From DATKZS01 sp035527835 [NCBI: bacterium] (GTDB lineage: Bacteria; RBG-13-61-14), in contig DATKZS010000012.1 of the NCBI GenBank assembly GCA_035527835.1, forward strand, positions 1-64,000: DNA of 64,000 nt, in the 5' to 3' direction. The position numbers were made by a program, and so were the translations under genes. Under the pieces are notes generated by a model that was given only the letters and a program-made list of their open reading frames with translations, did no database searches and was not told where the DNA came from. This document shows positions 1 through 64,000 of the stretch, one piece after another (position 1 is the stretch's first letter; each line of letters begins with the position of its first letter).

Positions 1-87
1 GGCTATCAGGACCTCTGGGTCCTCAAATCGGTCCTTGATAAAGACTTTACTGAAGACAGAGTTGTTCAGGAAAGGAAGGTGGGATAA
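1..87 (+). CDS. 3' end of an unidentified gene (partial)
   Basis: Frame 1 is open from the first base to a TAA at 85-87 and reads as plausible protein (it begins GYQDLWVLKS and ends QERKVG). Only 28 residues are visible, so no family can be named. Its stop would overlap the stop of the convergent gene at 66-569 by about 22 bp. Codon use is less GC-biased than in the core genes of the window. It could also be chance reading; the left flank would decide. Confidence 0.35.
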   Translation, partial: GYQDLWVLKSVLDKDFTEDRVVQERKVG

Positions 88-569
88 ATTATGGCCGAGT
101 GGGCCGCCATCCTGCCTTCAACTACAAACGGGACACTCTCCGCTTCTTTGCCACTTTCTTCAACGCCACTAACTGCGATAACAAGTCTTTGTTCACACTC
201 CGCTTTTAATCTATCAATTTCCTCGATTTTTTTCTGTAATATGTTTCTTACTTCATTACTAAATCTATTGACCTCATTCTTCTTATCCTCCATCTCCTCC
301 TTGATCTTCTCGACCTCCTGGACAGCTTCTTGCCTGCTTTTATAAGTGAGGTACCCGGCGACCGCCGCGAGCACGCCCATGACGGTGATGACGAACTGGT
401 AGAAGGCGGGGTTGACGGACTTGAGGTACTCGGTGAATCCCGGCAGTCCGACGTAATGCATGATCAGCCAGAGCTGGAACACCGGGACGGCGGCCAAGAT
501 GATCACACATGCCGTAACCCAGATCATCACTTCGGCCGCTGATACACGATCAATCTTTTTCTCACCCAT
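66..569 (-). CDS. Small membrane protein with C-terminal coiled coil
   Basis: A 167-residue protein of unknown function. I chose the ATG at 567-569 (MGEKKIDRVS), preceded by AGGGG at suitable distance, because the extension upstream runs into the repeat at 671-895. Two hydrophobic segments are visible, about residues 12-36 and 55-76. A strongly charged helical stretch follows at about 78-130, rich in E, K, R and Q with heptad character and likely a coiled coil. The layout suggests an inner-membrane protein with a cytoplasmic coiled-coil tail. No enzymatic motif is seen. It stands alone, convergent with the fragment at 1-87. Confidence 0.6.
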   Translation of the reverse strand: MGEKKIDRVSAAEVMIWVTACVIILAAVPVFQLWLIMHYVGLPGFTEYLKSVNPAFYQFVITVMGVLAAVAGYLTYKSRQEAVQEVEKIKEEMEDKKNEVNRFSNEVRNILQKKIEEIDRLKAECEQRLVIAVSGVEESGKEAESVPFVVEGRMAAHSAIIYPTFLS

Positions 570-670
570 CTCCGCACCCCTGTTCTTTCTAATTCGATAT
601 ATATTAATAAGTAAAATATACCACTTTGCCTTATCGAAGTCAAGGCCGTAAATTCGGAGTTGAGGCCAAT

Positions 671-895
671 GGCCCTGAAAGGGCAGGACAGGATAGCCCA
701 CGGGCAACGCCCTGGGTAGGTGAATGCACCCAACCCTTTTCACGCGCTGAAGGCGCACAACAAATGGTGCGGCGACGGTCTCGTGCCGGAGACATTAATG
801 TTGTTGTGCCCTTTCAGGGCGAATGCGGTTTGGGGGATGTCCGATACCTGGGGTGTTCCCCAGGCTATCTTGTTTTAAGCCTTTCAGGCTCAAGA
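671..895. repeat. Dispersed palindromic repeat, 'CCCTTTCAGGGC' family, copy 1
   Basis: The gap between the membrane protein and mnmG holds several short perfect palindromes, GCCCTGAAAGGGC at 672-684 and GCCCTTTCAGGGC at 808-820. It also has an AAGCCTTTCAGGCTC hairpin near 877-892 and the paired words CCTGGGTAGG and CCCCAGGCTATCTTG. The same words recur at 14986-15205 and 18563-18680, and in a related form inside 57887-58186. No open reading frame of interest lies within. Confidence 0.75.
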
Positions 896-943
896 GATTA
901 TGAATAGCGGGTTTGGTGAAGAGGTGATAAAATACAAAACGCG

Positions 944-2815
944 ATGGATCTCTACGACGTCATAGTGGTTGGCGCGGGCCACGCCGGGTGCGAGGCGGCG
1001 CTGGCGGCGGCGGGCATGGGCGGGCGGGTGTTGATGGTGACGATGAACCTGGACACCATCGCGCTGATGTCGTGCAACCCTGCCATCGGGGGCTTGGCCA
1101 AGGGGCAGTTGGTGAGAGAGGTTGATGCGCTGGGCGGGGAGATGGGCCATGCGATTGACGCGACCGGCATTCAGTTTCGGCGGCTGAACACCAAGAAAGG
1201 CCCGGCGGTGAGGTCGAACCGGGCCCAGGCCGACAAGCAGGCCTACCGGTTGTGGATGAAGGCGAAGGTGGAGGCCAAGCCCGGGCTCACGGTGCGGCAG
1301 GCCATGGTGGACGCGCTGTGGGTCGAGCATGACAAGCTTTGCGGAGTCATCACCCAGCTTGGCGAGAAGATACCAGCTAAGACGGTGGTCCTGACCACCG
1401 GCACCTTCCTGCGCGGCCTGATCCACGTGGGCTTGACTCACTACCCGGCCGGCCGCGCGGGCGAGCCGCCGGCGGAGAAGCTGTCTAACTCGTTGAAGGA
1501 GCTTGGATTTAACATAGGCAGACTCAAGACCGGAACCACGCCGAGACTGGATGCCAAAACAATTGACTTTACTAAGTGCAAGGTCCAGCGCGGCGACGAC
1601 CCGCCAATGCCTTTTTCTTTTGATACGTTGCGCATCACGCAATCCCAGATGGTATGCTGGGTGACTCGGACAAACGAGCGGACGGCGGAGGTCATCCGGG
1701 GCGGATTGGATCGTTCACCACTATATACGGGGGTCATTGAAGGGATAGGCCCAAGATATTGCCCTTCGATTGAGGACAAGGTAGTTCGGTTCCCGGACCG
1801 TTCCGGGCATCACGTGTTTCTGGAGCCTGAGGGCCGGGACACCCAGGAGATATATCCGAACGGCATCCCGACCTCTTTGCCCTTGGACGTTCAGGAGGCC
1901 ATGGTCCACACCATACCCGGCCTGGAGTATGCGCGGATCATGCGGCCGGGCTACGCCATCGAGTACGATTATGTTGACCCGATCCAGCTCCGTCCCTCGC
2001 TCGAGACCCGTGCCGTCGCCGGGTTGTTCCATGCCGGCCAGCTCAACGGCACGAGCGGGTACGAGGAGGCGGCGGCGCAGGGGCTGATCGCGGGGATCAA
2101 CGCGATGCGGAAGGTTCGGGGGGAGGAAGCGCTCACCCTGGACCGGTCACAGGCGTACATCGGGGTGATGATAGACGACCTGGTGACCAAGGGCACGCGC
2201 GAGCCGTACCGCATGTTCACGTCGCGGGCTGAGTACCGGCTGCTTTTACGGGAGGACAACGCGGACCTCCGGCTCCGCGCCATCGGCCACGGCTTAAGGC
2301 TGGTGAGCGACGAGCAATATGATCGGTTCCTGAAGAAAAAGGAGCTGATCGAGCGGGAGCTGGGGCGGCTCAATGATACGCTGGTGCCGCAGGGGGAGGA
2401 CGTGAACCGGCGGCTCAAGGATGCGCTGAGCTCGGAGATCGAGGGCTCGGCCACTCTGGCCCGTCTGCTCAAGCGCCCGGAGCTGGATTACAAGTTCATT
2501 CGTTCGCTGGACCCGGGATCGGACGGGGTGCCGGCGGAGGTGGGTGACGAGGTGGAGACGATGCTGAAGTACGAGGGCTACATCCAGCGGGAGGAAGCGG
2601 CGGCGCGTCGGTTCAAGAAGATGGAGGGCCAGCGCATCCCTGACAACATTGATTACGACCGGGTCCCGGACCTGAAGACGGAGGTCCGGGAGAAGCTCCG
2701 GCGGACGCGGCCGGTGTCGCTGGGGCAGGCGATGCGGATTCCGGGGGTAACGCCGGCGGCGCTGGCGGTGCTTCAGGTTCACATCCGGGGATTGGGGCGC
2801 GATGTACGCGGGTGA
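944..2815 (+). CDS. mnmG: tRNA uridine-5-carboxymethylaminomethyl modification enzyme MnmG (GidA)
   Basis: A 623-residue protein of normal family length. The FAD-binding Rossmann motif GAGHAGCEAA is at about residues 11-20, followed by the GidA-typical segments SCNPAIGGLAKGQLV and LKTGTTPRL. The C-terminal helical domain ends with the usual ...LAVLQVHIRG region. With MnmE, MnmG installs the cmnm5 or nm5 group on wobble uridine 34 of certain tRNAs in the cytoplasm. The ATG at 944 is supported by homology; a GAGGTGA lies about 16 bp upstream, longer than ideal. The next gene is rsmG, the classic gidA-gidB order often found close to the chromosome origin. Confidence 0.97.
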   Translation: MDLYDVIVVGAGHAGCEAALAAAGMGGRVLMVTMNLDTIALMSCNPAIGGLAKGQLVREVDALGGEMGHAIDATGIQFRRLNTKKGPAVRSNRAQADKQAYRLWMKAKVEAKPGLTVRQAMVDALWVEHDKLCGVITQLGEKIPAKTVVLTTGTFLRGLIHVGLTHYPAGRAGEPPAEKLSNSLKELGFNIGRLKTGTTPRLDAKTIDFTKCKVQRGDDPPMPFSFDTLRITQSQMVCWVTRTNERTAEVIRGGLDRSPLYTGVIEGIGPRYCPSIEDKVVRFPDRSGHHVFLEPEGRDTQEIYPNGIPTSLPLDVQEAMVHTIPGLEYARIMRPGYAIEYDYVDPIQLRPSLETRAVAGLFHAGQLNGTSGYEEAAAQGLIAGINAMRKVRGEEALTLDRSQAYIGVMIDDLVTKGTREPYRMFTSRAEYRLLLREDNADLRLRAIGHGLRLVSDEQYDRFLKKKELIERELGRLNDTLVPQGEDVNRRLKDALSSEIEGSATLARLLKRPELDYKFIRSLDPGSDGVPAEVGDEVETMLKYEGYIQREEAAARRFKKMEGQRIPDNIDYDRVPDLKTEVREKLRRTRPVSLGQAMRIPGVTPAALAVLQVHIRGLGRDVRG

Positions 2816-2844
2816 GGGCGCACGCGCCCCTTTGTAGGCGGGAG

Positions 2845-2947
2845 TTTTTTAACGCAGATGAACACGGATGAACGCGGATGAACGCAGATGAATCAAGAAA
2901 CAAATATATTATCTGCGTTAATCTGCGTCCATCTGCGGCTAAAAATC
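2845..2947. repeat. Palindromic repeat, 'CGCAGATGAACGCAGAT' family, copy 1
   Basis: It lies between mnmG and rsmG. The left arm repeats the unit GATGAACGCG four times in slightly varied form; the right arm (ATCTGCGTTAATCTGCG and onward to 2939) is its reverse complement. A short AT-rich loop separates the arms. It can form a long imperfect hairpin on either strand just after the mnmG stop codon. Relatives are at 16192-16625, 41487-41582, 61569-61659 and 62848-62936. Confidence 0.85.
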
Positions 2948-2966
2948 TTCTCTTCTACGGAGAACC

Positions 2967-3620
2967 ATGAAGCCGGAGAACAAACAACTACTCATTGCGG
3001 GCGCGGCGGAGCTTGGGGTTCAGCTTTCTGAATTCCAGGCGGGCCTGGTGGACGCCTATCTTTCGCACCTGGACAAGTGGGCGGCGAAGATGAATTTAAC
3101 GGCGGTGAAGGGCGAGCGGGAGCGGGTGGTTAAGCTGGTCCTGGACTCGCTGGCCCTGGCGCCGCTCCTGGATCAGGGGATGCGGGTGGCGGACGTGGGT
3201 AGCGGGGCGGGGCTGCCGGGCCTGCCGGTGAAGATCGCGCGGCCGGACCTGTATATGACGCTGATCGAGTCGCGGCGCAAGCGCGCGGATTTTCTGGGGG
3301 AGGTTGAGAGAAGGCTGGGGCTGCAAGGCCTCACGGTGTTTGCGGGCCGGGCTGAAGAATATAAGGACGCACCGTTCGACGCGGCGCTGGTGCGGGCGGT
3401 GGGGCGTCTGGGAGAGCTCGCGCTGCCGTGCCGGAAGCTGGTGAAGCAGGGCGGCCTGGTCCTGGCCATGAAAGGCCCGGCGCCGGAGAAGGAGATTGCC
3501 GAGGATGATGCACAAATCCAAAAGACCGGGTTCCGGATCAAGGAGCTCAAGCATTACCGACTCCCTGACGGCGCCGGCGGCCGGAGCATCGTGGTCATGG
3601 AAAAGACCAGGTCCCGTTAA
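2967..3620 (+). CDS. rsmG: 16S rRNA (guanine527-N7)-methyltransferase RsmG (GidB)
   Basis: A 217-residue protein of typical length. It carries the RsmG-type SAM-binding motif VADVGSGAGLPGLP at about residues 73-86, preceded by NLTAVKG, and the downstream ALVRAVG segment. It methylates N7 of G527 in the 530 loop of 16S rRNA using SAM. The ATG at 2967 follows the hairpin repeat closely, with GGAGAACC upstream as a possible ribosome site. It is the partner of mnmG immediately upstream and is followed directly by two parS-like sites. Confidence 0.95.
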   Translation: MKPENKQLLIAGAAELGVQLSEFQAGLVDAYLSHLDKWAAKMNLTAVKGERERVVKLVLDSLALAPLLDQGMRVADVGSGAGLPGLPVKIARPDLYMTLIESRRKRADFLGEVERRLGLQGLTVFAGRAEEYKDAPFDAALVRAVGRLGELALPCRKLVKQGGLVLAMKGPAPEKEIAEDDAQIQKTGFRIKELKHYRLPDGAGGRSIVVMEKTRSR

Positions 3621-3621
3621 A

Positions 3622-3637
3622 GGTTTCACGTGAAACC
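3622..3637. promoter_or_regulatory. parS: parS-like centromere site 1
   Basis: A perfect 16-bp palindrome, GGTTTCACGTGAAACC, starting 2 bp after the rsmG stop. Its core GTTTCACGTGAAAC matches the well-known chromosomal parS consensus (TGTTTCACGTGAAACA); only the outermost pair differs. ParB binds such sites and spreads to form the segregation complex near the origin. Confidence 0.8.
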
Positions 3638-3670
3638 ATTCACTCCCTCTTTCCCCACTCTTCCAGCATT

Positions 3671-3686
3671 TGTTTCACGTGAAACA
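3671..3686. promoter_or_regulatory. parS: parS site 2 (exact consensus)
   Basis: TGTTTCACGTGAAACA, identical over all 16 bp to the parS consensus of Bacillus and many other bacteria. It is centred 49 bp from site 1. No parA or parB gene is next to it; the following gene is a sensor kinase. The site lies downstream of mnmG-rsmG, where parAB often follows. Confidence 0.88.
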
Positions 3687-3953
3687 TTTATGATAATCAT
3701 CCTTTTAAATAAAGGATATAATGCTATTGTGTGCTTGAATCGCCGGGCCATCAAATCGCTTCCAAGGTAAATTCGTGGCTTTTTAGGCAGTAAGCCTACA
3801 CAACCCCAAACCAGGAATTTCATATTGGGGGGAAGTAACAAAGGCTGCCCCGTCGGTTCCGACCTGAACAGATAAAAATTTCCTCCTTGCATTTTCTATT
3901 GAGATCGTGTGGGAAAAGTGCTATATTGGCCACGCACTGGAGGGGTCAATGTC
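3687..3953. other. Non-coding leader between parS sites and sensor kinase
   Basis: About 270 bp without a convincing gene. A TATAAT hexamer is at 3717-3722 but has no good -35 partner. GGCTT and AAGCC around 3777-3796 and GTCGGTTCCGAC near 3852-3863 can form small hairpins. I saw no DnaA-box cluster. The segment could hold the kinase promoter. Confidence 0.4.
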
Positions 3954-6488
3954 GTGTCAGGTTCGATTCATATCTCCGCCCGCGGCCGCAACATTATAAT
4001 CACTGCCCTGGCCCTGGCCTTCATCGCGGTCTGCGTCCGGACGGTGATTCATACCCGGACCTGGCTCGGCCGTCCGTTTCCCGGCTTTCTCCTGCTCGGC
4101 AACAACTTTGTTCCGGTGATTTATAGGCCGGAGTGGGAGGGAGTCAGGCAGGGCGTCAAGGTCGGCGACATCCTGGTCGAGATGAACGGCGTCGCGGTGA
4201 CCCGGCCGGACGAGGTCAGGCGGGCGGTGCTTTCCGCGCCGGTCGGCACGGTGTTCACCTACAAGTTCGTGCGTCGCGGCCAGTCCTTCGAGCGCTCCAT
4301 TCCCACCGCCGTGTTTGCGCTCCGAAGCTACATCAGCATCCTCGCGGTCTGGTTCTCCATCGGGCTCGCCTTCATGCTGATGGGCCTCGCGGTCTTTTAT
4401 CTCAAGCCCAATGATCCGGCTCCCCGTGCCTTTCTGCTCCTCGGGATGGTGAGCGCGTTCTCGCAGGCGCCTACCCCGGACTACTGCATGACCAACCAAA
4501 CCTTCCTCCCTCTTATTGTGCTCAACGCGTTGGGGCCATCCATTGTAATCCTCAGCCTGTATTTTCCGGTGGAACTCGAGCGCCGCAAGCCCGTGATCGC
4601 CGTCCTGGCCGTGACCACGGCCCTGATCGTCGCGGGCAACCTGTTCTACTTCCACCGCGTGTTCACATTCATCTATTTCGACAACCTGTTCCTTTTCTAT
4701 CTCATTCTGACGTTTGCCCTCGGGATCATCATTATGGTGCGGTCGTTCCTGAAGTCGAGGGACGCGCTGGTGCGGCAGAAGGCCAAGATCGTGGTCTACG
4801 GCTTCGCGGTCGCCGCGGTTTTCTGTGGGCTCGTCCTGTTCGCTTCGGTGGCGCTCAAGGTGATGAACTTTTCGTGGTTGTTCGTGCCGACATCGCTGAT
4901 GCCGCTCAGCGTGGCCTACGCCATCGGCAAGCACAACCTCTTCGACGTTGACGTCCTGATCCGCCGCAGCGCGAGCTATCTCGCGGTGAGCACGCTCGCC
5001 GTGGCCTTCACCCTCATCCTGCTCAACGCCATCAACCTGGCCTTGCAGTCCGCCACCGGCCAGTCCGCCGAGATCGCCTCCGTCATCACCATTCTGATCA
5101 TGGCCGTGCTCTTCAGGCCCCTGCGCGACCGGGTGGACCGCATGATCGAGCGCCGTTTCTTCGGGGAGAGGTTCGAGTCCCAGCGCACCATCCGCAAGGC
5201 CGCCGGCCTGCTCAACAGCATCATCGCCCTTGACGAGCTCCTGAACCAGGTCCTGGACACGGTCATGGACGCCCTCAAAATCCAGCGCGGCGTCCTCCTC
5301 ATCGAGTCAAAAGGGCAGGACGAGCTGGCCATCGCCCAGATGCGCGACCACTCCCCGCCTCCCCCCGGCAATGAAAAATCCGCCCCCGCCGTGCTCCCGA
5401 CCCTCAAGCTCGGCCATCCGCTGTGGCGCCATCTCCAGGCGACCGGCAAGGCCGTCCAGATCAACGACCTCGAGCGGCCAGACCCGCTGCTGCCTGAGCG
5501 CCACGCCATGATCGAGGCCATGCGCGGGCTCGCCATCGTCCTGGTCATCCCCATCGTCTTCGAGCGCCGCCTGATCGGCGCGCTCGGCCTGGGGCCGCGC
5601 TCCACCGGGGCGCTGTATTCGAGTGAGGACATCGAGCTGCTCGAGACCCTGATGATCCAGGCCGCCGTGTCCATCGAGAACGCCCGCAAGGTGGAGGAGC
5701 TCAAAAAAATGGTCGAGCTCGAGACCTCCTACCGCGAGCTCCAGAAGCTTGACGAGATGAAGGACAACTTTTTGTCCATGGTCAGCCACGACCTGCGCAC
5801 CCCCATGACCGGGATCAAGGCCTACGCCTCCATTATGCGCGAGAAGGTCGGCGCCATCACAGAGGACGACCAGAAAAAATACCTGGACATCGTCATCCAG
5901 CAGAGCGACCGTCTGACCCTGCTCATCAATGACCTGCTCGACATCCAGCGCTTCGAGGCCGGACGCATGTCGCTCGACCTCGCCGACCTCGACCTCGTGC
6001 CGCTGGTGGACCGCGCCGTGGAAGCCTTTGCCGGGGCCTGTGAACAAAAGGGCATCAGCCTGAAAAAGCAATTGCCCGGCCACGGGATCATCGTGGCCGG
6101 CAACGCCGCCCGCCTCGAACAGGTCATGGTCAACCTGCTCTCCAACGCATGCAAGTTCACGCCCGGCCCGGGCGAGATTCGGGTGGCGGTGGAGATGGCC
6201 GCCCGCGGCGGAGCGGGCCCCGCCGCCAGGGTCAGCGTGCGGGACACCGGGCCCGGGATCCCCGTAGAGATGCGGGGCAGGCTCTTCGACAAGTTCTCGC
6301 TGGTGCGCGAGCTGGTGCGCGGCAAGGACCAGGGCAGCGGCCTGGGACTCGCCCTGGCTCGCCAGATCGTCGAGTATCACGGCGGAAGCATTGGGCTGGA
6401 AAGCCCGCCGGAGGGGGGCGCCGAATTTTTCTTCTTGCTCTCGGCCCTCGAATCGGTTAATAATAGGGCAAAGTCTCCGGATGAATGA
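3954..6488 (+). CDS. Membrane sensor histidine kinase with PDZ-like loop and GAF domain (ComP-like layout)
   Basis: The frame opens at GTG 3909, but GTG 3954 follows GGAGGG with 9-bp spacing and is the better start (844 residues). A first membrane helix (about 10-30) is followed by a PDZ-like segment with VKVGDILVEMNGVAV outside the membrane. Six to eight further helices come next, then KHNLFDVDVLIRR, a GAF-like domain (about 400-570), a short coiled coil and the HisKA box SHDLRTPMTGIKAY. The ATPase domain shows NLLSNACKF, DTGPGIP and GSGLGLALA. The order PDZ, membrane bundle, kinase is known from ComP-like receptors. No receiver domain is attached; receivers are encoded just downstream. The ligand is unknown. 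Confidence 0.9.
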   Translation: MSGSIHISARGRNIIITALALAFIAVCVRTVIHTRTWLGRPFPGFLLLGNNFVPVIYRPEWEGVRQGVKVGDILVEMNGVAVTRPDEVRRAVLSAPVGTVFTYKFVRRGQSFERSIPTAVFALRSYISILAVWFSIGLAFMLMGLAVFYLKPNDPAPRAFLLLGMVSAFSQAPTPDYCMTNQTFLPLIVLNALGPSIVILSLYFPVELERRKPVIAVLAVTTALIVAGNLFYFHRVFTFIYFDNLFLFYLILTFALGIIIMVRSFLKSRDALVRQKAKIVVYGFAVAAVFCGLVLFASVALKVMNFSWLFVPTSLMPLSVAYAIGKHNLFDVDVLIRRSASYLAVSTLAVAFTLILLNAINLALQSATGQSAEIASVITILIMAVLFRPLRDRVDRMIERRFFGERFESQRTIRKAAGLLNSIIALDELLNQVLDTVMDALKIQRGVLLIESKGQDELAIAQMRDHSPPPPGNEKSAPAVLPTLKLGHPLWRHLQATGKAVQINDLERPDPLLPERHAMIEAMRGLAIVLVIPIVFERRLIGALGLGPRSTGALYSSEDIELLETLMIQAAVSIENARKVEELKKMVELETSYRELQKLDEMKDNFLSMVSHDLRTPMTGIKAYASIMREKVGAITEDDQKKYLDIVIQQSDRLTLLINDLLDIQRFEAGRMSLDLADLDLVPLVDRAVEAFAGACEQKGISLKKQLPGHGIIVAGNAARLEQVMVNLLSNACKFTPGPGEIRVAVEMAARGGAGPAARVSVRDTGPGIPVEMRGRLFDKFSLVRELVRGKDQGSGLGLALARQIVEYHGGSIGLESPPEGGAEFFFLLSALESVNNRAKSPDE

Positions 6489-6682
6489 AGCGGGAATCAA
6501 GGCGCCGAAAATGATGGTCTCAATCCCGGGCGCGGAGGACATAAGGGCCGTGAATTTCAAACATGCTTTTTCCTTTTTTCCTTTCTTGCGGCCTTCGGCC
6601 CCGCGCGGGCTTGTAGCATTATAAGTATATTTTAGTTTTTATTGCCGCGGCCCGGGCCGCGGTCCCCTGGAGGAGGGAGGCG

Positions 6683-7054
6683 ATGGGCAAAACTATCCTG
6701 GTGGCGGACGACGAGAAGATCGTGCGGGACTCGGTCCGGCTGTGCCTGGAGAGCGAAGGCTATGAGATCCACGAGGCGGAGGACAGCGCGCAGGCGCTGG
6801 CCCGGGCCCGCGAGCTCCGGCCCGACCTGGTGATCCTCGACCTGATGATGCCGGACAAGTGGGGCTACGCCGTGTGCGAGGAGTTGAAAAAGGACCCGGC
6901 CACCAAAAACATCCCCGTCATGTTCCTCACCGCCCGCAAGGGCGCGCCTTCCCGGAAAATCGGCGAGATCAAGGGCGGAGACGCCTACCTGGCCAAGCCC
7001 TTTGCCCCGGAGGAGTTAAGAGAGAAGGTCCGCAAACTACTGAAGCAGGAATGA
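6683..7054 (+). CDS. Stand-alone CheY-like response regulator
   Basis: A 123-residue single receiver domain without an output domain. It shows the acidic pair in VADDEK, the phosphate-acceptor Asp in LVILDLMMPD (about residue 54), the Thr in FLTARKG and the Lys in LAKPFAPEEL. GGAGGGAGGCG precedes the ATG, a strong ribosome site. It sits about 195 bp after the sensor kinase and is a likely phospho-acceptor of that kinase or of the large PAS kinase at 32352-37316. It is closely related to the regulator at 7711-8085, with the same TELKKDEATKNI-type segment, which suggests local duplication. Confidence 0.93.
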   Translation: MGKTILVADDEKIVRDSVRLCLESEGYEIHEAEDSAQALARARELRPDLVILDLMMPDKWGYAVCEELKKDPATKNIPVMFLTARKGAPSRKIGEIKGGDAYLAKPFAPEELREKVRKLLKQE

Positions 7055-7108
7055 ACCTCTGCGGGATTTGCGAACCCGGTTCCTGAGGAACGAGAGGAAG
7101 TATAGCAG

Positions 7109-7543
7109 ATGAATGACAAGGAGAACGATCAAACCGGGAAGCCAGCCACCCGACAGCTCGACATCAATCTTCTCAAGGAGACCTCCGCCGACTGCGACGT
7201 GCGGCAGTGCCTGGACCTGCTGGACCGCGGGGCCGACGTAAACGCCGCGGACGAAGATGGATGCACGCCCCTGATCTGGGCCGCGCTCTCCGGAAAGCGC
7301 GAGACCGTGGAACTCTTAATCGCCAGGGGCGGAGACGTCAACTGCAAGGACAGCGACGGACAGACCCCGCTCCACATCGCCGCCACCACCGGCGACGTGG
7401 CCATGGCCCGGCTGCTCATTGAGAAGGGCGCCGACGTCAACGCGCGCGACTACTTCGGCATCACGCCCCTGCGCTCCGCCGCGCTCAACGAGGATAGCGC
7501 CATGGTGGACCTGCTCAGCAGCAAGGGGGGCAAGCAGAGGTGA
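7109..7543 (+). CDS. Ankyrin-repeat protein
   Basis: A 144-residue protein made of an approximately 35-residue N-terminal part and three to four ankyrin repeats. The repeat signatures GADVNAADEDGCTPL, GGDVNCKDSDGQTPLH and GADVNARDYFGITPL are spaced 33 residues apart. There is no signal peptide, so it is probably a cytoplasmic protein-binding scaffold. GAGAGGAAG lies upstream of the ATG at 7109. It is sandwiched between two nearly identical receiver-domain genes, which hints at a partner or modulator role in that pathway; the role is inference only. Confidence 0.9.
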   Translation: MNDKENDQTGKPATRQLDINLLKETSADCDVRQCLDLLDRGADVNAADEDGCTPLIWAALSGKRETVELLIARGGDVNCKDSDGQTPLHIAATTGDVAMARLLIEKGADVNARDYFGITPLRSAALNEDSAMVDLLSSKGGKQR

Positions 7544-7710
7544 CCGGCGGCCCGCCGCGGGCGCGGCTTTAACTTAATCGTATATTTATAATAGAATTGA
7601 TTGGCGTGCTTGAGGGAAAATTTGGTCTTACCTTTGCGTTCTTTGCGCTTGAATCAAACTTCATTACCTGAATGCCTGAGATGAATCATCGAGGCCCGGG
7701 GAGGCGGTGA

Positions 7711-8085
7711 ATGCCCCAGAAGATTATTATCGCCGACGACGAGGACATGGTCCGCGAGGCCGTGAGGCTCTGCCTCCAAGACGGCGGCTATGAAATCTAC
7801 GAGGCCGCCGACGGCCGCGAGGCCCTCGAACTCGCCCGCCGCATTCTGCCCGACCTCATGGTCCTGGACGTCATGATGCCCGGAATGGCCGGCTACCGCG
7901 TCTGCACCGAGCTCAAGAAGGACGAGGCCACCAAAAACATCTTCATTTTGTTCCTCACCGCCCGCGGCACCCAGCAAGCGGAGAACACCGTGATCCGATC
8001 CGGCGGCGACGAATTCATGGCCAAGCCATTTGACCCCGCGCTGCTGCGGGAAAAAGTGAAACAGGCCCTGGAAACCGAGGCATGA
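7711..8085 (+). CDS. Stand-alone CheY-like response regulator (paralogue)
   Basis: A 124-residue receiver domain with acidic residues in IADDEDM, acceptor Asp in LMVLDVMMPG, Thr in LFLTARG and Lys in MAKPFDPALL. GGGGAGGCG precedes the ATG. It is similar along its length to the regulator at 6683-7054, and the pair flank the ankyrin gene. No DNA-binding domain is attached, so it would act through protein contacts or phosphorelay. A TATAAT at 7587-7592 upstream is a possible but unsupported -10 element. Confidence 0.93.
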   Translation: MPQKIIIADDEDMVREAVRLCLQDGGYEIYEAADGREALELARRILPDLMVLDVMMPGMAGYRVCTELKKDEATKNIFILFLTARGTQQAENTVIRSGGDEFMAKPFDPALLREKVKQALETEA

Positions 8086-8296
8086 CGCCGCCGCCGGCGG
8101 CCTTCAAGACCCCGCGATACGACCAATGGCAAGGTAGGTGGAATTCGTCCCTTGTGATCCCCGCCAGCCGGACTTTGTTCCGCGCCCAAGAATAATCGCC
8201 GCATAATTTAATGTCTTAAACTAACGAGTCGGGGCCCTGCCCCGAAGTTGTTGGCTTCACACATTAATATTTGGCGGAGCTTGGCGGGATGGTATC

Positions 8297-10591
8297 ATGG
8301 GTCTGATGAGGGACTGGGGCAGAGTGAAGGCGGACCTTGCGGGGTTCGTGGTGGGTCTTGGCTCGCTTGGGGTGCAGGTGGTGTTGATCCGGCGGCTGAT
8401 GGCGGCGTTCACGGGCAATGAGCTGACCATCGGGATCGCGCTGGCGGCGTGGATGGCGTGGACGGGCCTGGGGAGCATGGTCACGGGCCGGTGGAGCGAT
8501 CGGATCGAGAAGCCGGGCAATGCGCTCGCCTATGGGTTTTTCGCCGCGGCCGTGCTCATCATCCCCGCGGTGCTGGCGTCGGCGCGGATCAAGCAATGGC
8601 TGGGCGTGGGTCCCGGCGAGGCCGCGTCGCTGCCCGTGATCATCGCTTCGTCGTTCATCATCACCGGTCCGATCTGCGCGGTGTTCGGTTTTGCCTTCAA
8701 CCTGGCGGCGCGGATGCAGAAGGACTTCCGGGCGGCGGCGGGCCGGGCGTACCGGTTCGAGGCGCTGGGCGCGGTGGCGGCGGGGGCGGGGCTGGCGGCG
8801 TGGTTTTCGGGCCAGGCGTCGCCGACCTCGCCAGCGCTCTTGATCTTGGTCATTTTGTGTATTGCGAGCGCGTTGATAAGGGAGCTCAAGCATGGAGGTG
8901 TTTGGTGGAAATCAAGGACCTCGTACCTGATATCGGTCGTCTTTCTGTACGGCACATGGGGATTGATGACGGTTCCTCGGCTGAGCAATTATTACCAGCG
9001 CGCCTATTGGGGCAAGCAGGAGGTATTGGGGTCCTTCGACTCCCGTTACGGTTATCTGGCGGCGGTGCGGGACGGGGACCAGGTCACGATTTTTTCGGAC
9101 GGGACTCCGGCGGCAACGTTTCCGGACCCGGCGCATGACGAGGCGCTGGCGCACGTGGCGCTGGCGTCGTGCGGAGAGCCGTGGCGGGTGCTGCTGATCG
9201 GCGGCTCGTTCACGGGGATGGCGGGGGAGGTTTTGAAGCACGGGGTGGATCGGGTTGACTACGCGCAGATTGACCCGGGCTGGGTGGAGCTGGAGCGGGA
9301 GTTCGCGCCGGGGTTCAACAAGGTTTACGAGGACGGCCGGACCACGGTGATGATCGGCGACGGCCGCGCGTTGCTCGTGAAGGGGGATGCGCTTTACGAC
9401 GCGATCATTGTTGATCTGCCGGACCCGTTCACGGCGGCGCAGGACCGGTATTACACGGCGGAGTTCATGATGGAGGCGCGGCGGGCCCTGGTTCCGGGCG
9501 GGGTGCTGGCGCTGACGGCGGGGACGACGCCTCCGAACAAGGTGTACACTGCGGGCCAGCTCGGGCTGCTGTCGGGGGTGATGCACACGGCGGGGGCGGT
9601 GTTCAGGCGGGTTGAGGTCCTGCCGCTGGATTTCAACCTGGTGCTGGCCGGAGATTCGCTCACGCCTTTTGCCATCGAGCCGGCCGCGATTGACGCGGTG
9701 CTCGGGGAGCGCGGCGTCCGGAGCTTTTACGCGTCCTCGAACCTGATCGGGCCGGACCTCGCGCCTCCGCTGCTCGCGGACATCAAGGCGCGGGTGGCCG
9801 AGGCCCCGGCCGTGATTGACCGCGACCTTTTCCCGCGCGGGTATTTTTACGGGATCATGCTCTGGGCGGAGCGGGCGTCGCCGTGGGCGCGGCGGGTGAT
9901 CGCGGCGGCGGCCAAGCTGCCGGCGTGGTCGTTGCTGCTGATTCCGGCTCTGGTCCCGGCGCTGGGTCTGGGTCTGGAGCGCAGGGACCGGGCGGCGGGG
10001 GAGGCGGCGCTGGCGGCGGGGGTTTCCGGGTTCGCGGGGGTGGTGGTGGAGGTCGCGGTGATGATCGCGTACCAGGTGATGGCGGGCGCGGTTTACAGCG
10101 CGCTGGCCCTGCTCACGGCGTCGTTCATGGCGGGGCTGGGGCTGGGCGCGTGGGCTTCCGAGAAGGCGCGGGAGCGGGCGGGCCTGGTGACGATGGAGGC
10201 GGTGCTGGCGGGGTGGATCTTGCTCAGCATTTTGATCGTGGCCGAGGCGGGCGCGGCGGGGATGCGGGGAGGCGCGGCCACGATGATTTTCTGCGGCGTG
10301 CTTCTGGGCCAGGGCGCGGCGGCGGGGGCGGTATTCGCGGCGGCGGCGCGGCAGGCGGTGCGGCGGGAGGGCGAACTGGGCCGGTCGGTGGGGCTGGTTT
10401 ACGGCACGGAGCTCCTGGGCAGCGCGCTGGGCGGGCTCGTGACGGGCGCGGTGCTGGCGCCGGTGTTCGGGATTGTGCTCGCGCTGGGGGCGGCGCTGCT
10501 GGCGGCATTGGCGCTGGTGATGCATTCTTTGTTCACACGGAGACACGGAGAACTCAGCGCGGCTCAAGGCCGCAACCAAAGAGTTTATTAA
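8297..10591 (+). CDS. Membrane-embedded spermidine synthase-like protein
   Basis: A 764-residue protein. About six membrane helices (residues 12-215) precede a Rossmann-type spermidine-synthase-like domain (about 225-480). That domain has LLIGGSFTGM in place of the usual GGGDG loop and the family's IVDLPDPFTAAQDRYYT segment. Six to seven more helices follow (about 525-750). Fused membrane/spermidine-synthase proteins are widespread and mostly uncharacterised, so aminopropyl transfer is not assured. The last residues (FTRRHGELS...) are encoded by a sequence resembling one arm of the 'CACGGAGACACGGAG' repeats, so the C-terminus may have been altered by repeat insertion. ATG 8297 or 8306 could be the start. 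Confidence 0.85.
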   Translation: MGLMRDWGRVKADLAGFVVGLGSLGVQVVLIRRLMAAFTGNELTIGIALAAWMAWTGLGSMVTGRWSDRIEKPGNALAYGFFAAAVLIIPAVLASARIKQWLGVGPGEAASLPVIIASSFIITGPICAVFGFAFNLAARMQKDFRAAAGRAYRFEALGAVAAGAGLAAWFSGQASPTSPALLILVILCIASALIRELKHGGVWWKSRTSYLISVVFLYGTWGLMTVPRLSNYYQRAYWGKQEVLGSFDSRYGYLAAVRDGDQVTIFSDGTPAATFPDPAHDEALAHVALASCGEPWRVLLIGGSFTGMAGEVLKHGVDRVDYAQIDPGWVELEREFAPGFNKVYEDGRTTVMIGDGRALLVKGDALYDAIIVDLPDPFTAAQDRYYTAEFMMEARRALVPGGVLALTAGTTPPNKVYTAGQLGLLSGVMHTAGAVFRRVEVLPLDFNLVLAGDSLTPFAIEPAAIDAVLGERGVRSFYASSNLIGPDLAPPLLADIKARVAEAPAVIDRDLFPRGYFYGIMLWAERASPWARRVIAAAAKLPAWSLLLIPALVPALGLGLERRDRAAGEAALAAGVSGFAGVVVEVAVMIAYQVMAGAVYSALALLTASFMAGLGLGAWASEKARERAGLVTMEAVLAGWILLSILIVAEAGAAGMRGGAATMIFCGVLLGQGAAAGAVFAAAARQAVRREGELGRSVGLVYGTELLGSALGGLVTGAVLAPVFGIVLALGAALLAALALVMHSLFTRRHGELSAAQGRNQRVY

Positions 10592-10660
10592 CAAGGATAT
10601 TCAGGATGTCAAGGATAAGATTTTATTATCCTGAATATCCTGTGCATCCTTGTTAAATAA
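10588..10660. repeat. Palindromic repeat, 'AAGGATATTCAGGATG' family, copy 1
   Basis: Left arm AACAAGGATATTCAGGATG and onward; right arm ATCCTGAATATCCTGTGCATCCTTGTT. They pair as an imperfect hairpin beginning at the stop codon of the spermidine-synthase-like gene. Copies are at 28168-28238 and 32243-32306, with a relative at 61371-61450. Confidence 0.85.
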
Positions 10661-10695
10661 TTCTTTCAAGACCAAATGTTAGAGGGTGACAACTG

Positions 10696-11583
10696 ATGGC
10701 GGAAAAATGCATCGGCCCGGTGCGGTTCATACCGGGAGAGAACAGGGGCCGTTACCCTTATTGCAACTCGGTATACATCGAGGGCGCAAGGATATTGATT
10801 GACCCGGCGTCGGACCGTGGGCGGCTCATGGAGCTGCGGGACGGCCCGGGGGTGAAGGAGGTCTGGCTGTCGCACTGGCACGAGGACCACTTCATGCACC
10901 TGGACCTGTTCGAGGGCGTGCCGTTCGCCATGCCGGCGCTGGAGACGGCGCCGCTCACGGACCCGGAGATATTCATGGACTGGTACGGAATTGACGACCC
11001 GGGTTTCAGGAATTTTTGGCGGCAGGCGCTAAAGGACACGTTCCACTTCCGGCCGCGGACGCCCTCGCGTACGTTTAAGGGTGGCGAGGAGATCGCGTTG
11101 CCGGGCGTTACGGTTGACGTGATCCACGTTCCGGGCCACACGCCGGGCCACCTCGCGTTCCTCTTCCGCGAGCCGGGCGTATTGTTCATGGCGGATTATG
11201 ACCTCACAAAATTCGGGCCCTGGTACGGCGACCGCGACTCGAGCATCGAGGACACCATCGCCTCGGTGAACCGCCTGCGCCGCGTCCCGGCCCGCGCCTG
11301 GCTCACCGGCCACGAGCACGGCCTGTTCGAGAGCGAGCCGGGAGAGCTGTGGGACCGATACCTCGCCGTGATTGACGAGCGCGAAGAAAAGCTGCTCGCG
11401 TACCTCTCCGAGCCGCGCACCATCGTCGAGATCGTGAACCAGTGGATCGTTTACAAAAAGCCCCGCGAGCCCAAGGGCTTTTTCGAGTACGGCGAGCGGG
11501 CGCTGATGGCCAAGCACCTGGAGCGGTTGATCAGGGCCGGTTCGGTAATGGAAGAGGATGGTGAGTATCGGGCGACACCTTAA
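10696..11583 (+). CDS. Metallo-beta-lactamase-fold hydrolase
   Basis: A 295-residue protein. The metal-binding signature is HWHEDH at about residues 61-66, followed by PGHTPGHLAF, the Asp in MADYDLT and the His in LTGHEHGL, the usual order for the fold. About 80 residues after the last metal ligand form a C-terminal helical part that may be a winged helix. Family members hydrolyse thioesters, lactones, phosphodiesters and other substrates; the substrate cannot be told here. GAGGGTGA precedes the ATG at suitable distance. It is convergent with the MNT gene, only 12 bp apart. Confidence 0.9.
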   Translation: MAEKCIGPVRFIPGENRGRYPYCNSVYIEGARILIDPASDRGRLMELRDGPGVKEVWLSHWHEDHFMHLDLFEGVPFAMPALETAPLTDPEIFMDWYGIDDPGFRNFWRQALKDTFHFRPRTPSRTFKGGEEIALPGVTVDVIHVPGHTPGHLAFLFREPGVLFMADYDLTKFGPWYGDRDSSIEDTIASVNRLRRVPARAWLTGHEHGLFESEPGELWDRYLAVIDEREEKLLAYLSEPRTIVEIVNQWIVYKKPREPKGFFEYGERALMAKHLERLIRAGSVMEEDGEYRATP

Positions 11584-11595
11584 ACGTCCGCGTCC

Positions 11596-11919
11596 TCAGA
11601 GACTTATCATGACTCCCTCGCGGCGGGCGATTTCCAGGACGGGGCGCTCCCCATTCTTTTCCCATTCGCGCTCGCCGCAGGGGATTGGCTCGATGCGGTC
11701 ATCGGAATCGGCGGTGGCCAGCCACAGCTCCTCCACCTGTTCCACGCTGCGAGGCCCGTCAAATTCGGGCGCGATTACGATCAGGTCAATGTCGCTCCAC
11801 TCCCTGTCCTCGCCCCGGGCGCATGAGCCGAAGAGCACGCCCCGGCTGGCATGAATGCCGTGCGAGGGAAGGCCCGCGAGGTAACGGCGCACCGCGGCTA
11901 AAATTTTGTCTTCAACCAA
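11596..11919 (-). CDS. MNT-type minimal nucleotidyltransferase (HEPN/MNT pair 1)
   Basis: A 107-residue protein with the polymerase-beta-fold signature GSCARGEDREWSDIDLIVI (GS followed by DxD) and a later acidic residue in DDRIEPI. In HEPN/MNT modules the MNT protein acts as antitoxin, in known cases by AMPylating the HEPN protein. The gene starts inside the end of the HEPN gene (22-bp overlap), so translation is probably coupled. Here HEPN comes first and MNT second, the opposite of pair 2 at 43032-43749. Confidence 0.88.
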   Translation of the reverse strand: MVEDKILAAVRRYLAGLPSHGIHASRGVLFGSCARGEDREWSDIDLIVIAPEFDGPRSVEQVEELWLATADSDDRIEPIPCGEREWEKNGERPVLEIARREGVMISL

Positions 11920-12275
11920 TTCAGCGCCTCCTTTGCGGCCTCCAAGCGCTCACGGCCCGATGTTAAATTCAAGGACGCTTGTCCCGTATCCGGATAACGG
12001 CCCTCCAGTTGCCAGACATTGAACTTGCGTAAAAAGTTCATGCGTTCCGGAGGCGCATGGAGGCCGGCTTTTTCCGCCAGCAGCACAAGGTTATGCGTCT
12101 TGGGCGGCACTTGACCGGTATTATGGGTGAAGAGGGCCTTGAGTATCTTTTCCAATGCCAGGTGGCAGAAAAACAGAGCCTGCTGGATTTTCTTTTTCTC
12201 CAGCAATATCTCCGCTGACTCCATGTCGTCATCGGAGCCACTGCGCCAATAATCAACCTGTTTTTGGTTGTCCAT
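11898..12275 (-). CDS. HEPN-domain protein (HEPN/MNT pair 1)
   Basis: A 125-residue all-helical protein of the HEPN family, with FCHLALEKILKALF in the second helix and PPKTHNLVLLAEKAG in the middle. I see no RNxLxH motif of the DUF86 (HepT) type, so ribonuclease activity is not guaranteed. It overlaps the MNT gene downstream and its start faces the promoter region of the propeller-protein gene. The likely role is the toxin partner of an MNT antitoxin, inferred from the pairing. Confidence 0.85.
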   Translation of the reverse strand: MDNQKQVDYWRSGSDDDMESAEILLEKKKIQQALFFCHLALEKILKALFTHNTGQVPPKTHNLVLLAEKAGLHAPPERMNFLRKFNVWQLEGRYPDTGQASLNLTSGRERLEAAKEALNWLKTKF

Positions 12276-12338
12276 CTATCTTTCTAAGGTACATGCAACA
12301 ATGCCGCGAAGTCAATCGGGACCGTAGTCAATTTTTGG

Positions 12339-12367
12339 TTGACAACCCCACAGGGCCGGTCTATGAT
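12339..12367 (+). promoter_or_regulatory. Sigma-70-type promoter for the propeller-protein gene
   Basis: TTGACA at 12339-12344 and TATGAT at 12362-12367 with exactly 17 bp between them: a perfect -35 and a 5/6 -10. It points to the gene starting at 12461, leaving a leader of about 85 bases. It is one of the best promoter matches in the window. Confidence 0.8.
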
Positions 12368-12460
12368 AATAATCAATCCGGTTTGCGAGGCGAATAAGGT
12401 TTATTCGTCTCGCTTATGGACAGCATGGTTCAGCCCGAGCCAACAAGGAAGAGGTCAATC

Positions 12461-14092
12461 ATGAAGACTCGAACATTCCGGCTGATCTTGATCGCCTGCA
12501 TCATGGCGATGCTCCCGGCGGTCATGGGTTACAAGTGCACGGATGACATGAGCAAGAAGGACAAGGACGGCGACGGGTACTCGTCGCGCCCCTCTCCGCA
12601 CAAGCCCGCCGACTGCAACGATAACGACCCCAACAACTGGCGCTCCTGCGCCTCCTGCGCCGATTCCGACGGCGACGGCTCCTTTACCGGCTGCGATGCA
12701 TACGCCACCATCCTGGGCCCGGACTGCGATGACCTGGATCCCGACAACTGGACGAGCTGCGCGACCTGCGGGGACTCGGACCAGGACGGATTCTTCGCGG
12801 AATGCGACGCGTACGTGAACATCGCCGGCCCGGACTGCGACGATGGCGACTCAACGGTCTGGCCGGGCGCTCCGGAGACCTGCGACGACGGGGTGGACTC
12901 GGATTGCGACGGGTGCGGCTGCATTGATTACCAGTTGCAAGGCCCGATCCTGCAAGTGACGGACGGAGAGGCCAACCGGTCAAACCAGGTCATGGTCTGG
13001 ACCGGGAGCGAGTATGGCCTGGCCTGGCAGGACGACCGCGACGGCAACGACGAGATCTACTTCGCGCTGATCGCGGGTGATGGCGCCTCCGCCGGCGGCA
13101 CTCTGCGCGTGACCGCGGACGCCGACCCCAGCCTCTCGCCATCCCTTGCCTGGACCGGGAGCGAGTTCGGGCTGGCATGGTCAGGGCCGGGAATTTATTT
13201 CCAGCGGCTGAGCGCCGAGGGCGCCATTATCGGTGATGCAATCGTGGTCGCGGCCACGGGGACCGAGCCGTCGCTGGCCTGGACCGGATCGGAGTTCGGG
13301 CTGGCGTTCAGTGATTCGACAGAGGCCTTATTCATACGCCTAATGAGTAATGGAACACTGGCCGGTCAGCAAGTAATGGTAGCTCACGATACATATGGGG
13401 TCAGGGAGCCTGTTTTGGCTTGGACAGGTAGTGAGTACGGAATGTTATGGAAAAGCTTGCCTCGGGTTTATTACGGAGCAATCTATCTGCCTTGTCCCTA
13501 CCCTTATGGTGACAATCACGCAGGCGGGTATGTTAACTTCACTGGTTTAACTCAAGCTGGAGACACATTAGGAACACAGACATCGTTTTTGGCCTTCGGA
13601 ACAGGAATGTCTTTGCTCTGGACAGAGCCGGGATTTGGAGTAGCCGCGAGTGCTTGTTATCCCCCACATTTTTCAAAATATGGAGTTCTGCCGACCTCGT
13701 GGCCTCCTCGTTTCGTAATGCTAATGATTTCCGACGAAGAAATCTCCTACCATGAGCCGTTTTCGGTGATGTTCCTCCGGGGCGTCGAGCCAACGATTGC
13801 CTGGACCGGTTCAGAATTTGGGGTCTCGTGGGTTTGGACGAAACCATATAAGCTTAACATGGGCATCTATTTTTCCCGTTTTTCCGCTGACCGTGTCGAG
13901 CTCCAAGTACCGACATTGGTAGCGCCTCCGTTGATGAATGGCCCCGATATCTCTCCCCATGGTGGCAATAGGCGGCCTTCTATGGTCTGGAATGGAAGTT
14001 CGTTTGCTATCGTATGGCAAGAACATCCTGATAGCTGGCCTGAATATGACAATTTGGTATTTGCCAGGTTAAACGAGATTTGCGAACCGTAA
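12461..14092 (+). CDS. Secreted protein: Asp/Cys-rich metal-binding N-terminus plus beta-propeller-like repeats
   Basis: ATG 12461 (MKTRTFRLIL) is chosen over 12416 because GGAAGAGG precedes it and it gives a clean signal peptide; 543 residues. After the signal come calcium-binding-like loops (DKDGDGY, DSDGDGS, DSDQDGF) and Cys-rich DCDD segments, ending in PGAPETCDDGVDSDCDG, the MopE-type metal-binding motif. The rest contains about six blades marked by WTGSEYGLAW-type repeats. It is probably an extracellular or surface protein. Between about 13318 and 13790, and again near the end, codons turn AT-rich compared with the N-terminal part, suggesting a mosaic origin. Confidence 0.85.
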   Translation: MKTRTFRLILIACIMAMLPAVMGYKCTDDMSKKDKDGDGYSSRPSPHKPADCNDNDPNNWRSCASCADSDGDGSFTGCDAYATILGPDCDDLDPDNWTSCATCGDSDQDGFFAECDAYVNIAGPDCDDGDSTVWPGAPETCDDGVDSDCDGCGCIDYQLQGPILQVTDGEANRSNQVMVWTGSEYGLAWQDDRDGNDEIYFALIAGDGASAGGTLRVTADADPSLSPSLAWTGSEFGLAWSGPGIYFQRLSAEGAIIGDAIVVAATGTEPSLAWTGSEFGLAFSDSTEALFIRLMSNGTLAGQQVMVAHDTYGVREPVLAWTGSEYGMLWKSLPRVYYGAIYLPCPYPYGDNHAGGYVNFTGLTQAGDTLGTQTSFLAFGTGMSLLWTEPGFGVAASACYPPHFSKYGVLPTSWPPRFVMLMISDEEISYHEPFSVMFLRGVEPTIAWTGSEFGVSWVWTKPYKLNMGIYFSRFSADRVELQVPTLVAPPLMNGPDISPHGGNRRPSMVWNGSSFAIVWQEHPDSWPEYDNLVFARLNEICEP

Positions 14093-14104
14093 GGAGACAA
14101 GCCA

Positions 14105-14959
14105 TTAGATAAATGAATTGAGCTGATTCGCGCACGGATCGGGAAAAAGGCGAGGCTTTAAGGCCGGCTCCTGCATGGGGACGCCGGCTTTTTTTATTTC
14201 CACGGGATGGTGCCTGGCGATCACCTCGGCGAGGCGGGGCCGGATGAATTGGTTGGCGATCCAGTTTTGTTCCTCGCGGGAGAGGTCGCGGCCGTAGAAT
14301 TGTTCCAGGGTGAAGGGTTCTCCGAACTCGATCTTGAGTTTCGCGGGCAGGGGGAAGAGGGGGCAGATGGGGTCGTTGGGGTAATGGTCGCGCTGAATTT
14401 CCCAGACGATGGGGCAGGCGTTGTGGAAGCCGATCTGGGCCACGGGCACGAGCGGGACGCGGTAGTGCAGCGCAATGCGGACCACGCCGGTGAAAAACGG
14501 CTGGAGCAGATGGCGCTCTCGGAACGTCCCGGAATCGCCCTCCGGGTAGATCGCCACCAGGCCGGGGTAATTTTCCCCGCCGGGTCGAAGGTAAGGATCA
14601 ATGTATTCGTACCTGATCCCTCCCCTGGTCCAGAGCGGGATCCCGCCGCCCACGTAGTATCTTCCCCACCTGCTGTTGAGAAAATGCCAGTTCTCCACGA
14701 TGAGCACATGGATGTCGCGGTCTCCTCCGGCCAGGCTGAGCGCCACGATGTCCAGGTCGAGGCCACCGCTGTGATTGGCCACGATCAGGGCGGGCCCGTC
14801 CGGGATGCGCTCTTGCCCGATGATTTCCAGGCGGTGATAGTATTTGAAGAAGGCGCGGAAAAAGGCGCGGCGGCGGCGGTTGTAACGGGCGAATTTTTTC
14901 CGGTACTCCGCCATCGCCCGCACGTTCTTTTCGAACTCATTTTTACGCGGGTCTTCCAT
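14105..14959 (-). CDS. Lysophospholipid acyltransferase-family protein (PlsC-like)
   Basis: A 284-residue protein with the acyltransferase HX4D motif in ANHSGGLDLD (about residues 61-70) and the YPEGDSGTF motif about 110 residues later. The family transfers acyl groups to lysophosphatidate or related acceptors at the inner membrane. The N-terminus is very basic (YRKKFARYNRRRRAFFRAFFK), suited to membrane association. The start at 14959 has no clear ribosome site. The gene is convergent with the propeller-protein gene, and its 3' coding end contains a hairpin followed by T residues reading in the other direction. Confidence 0.85.
   Translation of the reverse strand: MEDPRKNEFEKNVRAMAEYRKKFARYNRRRRAFFRAFFKYYHRLEIIGQERIPDGPALIVANHSGGLDLDIVALSLAGGDRDIHVLIVENWHFLNSRWGRYYVGGGIPLWTRGGIRYEYIDPYLRPGGENYPGLVAIYPEGDSGTFRERHLLQPFFTGVVRIALHYRVPLVPVAQIGFHNACPIVWEIQRDHYPNDPICPLFPLPAKLKIEFGEPFTLEQFYGRDLSREEQNWIANQFIRPRLAEVIARHHPVEIKKAGVPMQEPALKPRLFPDPCANQLNSFI
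14162..14195 (+). terminator. Rho-independent-like terminator inside the plsC-like 3' end
   Basis: GCCGGC at 14163-14168 and again at 14183-14188 form the stem (the word is self-complementary), with a 14-base loop, followed by seven T at 14189-14195. On the plus strand it lies 70 bp after the stop of the propeller-protein gene. It is within the coding sequence of the convergent acyltransferase gene. Confidence 0.65.
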
Positions 14960-14985
14960 TAATTCATGCTTGTAGCGAAACGATC

Positions 14986-15205
14986 CTTTTTCAGCGCCAA
15001 AGGCGCGGAATTCTCCAGCCTGGGGTGTGAACCCCAGGAAGGGAGATCATTCAATGCTTTTCAGCGCTGAAGGCGCGACATAGAACTGTCTTTATCTCGC
15101 CCCTTCAGGGCTGAAAAGGATATTGGGGACGCCGAGATCCCAGGGTAGGCCGAGGACGGCCAACCCTGGGCTATCTTATTATCGCCCTTTCAGGGCGGAA
15201 GAAAT
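14986..15205. repeat. Dispersed palindromic repeat, 'CCCTTTCAGGGC' family, copy 2
   Basis: It contains TTTTCAGCGC and GGCGCGGAA arms, CCTGGGGTGTGAACCCCAGG, GCCCCTTCAGGGCTGAAAAGG, CCCAGGGTAGGCC with GGCCAACCCTGGG, and CGCCCTTTCAGGGCG. The right half (about 15097-15200) is nearly the same as 18571-18680. It fills the gap between the acyltransferase start and the stop of the hydrolase at 15273. Confidence 0.8.
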
Positions 15206-15272
15206 AATCAACTAACGGCTTGATACACTACACTAGTTCTCTACCCGTTCCTGGTAAGAGCGGCAACAAGAT

Positions 15273-16163
15273 TCAAGGGAACTGCTTCTTGACCTCTCCG
15301 GCTGCCCTGGGAGTGAGCGCGAATTTTTTGTTGAAGGGATTGCTTTCCGCCCGCGGCTCCGCAATCACCGCGCCTTGGGCGATGAGTTTTTCCAGGTGGG
15401 CCCAGGCGGTGGCGGCGGCGGGTCCGATGAGGTGGGGGTGGATGAGGCCGAGGTACATGGCTTTGACGAGGTCGCTCAAGTTAAGTGGGTCGGGCGCTTC
15501 GGCGAGGCACTTGACGATGCATATTTCGCGGAGCTCGCGGTGCTCGATGAGGTCGTGGACTCGCTTGGCCGGGTCATGCACGATAGGGCCGTGTCCGGGG
15601 AGGATGAGGTCGAGGGTCATGGCCTGGACGGAGTGGAGCGAGCGCATGTAAGCTGCCATGTTGCCCTCCGGCGGGGCCACGAGGGACGAGCCGTCGCCGG
15701 TGATGAGGTCGCTGGTGAAGAGGATGCGGCGGCTGGCGTCGTGAAGGATGACGTGGCCCGGGGAGTGGCCGGGAGCGAGGATCACGTCGAGGGTGACGGG
15801 GCCGGCAATGATCCGCGCGCCCTCGGTGATGGGGCGGTCAATTCTTCTTCCGGGGAAGCGGCGCTCTATGGATGGCATGTCGGCGGGGTGGGCGAGGACC
15901 GGGGCGCCGGTTTGGTCGCGGAGCCGCCATGCGCCACCGGCGTGGTCAACGTGGCCGTGGGTGAGGATGATGCGCTGGAGAGCGGCGCCGCCGATGGCGG
16001 CCAGGACGATTGCGACGTCGTCCTCCCGGTCGTAGCCGGAGTCAATCAGGGTGAGCTGGTCGTCGCCCACGAGGTAGAGGTTGGGCGCCTGCCAGGCGGA
16101 GCCGGGCTTTTGCGGCGGCGTTACCCGGCGGATGCCGGGGATTATTGATTCGACGGCTTCCAT
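15273..16163 (-). CDS. Metallo-beta-lactamase-fold hydrolase (LACTB2-like) with C-terminal winged helix
   Basis: A 296-residue protein with LTHGHVDHAGG (metal motif, about residues 68-78), PGHSPGHV, the Asp in FTSDLITGDG and PGHGPIV in the canonical order. The C-terminal 80 residues (DLVKAMYLGLIHPHLIG onward) resemble the winged-helix tail of LACTB2-type proteins. The function could be RNA or thioester hydrolysis. It is not closely similar to the other hydrolase at 10696-11583. It is transcribed toward the repeat at 14986-15205. Confidence 0.9.
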   Translation of the reverse strand: MEAVESIIPGIRRVTPPQKPGSAWQAPNLYLVGDDQLTLIDSGYDREDDVAIVLAAIGGAALQRIILTHGHVDHAGGAWRLRDQTGAPVLAHPADMPSIERRFPGRRIDRPITEGARIIAGPVTLDVILAPGHSPGHVILHDASRRILFTSDLITGDGSSLVAPPEGNMAAYMRSLHSVQAMTLDLILPGHGPIVHDPAKRVHDLIEHRELREICIVKCLAEAPDPLNLSDLVKAMYLGLIHPHLIGPAAATAWAHLEKLIAQGAVIAEPRAESNPFNKKFALTPRAAGEVKKQFP

Positions 16164-16191
16164 GTCGGCTCCGGGGCATTAGTAAGATTTA

Positions 16192-16625
16192 TTTTTTTGC
16201 CGCAGATGAACGCAGATTAACGCAGATAAGAAATATTTTGGTAACGTCCCAAAGGTGGGGGACAGCGATCTAAAAAAAACTATTATGCGCTGATCCCCAT
16301 GAGTTAAACCGAAAGATCTCGTGAGGCAAAGAATTTTTGTATTTATAGAAAAGAGTGAAGAGAAGAGTTGAAGCCGGGAGCTGTTAACATGGCGTAATAT
16401 CAATAATATGTTGGTGGGGAGAGAGAATGAATAGGGTCTGGATATGGTCATCAGTGAGGAGATCAGGTGATGTTCTTTGACCTCGACCATGACATTTCCT
16501 TCATGCCCTCGATTAGAGCTCCAAGACCCTTCCATCCAATGTCTCCCCCACTTTTGGGACATTACTAATATTTTTGTTTCTGAATTTTTATCTGTGTTCA
16601 TCTGCGTTCATCTGCGGCAAAATTT
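16192..16625. mobile_element. Palindromic repeat split by an inner inverted-repeat element
   Basis: The outer arms are the 'CGCAGATGAACGCAGAT' family at 16192-16240 and 16569-16625. Elsewhere in the window these arms are separated by only 20-40 bp. Here about 330 bp lies between them, bounded by inverted repeats GTCCCAAAGGTGGGGGACA (16246-16264) and the complement of GTCTCCCCCACTTTTGGGAC (16541-16560). The inner 275 bp has no intact gene; a minus-strand open frame runs through both elements and is not convincing. It looks like a small non-autonomous element inserted in a hairpin repeat. Confidence 0.65.
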
Positions 16626-16639
16626 TTTTTGCTCCTCCC

Positions 16640-17191
16640 CTAGAAGCTCCACGGCTTGCAGATGATCTCTCGGACCTTGATGTCGAAGAAGCGGTTTGAT
16701 GAGTTGGCGCGGATGATGAGGGCGGTGTCCCATCCGCGTCCGGTTCCGCCCAGGGCGATGATGTCGTCAAAGGGGATGAGGCCGGCGTCGGCGGCCATGG
16801 CGGTTATTTCGATGGCAACCTTGGTCCCCTGCCCGAAGATGCGCAGGGCGGCGTTGACGATCTCGGTCTGGGAATAGCCGCCGAAGCGGGTGGAGATGGC
16901 CTTGTTGATGTTGCGGGTGGCGAGGGTGGCGGTGAGCACGAAGTGTCCGGCCTTGGTGACGGCCTCGCGGATCCGGGGGTCGAACTCGCCTTTGCCCTCC
17001 TCGCCAAAGCCCACGTTGTGGGTCACGGCCACGATGGTGACGTTCGGCCCCGCTTCCTTTACGAGCTTGTCCACGCTCGTGCCCACGGTGGCGGCGGCCA
17101 CGATGTGCTTGAGGCCCCGGTCGCGGGCGGTTTCCAGGGCCGCCTTGATGACGGCATCGGTGTTTTGGGGTCCTGCCTTTTCAAAGTACAT
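16640..17191 (-). CDS. Stand-alone pyruvate kinase alpha/beta-domain-like protein
   Basis: A 183-residue protein matching the free-standing version of the pyruvate kinase C-terminal (allosteric) domain fold. It begins with the FEKAG..NTD stretch, then HIVAAATVGTSVDKL, VAVTHNVGFG and, near the end, IALGGTGRGWDTALI. There is no catalytic TIM barrel, so it is not a pyruvate kinase enzyme. Such proteins are widely annotated by this domain but their role is unknown. AGGGGG lies a suitable distance before the ATG. Hairpin repeats flank it on both sides. Confidence 0.85.
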   Translation of the reverse strand: MYFEKAGPQNTDAVIKAALETARDRGLKHIVAAATVGTSVDKLVKEAGPNVTIVAVTHNVGFGEEGKGEFDPRIREAVTKAGHFVLTATLATRNINKAISTRFGGYSQTEIVNAALRIFGQGTKVAIEITAMAADAGLIPFDDIIALGGTGRGWDTALIIRANSSNRFFDIKVREIICKPWSF

Positions 17192-17211
17192 ATTTATTCC
17201 CCCTGAATGTT

Positions 17212-17284
17212 TTCACGCAAAGGCGCAAAGCGCGCAAAGAAAAATTGTCAGAATATTTCTTTGCGTCCTTTGCGCCTTTGCGAG
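17212..17284. repeat. Palindromic repeat, 'ACGCAAAGGCGCAAAG' family, copy 1
   Basis: Arms ACGCAAAGGCGCAAAGCGC and onward, and TTTGCGTCCTTTGCGCC and onward, are reverse complements around a short AT-rich loop. The unit GCAAAGNCGC recurs about every 9 bp within an arm. It lies just after the stop of the gene at 17301-17864 on the minus strand. Another full copy is at 38167-38244 and a single arm at 48373-48399. Confidence 0.85.
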
Positions 17285-17300
17285 GGATAATAATTTCATT

Positions 17301-17864
17301 TTAAGGCGATTCGCCTTCCATGCTGTCCCAGAGCACGTCGAACTGGAGGTCGAAGTAATCGAGGATTTTAACGCCGACCATGATGTAGTGCTGCTTGCCG
17401 GCTACGGTATAGGGCACGGTGATGATGGATGATGAGACGAAGACGGGCGCGCCGAACTTGATGTTGGTCCGGGCCTGGGCCTTGGCCGAGAGGAGGGAGC
17501 GGGCGGCGGCGGACTGGAAGAATTCGTCCACCTTGCGCACGTAGGGCGGGGGCAGGGCGGCGCGGAGGTTGGTGTCATTGAGTCCCGGGTCCTCGCCGGG
17601 GGCCAGGCGCTGATTAAGGTCGGCGACCTGGAGGCGGATGCCGTTCTGCTCCTCCCGCATCTCGCCCAGCACCTTGGTCATGTCCTGCAAGGAAGCGGAA
17701 AGATCGGGATCAATCTTGGCGACGGGTGCGGGCGTGACCATGGGACCGGGAACCTTGGCCGGCCATTGCCGGACCAGGAGCGCTCCGGCCGCCGCGCCGG
17801 CCAGGGCGGCCAGTAGGGCGAGCGCGATGAAGGTGGTCCTGGTTTTTTTGTCCGGAGAGCCCAT
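17301..17864 (-). CDS. Hypothetical single-pass membrane protein
   Basis: A 187-residue protein with a basic N-terminus (SPDKKTRT) and one hydrophobic helix at about residues 11-31, then a Pro-rich linker, a predicted helical segment (about 55-90) and a soluble domain on the far side of the membrane. No family recognised. GGGAATAAATA precedes the ATG. Hairpin repeats bracket the gene (17212-17284 and 17908-17984). Confidence 0.7.
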   Translation of the reverse strand: MGSPDKKTRTTFIALALLAALAGAAAGALLVRQWPAKVPGPMVTPAPVAKIDPDLSASLQDMTKVLGEMREEQNGIRLQVADLNQRLAPGEDPGLNDTNLRAALPPPYVRKVDEFFQSAAARSLLSAKAQARTNIKFGAPVFVSSSIITVPYTVAGKQHYIMVGVKILDYFDLQFDVLWDSMEGESP

Positions 17865-17907
17865 TATTTATTCCCGTCTAGATGTTCCTGGTATTTTAGG
17901 TCTGGTT

Positions 17908-17984
17908 TCGCACAGAGGCACAGAGTTCACGGAGAATTATTAATTAAATATCTTTCTCTGTGTTCTCTGTGCCTCTGTGCGAGA
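17908..17984. repeat. Palindromic repeat, 'CACAGAGGCACAGAG' family
   Basis: The left arm CGCACAGAGGCACAGAG runs on to CACGGAGAA; the right arm TTCTCTGTGTTCTCTGTG runs on to CCTCTGTGCG. It is placed right after the stop of the SRPBCC gene on the minus strand. A related single arm appears to encode the last residues of the gene at 8297-10591. Confidence 0.85.
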
Positions 17985-18010
17985 AAAATCCCATGTTTTC
18001 CTGATAGCTT

Positions 18011-18496
18011 TTAGTGTCCATGCGCCGCGGCTGGTTCCTCGGCCTCCGGCTTGTTCTCCACCCGTTTCTTGATGGCCTTCACCCAATCCTCGTGGAGTTT
18101 GTTCAGGTCGTCCTCGGTGACCATGAGCTTGACCACGGGGAGCAGGGCGCCGGTGAAGATCTCGCGGGAGGTGACGAGGGTCTTGCCGCCCTTGTCCTTG
18201 AAATCAAAGCTGTGGATGGCATGGAACACTCCCTTGACCCCTCCCTCCCAGGCCAGGCGGCCGGGTTTCTGGAAATCCACGACCGACACCTTGAGGGGCA
18301 CGGACGCCGGGCCGCCGATCATAACGCTCATCTTGATTTTCGTACCGCAGGTGACGGACTCGTAGCCGCCGGCCAGCGACGCCTTGGGCATGAACGGCTT
18401 CCACTGCGGCCAGCTCTTGACGTCCATCATCGCGTCCCAGACCTCGACCGCCGGGGCCTCGACCTCGATTGACTTCTCCACCTTCAACTCGGCCAT
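18011..18496 (-). CDS. SRPBCC-family protein (START/Bet v1-like fold)
   Basis: A 161-residue protein. It shows the typical start of SRPBCC/polyketide-cyclase-like proteins, VEKSIEVEAPAVEVWDAM, followed by DVKSWPQWKPFM and GTKIKMSV. The fold makes a hydrophobic pocket that binds lipids or other hydrophobic ligands; the ligand here is unknown. The tail is rich in E, A and H (EEPAAAHGH). AAGGAG lies 7 bp before the ATG, a strong ribosome site. Confidence 0.88.
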   Translation of the reverse strand: MAELKVEKSIEVEAPAVEVWDAMMDVKSWPQWKPFMPKASLAGGYESVTCGTKIKMSVMIGGPASVPLKVSVVDFQKPGRLAWEGGVKGVFHAIHSFDFKDKGGKTLVTSREIFTGALLPVVKLMVTEDDLNKLHEDWVKAIKKRVENKPEAEEPAAAHGH

Positions 18497-18562
18497 GATC
18501 GCACTCCTTGATAGATTTTTTCTGCTGATGGGCGCGGCCGACGCCGGCTGCGCTGCGTTGCA

Positions 18563-18680
18563 TCTTTATTTCGCCCCTTCAGGGCTGAAAAGGATATTAT
18601 GGCCACCGCTATCCCAGGGTAGGCCGAAGACGGCCAACCCTGGGCTATCTTATTATCGCCCTTTCAGGGCTGAAGAATAA
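18563..18680. repeat. Dispersed palindromic repeat, 'CCCTTTCAGGGC' family, copy 3
   Basis: GCCCCTTCAGGGCTGAAAAGG, CCCAGGGTAGGCCGAAGACGG with GGCCAACCCTGGGCTATC, then CGCCCTTTCAGGGCTGAAG. It is almost identical in order to the right half of copy 2. It separates the SRPBCC gene from the large secreted protein at 18718-20904. Confidence 0.85.
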
Positions 18681-18717
18681 GAGCCGATCAGATTGAAACC
18701 GAACATTATCCTAGCAC

Positions 18718-20904
18718 TTACTCGACCGTGATAGTAGTCCGCCCCTCGTCCGGTATGACGACGGTGGTGGTCATAACTCCCTCGCTGATACCTTCGAGCG
18801 CGCCCGGGATCATGCAGCCGGAGATTTTGCGGGGCGGGCAGGGCAAATAGATGGACACCTTGACCTCCTCGCCGGGCACGCCCGCGACGTCAATGGAGAC
18901 CATGCCGGCCGCATAGCTGATTTTAGGGAAGCGCATCACGCTCAGGGTCACGAACTTGCCGGTCTCGCCGATCACGGCCATGCCGTTTCCGAGCATGGGG
19001 CAGAGCACGTAATAGAAGCCGTTGTTTTGGGGCATGCGGCCGAAGGCGATTTTGTCGGCGTCGAGTTCGAGCTCGCGGGTGCGCCAATTATAGACCATGT
19101 ACTTTCCGGAGAGGCCGAGGTCGGCGAGCGACACTGACGGGTCACGCATGGATGCGGGCCGGATGTTGAAGCCGGCCAGGTACACGGTCTCGCCGATGTC
19201 GTGTTTCGAGCCGGTGGTGACGATCCACGGTTTTTTGTTGTCCAGGAACATGAGGTCAATGGGCGTGGCGGGCCGGTCGGGCTTGAGGAGCACGCCGTCC
19301 TTGCGGCAGGTGCGCATGAGGAGCTCTGGGTCCGCGTAGCCGATACGGTCGGAGGGGCCGACCACTCCGGCCGAGAGCACGGAGATGAGCGCTTCCTCCA
19401 GCGGCCACTTCTCGGAGCGGACGGGGCGCTGGCCGGGCGCACTCTGGAAGTTGTCTTTGAACGGCCACAGCCCGACGGCGTAGGCGAACATGGAAGTGGT
19501 GTGAAAGTTGGGCCAGTAATAGTCCTTGAGAATGCCGGCCTGGTAGTCGTCGGAGCAGCGGACCTGGGTTATATTGTCGTGTTTGATTTGCTGGAGGAAG
19601 AACTCGGGCGACGCCATGCAGAGTTGCATGGTGAGCCCGCGGGCGGAAGCCGTGTCGGCCATGGAATCGAACCAGGACTCGGCGTTGTGGAGCCCGTCGC
19701 GGAGCCACGGGATCATGTTCATCTGGGTGACCAGCCAGTCCTGCTCGTACACCTGCACGCCATAGCTCACGGCGTTGTCCATGATCTCGTCCCAGAACTT
19801 GGGGTCAATGGGCAGGGCCGGCCGCTTGCTTCCGGTTCCGTAAACGCATTGGTAGCGCGCGCAATAGGGCGAGTCCTGGTTGTACCAGCGGTTGTGGGCC
19901 TCGAGCGGGAGGCCGAGCGCCTGCTGGAACGCGGGCAGGCCCTCAGGGAACAGCTCCGGGATCGGCTCCCACAACAGCGAGCCGCCGCGGAAGGCGTTAA
20001 GCAGGTTGTTGGTCCGCGCCTTCGGATACCACCAGGAATCGAGCTGAAAATAGCCGAACGGGATGCCCTTCGCGTCCGCGTCCTGCTTCACCGCCAGCAG
20101 GGTGTCATGGTAGTTCATGCCCTTTTCGGTCTTGTAATAATAATAGGCCCCGTTGTCGGTCCAGTAGCCCAGGTACTTGAGGCCCACGTCGGCGTATGCG
20201 TCGGGCCGCTGGTGCTGGTGCCAGGCCCGGAGCACGTCGCCCCATTTGAGGATGGTGGCGTTGATGCCGTGGCCGGAGACGACCAGGACTTGGTGGGTGG
20301 TCCCGGCGGGAATTTTTTCGATCATGCCGCCGAACCCGCAGAGCCACTCGCCCCTTACCGGCGCCTGCATGGCGGCCAGGAAGTTGTCGAGCGGCGAGAT
20401 CACGATGGCGTCGAGGCTGTCGTTATAGAGGATGATGGGTCCGCTGGTGGCGACCGGCTTCAAGGAGTAGGGCGAGAAGGCGTCAACCTTGAAGGTAAGC
20501 ACGCGGCCGTAGCCGTCCGGCGCCTTGATCGCGGGCGCGGCAAAGGCGGGCTTGAAGTAATCGCCGGTGGGGGCGTTGATTTCGAGCCGGGTGGTGGTCT
20601 CGATCACCGTGGCATCGTCGCGGCCGGGCACGGGATAGACCAGGGCGTCGAGAGCGGCCGTGCCGGATGGAAGCTTTAAAACCAGGGCCTTGGTTTTGAC
20701 CGGTCCGAGGACGGTCTCGATTTCCTTGACCGATGCCTCGGCGGCGGGCAACAGCTCGACCAGGTCCTGGCCCGGCTTCGCGGCGTCGGCCGGCCATAAA
20801 AAGCGGTAGGAAAAATTCGGGCCGTCCGCGCCCCATGACGCGGGCGGGCCGAGCCAGAGCGCGGCGAGCATGGCGGCCACAATTACCGACCTTGTCCTTT
20901 TCAT
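18718..20904 (-). CDS. Large secreted protein, putative glycoside hydrolase with TIM-barrel-like domain
   Basis: ATG at 20904 (MKRTRSVIVA) is preferred over the upstream ATG at 20979 because GGGAGATA precedes it and it yields a signal peptide ending near ASWGADG; 728 residues. The middle contains WTDNGAYYYYKTEKGM, GIPFGYFQLDSWWYPK and YEQDWL, which resemble clan GH-D/GH36-type barrels where Asp in the LDSWW strand could be catalytic. The C-terminal 150 residues look like a beta-sandwich. I cannot assign a family with certainty; substrate unknown. It probably acts in the periplasm or outside the cell on polysaccharide. Confidence 0.65.
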   Translation of the reverse strand: MKRTRSVIVAAMLAALWLGPPASWGADGPNFSYRFLWPADAAKPGQDLVELLPAAEASVKEIETVLGPVKTKALVLKLPSGTAALDALVYPVPGRDDATVIETTTRLEINAPTGDYFKPAFAAPAIKAPDGYGRVLTFKVDAFSPYSLKPVATSGPIILYNDSLDAIVISPLDNFLAAMQAPVRGEWLCGFGGMIEKIPAGTTHQVLVVSGHGINATILKWGDVLRAWHQHQRPDAYADVGLKYLGYWTDNGAYYYYKTEKGMNYHDTLLAVKQDADAKGIPFGYFQLDSWWYPKARTNNLLNAFRGGSLLWEPIPELFPEGLPAFQQALGLPLEAHNRWYNQDSPYCARYQCVYGTGSKRPALPIDPKFWDEIMDNAVSYGVQVYEQDWLVTQMNMIPWLRDGLHNAESWFDSMADTASARGLTMQLCMASPEFFLQQIKHDNITQVRCSDDYQAGILKDYYWPNFHTTSMFAYAVGLWPFKDNFQSAPGQRPVRSEKWPLEEALISVLSAGVVGPSDRIGYADPELLMRTCRKDGVLLKPDRPATPIDLMFLDNKKPWIVTTGSKHDIGETVYLAGFNIRPASMRDPSVSLADLGLSGKYMVYNWRTRELELDADKIAFGRMPQNNGFYYVLCPMLGNGMAVIGETGKFVTLSVMRFPKISYAAGMVSIDVAGVPGEEVKVSIYLPCPPRKISGCMIPGALEGISEGVMTTTVVIPDEGRTTITVE

Positions 20905-21033
20905 TATCTCCCCTCTCCCTGGAATGGCTTGATCGCTGATGCCGGGCCACTTGATGGCGGAGCCAATATATCCTAACAATCGCGGTCCTCGCTTTCAAGA
21001 AGCGGCACGGCCGGTCGCTTCAGCGGGCGTTTT

Positions 21034-21119
21034 GGGTCAGAGCTTCAGTTTTCAGTTAATATCGGGGTGGTCGAAGCTCGGACTATTTCATTATTAACTG
21101 AAAACTGAAGCTCTGACCC
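21034..21119. repeat. Perfect 27-bp inverted repeat (MITE-like)
   Basis: The left arm starts GGGTCAGAGCTTCAGTTTTC (21034-21060). Its exact reverse complement ends the element at 21093-21119, with a 32-bp centre. It lies in the divergent gap between the secreted glycosidase gene and mutS. A solitary, slightly diverged arm (GGGTCAGAGGTTCAGTTATC) is at 61255-61280. Confidence 0.85.
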
Positions 21120-21193
21120 GTCTGGTTCCCGGCCGCCGCTATTAGCTGGCATCCGTCCCGCGCATCTGGTATTTTCATACCGCGAGAATCGTC

Positions 21194-23899
21194 ATGAACA
21201 AGATCACTCCCATGCTCAAGCAGTACTTTGAGATCAAGGAGCAGTACCCTGACTGCATCCTGTTCTTCAGGATGGGCGATTTTTATGAGATGTTCTATGA
21301 CGACGCGGTGAAGGCGTCGAAGGCCCTGGAGATAACCCTCACCACGCGGAACCACGGGATGCCGGAGGCGGTGCCGCTGTGCGGGGTGCCGTATCACGCG
21401 GCGGACACGTACCTGGCGCGCCTGGTGGACGCGGGGTTCAAGGTGGCGGTATGCGAGCAGGTGGAGGACCCGAAGAAGGCCAAGGGCTTGGTGCGGCGGG
21501 CGGTGACGCGGGTGATCACGCCGGGCACGTCGCTGGCCCCGGGCCATCTCTCGGCCAAGGAGCCGCGCTACCTGGCGGCGGTGGCCGTGAATGACACGGG
21601 CCTGGGCCTCGCCTTCATTGATTATTCGACCGGCGAGTTCAAGGCCACGGAGCCCATGGGGGTGGCGGAGCTTGTGGACGAGCTGGGGCGTCTGAGTCCG
21701 GCCGAGGTGCTGATCGCGCGGGAGGGCCTGGACCACGCGGCGCTCGGTCCGGCGATCAAGGAGTTCGCGGCGCGCTCGGAGCCGGCTTGTCCTCTTGCCC
21801 ACCCGCCGGAAGGGGCGTTCGACGAGGCGGGAGCCAGGAAGACCTTGCTCCATCACTTCGGCGCGGAGACGCTGGAGGGCTTCGGGGTCGAGGGTTTTCC
21901 GCTGGCCATCAGCGCGGCGGGCGCGCTGCTTTATTATCTGGAGGAGACGCAGGAGCCGGAGGAAGCGCCGGCGTTCGAGATCTCGGGCGACGAGCCGATC
22001 ACGATACCGCGTCCGCTCTCGCACATTACGTCGCTCTCCTATTACACGACCGCTGACTACATGATTCTGGACGAGGTGAGCAAAAGGAACCTGGAGCTCA
22101 CGCGCACGCTCCGGGACCAGAAGAGCAAAGGCTCGCTGTTCTGGCTCATTGACATGACGGCGACTCCGATGGGCGGCCGCGCGCTGCTAAGCTGGCTCCA
22201 CTATCCGCTGCTCGACCCGGCCGCGATCAATGAGCGGCTCGACGCGGTCGAGTATTCATTGGAGAACCACGCCTTCCGCCTCGACCTGCGCGACCTCATG
22301 GAGCACGTGACCGACCTGGAGCGCCTCACCGCGCGCGTGTCCTTCGGCTCCGCCCACGCCCGCGACCTGGCGGCCGTGCGCGAGACGCTCAAGCTGGTGC
22401 CCAAAATAAAAGGGGTGCTGGCGCACGGGGAGTCAGCGCTGCTTCAGGAGATCCACGGCCGGCTGGACGCGCAGGAGGAACTGGTAACGCTCCTCGACCG
22501 CGCGCTGGTGGACGACCCGCCGTTTTCGCTCCGGGAAGGCGGAATCATCCGGAGCGGCTACTCCACGGAGATTGACGAGCTCACCGCGCTCATGCGCGAC
22601 GCCAAGTCCGTGATCGCCCGCATGGAGGCTACCGAGCGGCAGCGCACGGGCATCGCGAGCCTCAAGGTCAAGTACAACCAGGTGTTCGGCTATTACATCG
22701 AGGTGACCAAAGCGAACCTGCGCCTGGCGCCGGCCGACTACATCCGCAAGCAGACGCTGGTGAACGCGGAGCGCTTCATCACGCCGGAGTTGAAGGACCT
22801 GGAGACCAAGATCCTGGGGGCGGAGGAGCGGCTGACCGAGCTGCACTATGAGCTGTTTTGCGAGCTGAGGGATAGGGTCGCGGCGCGGGGCGCAAAGCTC
22901 GCCGAGACGGCGCGGGAGCTCGGGCGGCTGGACGCGGTGTTGGGGCTTGCCGAGCTCGCTTCGCGCAAGCGCTTTACGCGTCCGCAGGTTGACGGGGAGG
23001 ACCGGATCGAGATCAAGGGCGGGTGGCACCCGGTGATCGCGGAGCTGGTCAAGTCCGAGCGCTTCGTGCCCAATGACGTGCGGCTCGACAACGACGACCA
23101 CCAGATCCTCATCATCACCGGTCCGAACATGGCGGGAAAATCCACGGTGCTGCGCCAGACCGCGCTGATCGTGATCCTGGCGCAGATGGGCTCGTTCGTG
23201 CCGGCGGAGGAAGCCGCGATCGGAGTGGCGGACCGCATCTTCACGCGCGTGGGCGCCTCCGACGTGCTGGTCCGCGGCATGAGCACCTTCATGGTCGAGA
23301 TGACCGAGACCGCCAACATCCTCCACCACGCCACCAATAAGAGCCTGGTGCTGCTCGACGAGATCGGACGCGGCACCTCCACCTTTGACGGACTATCCAT
23401 CGCCTGGGCCGTGGCCGAGTTCCTCCACGACACCCCCGGCCACCAGGCCAAGACCATGTTCGCAACCCACTACCACGAGCTGGTGGACCTCACCGAGACC
23501 CGCGAGCGCATCAAGAACTATCACATCCTGGTCAAGGAGTGGGAGGGCAACGTCATCTTCCTGCGCAAGATGGCGCCGGGCTCAACCAGCCGCTCCTACG
23601 GCATCCAGGTGGCCAGACTCGCCGGGCTGCCCTCGCCCGTGATCGAGCGGGCCAAAGAAATTCTCGCGAACCTCGAAGCGGTGGAGCACGATCCAGCCGG
23701 CCGGCCCGTGATCGGCAAGTCCGCCAAAGGCGCGCACAATAAGGTTGGGTCCGCGCAGCTCAACTTCTTCACCCGTCCGGCGGACCCGGCGGCCGACGAC
23801 ATCGTGAGCCGCGTCAAGGCGCTGGACCCGCAATCACTCACGCCGCTGGAGGCCCTCACCATTCTCGACGAGCTGAAAAGCCGGCTGCTCAAGAAGTAG
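21194..23899 (+). CDS. mutS: DNA mismatch repair protein MutS
   Basis: A 901-residue protein of normal length. The mismatch-reading Phe-x-Glu is in GDFYEMF (about residue 30). The connector, lever and clamp domains follow, then the ATPase with Walker A GPNMAGKST and the MutS signatures GRGTSTFDGLSIAWA and ATHYHEL. MutS binds mismatches and small loops and recruits MutL. No mutL is in the window. The ATG at 21194 lacks a strong ribosome site but matches the family start (TPMLKQYFEIK). Confidence 0.97.
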   Translation: MNKITPMLKQYFEIKEQYPDCILFFRMGDFYEMFYDDAVKASKALEITLTTRNHGMPEAVPLCGVPYHAADTYLARLVDAGFKVAVCEQVEDPKKAKGLVRRAVTRVITPGTSLAPGHLSAKEPRYLAAVAVNDTGLGLAFIDYSTGEFKATEPMGVAELVDELGRLSPAEVLIAREGLDHAALGPAIKEFAARSEPACPLAHPPEGAFDEAGARKTLLHHFGAETLEGFGVEGFPLAISAAGALLYYLEETQEPEEAPAFEISGDEPITIPRPLSHITSLSYYTTADYMILDEVSKRNLELTRTLRDQKSKGSLFWLIDMTATPMGGRALLSWLHYPLLDPAAINERLDAVEYSLENHAFRLDLRDLMEHVTDLERLTARVSFGSAHARDLAAVRETLKLVPKIKGVLAHGESALLQEIHGRLDAQEELVTLLDRALVDDPPFSLREGGIIRSGYSTEIDELTALMRDAKSVIARMEATERQRTGIASLKVKYNQVFGYYIEVTKANLRLAPADYIRKQTLVNAERFITPELKDLETKILGAEERLTELHYELFCELRDRVAARGAKLAETARELGRLDAVLGLAELASRKRFTRPQVDGEDRIEIKGGWHPVIAELVKSERFVPNDVRLDNDDHQILIITGPNMAGKSTVLRQTALIVILAQMGSFVPAEEAAIGVADRIFTRVGASDVLVRGMSTFMVEMTETANILHHATNKSLVLLDEIGRGTSTFDGLSIAWAVAEFLHDTPGHQAKTMFATHYHELVDLTETRERIKNYHILVKEWEGNVIFLRKMAPGSTSRSYGIQVARLAGLPSPVIERAKEILANLEAVEHDPAGRPVIGKSAKGAHNKVGSAQLNFFTRPADPAADDIVSRVKALDPQSLTPLEALTILDELKSRLLKK

Positions 23900-23961
23900 C
23901 GGGCGGTGCCAGAACCGGATAAAATAACGGCGGATTCAGAAACCGCGCCGGGAGGAGAGAG

Positions 23962-25374
23962 ATGAAACAGGAATTTAAGATCGGTTTTGTGCCGGCGAGC
24001 CGCGGCTTTTTCAGCCAGGAGCTGGCCATGAAGATGCGCGACCTGACCATCGTGGCGATGACGCGGGCGGGTCTTGCGCCGGTGGTCCCGGGCCCGGAGC
24101 TGACTCGCAACGGGCTCGTGGAGAGCCACGGGGAGGCGATGAAGGCGGCGAAGTTGTTCCGCGAGCAGCACGTGGCGGGCGTGGTGGTGGGCGCGGTGAA
24201 TTTCGGGAACGAGGTTCCGGCGGCGGAGGCCGCGATCGGCGGCGCGCACGGCGGTCCGATCTTTTTGTTCGGCTGCAAGGAAGAGGGCAAGCTGACGCCG
24301 ACGTCGGACCGGCGCGACGCGTTCTGCGGGCTTCTGTCCATTGCCACGGCGCTTCGGCGGCGCGGCGCGAAGTACGTGTTCCCCAAGGTGGCCAACACCT
24401 ACCCGGACGAGCCGGCCTTTATCAAGGAGCTCGCCGACTTCGGCGCGATGTGCCGGGTGGCGCGGGGGATCAGGGGCGCGGTGTACGGCCAGTTCGGGAC
24501 GCGGCCGCGCGAGTTCGAGACGTGCGTGTTCGACGAGGCCTCGCTGCTCCGGAGCTTCGGAATCAAGGTGGTGCCGCTGCCGCTCTCGGAGATTTTCGGG
24601 CTTGCGGGAAAGTTGGATGACCAGGGCCGGATCAAGAAGACGGTGGAAGAGCTCAAGAAGACAGCGAGCGCTGGCGGGGCTGACAAGGCGGCGCTTACGA
24701 AGCTCGCGCGCCTCGAGATCGTGCTGCGCGACAAGGTCGCGGAGTTCGAGATGAGCGGCATCGCGATCCAGTGCTGGACCTCGATCCAGACCGACTACGG
24801 GGTGACGCCGTGCGTGATCATGGGGCGGCTGGACGAAGAGGGCATACCCGCGGCGTGCGAGGTGGACATTCACGGGACCTTGTCCATGCACATGCTGGCG
24901 CTGGCGGCCGGCCGCGCGTCGGCGCTGGCCGACTGGAACAACCGCCACTACAAAAGGAAGAACGTGTTCTCGGCCTGGCACTGCGGCGTGTTCCCGCCGA
25001 GCTTCACTAAAAGGAAGCGCGTGATGTCATACCACAAGATCGTGGCGGACACGGTGGGCGCGGAGAACGCGTTCGGGACGGTGGAGCTGGAGACCGACCC
25101 CGGCCCGGTGACGCTGGCCCGGATCACCGAGAGCGGAGACGGCGCGTGGAAGCTCTTGATCTGCGAGGGCGACGTGGTAAAGGCTGACGGCTCGACGTTC
25201 GGGGGCAACGCCTGGGTGGAGGTCAAGGACCTGGACACATTATACGGCGCGCTGCTCCGCGACTTTCCCCACCACACCGCCATTGTGCCCGGCCACGTGG
25301 GCCGGATCCTGGAAAAGGCCGCCTACTTCCTGGGCATGGAAGCGGTGATGCCGCTCGGACTGATGAAGGACTGA
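23962..25374 (+). CDS. L-fucose/L-arabinose isomerase-fold protein
   Basis: A 470-residue protein with the fucose isomerase-like layout. Likely metal-ligand positions are the Glu in SGIAIQCWTSIQ.. / EVDIHGTLSM (Glu and Asp region, about 300-310) and a late His in the FSAWHCG segment. GGGAGGAGAGAG precedes the ATG. In this superfamily some members isomerise aldoses and ketoses; others are of unknown activity. It is probably a cytoplasmic sugar-catabolic enzyme, and the neighbouring ceramidase-like genes and glycosidases fit a carbohydrate-using lifestyle. The exact sugar cannot be told. Confidence 0.8.
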   Translation: MKQEFKIGFVPASRGFFSQELAMKMRDLTIVAMTRAGLAPVVPGPELTRNGLVESHGEAMKAAKLFREQHVAGVVVGAVNFGNEVPAAEAAIGGAHGGPIFLFGCKEEGKLTPTSDRRDAFCGLLSIATALRRRGAKYVFPKVANTYPDEPAFIKELADFGAMCRVARGIRGAVYGQFGTRPREFETCVFDEASLLRSFGIKVVPLPLSEIFGLAGKLDDQGRIKKTVEELKKTASAGGADKAALTKLARLEIVLRDKVAEFEMSGIAIQCWTSIQTDYGVTPCVIMGRLDEEGIPAACEVDIHGTLSMHMLALAAGRASALADWNNRHYKRKNVFSAWHCGVFPPSFTKRKRVMSYHKIVADTVGAENAFGTVELETDPGPVTLARITESGDGAWKLLICEGDVVKADGSTFGGNAWVEVKDLDTLYGALLRDFPHHTAIVPGHVGRILEKAAYFLGMEAVMPLGLMKD

Positions 25375-25396
25375 GGACAAAATCGAGCCGAAGATA

Positions 25397-25463
25397 ACCG
25401 CCAAGACGCCAAGGCCGCCAAGAAATTATATTTTAAAAATTCTTCTTGGCGGTCTTGGCGTTA
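25397..25463. repeat. Palindromic repeat, 'CCGCCAAGACGCCAAGG' family
   Basis: The left arm AACCGCCAAGACGCCAAGG runs on to CCGCCAAGAA; the right arm TTCTTGGCGGTCTTGGCGTT closes it. It lies between two convergent stops (25374 and 25474), suited to a bidirectional terminator. A single arm of the family occurs at 48660-48684. Confidence 0.85.
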
Positions 25464-25473
25464 TTCTTCGCGC

Positions 25474-26799
25474 TTATTGTTGCCGGCCCATAACCTGATC
25501 CATAAGCTTCATTTGTTCCTCGATCACGATGCCCGCTTCCTTTTTTCCGAAGATGGTTGTGCCCGGCTCGTAGGATGAGCCCTCGCTGAACTCGTCCGGT
25601 TCGGCGCAGTACCAGTAGAAATCGTTGGCCAGGCCGACGACCAGGGGATGAGTTATGCCGGGCCGGAGAGCGGAGTCGCGGAGCTGCTTGCCGGGCGTCG
25701 CGGTCATCTCCACGGGCACGGCGAGGAGTGCGAGGTCGCCGATGCGCACGGCCTGGAGGGTGAGCGCGGGGAAGAGGGCGTGGGTCGCGCGGGCGGAGAG
25801 CGGGAGGCCCATGATGTGGCCGGGCCCGGGGACGCTCTCACGCATGAGGGCATAGCTCACCGGCGCGGCGGGAGCGGGGAAGGCAGTGTCCAGCGCGGCA
25901 ATCACGGCGTCGCCCATTTGCGATCCGATCCTCTGTCTCCAGGTCCAGTCATCGGCGCCGTCGTCGAGGACGATGGGTGTCTGGTCGCCCTCGGCGCCGT
26001 TCATGAACATGGCGACCGCGCCGGACGCCGCGGCCTCGATCCGGTCCATGGCCACGCCGGGCCATTCCGCTGTGATCAGCATGTTATCGGCGCCCATGAT
26101 GGTGGCGTGGGCCGCGAAGTGAAACAGCACGGCAATGGGCGCGCCGTCCGCGCCGTCGAAGCGGACCACGGTAAGGACCGGATTGGTGGGGCCTGCGGCT
26201 GGCGCGGCGCTCTTGGAGTGCCGGGTGGTGTAGCTGTAGTCCTTGCCAAAGCGGCGGTTGCGCACGAGGCCGGGCAGCTCGGCCGCGGCGATGCGCATGG
26301 CCGCGGGCTCCCGGGCCGCGTCCGCGGCCTTGACGGCGGCGGCGATCTTGTGCGCGAGCTCGGTGGTGAAGGCGTCGTTATAGCGGCCGAACAGGGCCTG
26401 GAAGAGCGCGTTCTTGTCGTAGCCGGCCGGTCCTGAGTGGGAGTGAGTAGCGCAGAGCAGGAGGTTATCGTCGCCGTAATTCGTGCCGGCAAGATCGGCA
26501 ATGACTTTTTCCCGGAGCGCGGCAGAGACGGAGACGAGATCGCAGCTCACGAGGGCCACGCTCCTCGCGCCGTCGCTAACGGTGATGGCCTTGCAGTGGA
26601 TGGGGTCGTGGACGCCGCGGGCGGGCCGGAGCAGACGCGCGCTGTAGCCGGCCAGGGGCACGCGGCGCGCGGAGAGGTCGGGAGTGATATCGGCCACGGC
26701 GGCGCCGGCGGAGAAGACTGATTCATCAGCGGCCGCCGCCGAGAACAGGATGATGAGTCCGCTGGCGAGGACGATTAAGGCGCGACGCAAAATTTTCAT
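25474..26799 (-). CDS. Neutral ceramidase-like secreted protein, paralogue 3
   Basis: A 441-residue protein with signal peptide (LIVLASGLIILFSAAAA) followed by AGAAVADITPDLS, the characteristic N-terminal motif of the neutral/alkaline non-lysosomal ceramidase family. The zinc-site segment CATHSHSGP and a second His in FHFAAHATIMG are present. The nucleophile region reads NGAEGDQTP where Pseudomonas ceramidase has GDVSP. It starts directly at the stop codon of the upstream paralogue (TAA then ATG), so translation is likely coupled. It lacks the C-terminal Ig-like domain of true ceramidases, being about 200 residues shorter. The substrate is probably not settled. Confidence 0.82.
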   Translation of the reverse strand: MKILRRALIVLASGLIILFSAAAADESVFSAGAAVADITPDLSARRVPLAGYSARLLRPARGVHDPIHCKAITVSDGARSVALVSCDLVSVSAALREKVIADLAGTNYGDDNLLLCATHSHSGPAGYDKNALFQALFGRYNDAFTTELAHKIAAAVKAADAAREPAAMRIAAAELPGLVRNRRFGKDYSYTTRHSKSAAPAAGPTNPVLTVVRFDGADGAPIAVLFHFAAHATIMGADNMLITAEWPGVAMDRIEAAASGAVAMFMNGAEGDQTPIVLDDGADDWTWRQRIGSQMGDAVIAALDTAFPAPAAPVSYALMRESVPGPGHIMGLPLSARATHALFPALTLQAVRIGDLALLAVPVEMTATPGKQLRDSALRPGITHPLVVGLANDFYWYCAEPDEFSEGSSYEPGTTIFGKKEAGIVIEEQMKLMDQVMGRQQ

Positions 26800-28125
26800 T
26801 TATTCGCTCGCCATGAGCTTCCTGACCAGCAGCATCTGCTCGCCGATGACCACGCCGGCCTCGATCTCGCCGAAGATGGTGTTGCCAACCTCGTAGCCGC
26901 CCTTAGGAAAATCCTCGGGGGTGGCGCAATAGAGCAGTGTGTCGTTGGCGAGTCCGGCGACGATTGGATACCTGGCGCCCTGCCCGCGCGCGCCGCTTTT
27001 CAGGGTCTGGCCGATGGCGGTGACCATCTCCAGCGGCGCGGCCATGAACACGACGTCGCCCACGCGCACGGCCTGGAGCGGGAGCTCGGGAAAATAGTGC
27101 TTGATGAGCGCGGAGGGCACGTGGTAGCCCATCACGACCTTGCCCGGCGGCATGGCGCGGCGCTCCATGACCGCCGTGACCGGCGCGGCGGCTACGGTAG
27201 CGGCGTTGTCCAGGGCGGCGAGCGCGGCGTCGGCCACTTTTACCCCGATGATGTCGAGGTACTCGAAGTCCGTGTGGTCGTCCTGGTCCATGGCGGGCGC
27301 CTGGTCGCCCTCGGCGCCGTTCATGTAGAGGGCCACGGCGCCGGGCAGCGCGGCCTCGATTTTTTTCTGCATCGCGCCGGGCCAGTCGGCGGAGAGTTGC
27401 ATGTTGTCCGGGCCGAGCACGGTGCCGTGGGTGGCGAAGCTCACGAGCACGGCGATGGGCTTGCCGTCCTCGCCCACGGCCTCGACCACGGTGACGGCCG
27501 GGTCAATGCTGTTGCGCGGATTGTTGGGCTCGTAGGCGGATGAGAAGCGGCGGGTATCGTAGTTGTAGGAGCCGGCCGGGTCGCGGCGGTTCCGGGTGGC
27601 GTCGGGAGCGGATGCGGTCCCGACTTTGAGCACGGCGGGCCGCATGGAGGCGTCGGCCTGTTTCACGGCGGCCCCGATGCGGTCCGCGGTCTGCTGCGTG
27701 AGCTTATCGTTGTATTTTCCGAAGACGACGCCGGCGATTCCGTTGTTGAGCATGGCGCCGGGCCCGGAGTGGGTATGGCTCGCGGCCATGAGCAGGTTAT
27801 GGTCGTCAATGCCGGTTCCCTGGACGGCGGCCAGGACCTTTGCGCGGAGGTCCGGGGAGATGCCGACCATGTCGCAGGTGACGATGGCGGCCTTATTAGC
27901 GCCGTCGCTGACCACCAGGGCCTTGCACATGATGGGGTCGTGCACACCCTCCATCGGCTTCGGCCCGCGGTCGCCGTAGCCGGAGGACGGGACCTTCATG
28001 GCACTGAGGTCAGGAGTGATGTCGGCGGCGGCGGCCCCGGCCATGAAGGCGGCGGAGGCCGGGATGGAAAGGGCCAGCGCGACTAACACTATGAGGCCGG
28101 CGCAAAAGACTTTTACCTTTTTCAT
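26800..28125 (-). CDS. Neutral ceramidase-like secreted protein, paralogue 2
   Basis: A 441-residue protein with signal peptide (VLVALALSIPASAAF), AGAAAADITPDLS, AASHTHSGPG as first zinc segment, VSFATHGTVLG as second, and NGAEGDQAP at the nucleophile loop, where an Ala stands at the position of the ceramidase serine. It is very similar to the paralogue at 28267-29589 (shared NRRDPAGSYNYDTRRFSSAY-type stretch), less so to the one downstream. AGGGACC lies before the ATG. It is the middle gene of a tandem triplet on the minus strand. Confidence 0.85.
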   Translation of the reverse strand: MKKVKVFCAGLIVLVALALSIPASAAFMAGAAAADITPDLSAMKVPSSGYGDRGPKPMEGVHDPIMCKALVVSDGANKAAIVTCDMVGISPDLRAKVLAAVQGTGIDDHNLLMAASHTHSGPGAMLNNGIAGVVFGKYNDKLTQQTADRIGAAVKQADASMRPAVLKVGTASAPDATRNRRDPAGSYNYDTRRFSSAYEPNNPRNSIDPAVTVVEAVGEDGKPIAVLVSFATHGTVLGPDNMQLSADWPGAMQKKIEAALPGAVALYMNGAEGDQAPAMDQDDHTDFEYLDIIGVKVADAALAALDNAATVAAAPVTAVMERRAMPPGKVVMGYHVPSALIKHYFPELPLQAVRVGDVVFMAAPLEMVTAIGQTLKSGARGQGARYPIVAGLANDTLLYCATPEDFPKGGYEVGNTIFGEIEAGVVIGEQMLLVRKLMASE

Positions 28126-28167
28126 GGTCCCTCCAGTTTTTCTGGCGATTTGCCGTATCAGATAAGA

Positions 28168-28238
28168 AACAAGGATTATAAGGATGTCAAGGATAATTTT
28201 TAAAAATCTTATCCTGTGAATCTTGAATATCCTTGTCG
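28168..28238. repeat. Palindromic repeat, 'AAGGATATTCAGGATG' family, copy 2
   Basis: AACAAGGATTATAAGGATG and onward, with TTATCCTGTGAATCTTGAAT continuing to ATCCTTGT, form a hairpin after the stop of paralogue 1. It separates it from paralogue 2, so the tandem triplet is not one unbroken transcription unit if the hairpin terminates. Confidence 0.8.
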
Positions 28239-28266
28239 CTTTTTTAATTCTTCTTTTCGGGCCTCA

Positions 28267-29589
28267 TCACCTCATTACCTGGCGGGCCAGGAGCATCTGC
28301 TCGCCGATGAGGAAGCCGGCCTCGATCTTTCCGAACACGGTGTTGTCCACCTCGTAGCCGCCGCGCTCGAACTGGTCGGGCGTGGCCGCGTACATGCCGT
28401 GGTCGTTGGCAAGGCCGGCGACCAGCGGATACGGGACGCCCGCGCCCCGGGCGCCCGCCTTCATGGTGAGACCGATCGAGGCAATGGCCTCGACCGGCAG
28501 CGCCATGAACACCACGTCGCCCATGCGCACGGCCTGGAGCGGCATGGCCGGGAAGTAATGCTTGATCAGGGCCTTGGGCACGGTCATGTCCGCGAGCTTA
28601 TTGGTGGTGGGCGGGACGGCGATGCGGGCCATGACGCCGCGCACCGGCACGGCCGTAACCGGCTGGGCGTCGTCCATGGCCGCGATCACGCCGTCGGCGA
28701 CTCTTCCGCCGATGATGCCGAGGTAGTCGAGGTCGGAGTTATTGTCCTGGTCCATGGCGGGCGCCTGGTCGCCCTCGGTGCCGTTCATGTACATGACCAC
28801 GTAGCCGGGCGCGTGGGCCTCGACCTTGGCCCGGGCCGCGCCGGACCAGTCGGCGGAGAGGTCGAGGTTCTGGGCGGAGAGCACGGTCCCGTGGGTGGCG
28901 AAGTGGAAGAGCAGCGCGATGGGCGATCCGTCCTCTCCGTCCACCTTGATCACGGTGAGGGCGGGGTCAATGAGGTTCTCGGGGTTGTCGGGGTCATAGG
29001 CGGAGCTGAAGCGGCGGGTGTCGTAGTCATAGGAGCCGGCCGGGTCGCGGCGGTTGCGGGTCGCGTTGGCTACCGTGGTCACCGCGACCTTGAGCACGGC
29101 GGGCTTCATGGAGGCGCGGGCATCCTTCACGGCGGAAATGATCTGGTCCGCGGTCCACTGGGTCAGCTCCTCGTTATAGGCGCCGAAGCCGAGGCGCGCG
29201 ATCAGGTTGGGCATCATGTTGCCGGGCCCGGAGTGGGTGTGGCTGCACGAGAAGAGCAGGTTGTCGTCGCCGATGCCGGCGCCCGCGAGCCCGTCCAGCA
29301 CTTTCCTCCGCAGCACGGGCGGCGTGCCCATCAGGTCGCAAGTCACGATCACGGCCTCGCCCTGTCCGTCGCCCATTGCCAGCGCCTCGCAATACACCCG
29401 GTCGTGCACTCCGGTCATGACCTTGTGCGAGAAATAGCCGATGGAGTTGACCTTCCACTTATGCACGTCCGGTGTAATGTCGGCAAGGGCAGCCCCGGCC
29501 TGGAAGGTCTGGGCGAAAGAGGCCGCGGACCAGGATAAAAGTCCGCACAGGACCATAACCGCGATAAGCCATCTCTTTGTTCCGCGCAT
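28267..29589 (-). CDS. Neutral ceramidase-like secreted protein, paralogue 1
   Basis: A 440-residue protein with signal peptide (VMVLCGLLSWSAASFAQ), AGAALADITPDVH, the zinc segments SCSHTHSGPG and FHFATHGTVLS, and NGTEGDQAP at the nucleophile loop. The family hydrolyses the amide bond of ceramides or related lipids; without the usual Ser the reaction here is uncertain. It is the first gene of the triplet, divergent from the small toxin-antitoxin-like pair at 29836-30317. Confidence 0.85.
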   Translation of the reverse strand: MRGTKRWLIAVMVLCGLLSWSAASFAQTFQAGAALADITPDVHKWKVNSIGYFSHKVMTGVHDRVYCEALAMGDGQGEAVIVTCDLMGTPPVLRRKVLDGLAGAGIGDDNLLFSCSHTHSGPGNMMPNLIARLGFGAYNEELTQWTADQIISAVKDARASMKPAVLKVAVTTVANATRNRRDPAGSYDYDTRRFSSAYDPDNPENLIDPALTVIKVDGEDGSPIALLFHFATHGTVLSAQNLDLSADWSGAARAKVEAHAPGYVVMYMNGTEGDQAPAMDQDNNSDLDYLGIIGGRVADGVIAAMDDAQPVTAVPVRGVMARIAVPPTTNKLADMTVPKALIKHYFPAMPLQAVRMGDVVFMALPVEAIASIGLTMKAGARGAGVPYPLVAGLANDHGMYAATPDQFERGGYEVDNTVFGKIEAGFLIGEQMLLARQVMR

Positions 29590-29771
29590 GTTATTTCTCC
29601 CTCATAAAATGTTCTGGAGGCGGCATCTGGAACATCCGACTGCCGCCAATGCACTCTCAATAATATACAATATTCTCGCCGCCGGGTCAGCAAGAGGCTG
29701 TATATCTTATCTGAATGCTCTCAACCGTATCAATCAGTCATCTGAACTTTACTTCATGCCGTTGCGAACGT

Positions 29772-29800
29772 TTGACAATAGTCTCGTGGTGAATTAACTT
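29772..29800 (+). promoter_or_regulatory. Possible promoter for the DUF4258 pair
   Basis: TTGACA at 29772-29777 is a perfect -35. After 17 bp the -10 position reads TAACTT (weak), with TATGAT-like words a little further on. It points to the gene at 29836. The gap 29590-29835 holds nothing else recognisable. Confidence 0.35.
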
Positions 29801-29835
29801 ATGATTAGTGATATGATACGAATCTGGCCGTAAGG

Positions 29836-30123
29836 ATGAAAATCCGTTTTTACATTGACCCGGAGACCGAAGAGCCGCACCTGTATCGCCATGGAGTCAC
29901 CGAAGATGAAGCCACCATCGTCATTAAATTTGCGGGTGAAGACAGGTCAGGGCGCGATGGATGCCGGATCGCCCTGGGGCAAACGGCGGCGGGCAGGTAT
30001 TTGAAGGTCATCTACGTGCGCGATCAGGGATCCGAGAATTTATTTGTGATCACAGCCTATGAATTGAAAGGCAAACCGTTGGCCGCATATCGGAAGCGGC
30101 AGCGCAGAAGGGGACTCATATGA
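29836..30123 (+). CDS. DUF4258-like small protein, possible toxin
   Basis: A 95-residue protein. The second half, GRYLKVIYVRDQGSENLFVI followed by TAYELKGKPLAAYRKR, matches the pattern of DUF4258/BrnT-like small RNase-fold proteins. The C-terminus is very basic (RKRQRRRGLI). AAGG abuts the ATG, an unusually short spacing. Its stop overlaps the next start (ATGA), a sign of a two-gene module. Proteins of this kind are often paired with a small antitoxin; the toxin role is inference. Confidence 0.7.
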   Translation: MKIRFYIDPETEEPHLYRHGVTEDEATIVIKFAGEDRSGRDGCRIALGQTAAGRYLKVIYVRDQGSENLFVITAYELKGKPLAAYRKRQRRRGLI

Positions 30124-30317
30124 GAAAGAACAAATTTCCCTCAGGCTGGAACGAAGATCGGGTGAGCAAGGTGCTCGCTCATTATGAGGAACAGTCCGAA
30201 ATCGAGGCGGTCGCGGAGGATGAAGCGGCCTTCGAGCTTCCCGGCCATACCCTGATGGAAATTCCCACCGACCTGGTCCCGTTGGTGCAGGAGCTGATCA
30301 CCAAGCATCAGTCTTGA
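30120..30317 (+). CDS. Small acidic partner of the DUF4258-like protein, possible antitoxin
   Basis: A 65-residue, mostly acidic protein: RKNKFPSGWNEDRVSKVLAHY then an E/A-rich stretch and LMEIPTDLVPLVQELI. The start ATG overlaps the stop of the preceding gene by 4 bp. The opening resembles BrnA/CopG-type antitoxins that begin with a short basic strand and GWDEERV-like helix. No DNA-binding motif is certain. About 100 bp without features follows before the symporter stop. Confidence 0.65.
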   Translation: MRKNKFPSGWNEDRVSKVLAHYEEQSEIEAVAEDEAAFELPGHTLMEIPTDLVPLVQELITKHQS

Positions 30318-30422
30318 ATAGATTCCGATAGCTTGCACCCTCCTCGCTTAAGAACACTTCGATATTCCAATCAGTAAATCCAGGCCATAATACTCTTTTC
30401 ACGTTCGCACTTAATCACTTTG

Positions 30423-32198
30423 TCATTTGGCCACGGTCTCCCATCCTCTTCGGGAGAGGTCCCAATAGATGAAGGCGCCGGCGGCGAGGCCGAGGAGGAT
30501 GAGGAGGGAGCCGGGGAGGAATTCTTTCATGATGATTTTGCCGACTCCGAAGAGGAAGGCGTAGATGAGTCCGCAGCCGGCGATCCAGTCGAGGAAGGAG
30601 TAGAAGAGGTTGTCGGTGATTTTGACGGAGTCGCCGAGTCGGTCACGGACGGGCTTCCATCCGGGTCCGGCGGGCCGGGCGCGGCGGAAGAAGTTGTCGA
30701 GCACGGAGTCGGACTCGGGGGCGGTGATCATGGTGGCGATGAGCCATGCCGCGGTGGTGAAGGCGACGGTGATCATGATCTCGTAGGCGAACGCGGTCTC
30801 TTCCGGGAAGACGATCCACTTCGCGCCCTGCATGAATTTGAGGGAGAGGGATACGATGAGGGCGGCGAGCATGGCGGAGATTTCGGACCAGGCGTTGATG
30901 CGCCACCAGAACCATCTGAGGATGTAAACGAGTCCGGTTCCGGCGCCGATGGTGAGGAGGAGTTCCCATCCGCCGGTCTGGGACTGCATGATGTATCCGA
31001 CGAGCCCTCCCGTGATCATGAGGAAGACGGAGAGGACGCGGGCGAAGTTGATGTAATGGCCCTCGGTCGCGTGTTTGTTGATGAAGCGCTGGTAGAAGTC
31101 CTTGACCACGTATGAGGTGCCCCAGTTGATATGGGTGGAGATGGTGGACATGAAGGCGGCGGCGATGGCGGCGAGCATGAGTCCGAGCATTCCGGTGGGG
31201 AGGTAGTTGACCATCATGAGGATATAGCCCTCGCGCGGGTTCTTGATGTCGGGGTAGAGGACGACGGCGCAGAGCGCGGTGAGGATCCAGGGCCAGGGCC
31301 GGATGGCGTAGTGGGCGATATTGAACCAGAGGGTGGCGAGGAGCGAGTGTTTCTCGTCCTTGGCCGAGAACATGCGCTGGGCCACGTAGCCGCCGCCTCC
31401 GGGCTCGGCGCCCGGATACCACGATGCCCACCACTGGACCCCGATGTAAGTGAAGAAGAGCACGGGCGGCAGCCAGAGGGCTTGGCCGACCGGGGGCAGG
31501 ACGGAGAGGAAGGTGTCCACTTTTTCGGGCGAGCCGGCGTGTTCGAGCAGCCGGGCCTTGAGCCCGTCAATGCCGCCGATGGCTCTCAAGCCAAAAACGG
31601 AGAGGGCGATGGAGCCGGCCATGGCGATGACGAACTGGAAGGCGTCGGTGATGACGACTCCCCACAGCCCGGAGAGCCCGGCATAGAATACGGTGATGAC
31701 GAGGCACACGGCGATGGCGACCCAGCGGTCGAGGCCGGTGGCGACGGAGATGATGGTGCCCATGGCGGAGATGACCCATCCCATGATGACGGAGTTGACG
31801 AGGACGCCGAGGTAGATGGCGCGGAAGCCTCTGAGGATGGCGGCGGGCTTTCCGCCGTAGCGGAGCTCGGTGAACTCGATGTCGGTAAGGACCCCGACTC
31901 GGCGCCAGAGGCGGGCGTAGAAGAAGACGGTGAGGACGCCGGAGAAGACCATGTTCCACCACAGCCAGTTTCCGGCGACGCCGTGCTTATAGACCAGCTC
32001 GGTCACGGCCAGGGGGGTGTCGGAGGAGAAGGTGGTGGCGACCATTGAGGTCCCGGCGAGCCACCAGGGGAGCGCTCGTCCGGCGCCGAAGAACTCGGTG
32101 GTGTCCTTGCCGGCGCGGCGGGAGTAGTAGAGGCCGATGGCGAGGGAAAAGATGAAATAGAGAATGACGATCAGCCAATCGAGGGCGGAAATGTTCAC
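30423..32198 (-). CDS. Sodium:solute symporter family protein
   Basis: A 591-residue polytopic protein with about 13-15 membrane helices, starting at GTG with AAGGAGG 5 bp upstream. The SSS features are the N-terminal LDWLIVILYFIFSLAIGLYY helix, then GRALPWWLAGTSMVATTFSS, and TAFQF-like TDAFQFVIAMAGS. It takes up an organic solute with Na+; substrate not predictable. It is longer than PutP-type members. It follows the nine-PAS kinase gene on the same strand, separated by a hairpin repeat. Confidence 0.92.
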   Translation of the reverse strand: MNISALDWLIVILYFIFSLAIGLYYSRRAGKDTTEFFGAGRALPWWLAGTSMVATTFSSDTPLAVTELVYKHGVAGNWLWWNMVFSGVLTVFFYARLWRRVGVLTDIEFTELRYGGKPAAILRGFRAIYLGVLVNSVIMGWVISAMGTIISVATGLDRWVAIAVCLVITVFYAGLSGLWGVVITDAFQFVIAMAGSIALSVFGLRAIGGIDGLKARLLEHAGSPEKVDTFLSVLPPVGQALWLPPVLFFTYIGVQWWASWYPGAEPGGGGYVAQRMFSAKDEKHSLLATLWFNIAHYAIRPWPWILTALCAVVLYPDIKNPREGYILMMVNYLPTGMLGLMLAAIAAAFMSTISTHINWGTSYVVKDFYQRFINKHATEGHYINFARVLSVFLMITGGLVGYIMQSQTGGWELLLTIGAGTGLVYILRWFWWRINAWSEISAMLAALIVSLSLKFMQGAKWIVFPEETAFAYEIMITVAFTTAAWLIATMITAPESDSVLDNFFRRARPAGPGWKPVRDRLGDSVKITDNLFYSFLDWIAGCGLIYAFLFGVGKIIMKEFLPGSLLILLGLAAGAFIYWDLSRRGWETVAK

Positions 32199-32242
32199 AG
32201 TTCCTCCTTGGAAGCGGTTTCATAACCCCGCCAAGAAATTAG

Positions 32243-32306
32243 AACAAGGATATTCAGGATGTTCAGGATTTAAAAAAAACAGAGGTTATCCTGAACATCC
32301 TTGTTA
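32243..32306. repeat. Palindromic repeat, 'AAGGATATTCAGGATG' family, copy 3
   Basis: AACAAGGATATTCAGGATG and onward, with TTATCCTGAACATCCTTGTT. It sits after the stop of the large kinase gene (minus strand) and upstream of the symporter start. Confidence 0.85.
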
Positions 32307-32351
32307 ATAATCTTTTCATCTCAGATGGTTTTCCCGGTTATGAATCCGGTT

Positions 32352-35300
32352 CTAAGAATTATCGGCCGGGGGTAGGCTGACGGTGAAGGTTGTTCCCTTT
32401 CCCGGCTCGGATTTGACCTTGACGTCTCCGCCGTGGAGCCTGGCGATCCTTTGGACGATGGCGAGTCCGAGTCCGGTTCCCTGTGCGTCTTTGCGGCGGG
32501 AGACGAAGGGGGTGAAGATGTCGGGCAGATCTTTCTTGGGGATTCCGACCCCGGTGTCGGCGATCATGAGTTCGACCATGCCGCGTTTTAAACGGGTGGA
32601 CACGGTGACCTGGCCCTTCTTGGTTCCGAGGGCCTGGAGGGCGTTGATGACGAGGTTGGAGATCAGGTCGAAGAGGTGTTCGGCGGAGCCGTTGACCTTG
32701 GGGACCTTATCATCGAGCCGGGTTTTCAGGCCGGCATTGGGCCTGGTCTCGATTTCATGGGAGAGGGCGTCGAGGACTTGGCGGACCAGGGTATTGAGGT
32801 CCACCGGCTCGAACTCGGCGCTCTTGGTGGAGGCGTAGTTGATGATGCGGGCGAGCAGGCGCTGGATGCGTTCCACGGATTCCTCGATGCGCTTGACGTT
32901 CTCCCGGTCGGCCTTTTTGAGGGATTGCAATTTTTCGAGGGCCTGGGAGTAATAGCTGATGGCGGTGAGGGGACTGTTCATGTCGTGGGCGACGCCGGCG
33001 GCGATCTGTCCGACCCCGGCCATGTGCTCGGCCTGGAGCAGTTGGTCCTGGGATTGGCGCAGCGCCTGCTCGGCGCGGCGGCGCTCGATGATGTCGCGGA
33101 AGGCGACGATAATGGCGGACGGCCGGTTATTGGAGTCCCGGATCAGGGTCCCGGAGGCCTCACCCGGATATTCTGAGCCATCGTGGCGTAACAGGGTCAG
33201 CTCGAGGTCCCTGACCTGACCATTGGTGACGACGGAGGCCAGTTTTTCCACGGCTCTTTCACGGTCGGCTTGAGCTACAAGGGGGAAGGCGTTTTGCCCG
33301 ATCAGCTCCTGGAGGCCTGGTCCTCCCCAGAGCTCGAGGGCGCGGCGGTTGGCCGTGAGGATGTTGCCGGCGAGGTCCACCATGATGATGGCGTCGGGTG
33401 AGGTCTCGACCAAGGTGCGGTATTGTTGCTCGCTCTCCCTGATGGCCCGCTCGGTCCTCTTAATGTCGGTGATGTCCCGGATGATGCCGTGGAAACCGAG
33501 CACCTCGCCGTCTTTTCCCCGCCAGAGGGTGGAGGTGATGATGACGTCGCGCTCGCGTCCGTCTTTGTCGCGGAGCTTGACCTCGTAATCGCGGACGGCG
33601 CCGGTTTTTTCGATCTGCTCGCGATAGTCGTCCCTCTGGCGCGGATCCACGTAGAGATCCATGACGTTCATTCCCAGGAGCTCTTCGCGGGAGTAACCGG
33701 ACAGTTCCACGGCGGCTTGGTTGACATCAAGGAGCCTGCCGTCGGTGCTCACGAGGTACACGGCGTCGCGGGAGTCCTGGAAGAGGGTGCTGTATTTTCG
33801 TTCGCTGGCCAGGAGGTCATGTTCGGTTTTAACGCGCTCGGCGATCTCGAAGCGAAGATTTTCGTTGGCATTGAGGAGGTCGGCGGTGCGCTTCTCGACC
33901 AGGTCTTCGAGGCGCTCGCGGTATTTATTGAGCTCGGCCTCGGTCCGCTTTCGTTGGGTGATGTCGCGGGTGACCCCGAGGAACCCGACGGGGTTTCCGG
34001 CGGGGTCGCGCAGGAAAGAGATACTTGCTTCGGTCAAGATTGTGGAGCCGTCCTTGCAGCGTTCCTCAAATTCGAGCGTCCGTTTCCGTTTCGGGTCTTT
34101 ATCCGGCCTCTTTTCTATTTCCATCTCTTCGCTGAGAACCTGAATGGCCATGCGCAGGCTCTCCGGCGTCAGCCTCTGTTCCAGAGTTTGGTGGAAGGCC
34201 TCTTCGACGGTATACCCGCGCAGGCGCTCAATGGACGGGCTGATGTAGGTGATTTGGAGGTTCAAATCCGCTGTCCAGATGAGGTCCGTGACGTTATTGG
34301 CCAGCAGGCGGTAGCGCTCCTCGCTCTCCCGGAGAGCCTGGTCGGCCCGCTTGCGCGCGGTGATGTCGCGGGTCATGACCTGGATGGCATGGACCTTTCC
34401 GTCCTTTTTCAGGGCGGAAGGAAATATTTCGAGCCAGACGGCGTCTCCGCCGGGCGGGGTGTGCTTGACTTCGAAGGGCTGGACTTTTTCCCCGCGGATG
34501 AGGCTGGCTATGAGGTCGGCGTATCCGGGCACGTCTTTTTCCTTGATCAGTCCGACCTGGCTGAAGGGCTTGCCGATCCTTTCCTCGCGGGGCAGGCTGG
34601 TGAGGATGCCGCGGGAGGTGTTGAGGTCGAGAATGGTGCCATCCAATCCGACCACGGCGATGGTTTCGGGGGCTGACTCGAAGAGGGCGCGGTACTTGGC
34701 TTCGCTCTCGCGGAGTGAATCCTCAGCGCGCTCGCGCTCGGCGGCCTCGTTTTTCAGTTGCTCGTTGGCGGCGGTGAGCTCGGCGGTGCGGCGCTCGACG
34801 AGTTCTTCGAGGCGCTCGCGGTAACGGGTGAGCTCCATTTCCACGCGCTTGCGGTCGGTGATGTCGCGGATGACGCCGATGAAGCCGGCGGGCGCGCCCT
34901 GACCGTCGCGGATGATGGAGGCGCTGAGCTCGACGGGCAGGATGGACCCGTCTTTTCGGATCATGGTGAACTCGACGCCGGCAATACTCCCGAACTCCCG
35001 GAGCCGCTGAGCGATTTCCTCGGTTTGCTGCTCGAAGTCCTTGGCGATGAATTCGTATGCTTTGCGGCCCTGGACGTCCTTCACGGCCTCCGCCCCGAAG
35101 AGCTTGAGGGCCTTTTCATTGAGCATGGTTATAATCCCGTTTTGTCCGGTGACGACGATGGCGTCGGGCGAGGTGTCCACCAGGAGGCGGTAGCGGGCCT
35201 CGCTTTCCTTGAGGGCCTCTTCGGCCCTTTTCCTCTCGGTGACGTCGCGGATGATTCCCTGGTAGCCCGTGATATTGCCCGAGGCGTCGCGGCGGAGAGT

Positions 35301-37316
35301 GGAGGTGAGCAGGCAGTCCATGATGGTCCCGTCTTTTTTGCTGAACCTGACCTCGTAATCGTTGACGGCCCCTTTTTGCTCGACCTCCTTTTTAAAGCGG
35401 TCGCGGTCGGCGGGATCAGCGTAGATTTTGCGGACGTCCATCCCGATCATCTCGGAGCGCTCGTATCCGAAGAGCTCGGTGGCGGCGGGGTTGATGTCGA
35501 GGAATGTTCCTTCCCGCGTGGTGATATAGATGACGTCGCGGGACTGCTCGAAGAGGGACCGGTATTTTTTCTCGCTTTCCTTGCGGGCGTTCTCGATCTT
35601 CTTCCGGTTGCTGATGTCGCGGGTGACCCCGATGAAATACTTGGGCCGGCCTTCAGCGTCGCGAATCAGGGAGGCGCTGACCTCCCCAGGGTATGGGGTC
35701 CCGTCCTTTCTGATTATGGTATACTCGATGTTCTGGATCCGCCCGGTCTCCATGACCTTCATGGCGTTGTCCAGGGCCCGCTTGCGTTCCTCGGGGGCGA
35801 CGAAATCGAAAGAGTTCAGTCCGAGCAGCTCCTCCTCCCTCGCGCAGCCGTAGAGGCGAAGCGCCTGGCGGTTGGCCATGACCACCTTGCCTTCGAGATC
35901 GGAGACCACGATGGAGTCGGGCGAGGTCTCGACCAGGGCGCGGTATTTTTCCTCGCTCTCGCGCATGGCCTTCTCGGCGAGCCTTCGCTCGGTATCGTCA
36001 ATGATGGATACCAGGAGCTGGTCGGTGAGCGGCTCGAAGCGGATGAACCATTCGGTGAAGAGGATTTTTCCGCCGCCGGTGCGGATGGCCAGCTCGAGGC
36101 GGGTGGGCGCGTCGTATCCCTTGCGGTGGAGGATGAGGTACTGAGCGACCTGCTCGCGGTCGGTGAGTTTGTCCAAGATTTCGACGAGCTGGAATTTGCC
36201 CTCCATGTTCTTATCGAGTCCGGTCAGGCCGTAGAAGAATTTATTGGCGGACTGGAGGGTCCCGTCGGGGTCGAGCCAGGCCAGGGGCACGGCTGCCTTC
36301 TCGAACGTGCTCTGGTATCGTTCCTTGGATTCCTCGAGTTCGGCGGTGCGTTGTTCGACGCGGAGCTCGAGCTCCTCGGAATATTTTTTAAGCTCGCCTT
36401 CAAGGCGCCGGCGCTCGGTGACGTCGCGGAGCACGATGAAAATCGCGGACGTCCCCCGCTCGCGCGCGAAGGGCATGGCGCTGACCTCGACCAGGCGCTC
36501 GGCGCCGTCGGGGAGCCGGAGCCTTAAATTGGACCCGAAAACCTGCTGCCCGGTTGAGACGTTCTGGATGAGGACGGCGAAGTCATCGGTTGATTCGGGG
36601 GCCAGGATCTCGGTGAGCATTCGTCCGCGCATCTGCTTGAGGGGCTGATTGAAGAGCTCGGCGGCCTTGGGGTTGGCCTGCTCGACCCTGGCCTCGGGAG
36701 TAATGAGGAGCATGGCGTCGCGGGCATCGGTAAAGAGGCGGAGGCCGCGGTCAAGGGCCTTTTGGAGCTTTATTTCCTGGGCGAGGATGGTGCTGTAGAT
36801 GTTGCGTCCGACGTAGGCGGGGATGAGGAGGAGCACCATGGTGATGATGATCAGGACCTTCCATCCGGCTTTTTCAACATCCAAGGCGGGATGTAACCGA
36901 ACAATGCCTTTGGATTCCAGAAGATACATGATGGCGAACGCGGCGATGCTGACGACGGTGGCGATGATGCCCTCGCGGGGGCGCACGGCCAGGAAGGCGT
37001 AGAGCATGATGAGCATGTAGCCGGAGATGAGGATGCCGGACTTGTACCCGCCGAAGAAGTGGAGGCCGTAAGTGAAGATGATGATATCAACTATGATGTT
37101 GAGGCGGGCCAGGATTATGGGGCGAACCTTTTTTGCCAGGGCCGGATAAAGTAATGGCTGGTTCAGGGTGCTTTCCAGCAAGGCCAGGACCACGAGCCAG
37201 TGCAAAGCATCGGATTTGGTAGCCCAGCCCAGGGCGATCACGCCGGCGCACATGATCCAGCAGGCGATGGCCCGGCCCTTGTAAATTGTCACTAATTGGT
37301 CCCGCGCGCGATTCAT
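32352..37316 (-). CDS. Giant sensor histidine kinase with nine PAS domains
   Basis: A 1654-residue protein. About six membrane helices (residues 15-175) are followed by nine PAS/PAC units at roughly 190-310, 335-455, 458-580, 583-705, 707-830, 872-995, 997-1125, 1170-1292 and 1294-1415. Most end in a DITxRKRxE-type PAC motif, and coiled coils lie after units 1, 5 and 7. HisKA has the phospho-acceptor His in GVAHDMNSPL. The ATPase domain shows NLVINALQAL, DTGVGIP and GTGLGLAIV. No receiver is attached, so an external regulator such as those at 6683 or 7711 may be the partner. PAS 3, 5 and 9 resemble each other, as do 4 and 8, showing internal duplication. It probably senses several signals, including redox or small ligands. 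Confidence 0.93.
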   Translation of the reverse strand: MNRARDQLVTIYKGRAIACWIMCAGVIALGWATKSDALHWLVVLALLESTLNQPLLYPALAKKVRPIILARLNIIVDIIIFTYGLHFFGGYKSGILISGYMLIMLYAFLAVRPREGIIATVVSIAAFAIMYLLESKGIVRLHPALDVEKAGWKVLIIITMVLLLIPAYVGRNIYSTILAQEIKLQKALDRGLRLFTDARDAMLLITPEARVEQANPKAAELFNQPLKQMRGRMLTEILAPESTDDFAVLIQNVSTGQQVFGSNLRLRLPDGAERLVEVSAMPFARERGTSAIFIVLRDVTERRRLEGELKKYSEELELRVEQRTAELEESKERYQSTFEKAAVPLAWLDPDGTLQSANKFFYGLTGLDKNMEGKFQLVEILDKLTDREQVAQYLILHRKGYDAPTRLELAIRTGGGKILFTEWFIRFEPLTDQLLVSIIDDTERRLAEKAMRESEEKYRALVETSPDSIVVSDLEGKVVMANRQALRLYGCAREEELLGLNSFDFVAPEERKRALDNAMKVMETGRIQNIEYTIIRKDGTPYPGEVSASLIRDAEGRPKYFIGVTRDISNRKKIENARKESEKKYRSLFEQSRDVIYITTREGTFLDINPAATELFGYERSEMIGMDVRKIYADPADRDRFKKEVEQKGAVNDYEVRFSKKDGTIMDCLLTSTLRRDASGNITGYQGIIRDVTERKRAEEALKESEARYRLLVDTSPDAIVVTGQNGIITMLNEKALKLFGAEAVKDVQGRKAYEFIAKDFEQQTEEIAQRLREFGSIAGVEFTMIRKDGSILPVELSASIIRDGQGAPAGFIGVIRDITDRKRVEMELTRYRERLEELVERRTAELTAANEQLKNEAAERERAEDSLRESEAKYRALFESAPETIAVVGLDGTILDLNTSRGILTSLPREERIGKPFSQVGLIKEKDVPGYADLIASLIRGEKVQPFEVKHTPPGGDAVWLEIFPSALKKDGKVHAIQVMTRDITARKRADQALRESEERYRLLANNVTDLIWTADLNLQITYISPSIERLRGYTVEEAFHQTLEQRLTPESLRMAIQVLSEEMEIEKRPDKDPKRKRTLEFEERCKDGSTILTEASISFLRDPAGNPVGFLGVTRDITQRKRTEAELNKYRERLEDLVEKRTADLLNANENLRFEIAERVKTEHDLLASERKYSTLFQDSRDAVYLVSTDGRLLDVNQAAVELSGYSREELLGMNVMDLYVDPRQRDDYREQIEKTGAVRDYEVKLRDKDGRERDVIITSTLWRGKDGEVLGFHGIIRDITDIKRTERAIRESEQQYRTLVETSPDAIIMVDLAGNILTANRRALELWGGPGLQELIGQNAFPLVAQADRERAVEKLASVVTNGQVRDLELTLLRHDGSEYPGEASGTLIRDSNNRPSAIIVAFRDIIERRRAEQALRQSQDQLLQAEHMAGVGQIAAGVAHDMNSPLTAISYYSQALEKLQSLKKADRENVKRIEESVERIQRLLARIINYASTKSAEFEPVDLNTLVRQVLDALSHEIETRPNAGLKTRLDDKVPKVNGSAEHLFDLISNLVINALQALGTKKGQVTVSTRLKRGMVELMIADTGVGIPKKDLPDIFTPFVSRRKDAQGTGLGLAIVQRIARLHGGDVKVKSEPGKGTTFTVSLPPADNS

Positions 37317-37387
37317 GTTCTGCTCCGAGGACAGCCCTGTTTCATGCTTTGAGGAAGATCATCATATCATAATTGCGGTCCGGCCGA

Positions 37388-38119
37388 TCACTCGTCTTCT
37401 TCCGGCCCGGGCTCCGGCGACTCATCCGGGAACTTTTGTTCATCATCGGATTCCTGGTCGTCGCCTCGCTCCCGGCCGGGGTCAGGCCCATGGTCGGGTC
37501 CGTCCACCCGTTCCGGGTCCTTGAGCTCCTCATCGGGTCCGGAGGGGTCTTCGAGGGGCAGAATTCCCTGTTGTTCGGCTTCTGCGATCCTGTCCTCCTG
37601 GATTTCGGAGAGCTCGCGGAGGGTGGGCAGCTCGGCCAGGCTTTTCAGGCGGAAGAATTCCATGAACCGCTTGTCGGTGGCGTAGATCAGTGGCCTTCCG
37701 GGCACGTCCTTCCTTCCGGCGATGCGGATGAACCCGTACTCGAGCAGGGTCTTCAGTACGCCGCCGCTGTCCACGCCGCGGATCTCGTCCACCTCCGCCC
37801 GGGTGACGGGCTGGCGGTAGGCCACGATGGCCAGGGTTTCCAGGGAGGCGCGGGAGAGCCGCATGGGCCTGGATTGGAGCAGCCGTCCCGCCCAGAGGGC
37901 GTTGTCGGGAGCTGTCTGGAACTGGTAGCCGCCCGCGACCTCCACCACGCGCAGGCCGCGCTCCGGGCTGTCCATCCGGCGCATGAGCTCGTCCAGGGCG
38001 GCCAGGACCTCCGCCTTCTTGGCCTCGCCGATCACCTCGCACATGCGCTTGAGCGGCACCGGCTCGCCGGCCACGAACAAGAGGCTCTCGATAATGGACT
38101 CGATTCTTTCGCGTTCCAC
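37388..38119 (-). CDS. scpB: Segregation and condensation protein B
   Basis: A 243-residue protein with two winged-helix units: IESIIESLLFVAGEPVPLKR at the start and LETLAIVAYRQPVTRAEVDE with IRGVDSGGVLKTLLEYGFI in the second, the ScpB hallmarks. The last 50 residues are a low-complexity acidic tail. ScpB dimers bind ScpA and SMC to compact and segregate chromosomes. scpA lies just upstream on the same strand, but a hairpin repeat (38167-38244) separates the two genes. No smc gene is in the window. Confidence 0.95.
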   Translation of the reverse strand: MERERIESIIESLLFVAGEPVPLKRMCEVIGEAKKAEVLAALDELMRRMDSPERGLRVVEVAGGYQFQTAPDNALWAGRLLQSRPMRLSRASLETLAIVAYRQPVTRAEVDEIRGVDSGGVLKTLLEYGFIRIAGRKDVPGRPLIYATDKRFMEFFRLKSLAELPTLRELSEIQEDRIAEAEQQGILPLEDPSGPDEELKDPERVDGPDHGPDPGRERGDDQESDDEQKFPDESPEPGPEEDE

Positions 38120-38166
38120 TTTTATCTCCCTCTTTTTCGCTGGCCGTGGAAACCAACGATTTTATT

Positions 38167-38244
38167 TTCACGCAAAGGCGCGAAGAACGCAAAGGTTAAG
38201 ACATGATTTTTTCTTTGCGATCTTTGCGCCTTTGCGTGAAAAAA
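38167..38244. repeat. Palindromic repeat, 'ACGCAAAGGCGCAAAG' family, copy 2
   Basis: TTTTCACGCAAAGGCGCGAA and onward, with TTTGCGATCTTTGCGCC closing at TTTGCGTGAAAA. It lies between scpA and scpB, where many genomes have the two genes abutting. Confidence 0.85.
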
Positions 38245-38270
38245 AGGACCTTTTCCAGCGAAGATCGCTT

Positions 38271-39074
38271 TCAGTCAATGCCCTGGTCAAAATGGGGCAG
38301 GTTGTCGCTAAGCCACTGGTCGTCAATGGTGACGGCGCGGACCAGGTGGATGGGCCCGAGCGGCCGCTCCTGGTGGGCCTTGATCACCCTAAGGCGGATG
38401 AGCTCGAGCAGCGCCAAAAAGGTGGCGATGATCATGGCCTTGTCGGTGACGCTGGTGAAGAGCTGGTCAAAGGCCAGGCTGTCCACGTCGCGGAGCAGGG
38501 CCAGGATGTCGTTGATGCGGTCCATGATGGAGATGCGCTCCATGGTGACCTCGTGCCAGTTGGTCACCTTGGCCCGGTCCATGACCTCCTTGAAGGCCTC
38601 CAAGAGCTCGAACACCCCGACCTCGGCAAAGGTCATCGGCGAAATGCCCGCCGCCCGGGCCGCCTCCTCGATCAGCTCCTGCGACGGCGGCCGCACGAAC
38701 ACATCGCGGCCGAGCACCGGCCGGGCCATCAATCCCTGCGCGGCCTCCTTGTAGCGCTGGTATTCGAGCAGCCGGCGCACCAGCTCGGCGCGCGGGTCCT
38801 CGCCCTCCTCCTCGGCCAGGGCCTCCTCGCCGGTGCGGGGCAAGAGCAGCTGCGACTTGATATGGGACAGGGTCGCGGCCATGACGATGAAGTCTCCGGC
38901 CACGTCGAGGTTGAGGCTCCGCATCAGGTCGAGGTAGGCCATGTACTGCTCCACGATCAGGGCAATGGGTATGTCGTAGATTTCCACCTCGTTCTTGCGG
39001 ATGAGGTAGAGCAGCAGGTCCAGCGGGCCCTCGAAGCTCTCCAGCCTGACCCGGTATGTCTCCGGTTCCGCCAT
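38271..39074 (-). CDS. scpA: Segregation and condensation protein A
   Basis: The open frame extends to 39194, but the ATG at 39072-39074 (MAEPETYRVRLESFEGPLDL) is the family start; 267 residues. It shows the ScpA N-terminal EGPLDLLLYLIRKNEVEIYD and the conserved helix FIVMAATLSHIKSQLLLP that binds ScpB. The C-terminal winged helix (MIIATFLALLELIRL) contacts the SMC head. It starts 4 bp after the stop of the upstream nuclease-like gene, so it is probably translated from the same message. Confidence 0.95.
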   Translation of the reverse strand: MAEPETYRVRLESFEGPLDLLLYLIRKNEVEIYDIPIALIVEQYMAYLDLMRSLNLDVAGDFIVMAATLSHIKSQLLLPRTGEEALAEEEGEDPRAELVRRLLEYQRYKEAAQGLMARPVLGRDVFVRPPSQELIEEAARAAGISPMTFAEVGVFELLEAFKEVMDRAKVTNWHEVTMERISIMDRINDILALLRDVDSLAFDQLFTSVTDKAMIIATFLALLELIRLRVIKAHQERPLGPIHLVRAVTIDDQWLSDNLPHFDQGID

Positions 39075-39078
39075 CAGT

Positions 39079-39759
39079 CTAGTGGTCCCTCTCGTATTCC
39101 CGGCGATAGATGTTGACTTCGCGGCCACCGTCGTCGCGGTCATCGCCGGAATCATCATAACCGCGGTCCCGGCCCCGGTCATAGTCATCGTCACGGGTTT
39201 GCGGCCGGGGCGGGACGTACTCCTTGATCCGGCCCCACAATCCGCGCTTGGCGTCGCGGGCCTCGGACTCCGCCTTCTGCATCTCGGCCGCGTGCCGGAT
39301 GGGGTTCCAGTTCATGCTGAACCGGCCCAGGCCGCGCCGGATCAGCTCGGCGTTCACCAGCTTGTCGTTCAGATGGACGTAAGCCAGGAGCTCGCCCCAC
39401 CCCGCTCCCCACGGATGCCCGGGCTGGTCGTATTCCAGGTGCACCCTCTTATTGAGCAGCATGTCCGCCAGGGTCTTGGTCAGCTCCGCAACCGTCTCCT
39501 CGTCGCGCGCGGCCTCGAAGCCCTGCAGCCGGATCACCTGGTACTCCGCCGGACCATACGAGTCCTGGGCCTTCATCTCGACCTCGATCGTCTCCGGGCC
39601 CGTGATCTTGCTCACCTTGAATCCCTTGGTTTCGAGGAGCGGGAAAAAAGTGGTGCATTGCAGGCCCAGGCCCAATAAGGCCGCGGCCAGGGCCGCGGCG
39701 AGCCAGGCCGCGCGAACCGCGGGGAACCGCGCCGGCCGGACCCCGGGCTCAGTAATCAT
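39079..39759 (-). CDS. Degenerate SNase-fold (thermonuclease-like) exported protein A
   Basis: A 226-residue protein with N-terminal hydrophobic signal (AAALLGLGLQC, possibly a lipoprotein site although the lipobox is poor). It has an SNase-like domain (about 45-180) with VIRLQGF and AYVHLNDKLVNAELIRRGLG. The Asp-Gly-Asp loop of active nucleases is replaced by TGPET, and the catalytic Arg region (DRYGR in active enzymes) reads HPWGAGWGE. It is therefore probably not an active nuclease. The tail is rich in D, R and Y. It overlaps the related gene upstream by 11 bp and precedes scpA by 4 bp. Confidence 0.8.
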   Translation of the reverse strand: MITEPGVRPARFPAVRAAWLAAALAAALLGLGLQCTTFFPLLETKGFKVSKITGPETIEVEMKAQDSYGPAEYQVIRLQGFEAARDEETVAELTKTLADMLLNKRVHLEYDQPGHPWGAGWGELLAYVHLNDKLVNAELIRRGLGRFSMNWNPIRHAAEMQKAESEARDAKRGLWGRIKEYVPPRPQTRDDDYDRGRDRGYDDSGDDRDDGGREVNIYRREYERDH

Positions 39760-40402
39760 CGTTGTCGTACTCCTGCTCGTACACGTTCACCTCGCCCTGG
39801 TCATAGTCACCGTCGTAGTCATTGTCGTAATCATTGTCATTGTCATAATCGTTATGCTCGGGCCGGGCCGGCTTCTCCACGTAATTGGCCCACATTCCGC
39901 GCCGGGCGGCCTTGGCTTCTTTCTCCGCCTGCTGCAACCGGTCCTGGTAGCGTTTGGCGCCCCATTTTCCGCCGAACCGGCCCAGCCCCTGCCGGATCAA
40001 TTCCTCGTTCACCATCTTCCCCTCAATAAATACATACGCCACGATCGCGCCGCTGCCCGTCCCCGATGGCTGGCCCGGGGTGTCGTACTCCAGCGTGACG
40101 TACTTGCCCTCCACCATCTCGGCAAGGGCCTTCCCCATCTCCTGGTTGGTCTTGGAATCCTGGTTATTGGGCAGCCCGACGCCCTCCAGCACCACCGTGC
40201 TATACTCGGCCAGGGTAAAACCGCTGTCTTCCTTGGTCTTGACGATGATGCTGTCGAGCGTCTTGACCTTCGTGACCTTCATGCCCTTGGGCTTGGATCC
40301 CGGAAGCCCCGGAAGCCCGCATTCCGCCCCTAAGACCATCAACCCGGCGACGAGGAGAGCTGATACCTTGCCTAGGCCCAAGGCCCATTGTTTCTTTTGC
40401 AT
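39749..40402 (-). CDS. Degenerate SNase-fold exported protein B
   Basis: ATG at 40402 (MQKKQWALGL) is chosen because GGAGAGAGGCT precedes it; 217 residues. A signal with VLGAEC may mark a lipoprotein. The SNase-like domain shows VVLEGVGLP where RLxGIDxP is expected (catalytic Arg missing) and PSGTGSGAIVAYV where DRYGRxLAYV is expected (second Arg missing). AYVFIEGKMVNEELIRQGLG is well preserved, so the fold should be intact. The C-terminus is an Asp/Asn/Tyr low-complexity tail (DYDNDNDYDNDYDGDYDQ). It is paralogous to the next gene, with overlapping reading frames. Confidence 0.8.
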   Translation of the reverse strand: MQKKQWALGLGKVSALLVAGLMVLGAECGLPGLPGSKPKGMKVTKVKTLDSIIVKTKEDSGFTLAEYSTVVLEGVGLPNNQDSKTNQEMGKALAEMVEGKYVTLEYDTPGQPSGTGSGAIVAYVFIEGKMVNEELIRQGLGRFGGKWGAKRYQDRLQQAEKEAKAARRGMWANYVEKPARPEHNDYDNDNDYDNDYDGDYDQGEVNVYEQEYDNDDY

Positions 40403-40451
40403 AGCCTCTCTCCTATTCATGTGTGCATGTAGTGATGGATGAAAAGACCTT

Positions 40452-41432
40452 TCACAGTTTCATCGCCTTTCTGACCATGGCCATGGTCTCGGCCGCGAAG
40501 GCGCGGGCCTTTTTGTTGCCTTGGTTGAGCACGTCGCGGATGAGGTCCGGATTTTTTTCGAACTCGGCGCGCTTTTTCCGGACCGGGTCGAGCGACTCGA
40601 TGATCTTTGGCCAGAGCTTGGCCTTGTGCTCGACGCAGCCGATGCCGGCGGTGCGGCAGCCCTCGGCGGCCCACATCAGCTCGTCGTGTTCGTTATAGAG
40701 CTTGTCCAGGTCCATGACCGGACAGATGTCGGGGTTTCCGGGGTCGGTGCGGAGCTTGCGGGCCGGGTCGGTAATCATGGTGCGGATCTTCTGCTCGATG
40801 GACTTGGGGTCCTCGGCCAGCGCGATGGCGTTGCCGTAGGACTTGCTCATCTTGCGGCCGTCGGTGCCGGGGACCTTGCTGGCCCGGGTGAGCAGCGGCT
40901 CAGGCTCGGGGAAGACCTTGCCGTAGAGGTTATTGAAGCGGCGGCCGAACTCGCGAGTGAGCTCGACGTGCGCCACCTGGTCCTCCCCCACCGGCACCCC
41001 GTGCGCGCGATACATTAAAATGTCCGCGGCCTGCAACACCGGGTAGCCCAGGAACCCGTAGGTGGACAGGTCGCGGCCCGTCTCCTCCTGGAAGCCCTTG
41101 TACGACGGCACCCGCTCCAGCCGGCCCACGCCCATGAGCATGCCCAGGATCAGGTAAAGCTCCGCGTGCTCCTTGATCTCGGACTGCACGAAGATCGTGC
41201 TCCGCTCCGGGTCCAGCCCAACGGCCAGCCAGTCCATCACCATCTCCGTCGCGGCCGGACGGATGATCTCCGGCCGCTCGAACTCCGTGGTCAGCGCGTG
41301 CCAGTCGGCCACGAAATAAAAGCAGTCCCAGTCCTTCTGCAGCTCGACCCAGTTGGCCAGCGCGCCCCACAAGTGCCCCAGATGCAAGGCCCCGGTCGGA
41401 CGGTTGCCGCTCAGTATCCTCTTTCTTTCCAA
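40452..41432 (-). CDS. trpS: Tryptophanyl-tRNA synthetase
   Basis: A 326-residue class I synthetase of normal length. It shows the HIGH-type motif HLGHLWG at about residues 17-23, YPVLQAADILMY, and the KMSKS loop in DGRKMSKSYGNAI at about 195-207. It attaches tryptophan to its tRNA. trpS next to a site-2 protease gene and scpA/scpB is a recurrent order in several bacterial phyla; here the two SNase-like genes are inserted between trpS and scpA. No T-box was seen upstream; a hairpin repeat lies there. Confidence 0.97.
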   Translation of the reverse strand: MERKRILSGNRPTGALHLGHLWGALANWVELQKDWDCFYFVADWHALTTEFERPEIIRPAATEMVMDWLAVGLDPERSTIFVQSEIKEHAELYLILGMLMGVGRLERVPSYKGFQEETGRDLSTYGFLGYPVLQAADILMYRAHGVPVGEDQVAHVELTREFGRRFNNLYGKVFPEPEPLLTRASKVPGTDGRKMSKSYGNAIALAEDPKSIEQKIRTMITDPARKLRTDPGNPDICPVMDLDKLYNEHDELMWAAEGCRTAGIGCVEHKAKLWPKIIESLDPVRKKRAEFEKNPDLIRDVLNQGNKKARAFAAETMAMVRKAMKL

Positions 41433-41486
41433 ATTCTTTACACCTCGAATAGTATTTTACACTAATGAATCGCAAGGGACGTGAAT

Positions 41487-41582
41487 ATTTTTTTGCCGCA
41501 GATGAACGCAGATGAACGCGGATTAGTTTTCAGGATCGGAATTTATCTGCGTTCATCCGCGTTAATCTGCGGCCTAAAAAAA
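41487..41582. repeat. Palindromic repeat, 'CGCAGATGAACGCAGAT' family, copy 3
   Basis: TTGCCGCAGATGAACGCAGA and onward, with ATCTGCGTTCATCCGCG running to AATCTGCGGC. It lies between the protease stop (41607) and the trpS start. Confidence 0.85.
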
Positions 41583-41606
41583 TCTCGCGCCCGCCCATCC
41601 CGGATT

Positions 41607-42287
41607 TTACGGCGCCATGAAAACCATCAGCGCGTTCTTGGCCTCCAGCAAAACGTGGTGTCCCAGCACGTTACTGATGATGAGGTCAGCGGGCGCCCAC
41701 ACCAGAAGCTGGAAGATCGGAACCCAGGTCGAGATGAGCACCAGGCCCAGCAACAGCCACATCCCGTGTCGCATCACCGGCTCGATTTTCAGCGCGGCCT
41801 TCCTGGGCAGTATCTCCATCAAGATGTGGCTCCCGTCCAGCGGCGGCACCGGGAGCAGGTTGAAGAAACACAGCGCCAGGTTGAGTTGCGCTCCGATAAA
41901 TAAGAACGCCAGCACCGGCCCGGCTGAGGCCTGGGCCCCCGCGAAGGCGTGAACCGCCAGGATAGCGAGCAGCAGGACAAGCCCGGTGGCCAGGTTGGAA
42001 GCCGGACCCGCGGCGCTCACCAGGATGTCGTCCCTCCCCGCGTGCTTGAACCGGAGCGGGTTCACCGGCGTCGGCTTGGCCCAGCCGAGACCGATGATAA
42101 TAAAAGCCAACGCCCCGATCAGGTCTATGTGCTTCAATGGGTTCAGGGTCACCCGCCCCATCAGCGCCGCCGTGTCGTCCCCGCACAAGTACGCCGTGTA
42201 AGCATGGCAGGCCTCGTGCAGCGACAGGGCGAAGAGCACGTGCGGGATGAACAAGACCCAGTAAGTCATTTCCGAATGTAGCTGCAT
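41607..42287 (-). CDS. Site-2 protease family membrane metalloprotease
   Basis: A 226-residue protein with five to six membrane helices. The zinc motif HExxH appears as HEACH (about residues 24-28), and the second conserved motif is NLLPVPPLDGSHIL. It has the SAAGPASNLATG turn of the compact M50 family. It would cleave membrane proteins within the lipid bilayer; substrate unknown. There is no PDZ domain, as usual for this short subgroup that accompanies trpS and scpAB. Start at residue 1 or at Met 7 (MTYWVLF). Confidence 0.9.
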   Translation of the reverse strand: MQLHSEMTYWVLFIPHVLFALSLHEACHAYTAYLCGDDTAALMGRVTLNPLKHIDLIGALAFIIIGLGWAKPTPVNPLRFKHAGRDDILVSAAGPASNLATGLVLLLAILAVHAFAGAQASAGPVLAFLFIGAQLNLALCFFNLLPVPPLDGSHILMEILPRKAALKIEPVMRHGMWLLLGLVLISTWVPIFQLLVWAPADLIISNVLGHHVLLEAKNALMVFMAP

Positions 42288-42399
42288 CTCGCGTTAAACC
42301 TTCTAAAACTAACAAAAAGGAGGTTGGCTGTCAATCGGCGGGCGCGCTTGTTCCCGCCGATTTCAAGGCATCGGACGCGCCGGGGAGGGGGAAAAGGCC

Positions 42400-43029
42400 T
42401 TATAGCGCCTCGGCCTCGCGGAAACCTCTCATGCCAAGCTCCAGGGCCTTGAGGTTGAACTCGCGCTTCTTCTCGGAGTCGTCGAAGATCTCGGAAACGG
42501 CTTTTTTAAAGGAGGCCACGGGCACGGGCAGAAGCTCGGACCCGGCCAGCGCGCCCACCATGATCACGTTCATGGCCACCAGCGTGCCCAGCTCCTTGGC
42601 CAGCTCAGTGGCGTGAATCACCTTGGCGCTCCTGGCCAGCTCCTTGATCCTCGCCATCATGTCCTCGAGCGGAGGGTACTTGGCCTGGCCGGAGAGAACG
42701 CTGATCGGGTAGTTGGGCCGCGGGTTCATGATAACCTCGGTCCCGTCGTGGCCGTAGTCCACCAGCACCCGCAAGGTCTCCAGCGGCTCGAAGCCCAGGA
42801 TCACGTCGGCCTGGCCCGACGGGATCAGCGGCCCGTACTGGAACTCCTTGGAGAACCGGACGTGGCTCATCACCGATCCGCCCCGCTGCGAGGCCCCGTA
42901 AGTCTCGCCGATGGAGGTGTAATACCCCTCCGCGATGGCCGCGGTCGCCGTCAACTGGCTGGCGAGAATGTTTCCCTGCCCGCCCACGCCGGTGATGATG
43001 AGGTTGATGGGGTCTTTGGAAATAGTCAT
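42400..43029 (-). CDS. iorB: Indolepyruvate:ferredoxin oxidoreductase, beta subunit
   Basis: A 209-residue protein. It starts with LIITGVGGQGNILASQL and has TYGASQRGGSVMSHVRFS, both typical of the gamma/beta-type subunit of 2-oxoacid oxidoreductases, and length fits IorB. With IorA it converts aryl pyruvates (from aromatic amino acids) to aryl-acetyl-CoA, passing electrons to ferredoxin. The ATG lies only 2 bp after the stop of the HEPN gene, so it is probably translated from the same message as the HEPN/MNT genes and iorA. Confidence 0.92.
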   Translation of the reverse strand: MTISKDPINLIITGVGGQGNILASQLTATAAIAEGYYTSIGETYGASQRGGSVMSHVRFSKEFQYGPLIPSGQADVILGFEPLETLRVLVDYGHDGTEVIMNPRPNYPISVLSGQAKYPPLEDMMARIKELARSAKVIHATELAKELGTLVAMNVIMVGALAGSELLPVPVASFKKAVSEIFDDSEKKREFNLKALELGMRGFREAEAL

Positions 43030-43031
43030 CG

Positions 43032-43442
43032 TTAATCCTTTCCGGGCAACAGTTTAATTATTGCATCCCGAACTCTTTTCGCCCGATCGAAGGCTTGAGT
43101 GGAATCATCCCAAGATACCTCGGAGATCTCTCCCGGATACCGTATCTCCACGCCAAAGTCCGATAAAAAGGCGGCCTCCTCCAGGGAGTCGGCGAGGGCG
43201 GCATCAATTGAACCAACCAGATCAAGCAGCTTTTCGATGTCATGCGTCTTAGGGAATGCGATCTGGCGCCATACCAGGAAAGCCTTGAGATATTTTTCCG
43301 CGGCCTGTTGGCAATGGAAAGCAATCGTGGCGAAGTAAGAAGAATTTTCCTTGAGCAGGTGATCCGCCACCTGGAAGTCTTCCTCCGCCTTGTCCACCCA
43401 CTGCCGGACCAAGGACGCGCGGGATTCATCGGGCGGCTTCAT
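43032..43442 (-). CDS. HEPN-domain protein (HEPN/MNT pair 2)
   Basis: A 136-residue helical protein with FHCQQAAEKYLKAFLVW, then FPKTHDIEKLLDLV and IRYPGE, the usual order for the PF05168-type HEPN family. There is no RNxLxH motif of the DUF86 type. It overlaps the MNT gene by 17 bp and ends 2 bp before iorB. The likely role is toxin of a HEPN/MNT pair, placed between the two subunit genes of one enzyme. Confidence 0.9.
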   Translation of the reverse strand: MKPPDESRASLVRQWVDKAEEDFQVADHLLKENSSYFATIAFHCQQAAEKYLKAFLVWRQIAFPKTHDIEKLLDLVGSIDAALADSLEEAAFLSDFGVEIRYPGEISEVSWDDSTQAFDRAKRVRDAIIKLLPGKD

Positions 43443-43749
43443 AGATCACCCTTCCGTACTTATTGGCTGGATATGCAAGGCCGCCGATAACACTCTTCGT
43501 CCGCTCAAAGTAATCGGAGCGCATGACGATCACGTCGAAGGGTCGCTCCATGCCGCGTAGGGCCTTGCGGATTCGATATCTTTCCATCCTCGGTTCGTCC
43601 CATTCCTCCTTGAGCACCAAAAGGTCAATATCGCTGTCCCGGTTCATGGTCCCCGTGGCCGCGGAGCCGAACATGATGATGCGCTCCGGTCGCTCCACCG
43701 TAAGAATGCGGCGGATGATTTCCTCGAGTAATTTATCGTCAATGCCCAT
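43426..43749 (-). CDS. MNT-type minimal nucleotidyltransferase (HEPN/MNT pair 2)
   Basis: A 107-residue protein with IIMFGSAATGTMNRDSDIDL (GS...DxD) and the third carboxylate in FDVIVMR. It starts 26 bp after the iorA stop and overlaps HEPN at its 3' end. Known MNT antitoxins modify the HEPN partner with AMP units. Pair 1 at 11596-12275 has the reverse gene order and a different sequence, so this is not a recent duplication. Confidence 0.9.
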   Translation of the reverse strand: MGIDDKLLEEIIRRILTVERPERIIMFGSAATGTMNRDSDIDLLVLKEEWDEPRMERYRIRKALRGMERPFDVIVMRSDYFERTKSVIGGLAYPANKYGRVIYEAAR

Positions 43750-43775
43750 GATGAACTCGCCTCTTCAACACGTGC

Positions 43776-45692
43776 TCAGTTAGCCTCCAACTTTATCGCC
43801 CCCTGCGGGCATACGTTCACGCACACGCCGCAGCGGGTGCAGACGACTTCGTCAATGATTGCGCGGCCGGCGGCGGCGTCCCAGATGAGGGCCGGGCAGC
43901 CGAAGACCCGGGAGCACAGCCTCATGCAGCCGCAGGAGTCGCCCACGCACACCTGCTGGTCAATGTAGACCCTGGGCCTCGGCGCCTCGAGCTCGCGCTG
44001 CTCGATCAGCTGGCACTTGTGGCGGAAGATCAGGACCTTGAGCTTATCCTCCTGGACCGCGTCGTAGAGCATGGCCACCGCTTCCTTGAAGTCGAACGGG
44101 TCCACGATCGCGGCGTCAATCCCGAAGCCCTTGCACACGGTCGGGATATCGAGCGCCGGGGCCGGCTCGCCGAGCGCGTTCTTGCCGGTGCCGGGGTGGG
44201 GCTGGAACCCGGTCATGGAGGTCGCGGTGTTGTCGAGCACCACGTAGGTGAAGCGCGAGCCGTTGTAGCGGGCGTGGGCCAGCCCGGGCAGCGCGGAGTG
44301 GAAGAAGGTCGAGTCGCCCACGATGGCGATGATCGGCTGGTTCATGTCCTTGAGCTGGCCCAGCCCGTTCGCGTGCCCGATGCCGGAGCCCATGCAGGAG
44401 AGGTTCCGCGACAGGTTGTACCCGGTCTTGGACACGCCCATCGAATAACACCCGATGTCGCCGAGCACGAAGCCCTTCCGGTCATCCAGCTTGAGCGCGG
44501 TGCGCATCACCCAGAACGACGCGCGGTGCGGGCAGCCCGCGCAAAAGGCCCACTCGCGGCCGGGCAGGCCAAAGCCCGAGAGCTCCGCGCTCGCCTTCTC
44601 GAACTTCTCCGTGCGCTTGGCCCGCGACTTCCCGGTGACCTTGCCGAGAATGTCCGAGACCACGTTCACGTCCATCTCGCCGATGCCCGCGCCGCGCGGA
44701 CCGGCAACGTGCCCCGTCCGCTTGCCGTAAATTTTCGGAACCTCCAGCTCGTCAAACACCCCGCCCGCCGCCACCACCTTCACGTTGTCCTCCAGGAACG
44801 GATCAACCTCCTCGATGATGATCACCTCCTTGGCGTGCCAGAGGTGTTTCATGATGAGGTCCTTGGGCAGCGGCCACGTGGTGCCGAGCTTCAACACTCC
44901 CACCCGGTCCTTGAGCCCCATGGCCCGGATGGCCTCCCACGAGTACATGGCGCCGGTGCCGCAGGTCATAATCACCACCTCCGCGTCCTCCGGCCCGTCG
45001 TAGCGGTTGAAGGGCGACGACTCGAACTCCTTGCGGATGGCCTCGTTCTTGTTGTGGAGCATCGGGTGCATGATGGGGTGGGCCAGGAAGCGATCGTGGT
45101 CGCCGACCTGGGGCTTCCGGTCGCGCTTGGGCAGCTCGCCCAAAGTGACGTTGCCGCGGGCGTGCGAGATGCGGGTCACCGAGCGGACGATGGTAATGAG
45201 CCGGTGCTTCTCGGAGAGCTCGAAGGCGTATTTGGTCATCTCCTTGGCTTCCTGGGCGGAGCCGGGTTCGAGCAGCGGCAGCTCGGCCAGGCGCGCGTGC
45301 GCGCGCGAGTCCATCTCGTTGGTCGAGCTGTGGGCCGCGGGGTCGTCGGCCACGATGAGCACGATCCCGCCCTTGGTGCCGGCCAGGTTCATGGTATTGA
45401 GCACGTCGGAGGCCACGTTGATGCCGTTCTGCTTCATGGCCGAGAGCGAGCGCATTCCGGCGAAGGACACGCCCACGCAGGCCTCCAGCGCCACCTTCTC
45501 GTTCACGGCCCATTCCGCGTGGTGCCCGAAAATCCGGGACGCCCGCGCCAGGACCTCCTGGATCTCCGAGGCCGGCGAGCCGGGGTAGGAACTGGTAAAG
45601 TCCACCCCCGCCTCCAACGCGCCCCGCGCGATGGCCTCGTTGCCCATCATCAATACCGTCTTGCCCGGCGCGTCCTGGAACACTGGATTCAT
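43776..45692 (-). CDS. iorA: Indolepyruvate:ferredoxin oxidoreductase, alpha subunit
   Basis: A 638-residue protein. The N-terminal pyrimidine-binding domain has MGNEAIARGALEAGVDFTSS and YPGSPASEI. The TPP-binding part shows CAGCPHR, GSGIGHANG and GDSTFFHSALPGL with the later LDNTATSMTG. Two 4Fe-4S clusters close the protein, the last as CTRCGVCVNVCPQ; the first one (CVGDSCGCMRLC) is spaced unusually. With IorB it oxidises indolepyruvate and other aryl pyruvates. The enzyme is oxygen-sensitive, pointing to anaerobic metabolism. DUF4276 and AAA genes lie directly upstream on the same strand (20-bp gap). Confidence 0.95.
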   Translation of the reverse strand: MNPVFQDAPGKTVLMMGNEAIARGALEAGVDFTSSYPGSPASEIQEVLARASRIFGHHAEWAVNEKVALEACVGVSFAGMRSLSAMKQNGINVASDVLNTMNLAGTKGGIVLIVADDPAAHSSTNEMDSRAHARLAELPLLEPGSAQEAKEMTKYAFELSEKHRLITIVRSVTRISHARGNVTLGELPKRDRKPQVGDHDRFLAHPIMHPMLHNKNEAIRKEFESSPFNRYDGPEDAEVVIMTCGTGAMYSWEAIRAMGLKDRVGVLKLGTTWPLPKDLIMKHLWHAKEVIIIEEVDPFLEDNVKVVAAGGVFDELEVPKIYGKRTGHVAGPRGAGIGEMDVNVVSDILGKVTGKSRAKRTEKFEKASAELSGFGLPGREWAFCAGCPHRASFWVMRTALKLDDRKGFVLGDIGCYSMGVSKTGYNLSRNLSCMGSGIGHANGLGQLKDMNQPIIAIVGDSTFFHSALPGLAHARYNGSRFTYVVLDNTATSMTGFQPHPGTGKNALGEPAPALDIPTVCKGFGIDAAIVDPFDFKEAVAMLYDAVQEDKLKVLIFRHKCQLIEQRELEAPRPRVYIDQQVCVGDSCGCMRLCSRVFGCPALIWDAAAGRAIIDEVVCTRCGVCVNVCPQGAIKLEAN

Positions 45693-45711
45693 GGTTCACT
45701 CCGTATCATTT

Positions 45712-46395
45712 TTATTGCGACAACTTTTCGAGCCTGGTCAACCATTCGTTGAAGTGGGGGCATTGCTCGCGGATTTTTTCAATGCCGATACCTTTGGCTA
45801 TCAAGATCCCGTGTTTCACCTTTTGATATCGGGCCGCTAGGCCTGCTATGCGCTTGCTGGGATGTTTTTCCGGATTATCATCTATGTCTTCCGGCGTCCT
45901 GAATCCCTTTCGGATCGTTTGCAACTCAGCCGCCAACTTCCGCCTTTGCGCTTCAGTTCCCAATCGCAAGATGGTATCCGCCATTAGCACGGGTGATGAG
46001 AAAAGCAGACCTTCGAATTCGTGCAATTGAATATAGGGTATGAACCGAGGATCATTAATATCCCTAGCCAGCGCCGCTTCCAATATCCTTACCTTTTGAA
46101 ATCCGTCTTTGCCCTTCAGGTTGCGCCGCCCGGGAAAATCAGTCGGCAGCCCATAATAATCATACATCATCGTTACCGCGCTCGCGCTCGAGTCTCCGAG
46201 AAGCCGCCTGATCTCGCCGTTTATTTTCGGGTAGGATCTTAGTCCGCCCTTATAATCGGGGCCGGAAACGACCCTTCTTGTAGGAATGCTCTTGGGCTGG
46301 ATGAAAACATTTTTCGGCCATAAGTAATCATAGACAAGCTGCCTAATAAACTCTTCTTCGGTTTGGCCCTCAACCAGAATCAGAACCTTGGTCAA
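45712..46395 (-). CDS. DUF4276 protein (TOPRIM-like fold)
   Basis: A 227-residue protein. The N-terminus VLILVEGQTEEEFIRQLVYD and the later MMYDYYGLPTDFPG are the DUF4276 signature; the Glu and Asp residues occupy the positions of a TOPRIM metal site. It starts 1 bp after the ATPase stop, so the two are a two-gene unit. ATPase plus TOPRIM-type partners are known as phage-defence systems (for example PARIS), and OLD-family nucleases fuse these two parts. Function as a nuclease is inference. Confidence 0.82.
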   Translation of the reverse strand: MTKVLILVEGQTEEEFIRQLVYDYLWPKNVFIQPKSIPTRRVVSGPDYKGGLRSYPKINGEIRRLLGDSSASAVTMMYDYYGLPTDFPGRRNLKGKDGFQKVRILEAALARDINDPRFIPYIQLHEFEGLLFSSPVLMADTILRLGTEAQRRKLAAELQTIRKGFRTPEDIDDNPEKHPSKRIAGLAARYQKVKHGILIAKGIGIEKIREQCPHFNEWLTRLEKLSQ

Positions 46396-46396
46396 C

Positions 46397-47521
46397 TCAC
46401 GGCCTCCCGCCGATGACGTTTTTCAGCCATAGTTCGCCTATACTATATTCATCCAGCCAATCAGTCAGGTTTTCCTTCCCGACCGGCTTGATAATTGTCT
46501 CGAACTCGGTCCGTCCCGCAACCCGTTGTCTCTCCATAACAATGATATCCTTTGGCTCAAAATTTTCGACCAGGCCGACGGACTGGGTCGCAATGATTAC
46601 TTGGCAAGAATGCGACGCTTCTCTGACCATCGCCGCTAATAGGTTCAGCGCCGCCGGATGAAGCCCCAATTCCGGTTCATCAATAATGATCACTTTGGGC
46701 AGGTCTTCATCGGACTGAGTGAAGAGAGCAACCAGCGCCATGAACCTCAAGAGTCCGTCCGGCAACTGATGCGGACCAAAAAGATATTCATTTTCGGCCT
46801 CTCGCCACTTCAGCATAATGTTGTCTGAATTGAGCTTCTCCGGTTCCAGCTCGAAATCTCCAAAAAAGGGTGCGGCCAAACGGATGATGTCTAGAATTAG
46901 ATTGTAAACGTGGAGCTTGCTCTTTTTAAGCATATATAGATACGCTGCCAGATTTCCCGCGTGTCCGTAAAGATAGAGATTATTCCCAATGTAGTGGCCT
47001 TGTCTGATGTTCGCCTCGGGAGAAGTATCGTGAAATTGATAGACCCGGCATCGAGATAAAAAATTCCTTACCGTTTCCTTGTCCGGGGATAGCTCTCCAT
47101 CGCGTGAATACAACCGCGTCTCATTTAGCGCACCGCGTCCAACTCTAGCAGTTCCGCTGCCGCTAACCTCTTCCCCGCGGATATGCCATTCCTCCTCTTT
47201 AAAGATCAACCGATCAGGGTCTGCCGCGCGCCAATGCGCGAGGTATTTTCCTCGGCCCATGCCGCCCTCGAAATCCAGACTTAGAAAAACGTCTTTGGTG
47301 ATCTTTCGCCCATAGTGGAGGAAAGATCCGGCCCCGCCCCTCACCGAGATGTGTTCCTGAAATCTTCCCTGAAGCATATAACCTAGCATTCTAAACAGGG
47401 AGATGAGGTTGGACTTCCCCGACCCGTTGGCCCCGATAAGGACGTTGATGGGGCCCAGGGGGATGGAGACGTCGCGGAAGGACTTGAATCCCTTGACCTC
47501 GATATTTGTGATCATGTCCAT
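46397..47521 (-). CDS. AAA family ATPase (ABC/SMC-like, AAA_21 type)
   Basis: A 374-residue protein. Walker A is GANGSGKSNL at about residues 32-41, Walker B VIIIDEPELGLHP, with the signature-like LPDGLLRFMAL before it. The start is VKGFKSFRDVSIPLGPINVL, as in RecF-, OLD- and AAA_21-type proteins. Codon use is more AT-rich in the middle than in its neighbours, suggesting acquisition. It is the first gene of the run ATPase, DUF4276, iorA, MNT, HEPN, iorB. Probably a defence ATPase, not proven. Confidence 0.85.
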   Translation of the reverse strand: MDMITNIEVKGFKSFRDVSIPLGPINVLIGANGSGKSNLISLFRMLGYMLQGRFQEHISVRGGAGSFLHYGRKITKDVFLSLDFEGGMGRGKYLAHWRAADPDRLIFKEEEWHIRGEEVSGSGTARVGRGALNETRLYSRDGELSPDKETVRNFLSRCRVYQFHDTSPEANIRQGHYIGNNLYLYGHAGNLAAYLYMLKKSKLHVYNLILDIIRLAAPFFGDFELEPEKLNSDNIMLKWREAENEYLFGPHQLPDGLLRFMALVALFTQSDEDLPKVIIIDEPELGLHPAALNLLAAMVREASHSCQVIIATQSVGLVENFEPKDIIVMERQRVAGRTEFETIIKPVGKENLTDWLDEYSIGELWLKNVIGGRP

Positions 47522-47554
47522 GGCTTCATCAACCGCATCCGGAGATCAGTCTTC

Positions 47555-47598
47555 ATATTATCTTATCATTGTAGGCGCGACAAATAAAATGTTATAAT
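47555..47598. promoter_or_regulatory. Divergent promoter region between the ATPase operon and DUF72 gene
   Basis: On the minus strand TTGTCG (47578-47583) and TAATAT (47555-47560) are 17 bp apart, a moderate promoter for the ATPase gene. On the plus strand a perfect TATAAT at 47593-47598 lies only 13 bp before the DUF72 start codon; its -35 is weak. If used, it would give an almost leaderless message. Confidence 0.45.
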
Positions 47599-47610
47599 CC
47601 GGCCACGGGG

Positions 47611-48363
47611 ATGGCAAGGAGCAAGGCCAGAGCCTGGGTGGGGTGCTCGGGTTTCAGTTACAGCCACTGGAAGGACGGGGTATTTTATCCGGCGGGTTTG
47701 CCGCAGCGGTCGTGGCTTAATTATTACGCGGAACGGTTCGAGACGGTGGAGCTGAACGTGACGTTTTACCGTCTTCCGGAGGCCGCGACGTTCGAGGGGT
47801 GGAGGACGCGGTCGCCGGAGGGTTTTCGGTTCGCGGTGAAGGGGAGCAAGCTGATCACGCACATGAAGGAGCTCAAGGAGGTTGACGAGCCGGTCGCGCA
47901 GTTCATGGAGCGGGCGGCGGGACTGGGGGGCAAGCTCGGGCCGGTGCTGTGGCAGACGCCGCCGGCGTTCAAGGCGGACCGGACGCGGCTGCGGGCGTTC
48001 GTCAAGCTGCTGGGCGGTTTTCCAGGCACGCTGCACGCCTTCGAGTTCAGAAACGCTTCCTGGTTCGTGAAGCCGGTGTATGACATGGTCCGCGAGGCCG
48101 GGATGACGGTGGTGAGCGCGGACTATTCGGCGAACCTGCCTGAGCCGCCGCCGGATTTCCGGTTCCTCTACCTCCGGCGCCACGGGACCGGAGCGCGGGC
48201 GTACCAGGGAAGCTATTCGGACGAGGCGCTTGCCGAGGACGCGGAGATGGTCAAGAAGGCGGTGAAGGCCGGGCGCGAGGTCTTCATCTATTTCAATAAC
48301 GACATCGGGGGCCACGCGCCGCGTGATGCCCGCAAGCTCAAGGAGATGTTGGCCAAAGGATAG
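47611..48363 (+). CDS. DUF72 (YecE-like) protein
   Basis: A 250-residue protein with the DUF72 TIM-barrel marks: WVGCSGFSYSHWKDGVFYP, then YAERFETVELNVTFYRLP, FRFAVKGSKLITH, LGPVLWQTPP and EVFIYFNND. The family is widespread and its function unsettled. There is no clear ribosome site before the ATG. It is divergent from the ATPase operon. Confidence 0.93.
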   Translation: MARSKARAWVGCSGFSYSHWKDGVFYPAGLPQRSWLNYYAERFETVELNVTFYRLPEAATFEGWRTRSPEGFRFAVKGSKLITHMKELKEVDEPVAQFMERAAGLGGKLGPVLWQTPPAFKADRTRLRAFVKLLGGFPGTLHAFEFRNASWFVKPVYDMVREAGMTVVSADYSANLPEPPPDFRFLYLRRHGTGARAYQGSYSDEALAEDAEMVKKAVKAGREVFIYFNNDIGGHAPRDARKLKEMLAKG

Positions 48364-48372
48364 CGATTTATT

Positions 48373-48399
48373 CGACGCAAAGGCACAAAGGCGCAAAGT
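48373..48399. repeat. Single arm of the 'ACGCAAAGGCGCAAAG' repeat
   Basis: TTCGACGCAAAGGCACAAAG and onward; no matching right arm follows within 300 bp. It is followed by the small open frame at 48508-48657. Confidence 0.7.
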
Positions 48400-48507
48400 C
48401 AGGAAGCAATAATTTTATTACGCCGTTGCGTTGAAGAAAGCTCTGCAATGAACCGCAGCCGGTCATATCGGTGATTTGCAAAAAGAGAGGACCATGAGGC
48501 GCCGAAC

Positions 48508-48657
48508 GTGAAGACGCAGCTCATCCGGAACGGGGTAGTAGTCAAGGAGGCCGACGGCTGCGCGCTGGAGTTCGTTGACCGTGAGACGTTCGACAAGAAC
48601 CTGCCCACGGCCTATCGCGTCGAGCTGCGCGGGCCGCGGATCAGGCCGAACATTTAG
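48508..48657 (+). CDS. Possible small protein, 49 residues
   Basis: The frame starts with GTG (48508) and ends with TAG (48655-48657). It begins MKTQLIRNGVVVKEADGCAL and ends RGPRIRPNI. Third codon positions are strongly G/C, as in real genes of this window, and the upstream GAGAGG is a possible though distant ribosome site. I know no family. It lies between two orphan repeat arms, so it could be the remnant of something larger. Confidence 0.4.
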   Translation: MKTQLIRNGVVVKEADGCALEFVDRETFDKNLPTAYRVELRGPRIRPNI

Positions 48658-48659
48658 TT

Positions 48660-48684
48660 TAGGCGGTCTTGGCGTCTTGGCGTT
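48660..48684. repeat. Single arm of the 'CTTGGCGGTCTTGGCG' repeat
   Basis: AGGCGGTCTTGGCGTCTTGG and onward: matches the right arm of the repeat at 25397-25463, without its partner. Confidence 0.65.
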
Positions 48685-48715
48685 GATCTTTGACGTGCTT
48701 GTGGCGCGAAAGATG

Positions 48716-49930
48716 TTATTGGACCATGGACTTGATTTCGTCGAGGAGGCGGGAGAGGGAGGTTGCGGCCTGCGGGTCGGGTTTCTTGCGTCCTTTTTTG
48801 ATGGCCTCGTTATAGAGCCGGTCATAGGTCTGGCCCAGCGATTGATGGGAAAAGGCCTCGGTGTCAAAGGGGGCGCGGAAGTTTTTCCGGTCGGACAGGA
48901 TCTGCTCGATCTTGTCGGCGAAGTCTTTGGGGTCGTCAGCGGCGAAGAGTCCGTTCTCTCCCTCCTTGACGGCGGCGCGGGAGGCCATGGAGTCGGTGGC
49001 GACCACGGGCAGCCCCGCGGCCCTGGCCTCATACAACACGATGCCCTGGGTGTCGGAGCCGGAGGGAAAGAGGAACACGTCGCCCAGGAAATAGGCCACC
49101 GCCAGGGTGTCCTGGTCAAGGAACCCGCCCCAGATGACGCTCTCGGCAATTTTCAGGTCCTTGGCCTCGTCCTGGAGGGACCCGATCTCGGGCCCGTCGC
49201 CGAAAATCAGCAACGCGTAGTTTTTGCCGCGGCGCTTGAGCTCGGCCAGGGCGTGGAGGGCGAGGGCCGCGTTCTTTTCCTTGGAGATTCGTCCCACCGC
49301 GAGGAGCACGCCGTCGAAGCGGTCCAGCTTATAGACCTTGGCCAGTCCCTCGACCTGGTCGGGGGTCACCTTTTTAAAGCGCGAGAAATCAATGCCGGTG
49401 GGCACGGCCTCGACCCTGGTCTTGACGCCGATGGACTTGAGATAGTCCTTGATCGGCTCGGTGGGCGCGATCACCAGGTCGCAGCGGTCGGTGTAGCGGA
49501 TCACGAACTCGCGCACCGCCTTTCTCACCGAGTCGGTGTCGAGCATGAAGTAGTGGGTGAAGAACTCGTAGAGGGTATGGAAGGTGTAGACCAGCGGGAC
49601 CCCGGCCTCGTCGGCGGTGTCGAGCGCGGCCTTGCCCAGCCAAAAGGGATGGTGGCTGTGGATGATCTCGGGCTTCCAGTCGTCCATCACCTCTTTGAGG
49701 GCGGCCTCGTCAAAGCGCGCCAGCGGCAGGCTCACATGCATGGGCCGGAGGTACACGGACTTGACGCGGAAGACCTCGACCCCCTTGACCTTGCGCCCGT
49801 AGCCGTAGTCCGGAGCCACGACCAGCGTCTCGTGGCCCTGCATCTTGAGCGCCGTGTCCAGGAAATTGACCGCGACCGCAACGCCGGAGAGGCGCGGATA
49901 AAAATTATTGGTGAAAATTCCCGCCCGCAT
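48716..49930 (-). CDS. Glycosyltransferase family 4 protein
   Basis: A 404-residue GT-B enzyme. It starts with IFTNNFYPRLSGVAVAV and has IHSHHPFWLGKAAL in the N-terminal domain. The donor-binding half has AVGRISKEKN, FGDGPE and the E-x7-E-like stretch SDTQGIVLYEARAAGLPVV. It resembles 1,2-diacylglycerol glucosyltransferases and related enzymes that glycosylate lipids at the inner membrane. It is divergent from the GH35 gene. Acceptor and sugar cannot be determined. Confidence 0.93.
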   Translation of the reverse strand: MRAGIFTNNFYPRLSGVAVAVNFLDTALKMQGHETLVVAPDYGYGRKVKGVEVFRVKSVYLRPMHVSLPLARFDEAALKEVMDDWKPEIIHSHHPFWLGKAALDTADEAGVPLVYTFHTLYEFFTHYFMLDTDSVRKAVREFVIRYTDRCDLVIAPTEPIKDYLKSIGVKTRVEAVPTGIDFSRFKKVTPDQVEGLAKVYKLDRFDGVLLAVGRISKEKNAALALHALAELKRRGKNYALLIFGDGPEIGSLQDEAKDLKIAESVIWGGFLDQDTLAVAYFLGDVFLFPSGSDTQGIVLYEARAAGLPVVATDSMASRAAVKEGENGLFAADDPKDFADKIEQILSDRKNFRAPFDTEAFSHQSLGQTYDRLYNEAIKKGRKKPDPQAATSLSRLLDEIKSMVQ

Positions 49931-50046
49931 GTTTGACTCGACCCTTTACCAACGGTTGGTTTATGAGTTTGACCCGCCATCCGGCCCCGCGGTTCCACGG
50001 GACACTTGACAATAAGTATAGTCATCTCCGCTCCCGCGGGCAATGA

Positions 50047-50074
50047 TTGGCTTCAAGAGTCGTTCTGATATAAT
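50047..50074 (+). promoter_or_regulatory. Promoter candidate for the GH35 gene
   Basis: TTGGCT at 50047-50052 (4/6) and TATAAT at 50069-50074 (6/6) with a 16-bp spacer, pointing to the GH35 gene. The leader would be about 150 bases and contain two hairpins. Confidence 0.55.
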
Positions 50075-50130
50075 CGCTGGGACAGAAGCATTAATGGCCG
50101 CGACAAATACTGGACATTAACGAAGGTGGA

Positions 50131-50191
50131 GCCCGACACTCTTGTCGGGCGGCGTCTGGATGGTTGATGCGCCGGGGACAGGAGTGTCCCC
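50131..50191 (+). promoter_or_regulatory. Two consecutive perfect hairpins in the GH35 leader
   Basis: GCCCGACA-CTCT-TGTCGGGC at 50131-50150 and GGGGACA-GGAG-TGTCCCC at 50174-50191. Each has a 7-8 bp perfect stem and a four-base loop. No T tract follows. They lie between the -10 and the start codon, so could affect translation or simply be another dispersed repeat. Confidence 0.6.
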
Positions 50192-50230
50192 GCCACTATT
50201 TCAAGGATGAAGGAGCAAGGAGCGAGGGCC

Positions 50231-52516
50231 ATGGTGGAAGTGGGTTTTGACAGGAAGAGCCTGATCATCAACGGGGAGCGGCGGCTGATCCTTTCGGGGG
50301 CCATGCACTATTACCGGCTTCCTTCTCCGGAGATCTGGCGGCACCGTCTCCGCCGGATGAAGGAGCTGGGGCTTGACACGGTGGACGTGTATTTTTACTG
50401 GGGGTATCACAGCCCGGCGCCGGGGGTGTATGATTTCAGCGGGTTTCGGGACGTTGACCGGCTCCTGGACATGATCGAGGAAGAGGGCCTTTACCTGATG
50501 GCCCGTCCTGGTCCGTACATCTGCTCGGAGGTTGACGGCGGCGGCTTCCCGGCCTGGTTGCTTACCAAGCCCGGGCTCAAGCTGCGCTGCCGCGAGAACG
50601 CGCGGTTCGTTTACGACCCGGAGTACATGAAATACGCGCGCGAATGGTGGGAGCAGATCGTGCCCCGGATCGCGCGGCGCGACAACCTGATCCTGTTCCA
50701 GATCGAGAACGAGTATCACTTCATGCCCACGCCCAAGGGCGCGCTGCTCGCGCTGCAGAAAACGCTGCAGCGCCGTATGGGGACCAACGCCATCTTCAAC
50801 CTTCAGATGAGAAAGCCGGTGAAAGCGGTGTTGCAATATCTGCAGAAGCGGGCGATGCGGGGCGTGGGGTATAAGCAGTCGAACCGGTACATGAAGGAGC
50901 TTTACGCGTGGTCGCGCGAGCTGGGGGTCACGGTCCCGATTTTCCACAACGACATCGAGGGCGCGATGCAGCGGTTCGTTGACGCGGACATCGCCGGGAT
51001 AGACGATTACCCGATCAAGACGTTCGACGTGGACTGGCAGGGCCGGGACCACGTGTTCGGGACGCTGGACTTGATGGAGCAGGGCCACGCGGCGCTGGGC
51101 AAGGACTGCCCGCTGCTGATCGGCGAGCTGCAGGGCGGCTGGTTCGATCCGTGGGGCGGCAAGGGGTTCGCGGTGATTCGGCGGCGGCTGGGCCCGGCGG
51201 CCATTGATATGACCCTGAAGACCGCGCTGTCGCAGGGCGCGGGCGTGATCTCGGTGTTCATGACGTGCGGGGGCACGTCGTTCGGCCACGTGGCCAGCCC
51301 GGACGTTTACACTTCGTATGACTACGGGGCGCCGATCAGCGAGGGCGGCCGCCCCACCGCGCGGGGCGAGGCCATGAAGCGGTTCGTGAGCTTCGCGCGG
51401 CGGCATGAAAAGGAGCTCCTGGAGTCGGAGGCCGTCGGGTTGCAGTGCGCGATCTCGCCGCGCCTGCACTGCATCAGCCGGCGGACGCCATCCGGCAAGC
51501 GCTTCATTTACATTCGCAACGGCGGCAAGACGGCGGAGTCAATAATGCTGGGTCCGAACCGGATCGGGATGTCGCCTTCCACCATGATGGTGCTGGTGGT
51601 CAATGACCAGGACGAGGTCCTGGACCGGTGCGACCCGGCCACCGACACTGCGGAATACGTTTTCCCTTACACCGAGCTGCCGAAACTGAGCCCGTGGAAA
51701 TTCGGCATCCCCCATCTGCCGCTGGACCCGGATTACGACGACAGCGATTGGACCCTGGTCCCCGCCGGCCAGCCCCTGGACATTGATTCCATCGGCGTGC
51801 ATTACGGCTTCGTCTGGTACCGCGCGCGCCTTAAAGATCCCATCTCCGGGTTCAAGCTCGACGCCCGGCACTGCTGGGCGGCCTATTTCAACGGCCGCCT
51901 GCTCGCGGCGTTCGATAACCACAAGAACCGGCTGGCCACCGGAGACGACATGGCCGAGACCGTGGACGTGCGCATCCCGCGCAGCGATTTTGTGAAGGGC
52001 GGGAACGTGCTCACGGTGCTGTGCGAGAGCCTGGGCCACAACAAGGGCTTTTTGGAGGACTTGCATAATAAGCGGGGCATCGTTTCCTTCCGGGCGGGCC
52101 GGAATAAAATTGATTGGCGGGTTCGTGGCGGCCTGCTGCCCGGCGAGATCGGGATGACTCCGCGGGCGGACTTCAGCGCGCTCCGTCTTTCCGGCGAGGA
52201 GGAAGTGGAGACCCCCCACGAATGGCCCGCCAATAAGCACGGGATCGGCCTGTACCAGACGCGGTTTAGCCTGGACCTGGAGGGGCCGGACAACCCGCCG
52301 CTCGGGCTCGATGTTCCCTCCGCCGATGAAAAGGCGGTGATCTATCTTAACGGCTGGCTGCTGGGGCGGTTCTGGGGGAGCGCGGGCCCGCAGATGATCT
52401 ATTACCTTCCCCCCGGCCTGCTCAACTGGAAAGGAGAGAACCACCTGGCCATCGCGCTGTGGCGATGGGAACAGCCCGGCCGGATCGGAAGGGTCCACCT
52501 TGAAATCCAGCCCTGA
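50231..52516 (+). CDS. Beta-galactosidase, glycoside hydrolase family 35
   Basis: ATG 50231 is preferred over 50207 since AAGGAG lies 8 bp before it; 761 residues. GH35 marks: RLILSGAMHYYRLP, then YFYWGYHSPAPGVYDF, RPGPYICSEVDGGGFPAWL, the acid/base Glu in FQIENEYHF and the nucleophile Glu in LIGELQGGWFDPWGG. C-terminal beta domains follow, with WYRARL and WLLGRFW. No signal peptide is seen, so it may be cytoplasmic. It removes terminal beta-galactose residues. Its end overlaps the start of the next gene by 17 bp. Confidence 0.93.
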   Translation: MVEVGFDRKSLIINGERRLILSGAMHYYRLPSPEIWRHRLRRMKELGLDTVDVYFYWGYHSPAPGVYDFSGFRDVDRLLDMIEEEGLYLMARPGPYICSEVDGGGFPAWLLTKPGLKLRCRENARFVYDPEYMKYAREWWEQIVPRIARRDNLILFQIENEYHFMPTPKGALLALQKTLQRRMGTNAIFNLQMRKPVKAVLQYLQKRAMRGVGYKQSNRYMKELYAWSRELGVTVPIFHNDIEGAMQRFVDADIAGIDDYPIKTFDVDWQGRDHVFGTLDLMEQGHAALGKDCPLLIGELQGGWFDPWGGKGFAVIRRRLGPAAIDMTLKTALSQGAGVISVFMTCGGTSFGHVASPDVYTSYDYGAPISEGGRPTARGEAMKRFVSFARRHEKELLESEAVGLQCAISPRLHCISRRTPSGKRFIYIRNGGKTAESIMLGPNRIGMSPSTMMVLVVNDQDEVLDRCDPATDTAEYVFPYTELPKLSPWKFGIPHLPLDPDYDDSDWTLVPAGQPLDIDSIGVHYGFVWYRARLKDPISGFKLDARHCWAAYFNGRLLAAFDNHKNRLATGDDMAETVDVRIPRSDFVKGGNVLTVLCESLGHNKGFLEDLHNKRGIVSFRAGRNKIDWRVRGGLLPGEIGMTPRADFSALRLSGEEEVETPHEWPANKHGIGLYQTRFSLDLEGPDNPPLGLDVPSADEKAVIYLNGWLLGRFWGSAGPQMIYYLPPGLLNWKGENHLAIALWRWEQPGRIGRVHLEIQP

Positions 52517-54062
52517 AAACGTCAGTGGCGCGGGCTTTCAACCCGTGCGCCCCGACCCGCCGGCAGGCTCTGAAGGCGAGGGCACGGGTTACAAATCCGT
52601 GGCATTGGTGATATTGGCGGCGGTGACAGCGGCTTACCTGGCCGCCGTGGCGCTTACTCCTTCCTGGCTGATCGGCACTCCCGAGTATCACTGGCCGGTG
52701 CTGCATCACGGCTTATGGGCCATGCTGCCGGCGGCCGCGTTCGTGCTCGCGCTGGCGGCCGGAGCGTCTTTGTTCCTGGTCTCGGGCCTGGAAAGGATTT
52801 TGCAGGCGCGGCACGGCCGGGCCCGTGCTTATGCGGCGCTGATGCTGGTGGGGATCGCTTTTCAGCTCGCGCCGTTCACGGCGCACCGGATGGGGCTTCT
52901 GGAGCTGCCGCTTCGGGTCTATCTTTCGGACCATACCTCTTATTTCACGGACGCCGCCAAGATCGTGGACGTTGACTCCTGGCTCCTTTCGTATCCGCGC
53001 TCCATTCGCGGCTTCGCCACCTACACGCGCACCCACCCGCCCGGCGCGGTTCTGCTCTTCTTCGACGCGCAGAGGCTCATGGAGCGGCTGCCCGGAGTTG
53101 CGGACCTGATCGTGAATGCCGTGCCGGGAAGCGGCGAGGCCATGAAGGCGTTCGGCCTGACCCCGCCGCAGACGGCGGCGGGCGCCCTGTGCGCGCTCAT
53201 CCTGCTCCTGACCGCGGCCGCGGCCGTTCCCCTTACCTTCGCCATCGGCCGCCAGATCGTCACCGACGAGCGGGCGGCTTGGGCCGCGGTCCTGTTCGCG
53301 GCCGCCCCCGCATTCAGCCACAAGACCCCGGTGCTCGACCACCTCCTCGCATTCCTCGTCCTGCTTGCCGCTTGGCTGACCATCATCGCCATCCGCAAGA
53401 AAAACATCTGGAACATATTGTCGGCGGGGCTCGTCATCGGCGCGGGCCTGTGGTTCGGGACCTCGCTCATCGCCGCCTTGCCGCTCTGCGCATTGCTGGG
53501 GGGCGCCGCGGTCCTGGAGTTCAAGCAAAACCGGACACCTCTCTCCCGCCTCGCCGCGCTCATGGCCGCGGTGGTGGTGCTGTTGGCCGGAGCGGCCGCG
53601 GCGGCGGTGTTGCTGCTGGGGGGAGTGATGGACGTGAGCTGGCTCGAGGCGTACCGCGCCATCACGGAGGTGGGCTGGAGCTTCAACAACGCGGCTTCCG
53701 GACGCGTCCGCGCCTGGATGTGGATCGCCTTCGACCCTTACGAGATCGCCGCCTTCGCCGGCCTGCCCCTGTTCGGCCTGTTCCTGCTCACGCTCTACCG
53801 CGGAGCCGCGCCGGTGTTTTACCGCGATTTGAGGTCCCTGGACCCGTGGCTCATCGCCACCATCGTTTTCCTCCTGGCCCTGGACTTGTCGGGCAAGGTC
53901 TGCTACGAGGCCTCGCGGCTCGCCTGGTTCTGCTTTCCCCTGATCGCCATCATTGCCTCGAGGTGCGCTCCGCTTCCCGGCCCGGGAAAAAAGCTCATCG
54001 CGCCGGCGGTCATCCTGACACTGCAGATCGTGAGCACGCTCGTGTTCCTGATGATTTTCTGA
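52500..54062 (+). CDS. Polytopic membrane protein, probable GT-C glycosyltransferase
   Basis: The frame opens at TTG 52500 with GGAAGGG upstream. A GTG about 100 bases later, just before the first helix (SVALVILAAVTAAYL), is an alternative, because the first 30 residues are Pro/Gly-rich and unlike a membrane protein. About 11-12 helices follow. The segment YTRTHPPGAVLLFFDAQRL carries the THPPG word common in dolichyl-phosphate-mannose-type (GT39-like) enzymes. The sugar donor would be a polyprenyl phosphate sugar; acceptor unknown. It overlaps GH35, so co-expressed. Confidence 0.75.
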   Translation: MKSSPENVSGAGFQPVRPDPPAGSEGEGTGYKSVALVILAAVTAAYLAAVALTPSWLIGTPEYHWPVLHHGLWAMLPAAAFVLALAAGASLFLVSGLERILQARHGRARAYAALMLVGIAFQLAPFTAHRMGLLELPLRVYLSDHTSYFTDAAKIVDVDSWLLSYPRSIRGFATYTRTHPPGAVLLFFDAQRLMERLPGVADLIVNAVPGSGEAMKAFGLTPPQTAAGALCALILLLTAAAAVPLTFAIGRQIVTDERAAWAAVLFAAAPAFSHKTPVLDHLLAFLVLLAAWLTIIAIRKKNIWNILSAGLVIGAGLWFGTSLIAALPLCALLGGAAVLEFKQNRTPLSRLAALMAAVVVLLAGAAAAAVLLLGGVMDVSWLEAYRAITEVGWSFNNAASGRVRAWMWIAFDPYEIAAFAGLPLFGLFLLTLYRGAAPVFYRDLRSLDPWLIATIVFLLALDLSGKVCYEASRLAWFCFPLIAIIASRCAPLPGPGKKLIAPAVILTLQIVSTLVFLMIF

Positions 54063-54072
54063 TCCGGTGCGC

Positions 54073-54139
54073 CAAGGAAAAAGTAAAAAGGAAAAATTTC
54101 GGCTCTTGTACTTTTGCCTTTTTACTTTTTCCTTTTTAA
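54073..54139. repeat. A/G-rich palindrome between convergent genes
   Basis: AAGGAAAAAGTAAAAAGGAA and TTGCCTTTTTACTTTTTCC (continuing CTTTTT) form a long A/T-rich stem between the stops at 54062 and 54136. Each strand ends in a T run, so it can act as a terminator both ways. A piece of the same word (TTTTTCCTTTTTTCC) is near 6569. Confidence 0.75.
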
Positions 54140-55374
54140 TTTACGAGCCGGCCGGAGACGGAGCGGATTCTCCACTGGCCGCCTCTCTTGATGAGGATGG
54201 TGCGCATGTCCCATGATTCGATGGAGGCGCCGTTCTGATCGAGCAGGCTGACCACGTAAGTGGCCTCGGCCTTGTCCATGTCCGTATTCACGGCCTGGAA
54301 GCCCTCGATCCGATAGTCGTAAACCGGGCAGAACGACTTGCTGACGTTATAGAACCAGGCCAGGTCGCGGCTGGTGGACCATAATATATAGGCCCGCTCG
54401 AAGTCGTGATTGGCAAGGCTGCAATAATAGGCGTTCACCACGCCCCGGACGTCGGACCCGAACGAGGCGCAGGCGCCGGCGCCCGGCCGCGCGCCGCAGG
54501 GAGGGGCGGTTTTTTTCTCCGGGGCCGGTTGGGAGGGAGCGGGTGTGGTTTCCTTGGGCTTTTTCGAGTCCTGTTCGGCCTTTTTCCGGGCTTCTTCCTC
54601 GGCCTGTTGGCGCGCCTGCTCCAGGGCGATCCCGCGCTCTTCTTCCTGTTTTTTCAACTCGAGGTTTTTCCGGACCTCCGGCGGGACCGGCGGTCCCATC
54701 TCTCCTTCGGCGGGGTCCGCGCACCACTGGCCCGGCTCACACTCGGAAGCAGGGTTCTCCACGGAACCGGTGTCTCCCGCCATCTCCGCCTCCGCTTGCT
54801 CCGGCGGCGCCACGGTTTCATGAGGTTTTTCGGCCGCCGGCTTCGGGGCGGGAGCAGGGGGCGCCGGCTTGGGCGCTTCCTTCTCCGGAGCGGCGGGAGC
54901 AGCCGGAGCGGCCGGGGCCGGGCTGGCGGCGGATGGCTTGGGAGGCGGTGAACCGGACGGCGCCTCCTTGGGCTGACTGGCCGCCGGCACCGTGCGGCTC
55001 GACGTGATCATGACGGTCGTCTTTTTGACCTGCAGCGGCTCATAGCTCAGATCGTCGCGGTTCTTCACGATAAAATCGTTGGTCAGGAAATTGGCGACGA
55101 GGATGACTTCCCGGCCTGATTTGATGAGCACGGTCCTTTCAAATGACCCTCCCTGCCGCGACACGCGGATCAGGTGCCTTCCTTCAGCGATGCCGGGAAT
55201 CGTGAGCGGCGTTTCGCCCATCTGCTTATCGTCAATCCAGACCTTGACCGGCGGCGATTGCGGGCTGGCCTGGATGGTGAGCTTGACCCGGCCCGGGTCA
55301 GCGGCCTCTGCCGCCAGGGCCAGCACGCAAAGCGCCAACAGCAATCCGCAAACGTTTCTTTTAAGGACACTCAT
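54136..55374 (-). CDS. PEGA-domain exported protein with NTF2-like C-terminus
   Basis: ATG at 55374 (MSVLKRNVCG) gives a clean signal peptide ending near ALAAEAAD; 412 residues. A PEGA domain (about 25-95) shows VKVWIDDKQMGETPLTIPGI and EGRHLIRVSRQGG. A long Pro/Ala-rich linker (about 130-215) and a charged E/K/Q helix (about 240-290) follow. The end, DVRGVVNAYYCSLANHDFER and onward, resembles NTF2/SnoaL-like folds. PEGA domains are usually found at cell surfaces. The role is unknown. Confidence 0.8.
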   Translation of the reverse strand: MSVLKRNVCGLLLALCVLALAAEAADPGRVKLTIQASPQSPPVKVWIDDKQMGETPLTIPGIAEGRHLIRVSRQGGSFERTVLIKSGREVILVANFLTNDFIVKNRDDLSYEPLQVKKTTVMITSSRTVPAASQPKEAPSGSPPPKPSAASPAPAAPAAPAAPEKEAPKPAPPAPAPKPAAEKPHETVAPPEQAEAEMAGDTGSVENPASECEPGQWCADPAEGEMGPPVPPEVRKNLELKKQEEERGIALEQARQQAEEEARKKAEQDSKKPKETTPAPSQPAPEKKTAPPCGARPGAGACASFGSDVRGVVNAYYCSLANHDFERAYILWSTSRDLAWFYNVSKSFCPVYDYRIEGFQAVNTDMDKAEATYVVSLLDQNGASIESWDMRTILIKRGGQWRIRSVSGRLVN

Positions 55375-55459
55375 GGCTTTTACCAGCTTTTCCATCAGCA
55401 ATTAACGCGCCGGGGACGGAAAAGTTTCAACCTCAGCCCACCCGGCCCCGGAGCCCGGC

Positions 55460-55792
55460 TCAGGAGACGGGCTTCTGTTTGCATTCCTTGAGATAGGCGC
55501 GCAGGGTCTCGTAGTCCTCACGGCTTATGTCCAAGAACTGGATGGCCATGCCGGCCGGCTCCCCGATCTTCGGATTGGGCTTATGCAGCACCCGGATCAC
55601 CTTGGCCAGCGACTTGATAACCCTTTTCTTCTGTCCCAGCTTGATCTCGAAAAGAAAAACCGACCCCAGCCGGCGCGGAGAATCCGACGCCACGAACGCC
55701 CCGCCCTCGCTGAGGTTCCACAGCTTGTCGCACGAGCCGACCCGGATCCTTTCGTACCGCCGCTTTTCGCGGCCCTTTGGCTCAGTGGTCAT
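55460..55792 (-). CDS. PilZ-domain protein, possible c-di-GMP binder
   Basis: A start at ATG 55792 (MTTEPKGREK) is favoured by AAGGGGGCCCGTC upstream; an ATG 36 bp earlier is possible. 110 residues. RRYERIRV is an RxxxR-like motif and NLSEGGAFVAS matches the (D/N)xSxxG motif of PilZ domains, so c-di-GMP binding is plausible. The remainder is a small barrel with IRVLHKPNPKIGEPAGMAIQF. It lies between a PEGA gene and a coiled-coil gene on the same strand. Confidence 0.8.
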   Translation of the reverse strand: MTTEPKGREKRRYERIRVGSCDKLWNLSEGGAFVASDSPRRLGSVFLFEIKLGQKKRVIKSLAKVIRVLHKPNPKIGEPAGMAIQFLDISREDYETLRAYLKECKQKPVS

Positions 55793-55838
55793 GACGGGCC
55801 CCCTTTTCCCCAAATAGCGCCGCCCCATGACGCTTAAG

Positions 55839-56597
55839 CTATTCCTTGAGCAGCTCCTTGATCATCTGGTCTTCCATGATGTAACGCAACTGCTCCTCCA
55901 TCAGGTCTCCCACCGACGCCCGCTCCGAGACCTCGCGCGCAGGCGGGCCCGCGCTCTGCTTCTGTACCCTCCCCTCCAGGATTTCCACCAGCATTTTAAG
56001 GTCCGCGAGCTCCTGGTCCTTCTCCCGGAGCTTCACCTCAAGGTCCTCGATCTGCCGGCTCTTTTCCTCGATCTTGTGGTCGCGCTCGCCGAGTCCCTCC
56101 CGGGAAAGGTCGGCGTAGCGCTCCTTTTCCTTGACCACCTCCTGGTGCATCATCATGAAGGTCGAGAGCGACCGCTCGACCAGCGAGATGGCCCGCTCGG
56201 CCTGCATGGCCAGCTCCTGCGTCCCGGAAAACCGCGAGAGCGGCGAGCCTTCCACCACGCCATCGCCGCCGCTCCCGGGCCGCTTGTCCAAGCCCTGCTC
56301 GTCCTTCTCATCCGCCGGGCCCGCTTCGCGCTCCGCTGAAGCCTTTTCCACCCGCGGCGCGTCCGCCCCATCCGCGGGGACGCAGTTGGCGGGGTCATCG
56401 AGCCAGATAAGCTCCCGGCCGCCCTGCGACTTACGCATCAGGCCGGCCGCGCGCGAAAGCTCGCCGGCCAAGCCTTCGGCGACCCCCCGCAACTCGGCGT
56501 ATTCTTTGAGCGTAACCCACCGTCCGCAGGACCCGGTCATTGGCTTTAAGCCCTCCTTCTCATAATCCACGCCATTAATATCATACCTAAACCCCAT
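55839..56597 (-). CDS. Possible DNA-binding coiled-coil protein
   Basis: The start is not sure: ATG 56597 (MGFRYDINGV) or ATG 56540 (MTGSCGRWVT), the latter with GAAGGAGG 11 bp upstream. The first part, WVTLKEYAELRGVAEGLAGE, looks like an excisionase/MerR-type helix-turn-helix. A low-complexity acidic linker and a strong coiled coil (RQIEDLEVKLREKDQELADL) follow to near the end. Function unknown. It is divergent from the sigma-32-like gene, and the layout would fit a regulator or a filament-like scaffold. Confidence 0.6.
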   Translation of the reverse strand: MGFRYDINGVDYEKEGLKPMTGSCGRWVTLKEYAELRGVAEGLAGELSRAAGLMRKSQGGRELIWLDDPANCVPADGADAPRVEKASAEREAGPADEKDEQGLDKRPGSGGDGVVEGSPLSRFSGTQELAMQAERAISLVERSLSTFMMMHQEVVKEKERYADLSREGLGERDHKIEEKSRQIEDLEVKLREKDQELADLKMLVEILEGRVQKQSAGPPAREVSERASVGDLMEEQLRYIMEDQMIKELLKE

Positions 56598-56693
56598 GGT
56601 AAAAACAAACAAAGCTGCGGGGACGGGCGATGAACCGGGCTGGACCATTGTCCATAATGTCAGCTCCAAGAGAGACGGAGATAAGGAGAAAAA

Positions 56694-57869
56694 TTGAAAC
56701 CGGCTAATCCTTCAGATACTATGGAAACGGGTTGGAACATGACTCGCAAGCAATCAAAGCCAAAACCTGAGCCCAAGCCGAAGAGCAAGCCGCGCAAGAA
56801 GGCGGCTGCCAAACGGCCCATTAAAAAGACCCGGACCGCGGCGTCACGGCGCGAGGAGGTCCTGGAGCCGAAGAGGATCACTCCGGATGATGGCCCCGCC
56901 CCGGAGGCGGAGGAGGGCCTGGGCGAAGTTGGCGAAGAAGAGGTTGCGCCGGAAGCGGAAGAGGTGACGTCGCTGGCGGTCCCGGAGTCCGGCGGGTCCA
57001 TCGAGAAGTTCACGGCCATGCAGCGCTACTTGGCGGAGGTGCGCCGGTATCCGCTGATCACCAAGGAAGAAGAGCAGGAGCTGGCGCGGCGCTATCTGGA
57101 GAAGGGCGACCTGGCGGCGGCGCGCAAGCTGGTGACGTCCAATCTCCGGCTGGTGGTCAAGATCGCGCTGGAGTATTACCGGCAGTGGATGGACCTGCTC
57201 GATCTGATCCAGGAAGGCAACCTGGGGCTGATGCAGGCCGTGAAAAAATTCGATCCTTACCGCGGCATCCGCCTCTCCACCTATTCCAGCTTCTGGATCC
57301 GCGCCTACATCCTGAAGTTTTTGATGGACAACTGGCGGCTGGTCAAGATCGGGACCACCCAGGCCCAGCGCAAGCTCTTCTTCAACCTGAAGAAGGAGCG
57401 GGAGCGGCTGGAGAAATTCGGGTTCAAGCCGGGCTCGAAGATGCTGGCCGAGGCCCTGTCGGTCAAGGAGAGCGAGGTCCTGGAGATGGACCAGCGGCTG
57501 TCCTCGCGCGACGAGAGCCTGGAGACGCCGGTATCGGAGGACGGCAAGCAGACGCGGGAGATGACGCTGGCCGACGGCGGCCCAGCAGTTGACGAGCTGG
57601 TGGCGGAGGACGAGTTCGCCAGGATCGTGAGGCGCAAGCTCGAGTCATTCCGCCGCACCTTGAACGAGCCGGGCAAGGAAAAGGAGGCCTTCATCTTCGA
57701 CCGCCGCCTCATGTCCGACGAACCGTTCACGCTGCAGGAGGTGGGCGAGCAGTTCGACATCTCGCGCGAGCGGGTGCGCCAGCTCGAATCGCGTTTGATC
57801 CGCCAGCTCCGGGAATATTTCAAGGAACAATTCCCCGATTTCAAGGACTACGAATTCGTTCTGCAATAG
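56694..57869 (+). CDS. RNA polymerase sigma factor, RpoH (sigma-32)-like
   Basis: Starts with TTG at 56694, with AAGGAG 5 bp upstream; 391 residues. The first 100 residues are an unusual extension: Lys/Pro-rich, then Glu-rich. Region 1.2-2 (LVTSNLRLVVKIALEYYRQW, DLIQEGNLGLMQAVKKFDP, RLSTYSSFWIRAYILKF) and region 4 (FTLQEVGEQFDISRERVRQLE) are complete. RpoH-type factors serve heat-shock promoters. The sequence RHxxxW..Q-box of RpoH is only partly preserved, so another specialised role is possible. Confidence 0.9.
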   Translation: MKPANPSDTMETGWNMTRKQSKPKPEPKPKSKPRKKAAAKRPIKKTRTAASRREEVLEPKRITPDDGPAPEAEEGLGEVGEEEVAPEAEEVTSLAVPESGGSIEKFTAMQRYLAEVRRYPLITKEEEQELARRYLEKGDLAAARKLVTSNLRLVVKIALEYYRQWMDLLDLIQEGNLGLMQAVKKFDPYRGIRLSTYSSFWIRAYILKFLMDNWRLVKIGTTQAQRKLFFNLKKERERLEKFGFKPGSKMLAEALSVKESEVLEMDQRLSSRDESLETPVSEDGKQTREMTLADGGPAVDELVAEDEFARIVRRKLESFRRTLNEPGKEKEAFIFDRRLMSDEPFTLQEVGEQFDISRERVRQLESRLIRQLREYFKEQFPDFKDYEFVLQ

Positions 57870-57886
57870 ATAAGCATTGTTCATAA

Positions 57887-58186
57887 CCGCGGAGACGAGA
57901 GAGAACGCAGAGGAAAATTTTTCAGATGCCGCACCCCGCAAGGGGTGGGAATATGAGTAGCCGTAGGTGCAACCTACGGAATGTCGCCCCCGGGTTATCA
58001 ACCCTGAAGGGGTTGAACCAAAATCGGCGGATAGGTGCGACCCCTTCAGGGTCGGGATGCCGTCGCGGTTTTCCGGGGGTTTCACCACCCGGCTACTCAC
58101 ATCATTCCCCTTCGGGGAAATATTTTGATCAGTAAAATTAAAAAAATAGATCTCTGCGTTCTCTCTCGTCTCTGCGATTAATATAT
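57887..58186. mobile_element. Palindrome with nested inner palindromic element
   Basis: Outer arms GCGGAGACGAGAGAGAACGC (57889 on) and GCGTTCTCTCTCGTCTCTGC (58156 on) are near-perfect complements. About 220 bp inside carry another inverted structure: CCGCAAGGGGTGGGAATATG and TGAGTAGCCG near the left, CGGCTACTCACATCATTCCC and CTTCGGGG near the right. Inside are CCGTAGGTGCAACCTACGG and the complementary pair CCCTGAAGGGGTTG / CCCCTTCAGGG. It separates two convergent genes and contains no credible coding frame. Confidence 0.7.
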
Positions 58187-58191
58187 TGCAA

Positions 58192-59028
58192 TCATTCCCC
58201 GCACCGCCATTGGGTGAGCGCGGCCAGGGAAGGGGGCATGGTGGCCGAGGCCCGGCGGGCCTCGCTGAAGAGCCGGCCGCCTTCCTGGTCAATCTTGGCG
58301 ATGAGCTCCCGGGGCAGGGCGGGCAGGAAGGTGAGCCCGGCGGGTCCGCGCATCTGGGCATAGAGCCAGAGCAGGCCCGGCTCAAGTGACTGCTCCGTGG
58401 CCGCGCCTCCGCATGAGGCCTTCATTCCGAGCCAGCTCCAGACCACGTCAAAGTCGCGGTATTGAATCCGTCCCTGGGCCGAGCTCAGAGCCAGCGACGC
58501 CTGCAGCGCCCGGTCAATCTTCTTACGATTCTCGTCGGAAGGCTCGTAAGTACTCCCTGGCGCCAGCGACGCCGCAAACTCCAGGTAATTGATCAGCGCA
58601 TGGCAGGACTCGGCCGGGACCTCGACTATCCCGAAAAAGCGCGAGCCGCGCACTCCCGCCGGCTCCGGCCCTAAAAGCGCCGCCACCGCCGCCTCGTTCA
58701 ATATCCCCCTCCGGCCCAGCTCGCGCAGCCGGGACCGCGCGAAGCGCGACATCAGGAGCTTGGTCCGGTCATCCGCGGAATTGTATTTAAGCATGAACTC
58801 GGACGGAGCGAGCGCCCCGTAAGGGCTGAGCGTGGACTCGCCGGGAAGCGGCCCCAGCAAGAAGGCGGGGCCCTTGTCCGCCGCCAGCCTGGCGCCCGTG
58901 ATCTTCAATACCTCGCTCCAGGCGGCGTCATCAGCCGCGGCCGGGACCGGCCCGGCGGCCAGGGCTGACGTGAAGAACAGGGCGAGGGCCAGGACTGAGA
59001 TTATTGCGGCGCATCCGGACTTTTTCAT
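58192..59028 (-). CDS. Hypothetical secreted protein
   Basis: A 278-residue protein with a signal peptide (IISVLALALFFTSALAA). The remainder is Ala/Leu-rich and probably helical, with RSRLRELGRRGIL and two Cys late in the chain (KASCGGAA and the C-terminal WRCGE). No family recognised. It lies 13 bp after the YfhO-type gene on the same strand, so is likely co-transcribed with it. Confidence 0.75.
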   Translation of the reverse strand: MKKSGCAAIISVLALALFFTSALAAGPVPAAADDAAWSEVLKITGARLAADKGPAFLLGPLPGESTLSPYGALAPSEFMLKYNSADDRTKLLMSRFARSRLRELGRRGILNEAAVAALLGPEPAGVRGSRFFGIVEVPAESCHALINYLEFAASLAPGSTYEPSDENRKKIDRALQASLALSSAQGRIQYRDFDVVWSWLGMKASCGGAATEQSLEPGLLWLYAQMRGPAGLTFLPALPRELIAKIDQEGGRLFSEARRASATMPPSLAALTQWRCGE

Positions 59029-59041
59029 CGCATCAACTCCT

Positions 59042-61210
59042 TCATCTCACCTTCATTTTTTTCGCGCGAGACGCGAGTCCCAGGGCCGCGGCCATCGCCA
59101 TCAGCCCGGCCACACTGGCCCAGAGTCCGATTTGAAAGGCACGCGGCCGGTAGCTCATCTTGATCTCCCGGCGTCCCGGCCCGAGTTCCACGCCGCGGAG
59201 CAGGCCGCGGGAGGCCGTGATCTTTTTTTCGCTCTCGTCCACTCTGGCCCGCCAGCCGGGGAAATAAGTGTCGGCGAGCACGAGAGCGCCGGGACCGCGA
59301 GCTTCCATGTCCACCCGGTCCCAAAGGTATGACTTCACCGCCACCGGCCGGGCAGCGTCGCGGCCGATCCCGTTGCTTTCCATCCACGCGCGCGGCCAGG
59401 CCTCCTGGTTTTCGTAAACCTTGATCCGGCCGTCGCGGATGAGCGCGAAGCCGGGCGCGCTGACCGCTTCCTTTGACGCCACGTACTTGACCCCGAGAAC
59501 ATCCATCAGCGGATTAACCAGGTTTCGCGGCGCCACGTCGAACGACCAGCCGTGCGAGAAAAAATTCTCCACGGCCCGGTCCATGGTGAAACCCTCGATC
59601 TCGCCCATGGCCGTGACGTACCGCGCCGGATAGATGCCGTCAAAAGCGCGCAGGTCGGAGAGGCTGAAGATCAGGTTCAGGTTGTCGTGCAGCGCCCCGG
59701 CCATGCCCGTGAACCGGGGAAGATCGCGGTCCCGGGTGATGGCGAGCAGGGCCTCCGGCGGCGCCGGGTCCTTGAAGCGCACCATCTCCGGCGCCATTGC
59801 GCCCTGGATGGTAAAGCCCCGGAAGAGGACGAGCAACTCGAGCGCGCAAAAAATCGCGATGGCCCAAGAAGCCGCTTTCCTGGTGGCGGGGGCCGCCGTT
59901 GTATTGCCTCGCGGCCCCCAGTTCAGAAACAGCACCAGGATCGCGCTCACCGCGAGCAGGGAGAGAACTGGCGCGATAAGGCCCGCGATCTCAAAGTGGG
60001 CCGACGTTCGCCTGATGTAAAACGCTCCGGCAAAGAGCATGACCGAGGTGATGGCGAGGGCGAGCGAGATTTTTCTGCCGCGCGCCCGGCCGCGGTCAAA
60101 GGACTCGAGCCCGGTCCCGGCCAGGACCGCGGCCGAGAGCGTCACGCCGGCCATGGCGAACTTGACGTTGCCGGTCATGTTAAAGGGCGGGAGCCAGGTG
60201 ATCAGGCTGATGGGCGGCAGCCGGTAAATGATGGCGAGCAGGACCAGGGCCGCGCCGCCGAAAAAGAGGACGGGGCGCGAGCGGCCGGCCGCATGGACCG
60301 CGCCGATGCTGGCGAGCGCGAGCACGGCAACGCCTATGTAGGGGGACGACGTGACCTGCAGCGGATTCGAGCCGGACGGGCCCAGGAGCCACGGCGCGAT
60401 CAGGCTCGCCATCAGCCGCGGCGAGAACGGCGCCATGAGGTGCAGGCCCGGGCCATGGATGTGGAATCCCTGGCCCAGGTATTCGAGGAAGGGCCAGAGC
60501 TGCGCCGAGCCGAGAATTGCGCCGAGCAGGAAGGGGACGATGAGCCACGCCGCCGGGGCGATCCGCTCGCGCCGGTCCATTACCACAACCGCCGTAAAGC
60601 CCGCCGCGAAAATCGTGGTGTAAAACGCCGCCTCCGGATTGCCGCCGGACAGGACCAGGGCCCAAGCCAGAGCGGAGACCGCCGCGAGCCAAAGCGATGG
60701 ACGCGCCTTTTGCTTAAGCAGCAGGAACAGGATCAACGGCAGCCACATCTCGCTCGACACGTTGACCATGTTCATGTGCTTCATCATGTAGCCGGAAAGC
60801 ATGAAGGCGACTCCGGCGAGCGCGGCCGCCGGCGGCGAGAGCCGGAGCGCGCGGCCGAGCATGAAGGCAAAGGTCCCGGCCAGAGCGAGGCGCAGGATGA
60901 CAAAAAGGTCAAGGGCGCGGACCGAGGGCCAGATGAAGTAGAGCCACTTGAGCGGCATGAGCACGGAGCTTTGCAGGTTGGCCCAAAGCGGCATGCCCGT
61001 GCCCGAGTACGGGTTCCACAGCGGAAAATGACCGGCGCGGAGCTCGCGGGCCGAGAGGATGTCCCAAGGAAAAAACGAGAAGCGCGCCGCCGGGTCCTCG
61101 ATCACGGCCAGGTAAACATAATGGCCCGGGACCAGCAGGCCCCGGAACTGGAAAAGCAGCAGGGCCACGGCGACCACGAAAAACAGGCCCGCCTCTATCG
61201 AGCGCTTCAT
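59042..61210 (-). CDS. YfhO-family membrane protein
   Basis: A 722-residue polytopic protein with about 12 helices followed by a soluble C-terminal part and a last helix. FPLWNPYSGTGMPLWANLQS, then FMLSGYMMKHMN and ADTYFPGWRARVDE are the usual YfhO-type segments. In Gram-positive bacteria YfhO-like proteins glycosylate teichoic acids; here the acceptor is unknown. The GT9 genes that follow in the other direction hint at a cell-surface glycan role. Confidence 0.9.
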   Translation of the reverse strand: MKRSIEAGLFFVVAVALLLFQFRGLLVPGHYVYLAVIEDPAARFSFFPWDILSARELRAGHFPLWNPYSGTGMPLWANLQSSVLMPLKWLYFIWPSVRALDLFVILRLALAGTFAFMLGRALRLSPPAAALAGVAFMLSGYMMKHMNMVNVSSEMWLPLILFLLLKQKARPSLWLAAVSALAWALVLSGGNPEAAFYTTIFAAGFTAVVVMDRRERIAPAAWLIVPFLLGAILGSAQLWPFLEYLGQGFHIHGPGLHLMAPFSPRLMASLIAPWLLGPSGSNPLQVTSSPYIGVAVLALASIGAVHAAGRSRPVLFFGGAALVLLAIIYRLPPISLITWLPPFNMTGNVKFAMAGVTLSAAVLAGTGLESFDRGRARGRKISLALAITSVMLFAGAFYIRRTSAHFEIAGLIAPVLSLLAVSAILVLFLNWGPRGNTTAAPATRKAASWAIAIFCALELLVLFRGFTIQGAMAPEMVRFKDPAPPEALLAITRDRDLPRFTGMAGALHDNLNLIFSLSDLRAFDGIYPARYVTAMGEIEGFTMDRAVENFFSHGWSFDVAPRNLVNPLMDVLGVKYVASKEAVSAPGFALIRDGRIKVYENQEAWPRAWMESNGIGRDAARPVAVKSYLWDRVDMEARGPGALVLADTYFPGWRARVDESEKKITASRGLLRGVELGPGRREIKMSYRPRAFQIGLWASVAGLMAMAAALGLASRAKKMKVR

Positions 61211-61807
61211 GCCTTCAATTTAATCGCATCGCGGGCCGCCTGCAAATGGCTCCAGGGTCAGAGGTTCAGTTATCAGTTTCAAACGCAAATCATCGCCCGC
61301 GGCGGGATTGATTTCACACAGTCATTCATGCCGCGAGGCGGCACCCTAAGTTCATGAAAAGAAGATTATCGGACAGGATTAACAGGATTTACCGGATTAA
61401 CACTAATGCTCGGTTTCTTCTTCCATCCTGTAAATCCTGTTAATCCTGTCCACTTTTTTTCAGGACAGGCACATAGAAAACAGAGATAGAAGATAGAAAT
61501 TGTTTTCTCTCGGTACCCTCTGTACTACTAACATGCAAGATGCATAAATTTCTTTGCACTTTTTTTGATAACCACAGATGAACACGGATCAACACGGATT
61601 AATAAATGATGTTGGGGAAATTAAAATCAGTGTTCATCCGTGTTCATCTGTGGTTAACTTCTTCATTCTATTAATTGGTTGCGGCCTTAGGCCGCGCTGG
61701 GCCTCGGTGCGAAATCAATTAGCTTATGATCTTGTTCCACGCCGGCGGGCCGCCGGCGCTACTCACGGAAGTCGCTCCCTGCCGCATCATCTGGTAAAAT
61801 TGTCAGA
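61211..61807. repeat. Gene-free stretch with one solitary arm and two full palindromes
   Basis: About 600 bp between divergent genes. 61255-61280: single arm related to 21034-21060. 61371-61450: GGACAGGATTAACAGGATTT with AAATCCTGTTAATCCTGTCC. 61569-61659: AACCACAGATGAACACGG with CCGTGTTCATCTGTGGTT. No gene seen; promoters for the flanking genes should lie here but none is clear. Confidence 0.75.
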
Positions 61808-62869
61808 ATGCGGGCGATACCAAAAGATTTCGCGCCCGGCCGCATCCTGGTGGTGCAGCTTCGGCAGATCGGCGACGTGCTCCTGACCACGCCCGCGCTC
61901 CGCGCGCTCAAGAAGCGGTTTCCGGGCGCGCGCATCTCGTATCTCGCCGAGCCGCTGCCGGCCAAGGTTCTGGAGGGCAACCCGAACATTGACGAGGTGA
62001 TTGTCCGTAACCCGCGGGAGGGCGGGCTGGAGCCGCTCAAGACGATCAGAAGGGCGCGGGCGGGCCGGTTCGATCTGGTGGTGGATTTTCTGGCCAACCC
62101 CCGCACCGCCCTCATTGCGTGGCTGTCGGGCGCGAAGGTAACGATCAGTTACGCTGGTAACCGCCGCTCGATTTTTTATACGCACGCGGTCGCGGCCGAG
62201 GGCGTTTTTTCGGGCGAGCAGAAGCTCTCGCTGCTTCGGGTGCTCGGGGCGGGGCCGGAGAGCATGGAGTTGGACATGGCGGTGCCGGAGCGGGCAAAGC
62301 AGAGGATCGCGGCCTGGTGGGATGAGAAGGGACTGGCGGGCACGGCCCGTCCGGTGGTGTGCCTGGAGCCGTTTCAGAAGTGGGAGGCGCTCACGTATCC
62401 GGCGAAAAGTTTCGTGAAGGTGTGCGAGCTGATGAGGCGGAAGTGGGGCGCGACGGTGATCGTGTGCTGGGGACCGGGCCGGGAAGAGGACGCGAAAAAT
62501 ATCGTGGAGTCCGCGCGCCCGGACTTGGTTCTGGCGCCGCCGACGGACCTTTTTGAGCTGGCGGCGCTGTATCGGCGCGCGGACCTGTGGGTCGGGGTGG
62601 ACGGCGGGCCGCGCCACATCGCGGCGGCGCAGGGGTTGCCGACGTTCGCGGTGCTGGGTCCGTCCGACGACGCCTGGACGCCGCCGGGCCCCAGGCATAT
62701 CTCCGTGTACCGGCGCGACCTGGCCTGCCGGCCGTGCAATAAAAGGAGCTGCAAGAGCCGCATTGAGTGCATGACGGAGTTTAAGCCGGAAGAGGTGTTC
62801 GAGAGGCTCGAGCAATTTTGGGAAAGGGTGAGACCAGTAAAAAACCCAACCACGGATGAACACGGATGA
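61808..62869 (+). CDS. Glycosyltransferase family 9 (heptosyltransferase-like)
   Basis: A 353-residue protein. The GT9 marks are ILVVQLRQIGDVLLTTPALR at the start, then CLEPFQKWEA and GVDGGPRHIAAAQGLPTFAV. Cys-rich CRPCNKRSCKSRIECM closes the chain as in many heptosyltransferases. The enzyme adds heptose or another sugar to the lipopolysaccharide core. The last residues (NPTTDEHG) and the stop codon are contributed by the repeat at 62848-62936. A second GT9 gene follows. Confidence 0.9.
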   Translation: MRAIPKDFAPGRILVVQLRQIGDVLLTTPALRALKKRFPGARISYLAEPLPAKVLEGNPNIDEVIVRNPREGGLEPLKTIRRARAGRFDLVVDFLANPRTALIAWLSGAKVTISYAGNRRSIFYTHAVAAEGVFSGEQKLSLLRVLGAGPESMELDMAVPERAKQRIAAWWDEKGLAGTARPVVCLEPFQKWEALTYPAKSFVKVCELMRRKWGATVIVCWGPGREEDAKNIVESARPDLVLAPPTDLFELAALYRRADLWVGVDGGPRHIAAAQGLPTFAVLGPSDDAWTPPGPRHISVYRRDLACRPCNKRSCKSRIECMTEFKPEEVFERLEQFWERVRPVKNPTTDEHG

Positions 62870-62936
62870 ACACGGATTCTTGGATGAAATCTCAGGAATT
62901 AATATCAGTGTTCATCCGTGTTCATCCGTGGTTACA
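62848..62936. repeat. Palindromic repeat, 'CACGGATGAACACGGATG' family
   Basis: AACCACGGATGAACACGGAT continuing to GAACACGGATT, with the right arm TGTTCATCCGTGTTCATCC running to GTGGTT. It begins inside the final codons of the GT9 gene and provides its stop. Confidence 0.85.
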
Positions 62937-63021
62937 AAACAGACCGAGGAGTTATCGGAGCTATCCAAGTGAGGGAAGGGGAGCGACTAAAATCGTTCCT
63001 GCATGATCGAGAGGGAATGAA

Positions 63022-64000
63022 TTGGCGGATCAGGAACAGAAGAGGGTGCTGCTGCTCCGGTTCGGGGCGATCGGGAACGCGCTGGTGGCGGTGCCGGCGA
63101 TCCGGGCCATGCGGCGGGCGTGGCCGGAGGCTTTTATGGCGCTGGTGGGCGACCCGGTGACGCTCGAGCTTCTGGGCCCCTGCCCTTACATCAACGAGCT
63201 CATCCGCTACGACCATAAGGGGCCGGAAGGGTTCGGGCGCGGCTACACCCGTTTCATCGCGGGCCTCAGGCGGAGGCGCTTCACGCACACGGTGCATTTC
63301 CGGCGGCATCTGAGGAGCGAGCTGATCGGATTTTTTTCCGGCGCGCGGGTGCGGGTGGGTTTTCATACTGAAGCGCGGCTCCAGTTTTTAACGCACAAGG
63401 TGGAATACGAAGAGGGCGGGAACGTGATCGAGCAGAGCCTGAAGCTGGCGCGGGCGTTGGGCGTGATGGCGGACGACCGGGCGCTGGAGTATTGGCCGGA
63501 CCGGGGCTCGGCGCGGGTGGGCGAGCTGGTGGCGGGTCTTCCCGGCGCCGGCCCGCTGGTGGTGATCCATGCGGCGGGCGCGACCCAGCGCGAGCGGCTG
63601 TGGGGCGGCTTTGCGGAGCTTGCCATGGTCCTCCGCGAACGGACGGGCGCGCGCGTGGTGATGATCGGGGCCGAGGCCGAGCGGGCAATGATCACGGAGA
63701 CCGCGGCGGCCACGCGGCCCGCGGCATCCACGGCCATCGGCCTCAAGCTTCCGGAGGCCGCGGAGCTGATCCGGCGGGCGGACCTGTTCGCGGGCACCGA
63801 CTCCGGACCCGCCCACCTGGCCGACGCCGTGGGCACGCCCGGCGCCATCATCTATGCGCCGCACCGCGGACTCAAAAAGCAGATCCGAAAGTGGAAGCCG
63901 GAGGGAGAGAATTACCTGGCCTTCACCCCCCCGCGCGACTGCGACGGCTGCGCGGACCATGCGTGCGCTCCGGAAAAGCAGAAGGAATGCGCCGACGCGA
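63022..64000 (+). CDS. Glycosyltransferase family 9, second copy (cut by window end)
   Basis: The frame is open from TTG 63022 (GAGAGGG 6 bp upstream) to the last base. Seen: VLLLRFGAIGNALVAVPAIR, then LVVIHAAGATQRERLW and LFAGTDSGPAHLADAVGTPG, the GT9 donor-site motif, and a Cys-rich tail (DCDGCADHACAPEKQKEC). At least 326 residues. It is likely a second lipopolysaccharide-core heptosyltransferase-like enzyme, paralogous to the preceding gene but well diverged. Confidence 0.9.
   Translation, partial: MADQEQKRVLLLRFGAIGNALVAVPAIRAMRRAWPEAFMALVGDPVTLELLGPCPYINELIRYDHKGPEGFGRGYTRFIAGLRRRRFTHTVHFRRHLRSELIGFFSGARVRVGFHTEARLQFLTHKVEYEEGGNVIEQSLKLARALGVMADDRALEYWPDRGSARVGELVAGLPGAGPLVVIHAAGATQRERLWGGFAELAMVLRERTGARVVMIGAEAERAMITETAAATRPAASTAIGLKLPEAAELIRRADLFAGTDSGPAHLADAVGTPGAIIYAPHRGLKKQIRKWKPEGENYLAFTPPRDCDGCADHACAPEKQKECADA

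What the first reader, a model, noticed from the sequence alone, without database searches (positions are those of the whole stretch)
3622..3686. Two parS centromere sites next to mnmG-rsmG without parAB
One exact 16-bp parS consensus and one near-exact palindrome lie 49 bp apart right after rsmG. In many bacteria mnmG-rsmG-parA-parB sits beside the origin. Here the sites remain but the next gene is a sensor kinase, so parAB are elsewhere or the site pair marks a rearranged origin region. It locates this contig near oriC and suggests mnmG-side order was changed.
Basis: partly seen in the sequence, partly recalled or inferred. Interest (0 to 1): 0.68.

Follow-up and report, generated by a model that had tools for sequence, protein, structure and literature searches.

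The report
Chromosome centromere sites beside rsmG, parAB-less
The window carries two textbook bacterial centromere (parS) sites just after the gene rsmG, without the partner genes parA and parB that often follow; genomes of another bacterial group show the same arrangement, so this looks like an ordinary variant in which the sites stay near the replication origin while the protein genes lie elsewhere.

Summary
Two perfect 16-bp palindromes with the identical core GTTTCACGTGAAAC lie at 3622-3637 and 3671-3686, one base after the rsmG stop codon. They are the only matches (up to 3 mismatches) in 64 kb; chance expects 0.06. mnmG and rsmG are confirmed, the next gene is a sensor kinase, and no ParA or ParB was found in the window. 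No genome is held, so the organism's own parAB could not be sought. In 100 genomes of the phylum of the one relative found (a Nitrospira MAG), parS (variant GTTCCACGTGGAAC) sits at mnmG-rsmG in 67 of 95 genomes with mnmG. In 12 of these no good ParB lies within 10 kb on that contig; for nine the contig ends within about 3 kb. The clear case, G022, has one parS filling the gap between rsmG and an unrelated convergent gene. Where mnmG lies 430-960 kb from dnaA (four genomes), parS is not with it. So parS seems to track the origin, and the window is probably origin-proximal. Skew shows no minimum at 3.6 kb. A 4.2-kb two-component block right after the sites has reversed skew, a hint of insertion or inversion. 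Ordinary ParABS centromere. Separate lead: phage contigs carry parS clusters without ParB.

The parts
3622..3637 (.). parS site 1, GGTTTCACGTGAAACC, perfect palindrome; one base lies between it and the rsmG stop codon
3671..3686 (.). parS site 2, TGTTTCACGTGAAACA, contained letter for letter in the parSCc (Caulobacter) oligo printed in PMC10547168
944..2815 (+). mnmG (gidA)
   Evidence: Pfam; 57% identity over 615 aligned positions to L001 MnmG
2967..3620 (+). rsmG (gidB)
   Evidence: Pfam GidB 5e-46
3899..3927 (+). sigma-70-like promoter match (TTGAGA-17-TATATT) between the sites and the kinase
   Evidence: 1 found, mean 0.5 in shuffles, weak
3954..6488 (+). sensor histidine kinase (GAF, HisKA, HATPase_c; a weak PDZ match below Pfam's cut-off); start at GTG 3954 is my reading, the ORF list starts at 3909
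3954..8085 (+). block kinase - response regulator - ankyrin protein - response regulator with reversed four-fold-site skew

Best explanation
The two palindromes are chromosomal parS centromere sites. A ParB protein made elsewhere in the genome loads on them (a CTP-dependent clamp in known systems), spreads over the neighbouring DNA, is moved by ParA and helps load SMC, so that the origin region separates first. They sit in an old parS place, the 3' end of rsmG in the mnmG-rsmG-(parAB) region. parAB are no longer next to them, or were not next to them in this lineage, and a two-component block lies there instead. Shown: sites, neighbours, no parAB found in the window, and the same arrangement in another group of bacteria. 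Inferred: ParB binding, parAB elsewhere in this genome, nearness to oriC, and insertion or inversion of the block.
For: Sequence and number far beyond chance. The core equals the published Caulobacter parS, and site 2 fits the consensus 5'-TGTTNCACGTGAAACA-3' printed in PMC4409726, where parS lies inside gidB just before parA. In the Nitrospira phylum, parS lies at mnmG-rsmG in 67 of 95 genomes. In the 12 fetched loci that have parS at the rsmG 3' end, 1-8 bases lie between the stop and the 14-mer in 8, it overlaps the last codons in 2, and 38 and 174 bases lie between in 2. In G022 one parS fills the 16 bp between rsmG and a convergent protein-kinase gene; its only ParB match is on another contig, and no ParA lies in the 5.8 kb read beyond the site. 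G013 and G046, close to G022 in RsmG, and G024 are similar over shorter stretches. parS-dnaA distance: 33 of 37 within 150 kb, median 23.6 kb, and parS is not with mnmG in the four genomes where mnmG is 430-960 kb from dnaA (G048, G053, G080, G084).
Against: No ParB of this organism was seen, because no genome is held. The sampled phylum is probably not the window's own: full-length MnmG identity is 63% at most, and 0 of 100 genomes carry the window's variant GTTTCACGTGAAAC. Of the 12 genomes with parS but no good ParB near, nine have contigs ending within about 3 kb of rsmG, so separation is clear only in G022. parS keeps to mnmG-rsmG-parAB also at 120-330 kb from dnaA (G010, G098, G089, G037, G095, G056), so 'near the origin' is loose. 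The 37 distances come only from genomes with both on one contig, which favours short ones, and seven contigs were taken as circular, three with rounded sizes. The skew shows no minimum at the sites.
Confidence: 0.82

Rival explanations
1. parAB were displaced recently: the kinase/response-regulator block (3954-8085) was inserted, or a segment inverted, with an end just after parS, splitting a former mnmG-rsmG-parS-parAB cluster.
For: The block has pooled four-fold-site skew -0.25 (620 sites), against +0.27 for 11 other plus-strand genes and +0.30 for 20 minus-strand genes. No run of 620 sites clear of the block falls below -0.08, and 146 of 20000 gene-order shuffles give so negative a run of four genes. 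In the Nitrospira phylum 1.5-3.3 kb of other DNA lies between rsmG and parA in G025, G049, G054 and G074.
Against: The block was picked after seeing the data, the 35 genes were picked by hand, and one gene gives 441 of the 620 sites. Another gene (41607-42287) is at -0.46 and five more are between 0 and -0.06. No flanking inverted repeats of 14 bases or more in 3600-8500 except the parS sites. parAB were not found in the next 56 kb.
Confidence: 0.35
2. parAB were never adjacent in this lineage, or left long ago: parS at the rsmG end is the lasting state, as in the G022 lineage.
For: 10 of 24 genomes with ParB on another contig have parS at mnmG-rsmG, clearest in G022.
Against: Most of those contigs end soon after rsmG (contig lengths), so adjacency cannot be excluded for them. 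0 of 9 genomes with ParB more than 10 kb away on the same contig keep parS at mnmG-rsmG.
Confidence: 0.45
3. The palindromes are operators of a different DNA-binding protein that controls the kinase gene or rsmG.
For: They lie 5' of a kinase gene with a promoter-like match at 3899-3927; ParB itself was not seen.
Against: The 14-bp core is exactly the published Caulobacter parS, at the place where parS sits in other bacteria; the sites lie more than 200 bp from the promoter-like match.
Confidence: 0.06
4. Assembly chimera: the rsmG-parS end and the kinase block were joined in error.
For: Skew changes sign at the junction; no reads to check.
Against: GC of the block (0.62-0.65) is like the window's, and the skew returns to positive after it, so two false joins would be needed.
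Confidence: 0.04

Closest known systems
Caulobacter-type chromosomal parS (parSCc)
   Same: Identical core GTTTCACGTGAAAC (oligo printed in PMC10547168, passages seen)
   Different: parA-parB do not follow here
mnmG-rsmG-parA-parB of Nitrospira sp. KAN-bin2 (L001)
   Same: mnmG-rsmG order with parS at the rsmG end
   Different: There the sites are GTTCCACGTGGAAC, one at each end of rsmG, and parA starts about 20 bp after rsmG
G022/G013/G046 lineage of the same phylum: mnmG-rsmG-parS without parAB in view
   Same: 1-6 bases between the rsmG stop and parS, unrelated next gene, ParB on another contig
   Different: Single site after rsmG plus one before mnmG; the next gene (G022, G046) is a convergent Pkinase-domain gene, not a two-component kinase; the G013 and G046 contigs end within 2.4 kb
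Thermus thermophilus parSc inside gidB (PMC4409726, passages seen)
   Same: parS tied to gidB/rsmG
   Different: Inside the gene, and parA directly follows

Membership tests
Chromosomal ParABS system | 16-bp palindromic parS of consensus TGTTNCACGTGAAACA | tested here: met
   site 2 fits fully, site 1 differs in the outer base pair
Chromosomal ParABS system | parS near the replication origin | tested here: inconclusive
   No DnaA-box excess, no dnaA by tblastn with two DnaA sequences, no skew minimum at the sites; support only from 37 genomes of another phylum
Chromosomal ParABS system | parB encoded in the same genome | not testable with these tools
   No genome held; not found in the 64-kb window
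Chromosomal ParABS system | parA encoded in the same genome | not testable with these tools
   As for parB; not found in the window
Chromosomal ParABS system | ParB binds the sites | not testable with these tools
   Needs ChIP-seq or in vitro binding
Canonical mnmG-rsmG-parA-parB cluster | parA and parB directly follow rsmG | tested here: not met
   The next gene is a sensor kinase; no ParA/ParB found in the window

The most novel reading that the evidence does not exclude
parS, not parAB, is the fixed part of the bacterial centromere region: the 3' end of rsmG keeps its parS in unrelated phyla for as long as the mnmG-rsmG unit stays near the origin, while parAB wander off and are replaced by unrelated genes.
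Probability: 0.3. Interest if true: 0.42.

Novelty: new member of a known kind. Interest (0 to 1): 0.25.

Why it matters
It is an example of a centromere apart from its partition genes, and it suggests a rule of thumb for unplaced contigs: in the phylum sampled, parS beside rsmG goes with nearness to dnaA, whereas mnmG-rsmG alone does not. The site variant (GTTTC here, GTTCC in that phylum) also says something about the unseen ParB: PMC10547168 reports that Bdellovibrio ParB (GTTCC site) does not accept the Caulobacter site, while Caulobacter ParB accepts both (passages seen), so this organism's ParB should not be of the strict Bdellovibrio kind.

Tried and rejected
Whole-genome search for parAB and further parS: impossible, no genome held. 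Taxonomy: the RsmG scan of genome contigs, which looks for six exact 8-residue patterns, found one relative, a Nitrospira MAG at 42% identity over residues 6-133. MnmG in its phylum is 47-63% identical over full length (higher only for fragments) and the GTTTC form of parS is absent there (0 of 100), so I think the window belongs to another phylum, which I could not name. RsmG in viral contigs: no relative. Structured RNA between the sites and the kinase: nothing near a family's threshold. Flanking inverted repeats around the block: none of 14 bases or more except the parS sites. oriC inside the window: no DnaA-box excess, no dnaA. PMC2168934 (Livny 2007), a survey of parS, is not held; I know it only through passages in other papers. 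A paper search for parS + rsmG + ParB + oriC as whole words found none. Searches gave listings (titles, starts of abstracts); passages were read in PMC7333895, PMC3899335, PMC4409726 and PMC10547168; no paper was read whole.

Rows dropped or softened: of the 100 genomes, five (G035, G039, G045, G060, G085) have no MnmG or only a fragment and are not in the table of 95; G035 is among the 37. G069 is counted as without ParB although one search lists a weak match below the cut-off (2.8e-5); G055 is counted as having ParB although its match is just below the cut-off. Only the best ParB match of each genome was used.

Full report
What is there. The window carries mnmG (944-2815) and rsmG (2967-3620) on the plus strand. 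With one base between it and the rsmG stop codon begins GGTTTCACGTGAAACC (3622-3637), and after a further 33 bp TGTTTCACGTGAAACA (3671-3686). Both are perfect palindromes with the same 14-bp core. A search with up to 3 mismatches finds these two and nothing else in 64 kb (0.06 expected). The core is the parS printed for Caulobacter in PMC10547168, and site 2 fits the consensus TGTTNCACGTGAAACA printed in PMC4409726 (passages seen). The next gene is a sensor kinase with GAF, HisKA and HATPase_c domains and a weak PDZ match, followed by a response regulator, an ankyrin protein and a second response regulator; the two regulators are 70% identical in DNA over 234 nt.

No parAB in view. ParA and ParB profiles built from 5 and 6 sequences of the Nitrospira phylum find nothing in six frames of the window at E<=10 (1325 segments); run on L001, which was among their sources, they score 1.6e-143 and 1.2e-136. 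tblastn with the L001 proteins gives nothing better than E 0.8 for either. The window reaches 60 kb to the right of the sites but only 3.6 kb to the left, and no genome is held, so parAB elsewhere in the genome can be neither shown nor excluded.

Comparison. The RsmG scan of genome contigs (six exact 8-residue patterns) returned one relative, L001 of a Nitrospira MAG. It has mnmE-mnmG-rsmG-parA-parB (my reading of the ORFs) with GTTCCACGTGGAAC at both ends of rsmG. From it I sampled 100 genomes of its phylum. ParB (TIGR00180) matches in 95 of 100, over the cut-off in 93; GTTYCACGTGRAAC in 90 of 100; the window's own variant GTTTCACGTGAAAC in 0 of 100. For the 95 genomes with a usable mnmG (coordinates), parS counted as 'at mnmG-rsmG' if it lay from 2.3 kb before to 2 kb after the 3' end of mnmG. 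ParB within 3 kb of mnmG: 46 genomes, 45 with parS there. 3-10 kb: 13, 10 with. More than 10 kb on the same contig: 9, 0 with. ParB on another contig: 24, 10 with. No ParB counted: 3, 2 with (one of these, G069, has a weak match below the cut-off). So parS is there in 67 of 95.

How real is the separation? Of the 12 genomes with parS but no good ParB within 10 kb, nine (G013, G024, G027, G034, G040, G046, G061, G069, G077) have contigs that end within about 3 kb of rsmG, two (G050, G062) have contig lengths that I did not see, and one, G022, is clear. In G022 the 16 bp between the stop codons of rsmG and a convergent Pkinase-domain gene hold one parS and little else; its contig runs 9.8 kb beyond rsmG, the only ParB match is on C241, and L013 (5.8 kb of that stretch) has no ParA. 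G046 has the same kind of gene next, and G046 and G013 are close to G022 in RsmG (84% and 90%). G024 has parS overlapping the last codons of rsmG, a convergent tRNA-synthetase-domain gene next, dnaA 1.4 kb from the other end of mnmG and ParB on C17. In G025, G049, G054 and G074 parS follows the rsmG stop after 1-8 bases and 1.5-3.3 kb lies between rsmG and parA; in G025 that stretch holds a CLP1_P and a prismane-family gene.

Does parS mark the origin? Where parS and dnaA share a contig (37 genomes) the distance has a median of 23.6 kb, 25 of 37 within 50 kb and 33 of 37 within 150 kb; the other four are 155-328 kb. Contigs that hold both favour short distances, seven contigs were taken as circular (three with rounded sizes), and dnaA need not mark oriC exactly. 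In the four genomes where mnmG is 430-960 kb from dnaA (G048, G053, G080, G084; G048 is measured along a partial contig), parS is not with mnmG but 11-261 kb from dnaA. Against a tight rule: in G010, G098, G089, G037, G095 and G056 the whole mnmG-rsmG-parS-parB cluster lies 120-330 kb from dnaA. So in this phylum parS keeps broadly to the origin side, and mnmG-rsmG does not always. By analogy the window, with parS beside rsmG, is probably origin-proximal. That is an inference across phyla.

Skew. At four-fold degenerate sites the plus strand is G-rich both in plus-strand genes (pooled +0.27, 11 genes) and in minus-strand genes (+0.30, 20 genes), as expected for one replication direction through the whole window with the origin to the left (35 genes picked by hand). 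No minimum lies at 3.6 kb; the lowest cumulative value is at 635, next to the window's edge, and says little. The main exception is the four-gene block directly after the sites (3954-8085), pooled -0.25 over 620 sites. No run of that size clear of the block goes below -0.08, and 146 of 20000 gene-order shuffles reach it. This suggests an insertion or inversion at the parS boundary, but I chose the block after seeing the data, one gene gives 441 of 620 sites, gene 41607-42287 is at -0.46, and five more genes lie between 0 and -0.06.

Verdict. An ordinary chromosomal parS pair in a recognised parS place, apart from parAB. It is a new member of a known kind; the two-site layout and the reversed-skew block are local details. 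Interest is low to moderate.

A separate lead. To ask whether close parS pairs occur in mobile DNA I scanned IMG/VR. GTTTCACGTGAAAC twice with 20-50 bp between gave 51 stretches, GTTCCACGTGGAAC 28, and the backwards control of the first pattern 0 (no control was run for the second). The 79 loci lie in 78 records and form 60 groups by blastn of the fetched stretches; in 57 of 79 the clusters lie in no open frame of 100 codons. Of the first 51 loci, 25 hold three to six exact sites. ParB passes its cut-off in 1 of 78 records (1 of 50, 0 of 28; 6 of 78 at E<=1e-3); many records are fragments, so this does not show that the viruses lack ParB. Of 20 loci that I picked, the largest ORF (up to 1200 aa) matched a PHROG at 1e-8 in 15, among them terminase, portal, tail, endolysin and polymerase families. 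Phages may borrow the host's ParABS, as SGI1 is reported to do with a plasmid parABS (PMC10954446, search listing only). Two paper searches (listings only) showed me no report of this for phages.

Noticed in passing
L049-L127 (IMG/VR virus contigs): Close pairs or clusters of exact chromosomal-type parS sites (20-50 bp between sites) in 78 virus records, 79 loci in 60 sequence groups; backwards control of the first pattern 0; ParB over cut-off in 1 of 78 records (many are fragments); 15 of 20 picked largest ORFs match phage families. Phages may use the host's ParABS for their own partition.
   Followed up: partly
45712-47521: Minus-strand pair AAA_21 ATPase + DUF4276 protein, strong matches to the candidate anti-phage system HEC-01A/HEC-01B of PADLOC (2.3e-123 and 5.4e-77).
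   Followed up: partly
14993-15038: Acido-Lenti-1 RNA on the minus strand, above the Rfam gathering score (49.6 against 37 bits).
   Followed up: no
640-900: Stretch of short GC-rich inverted-repeat-like elements between the first gene and mnmG, REP-like by eye; no second copy in the window.
   Followed up: partly
25474-29589: Three consecutive minus-strand genes, all matching the neutral/alkaline ceramidase N-terminal domain.
   Followed up: partly
32352-37316: 1654-aa sensor kinase with 8 PAS stretches.
   Followed up: no
6683-8085: Two single-domain response regulators, 70% identical in DNA over 234 nt, with an ankyrin-repeat gene between them.
   Followed up: partly
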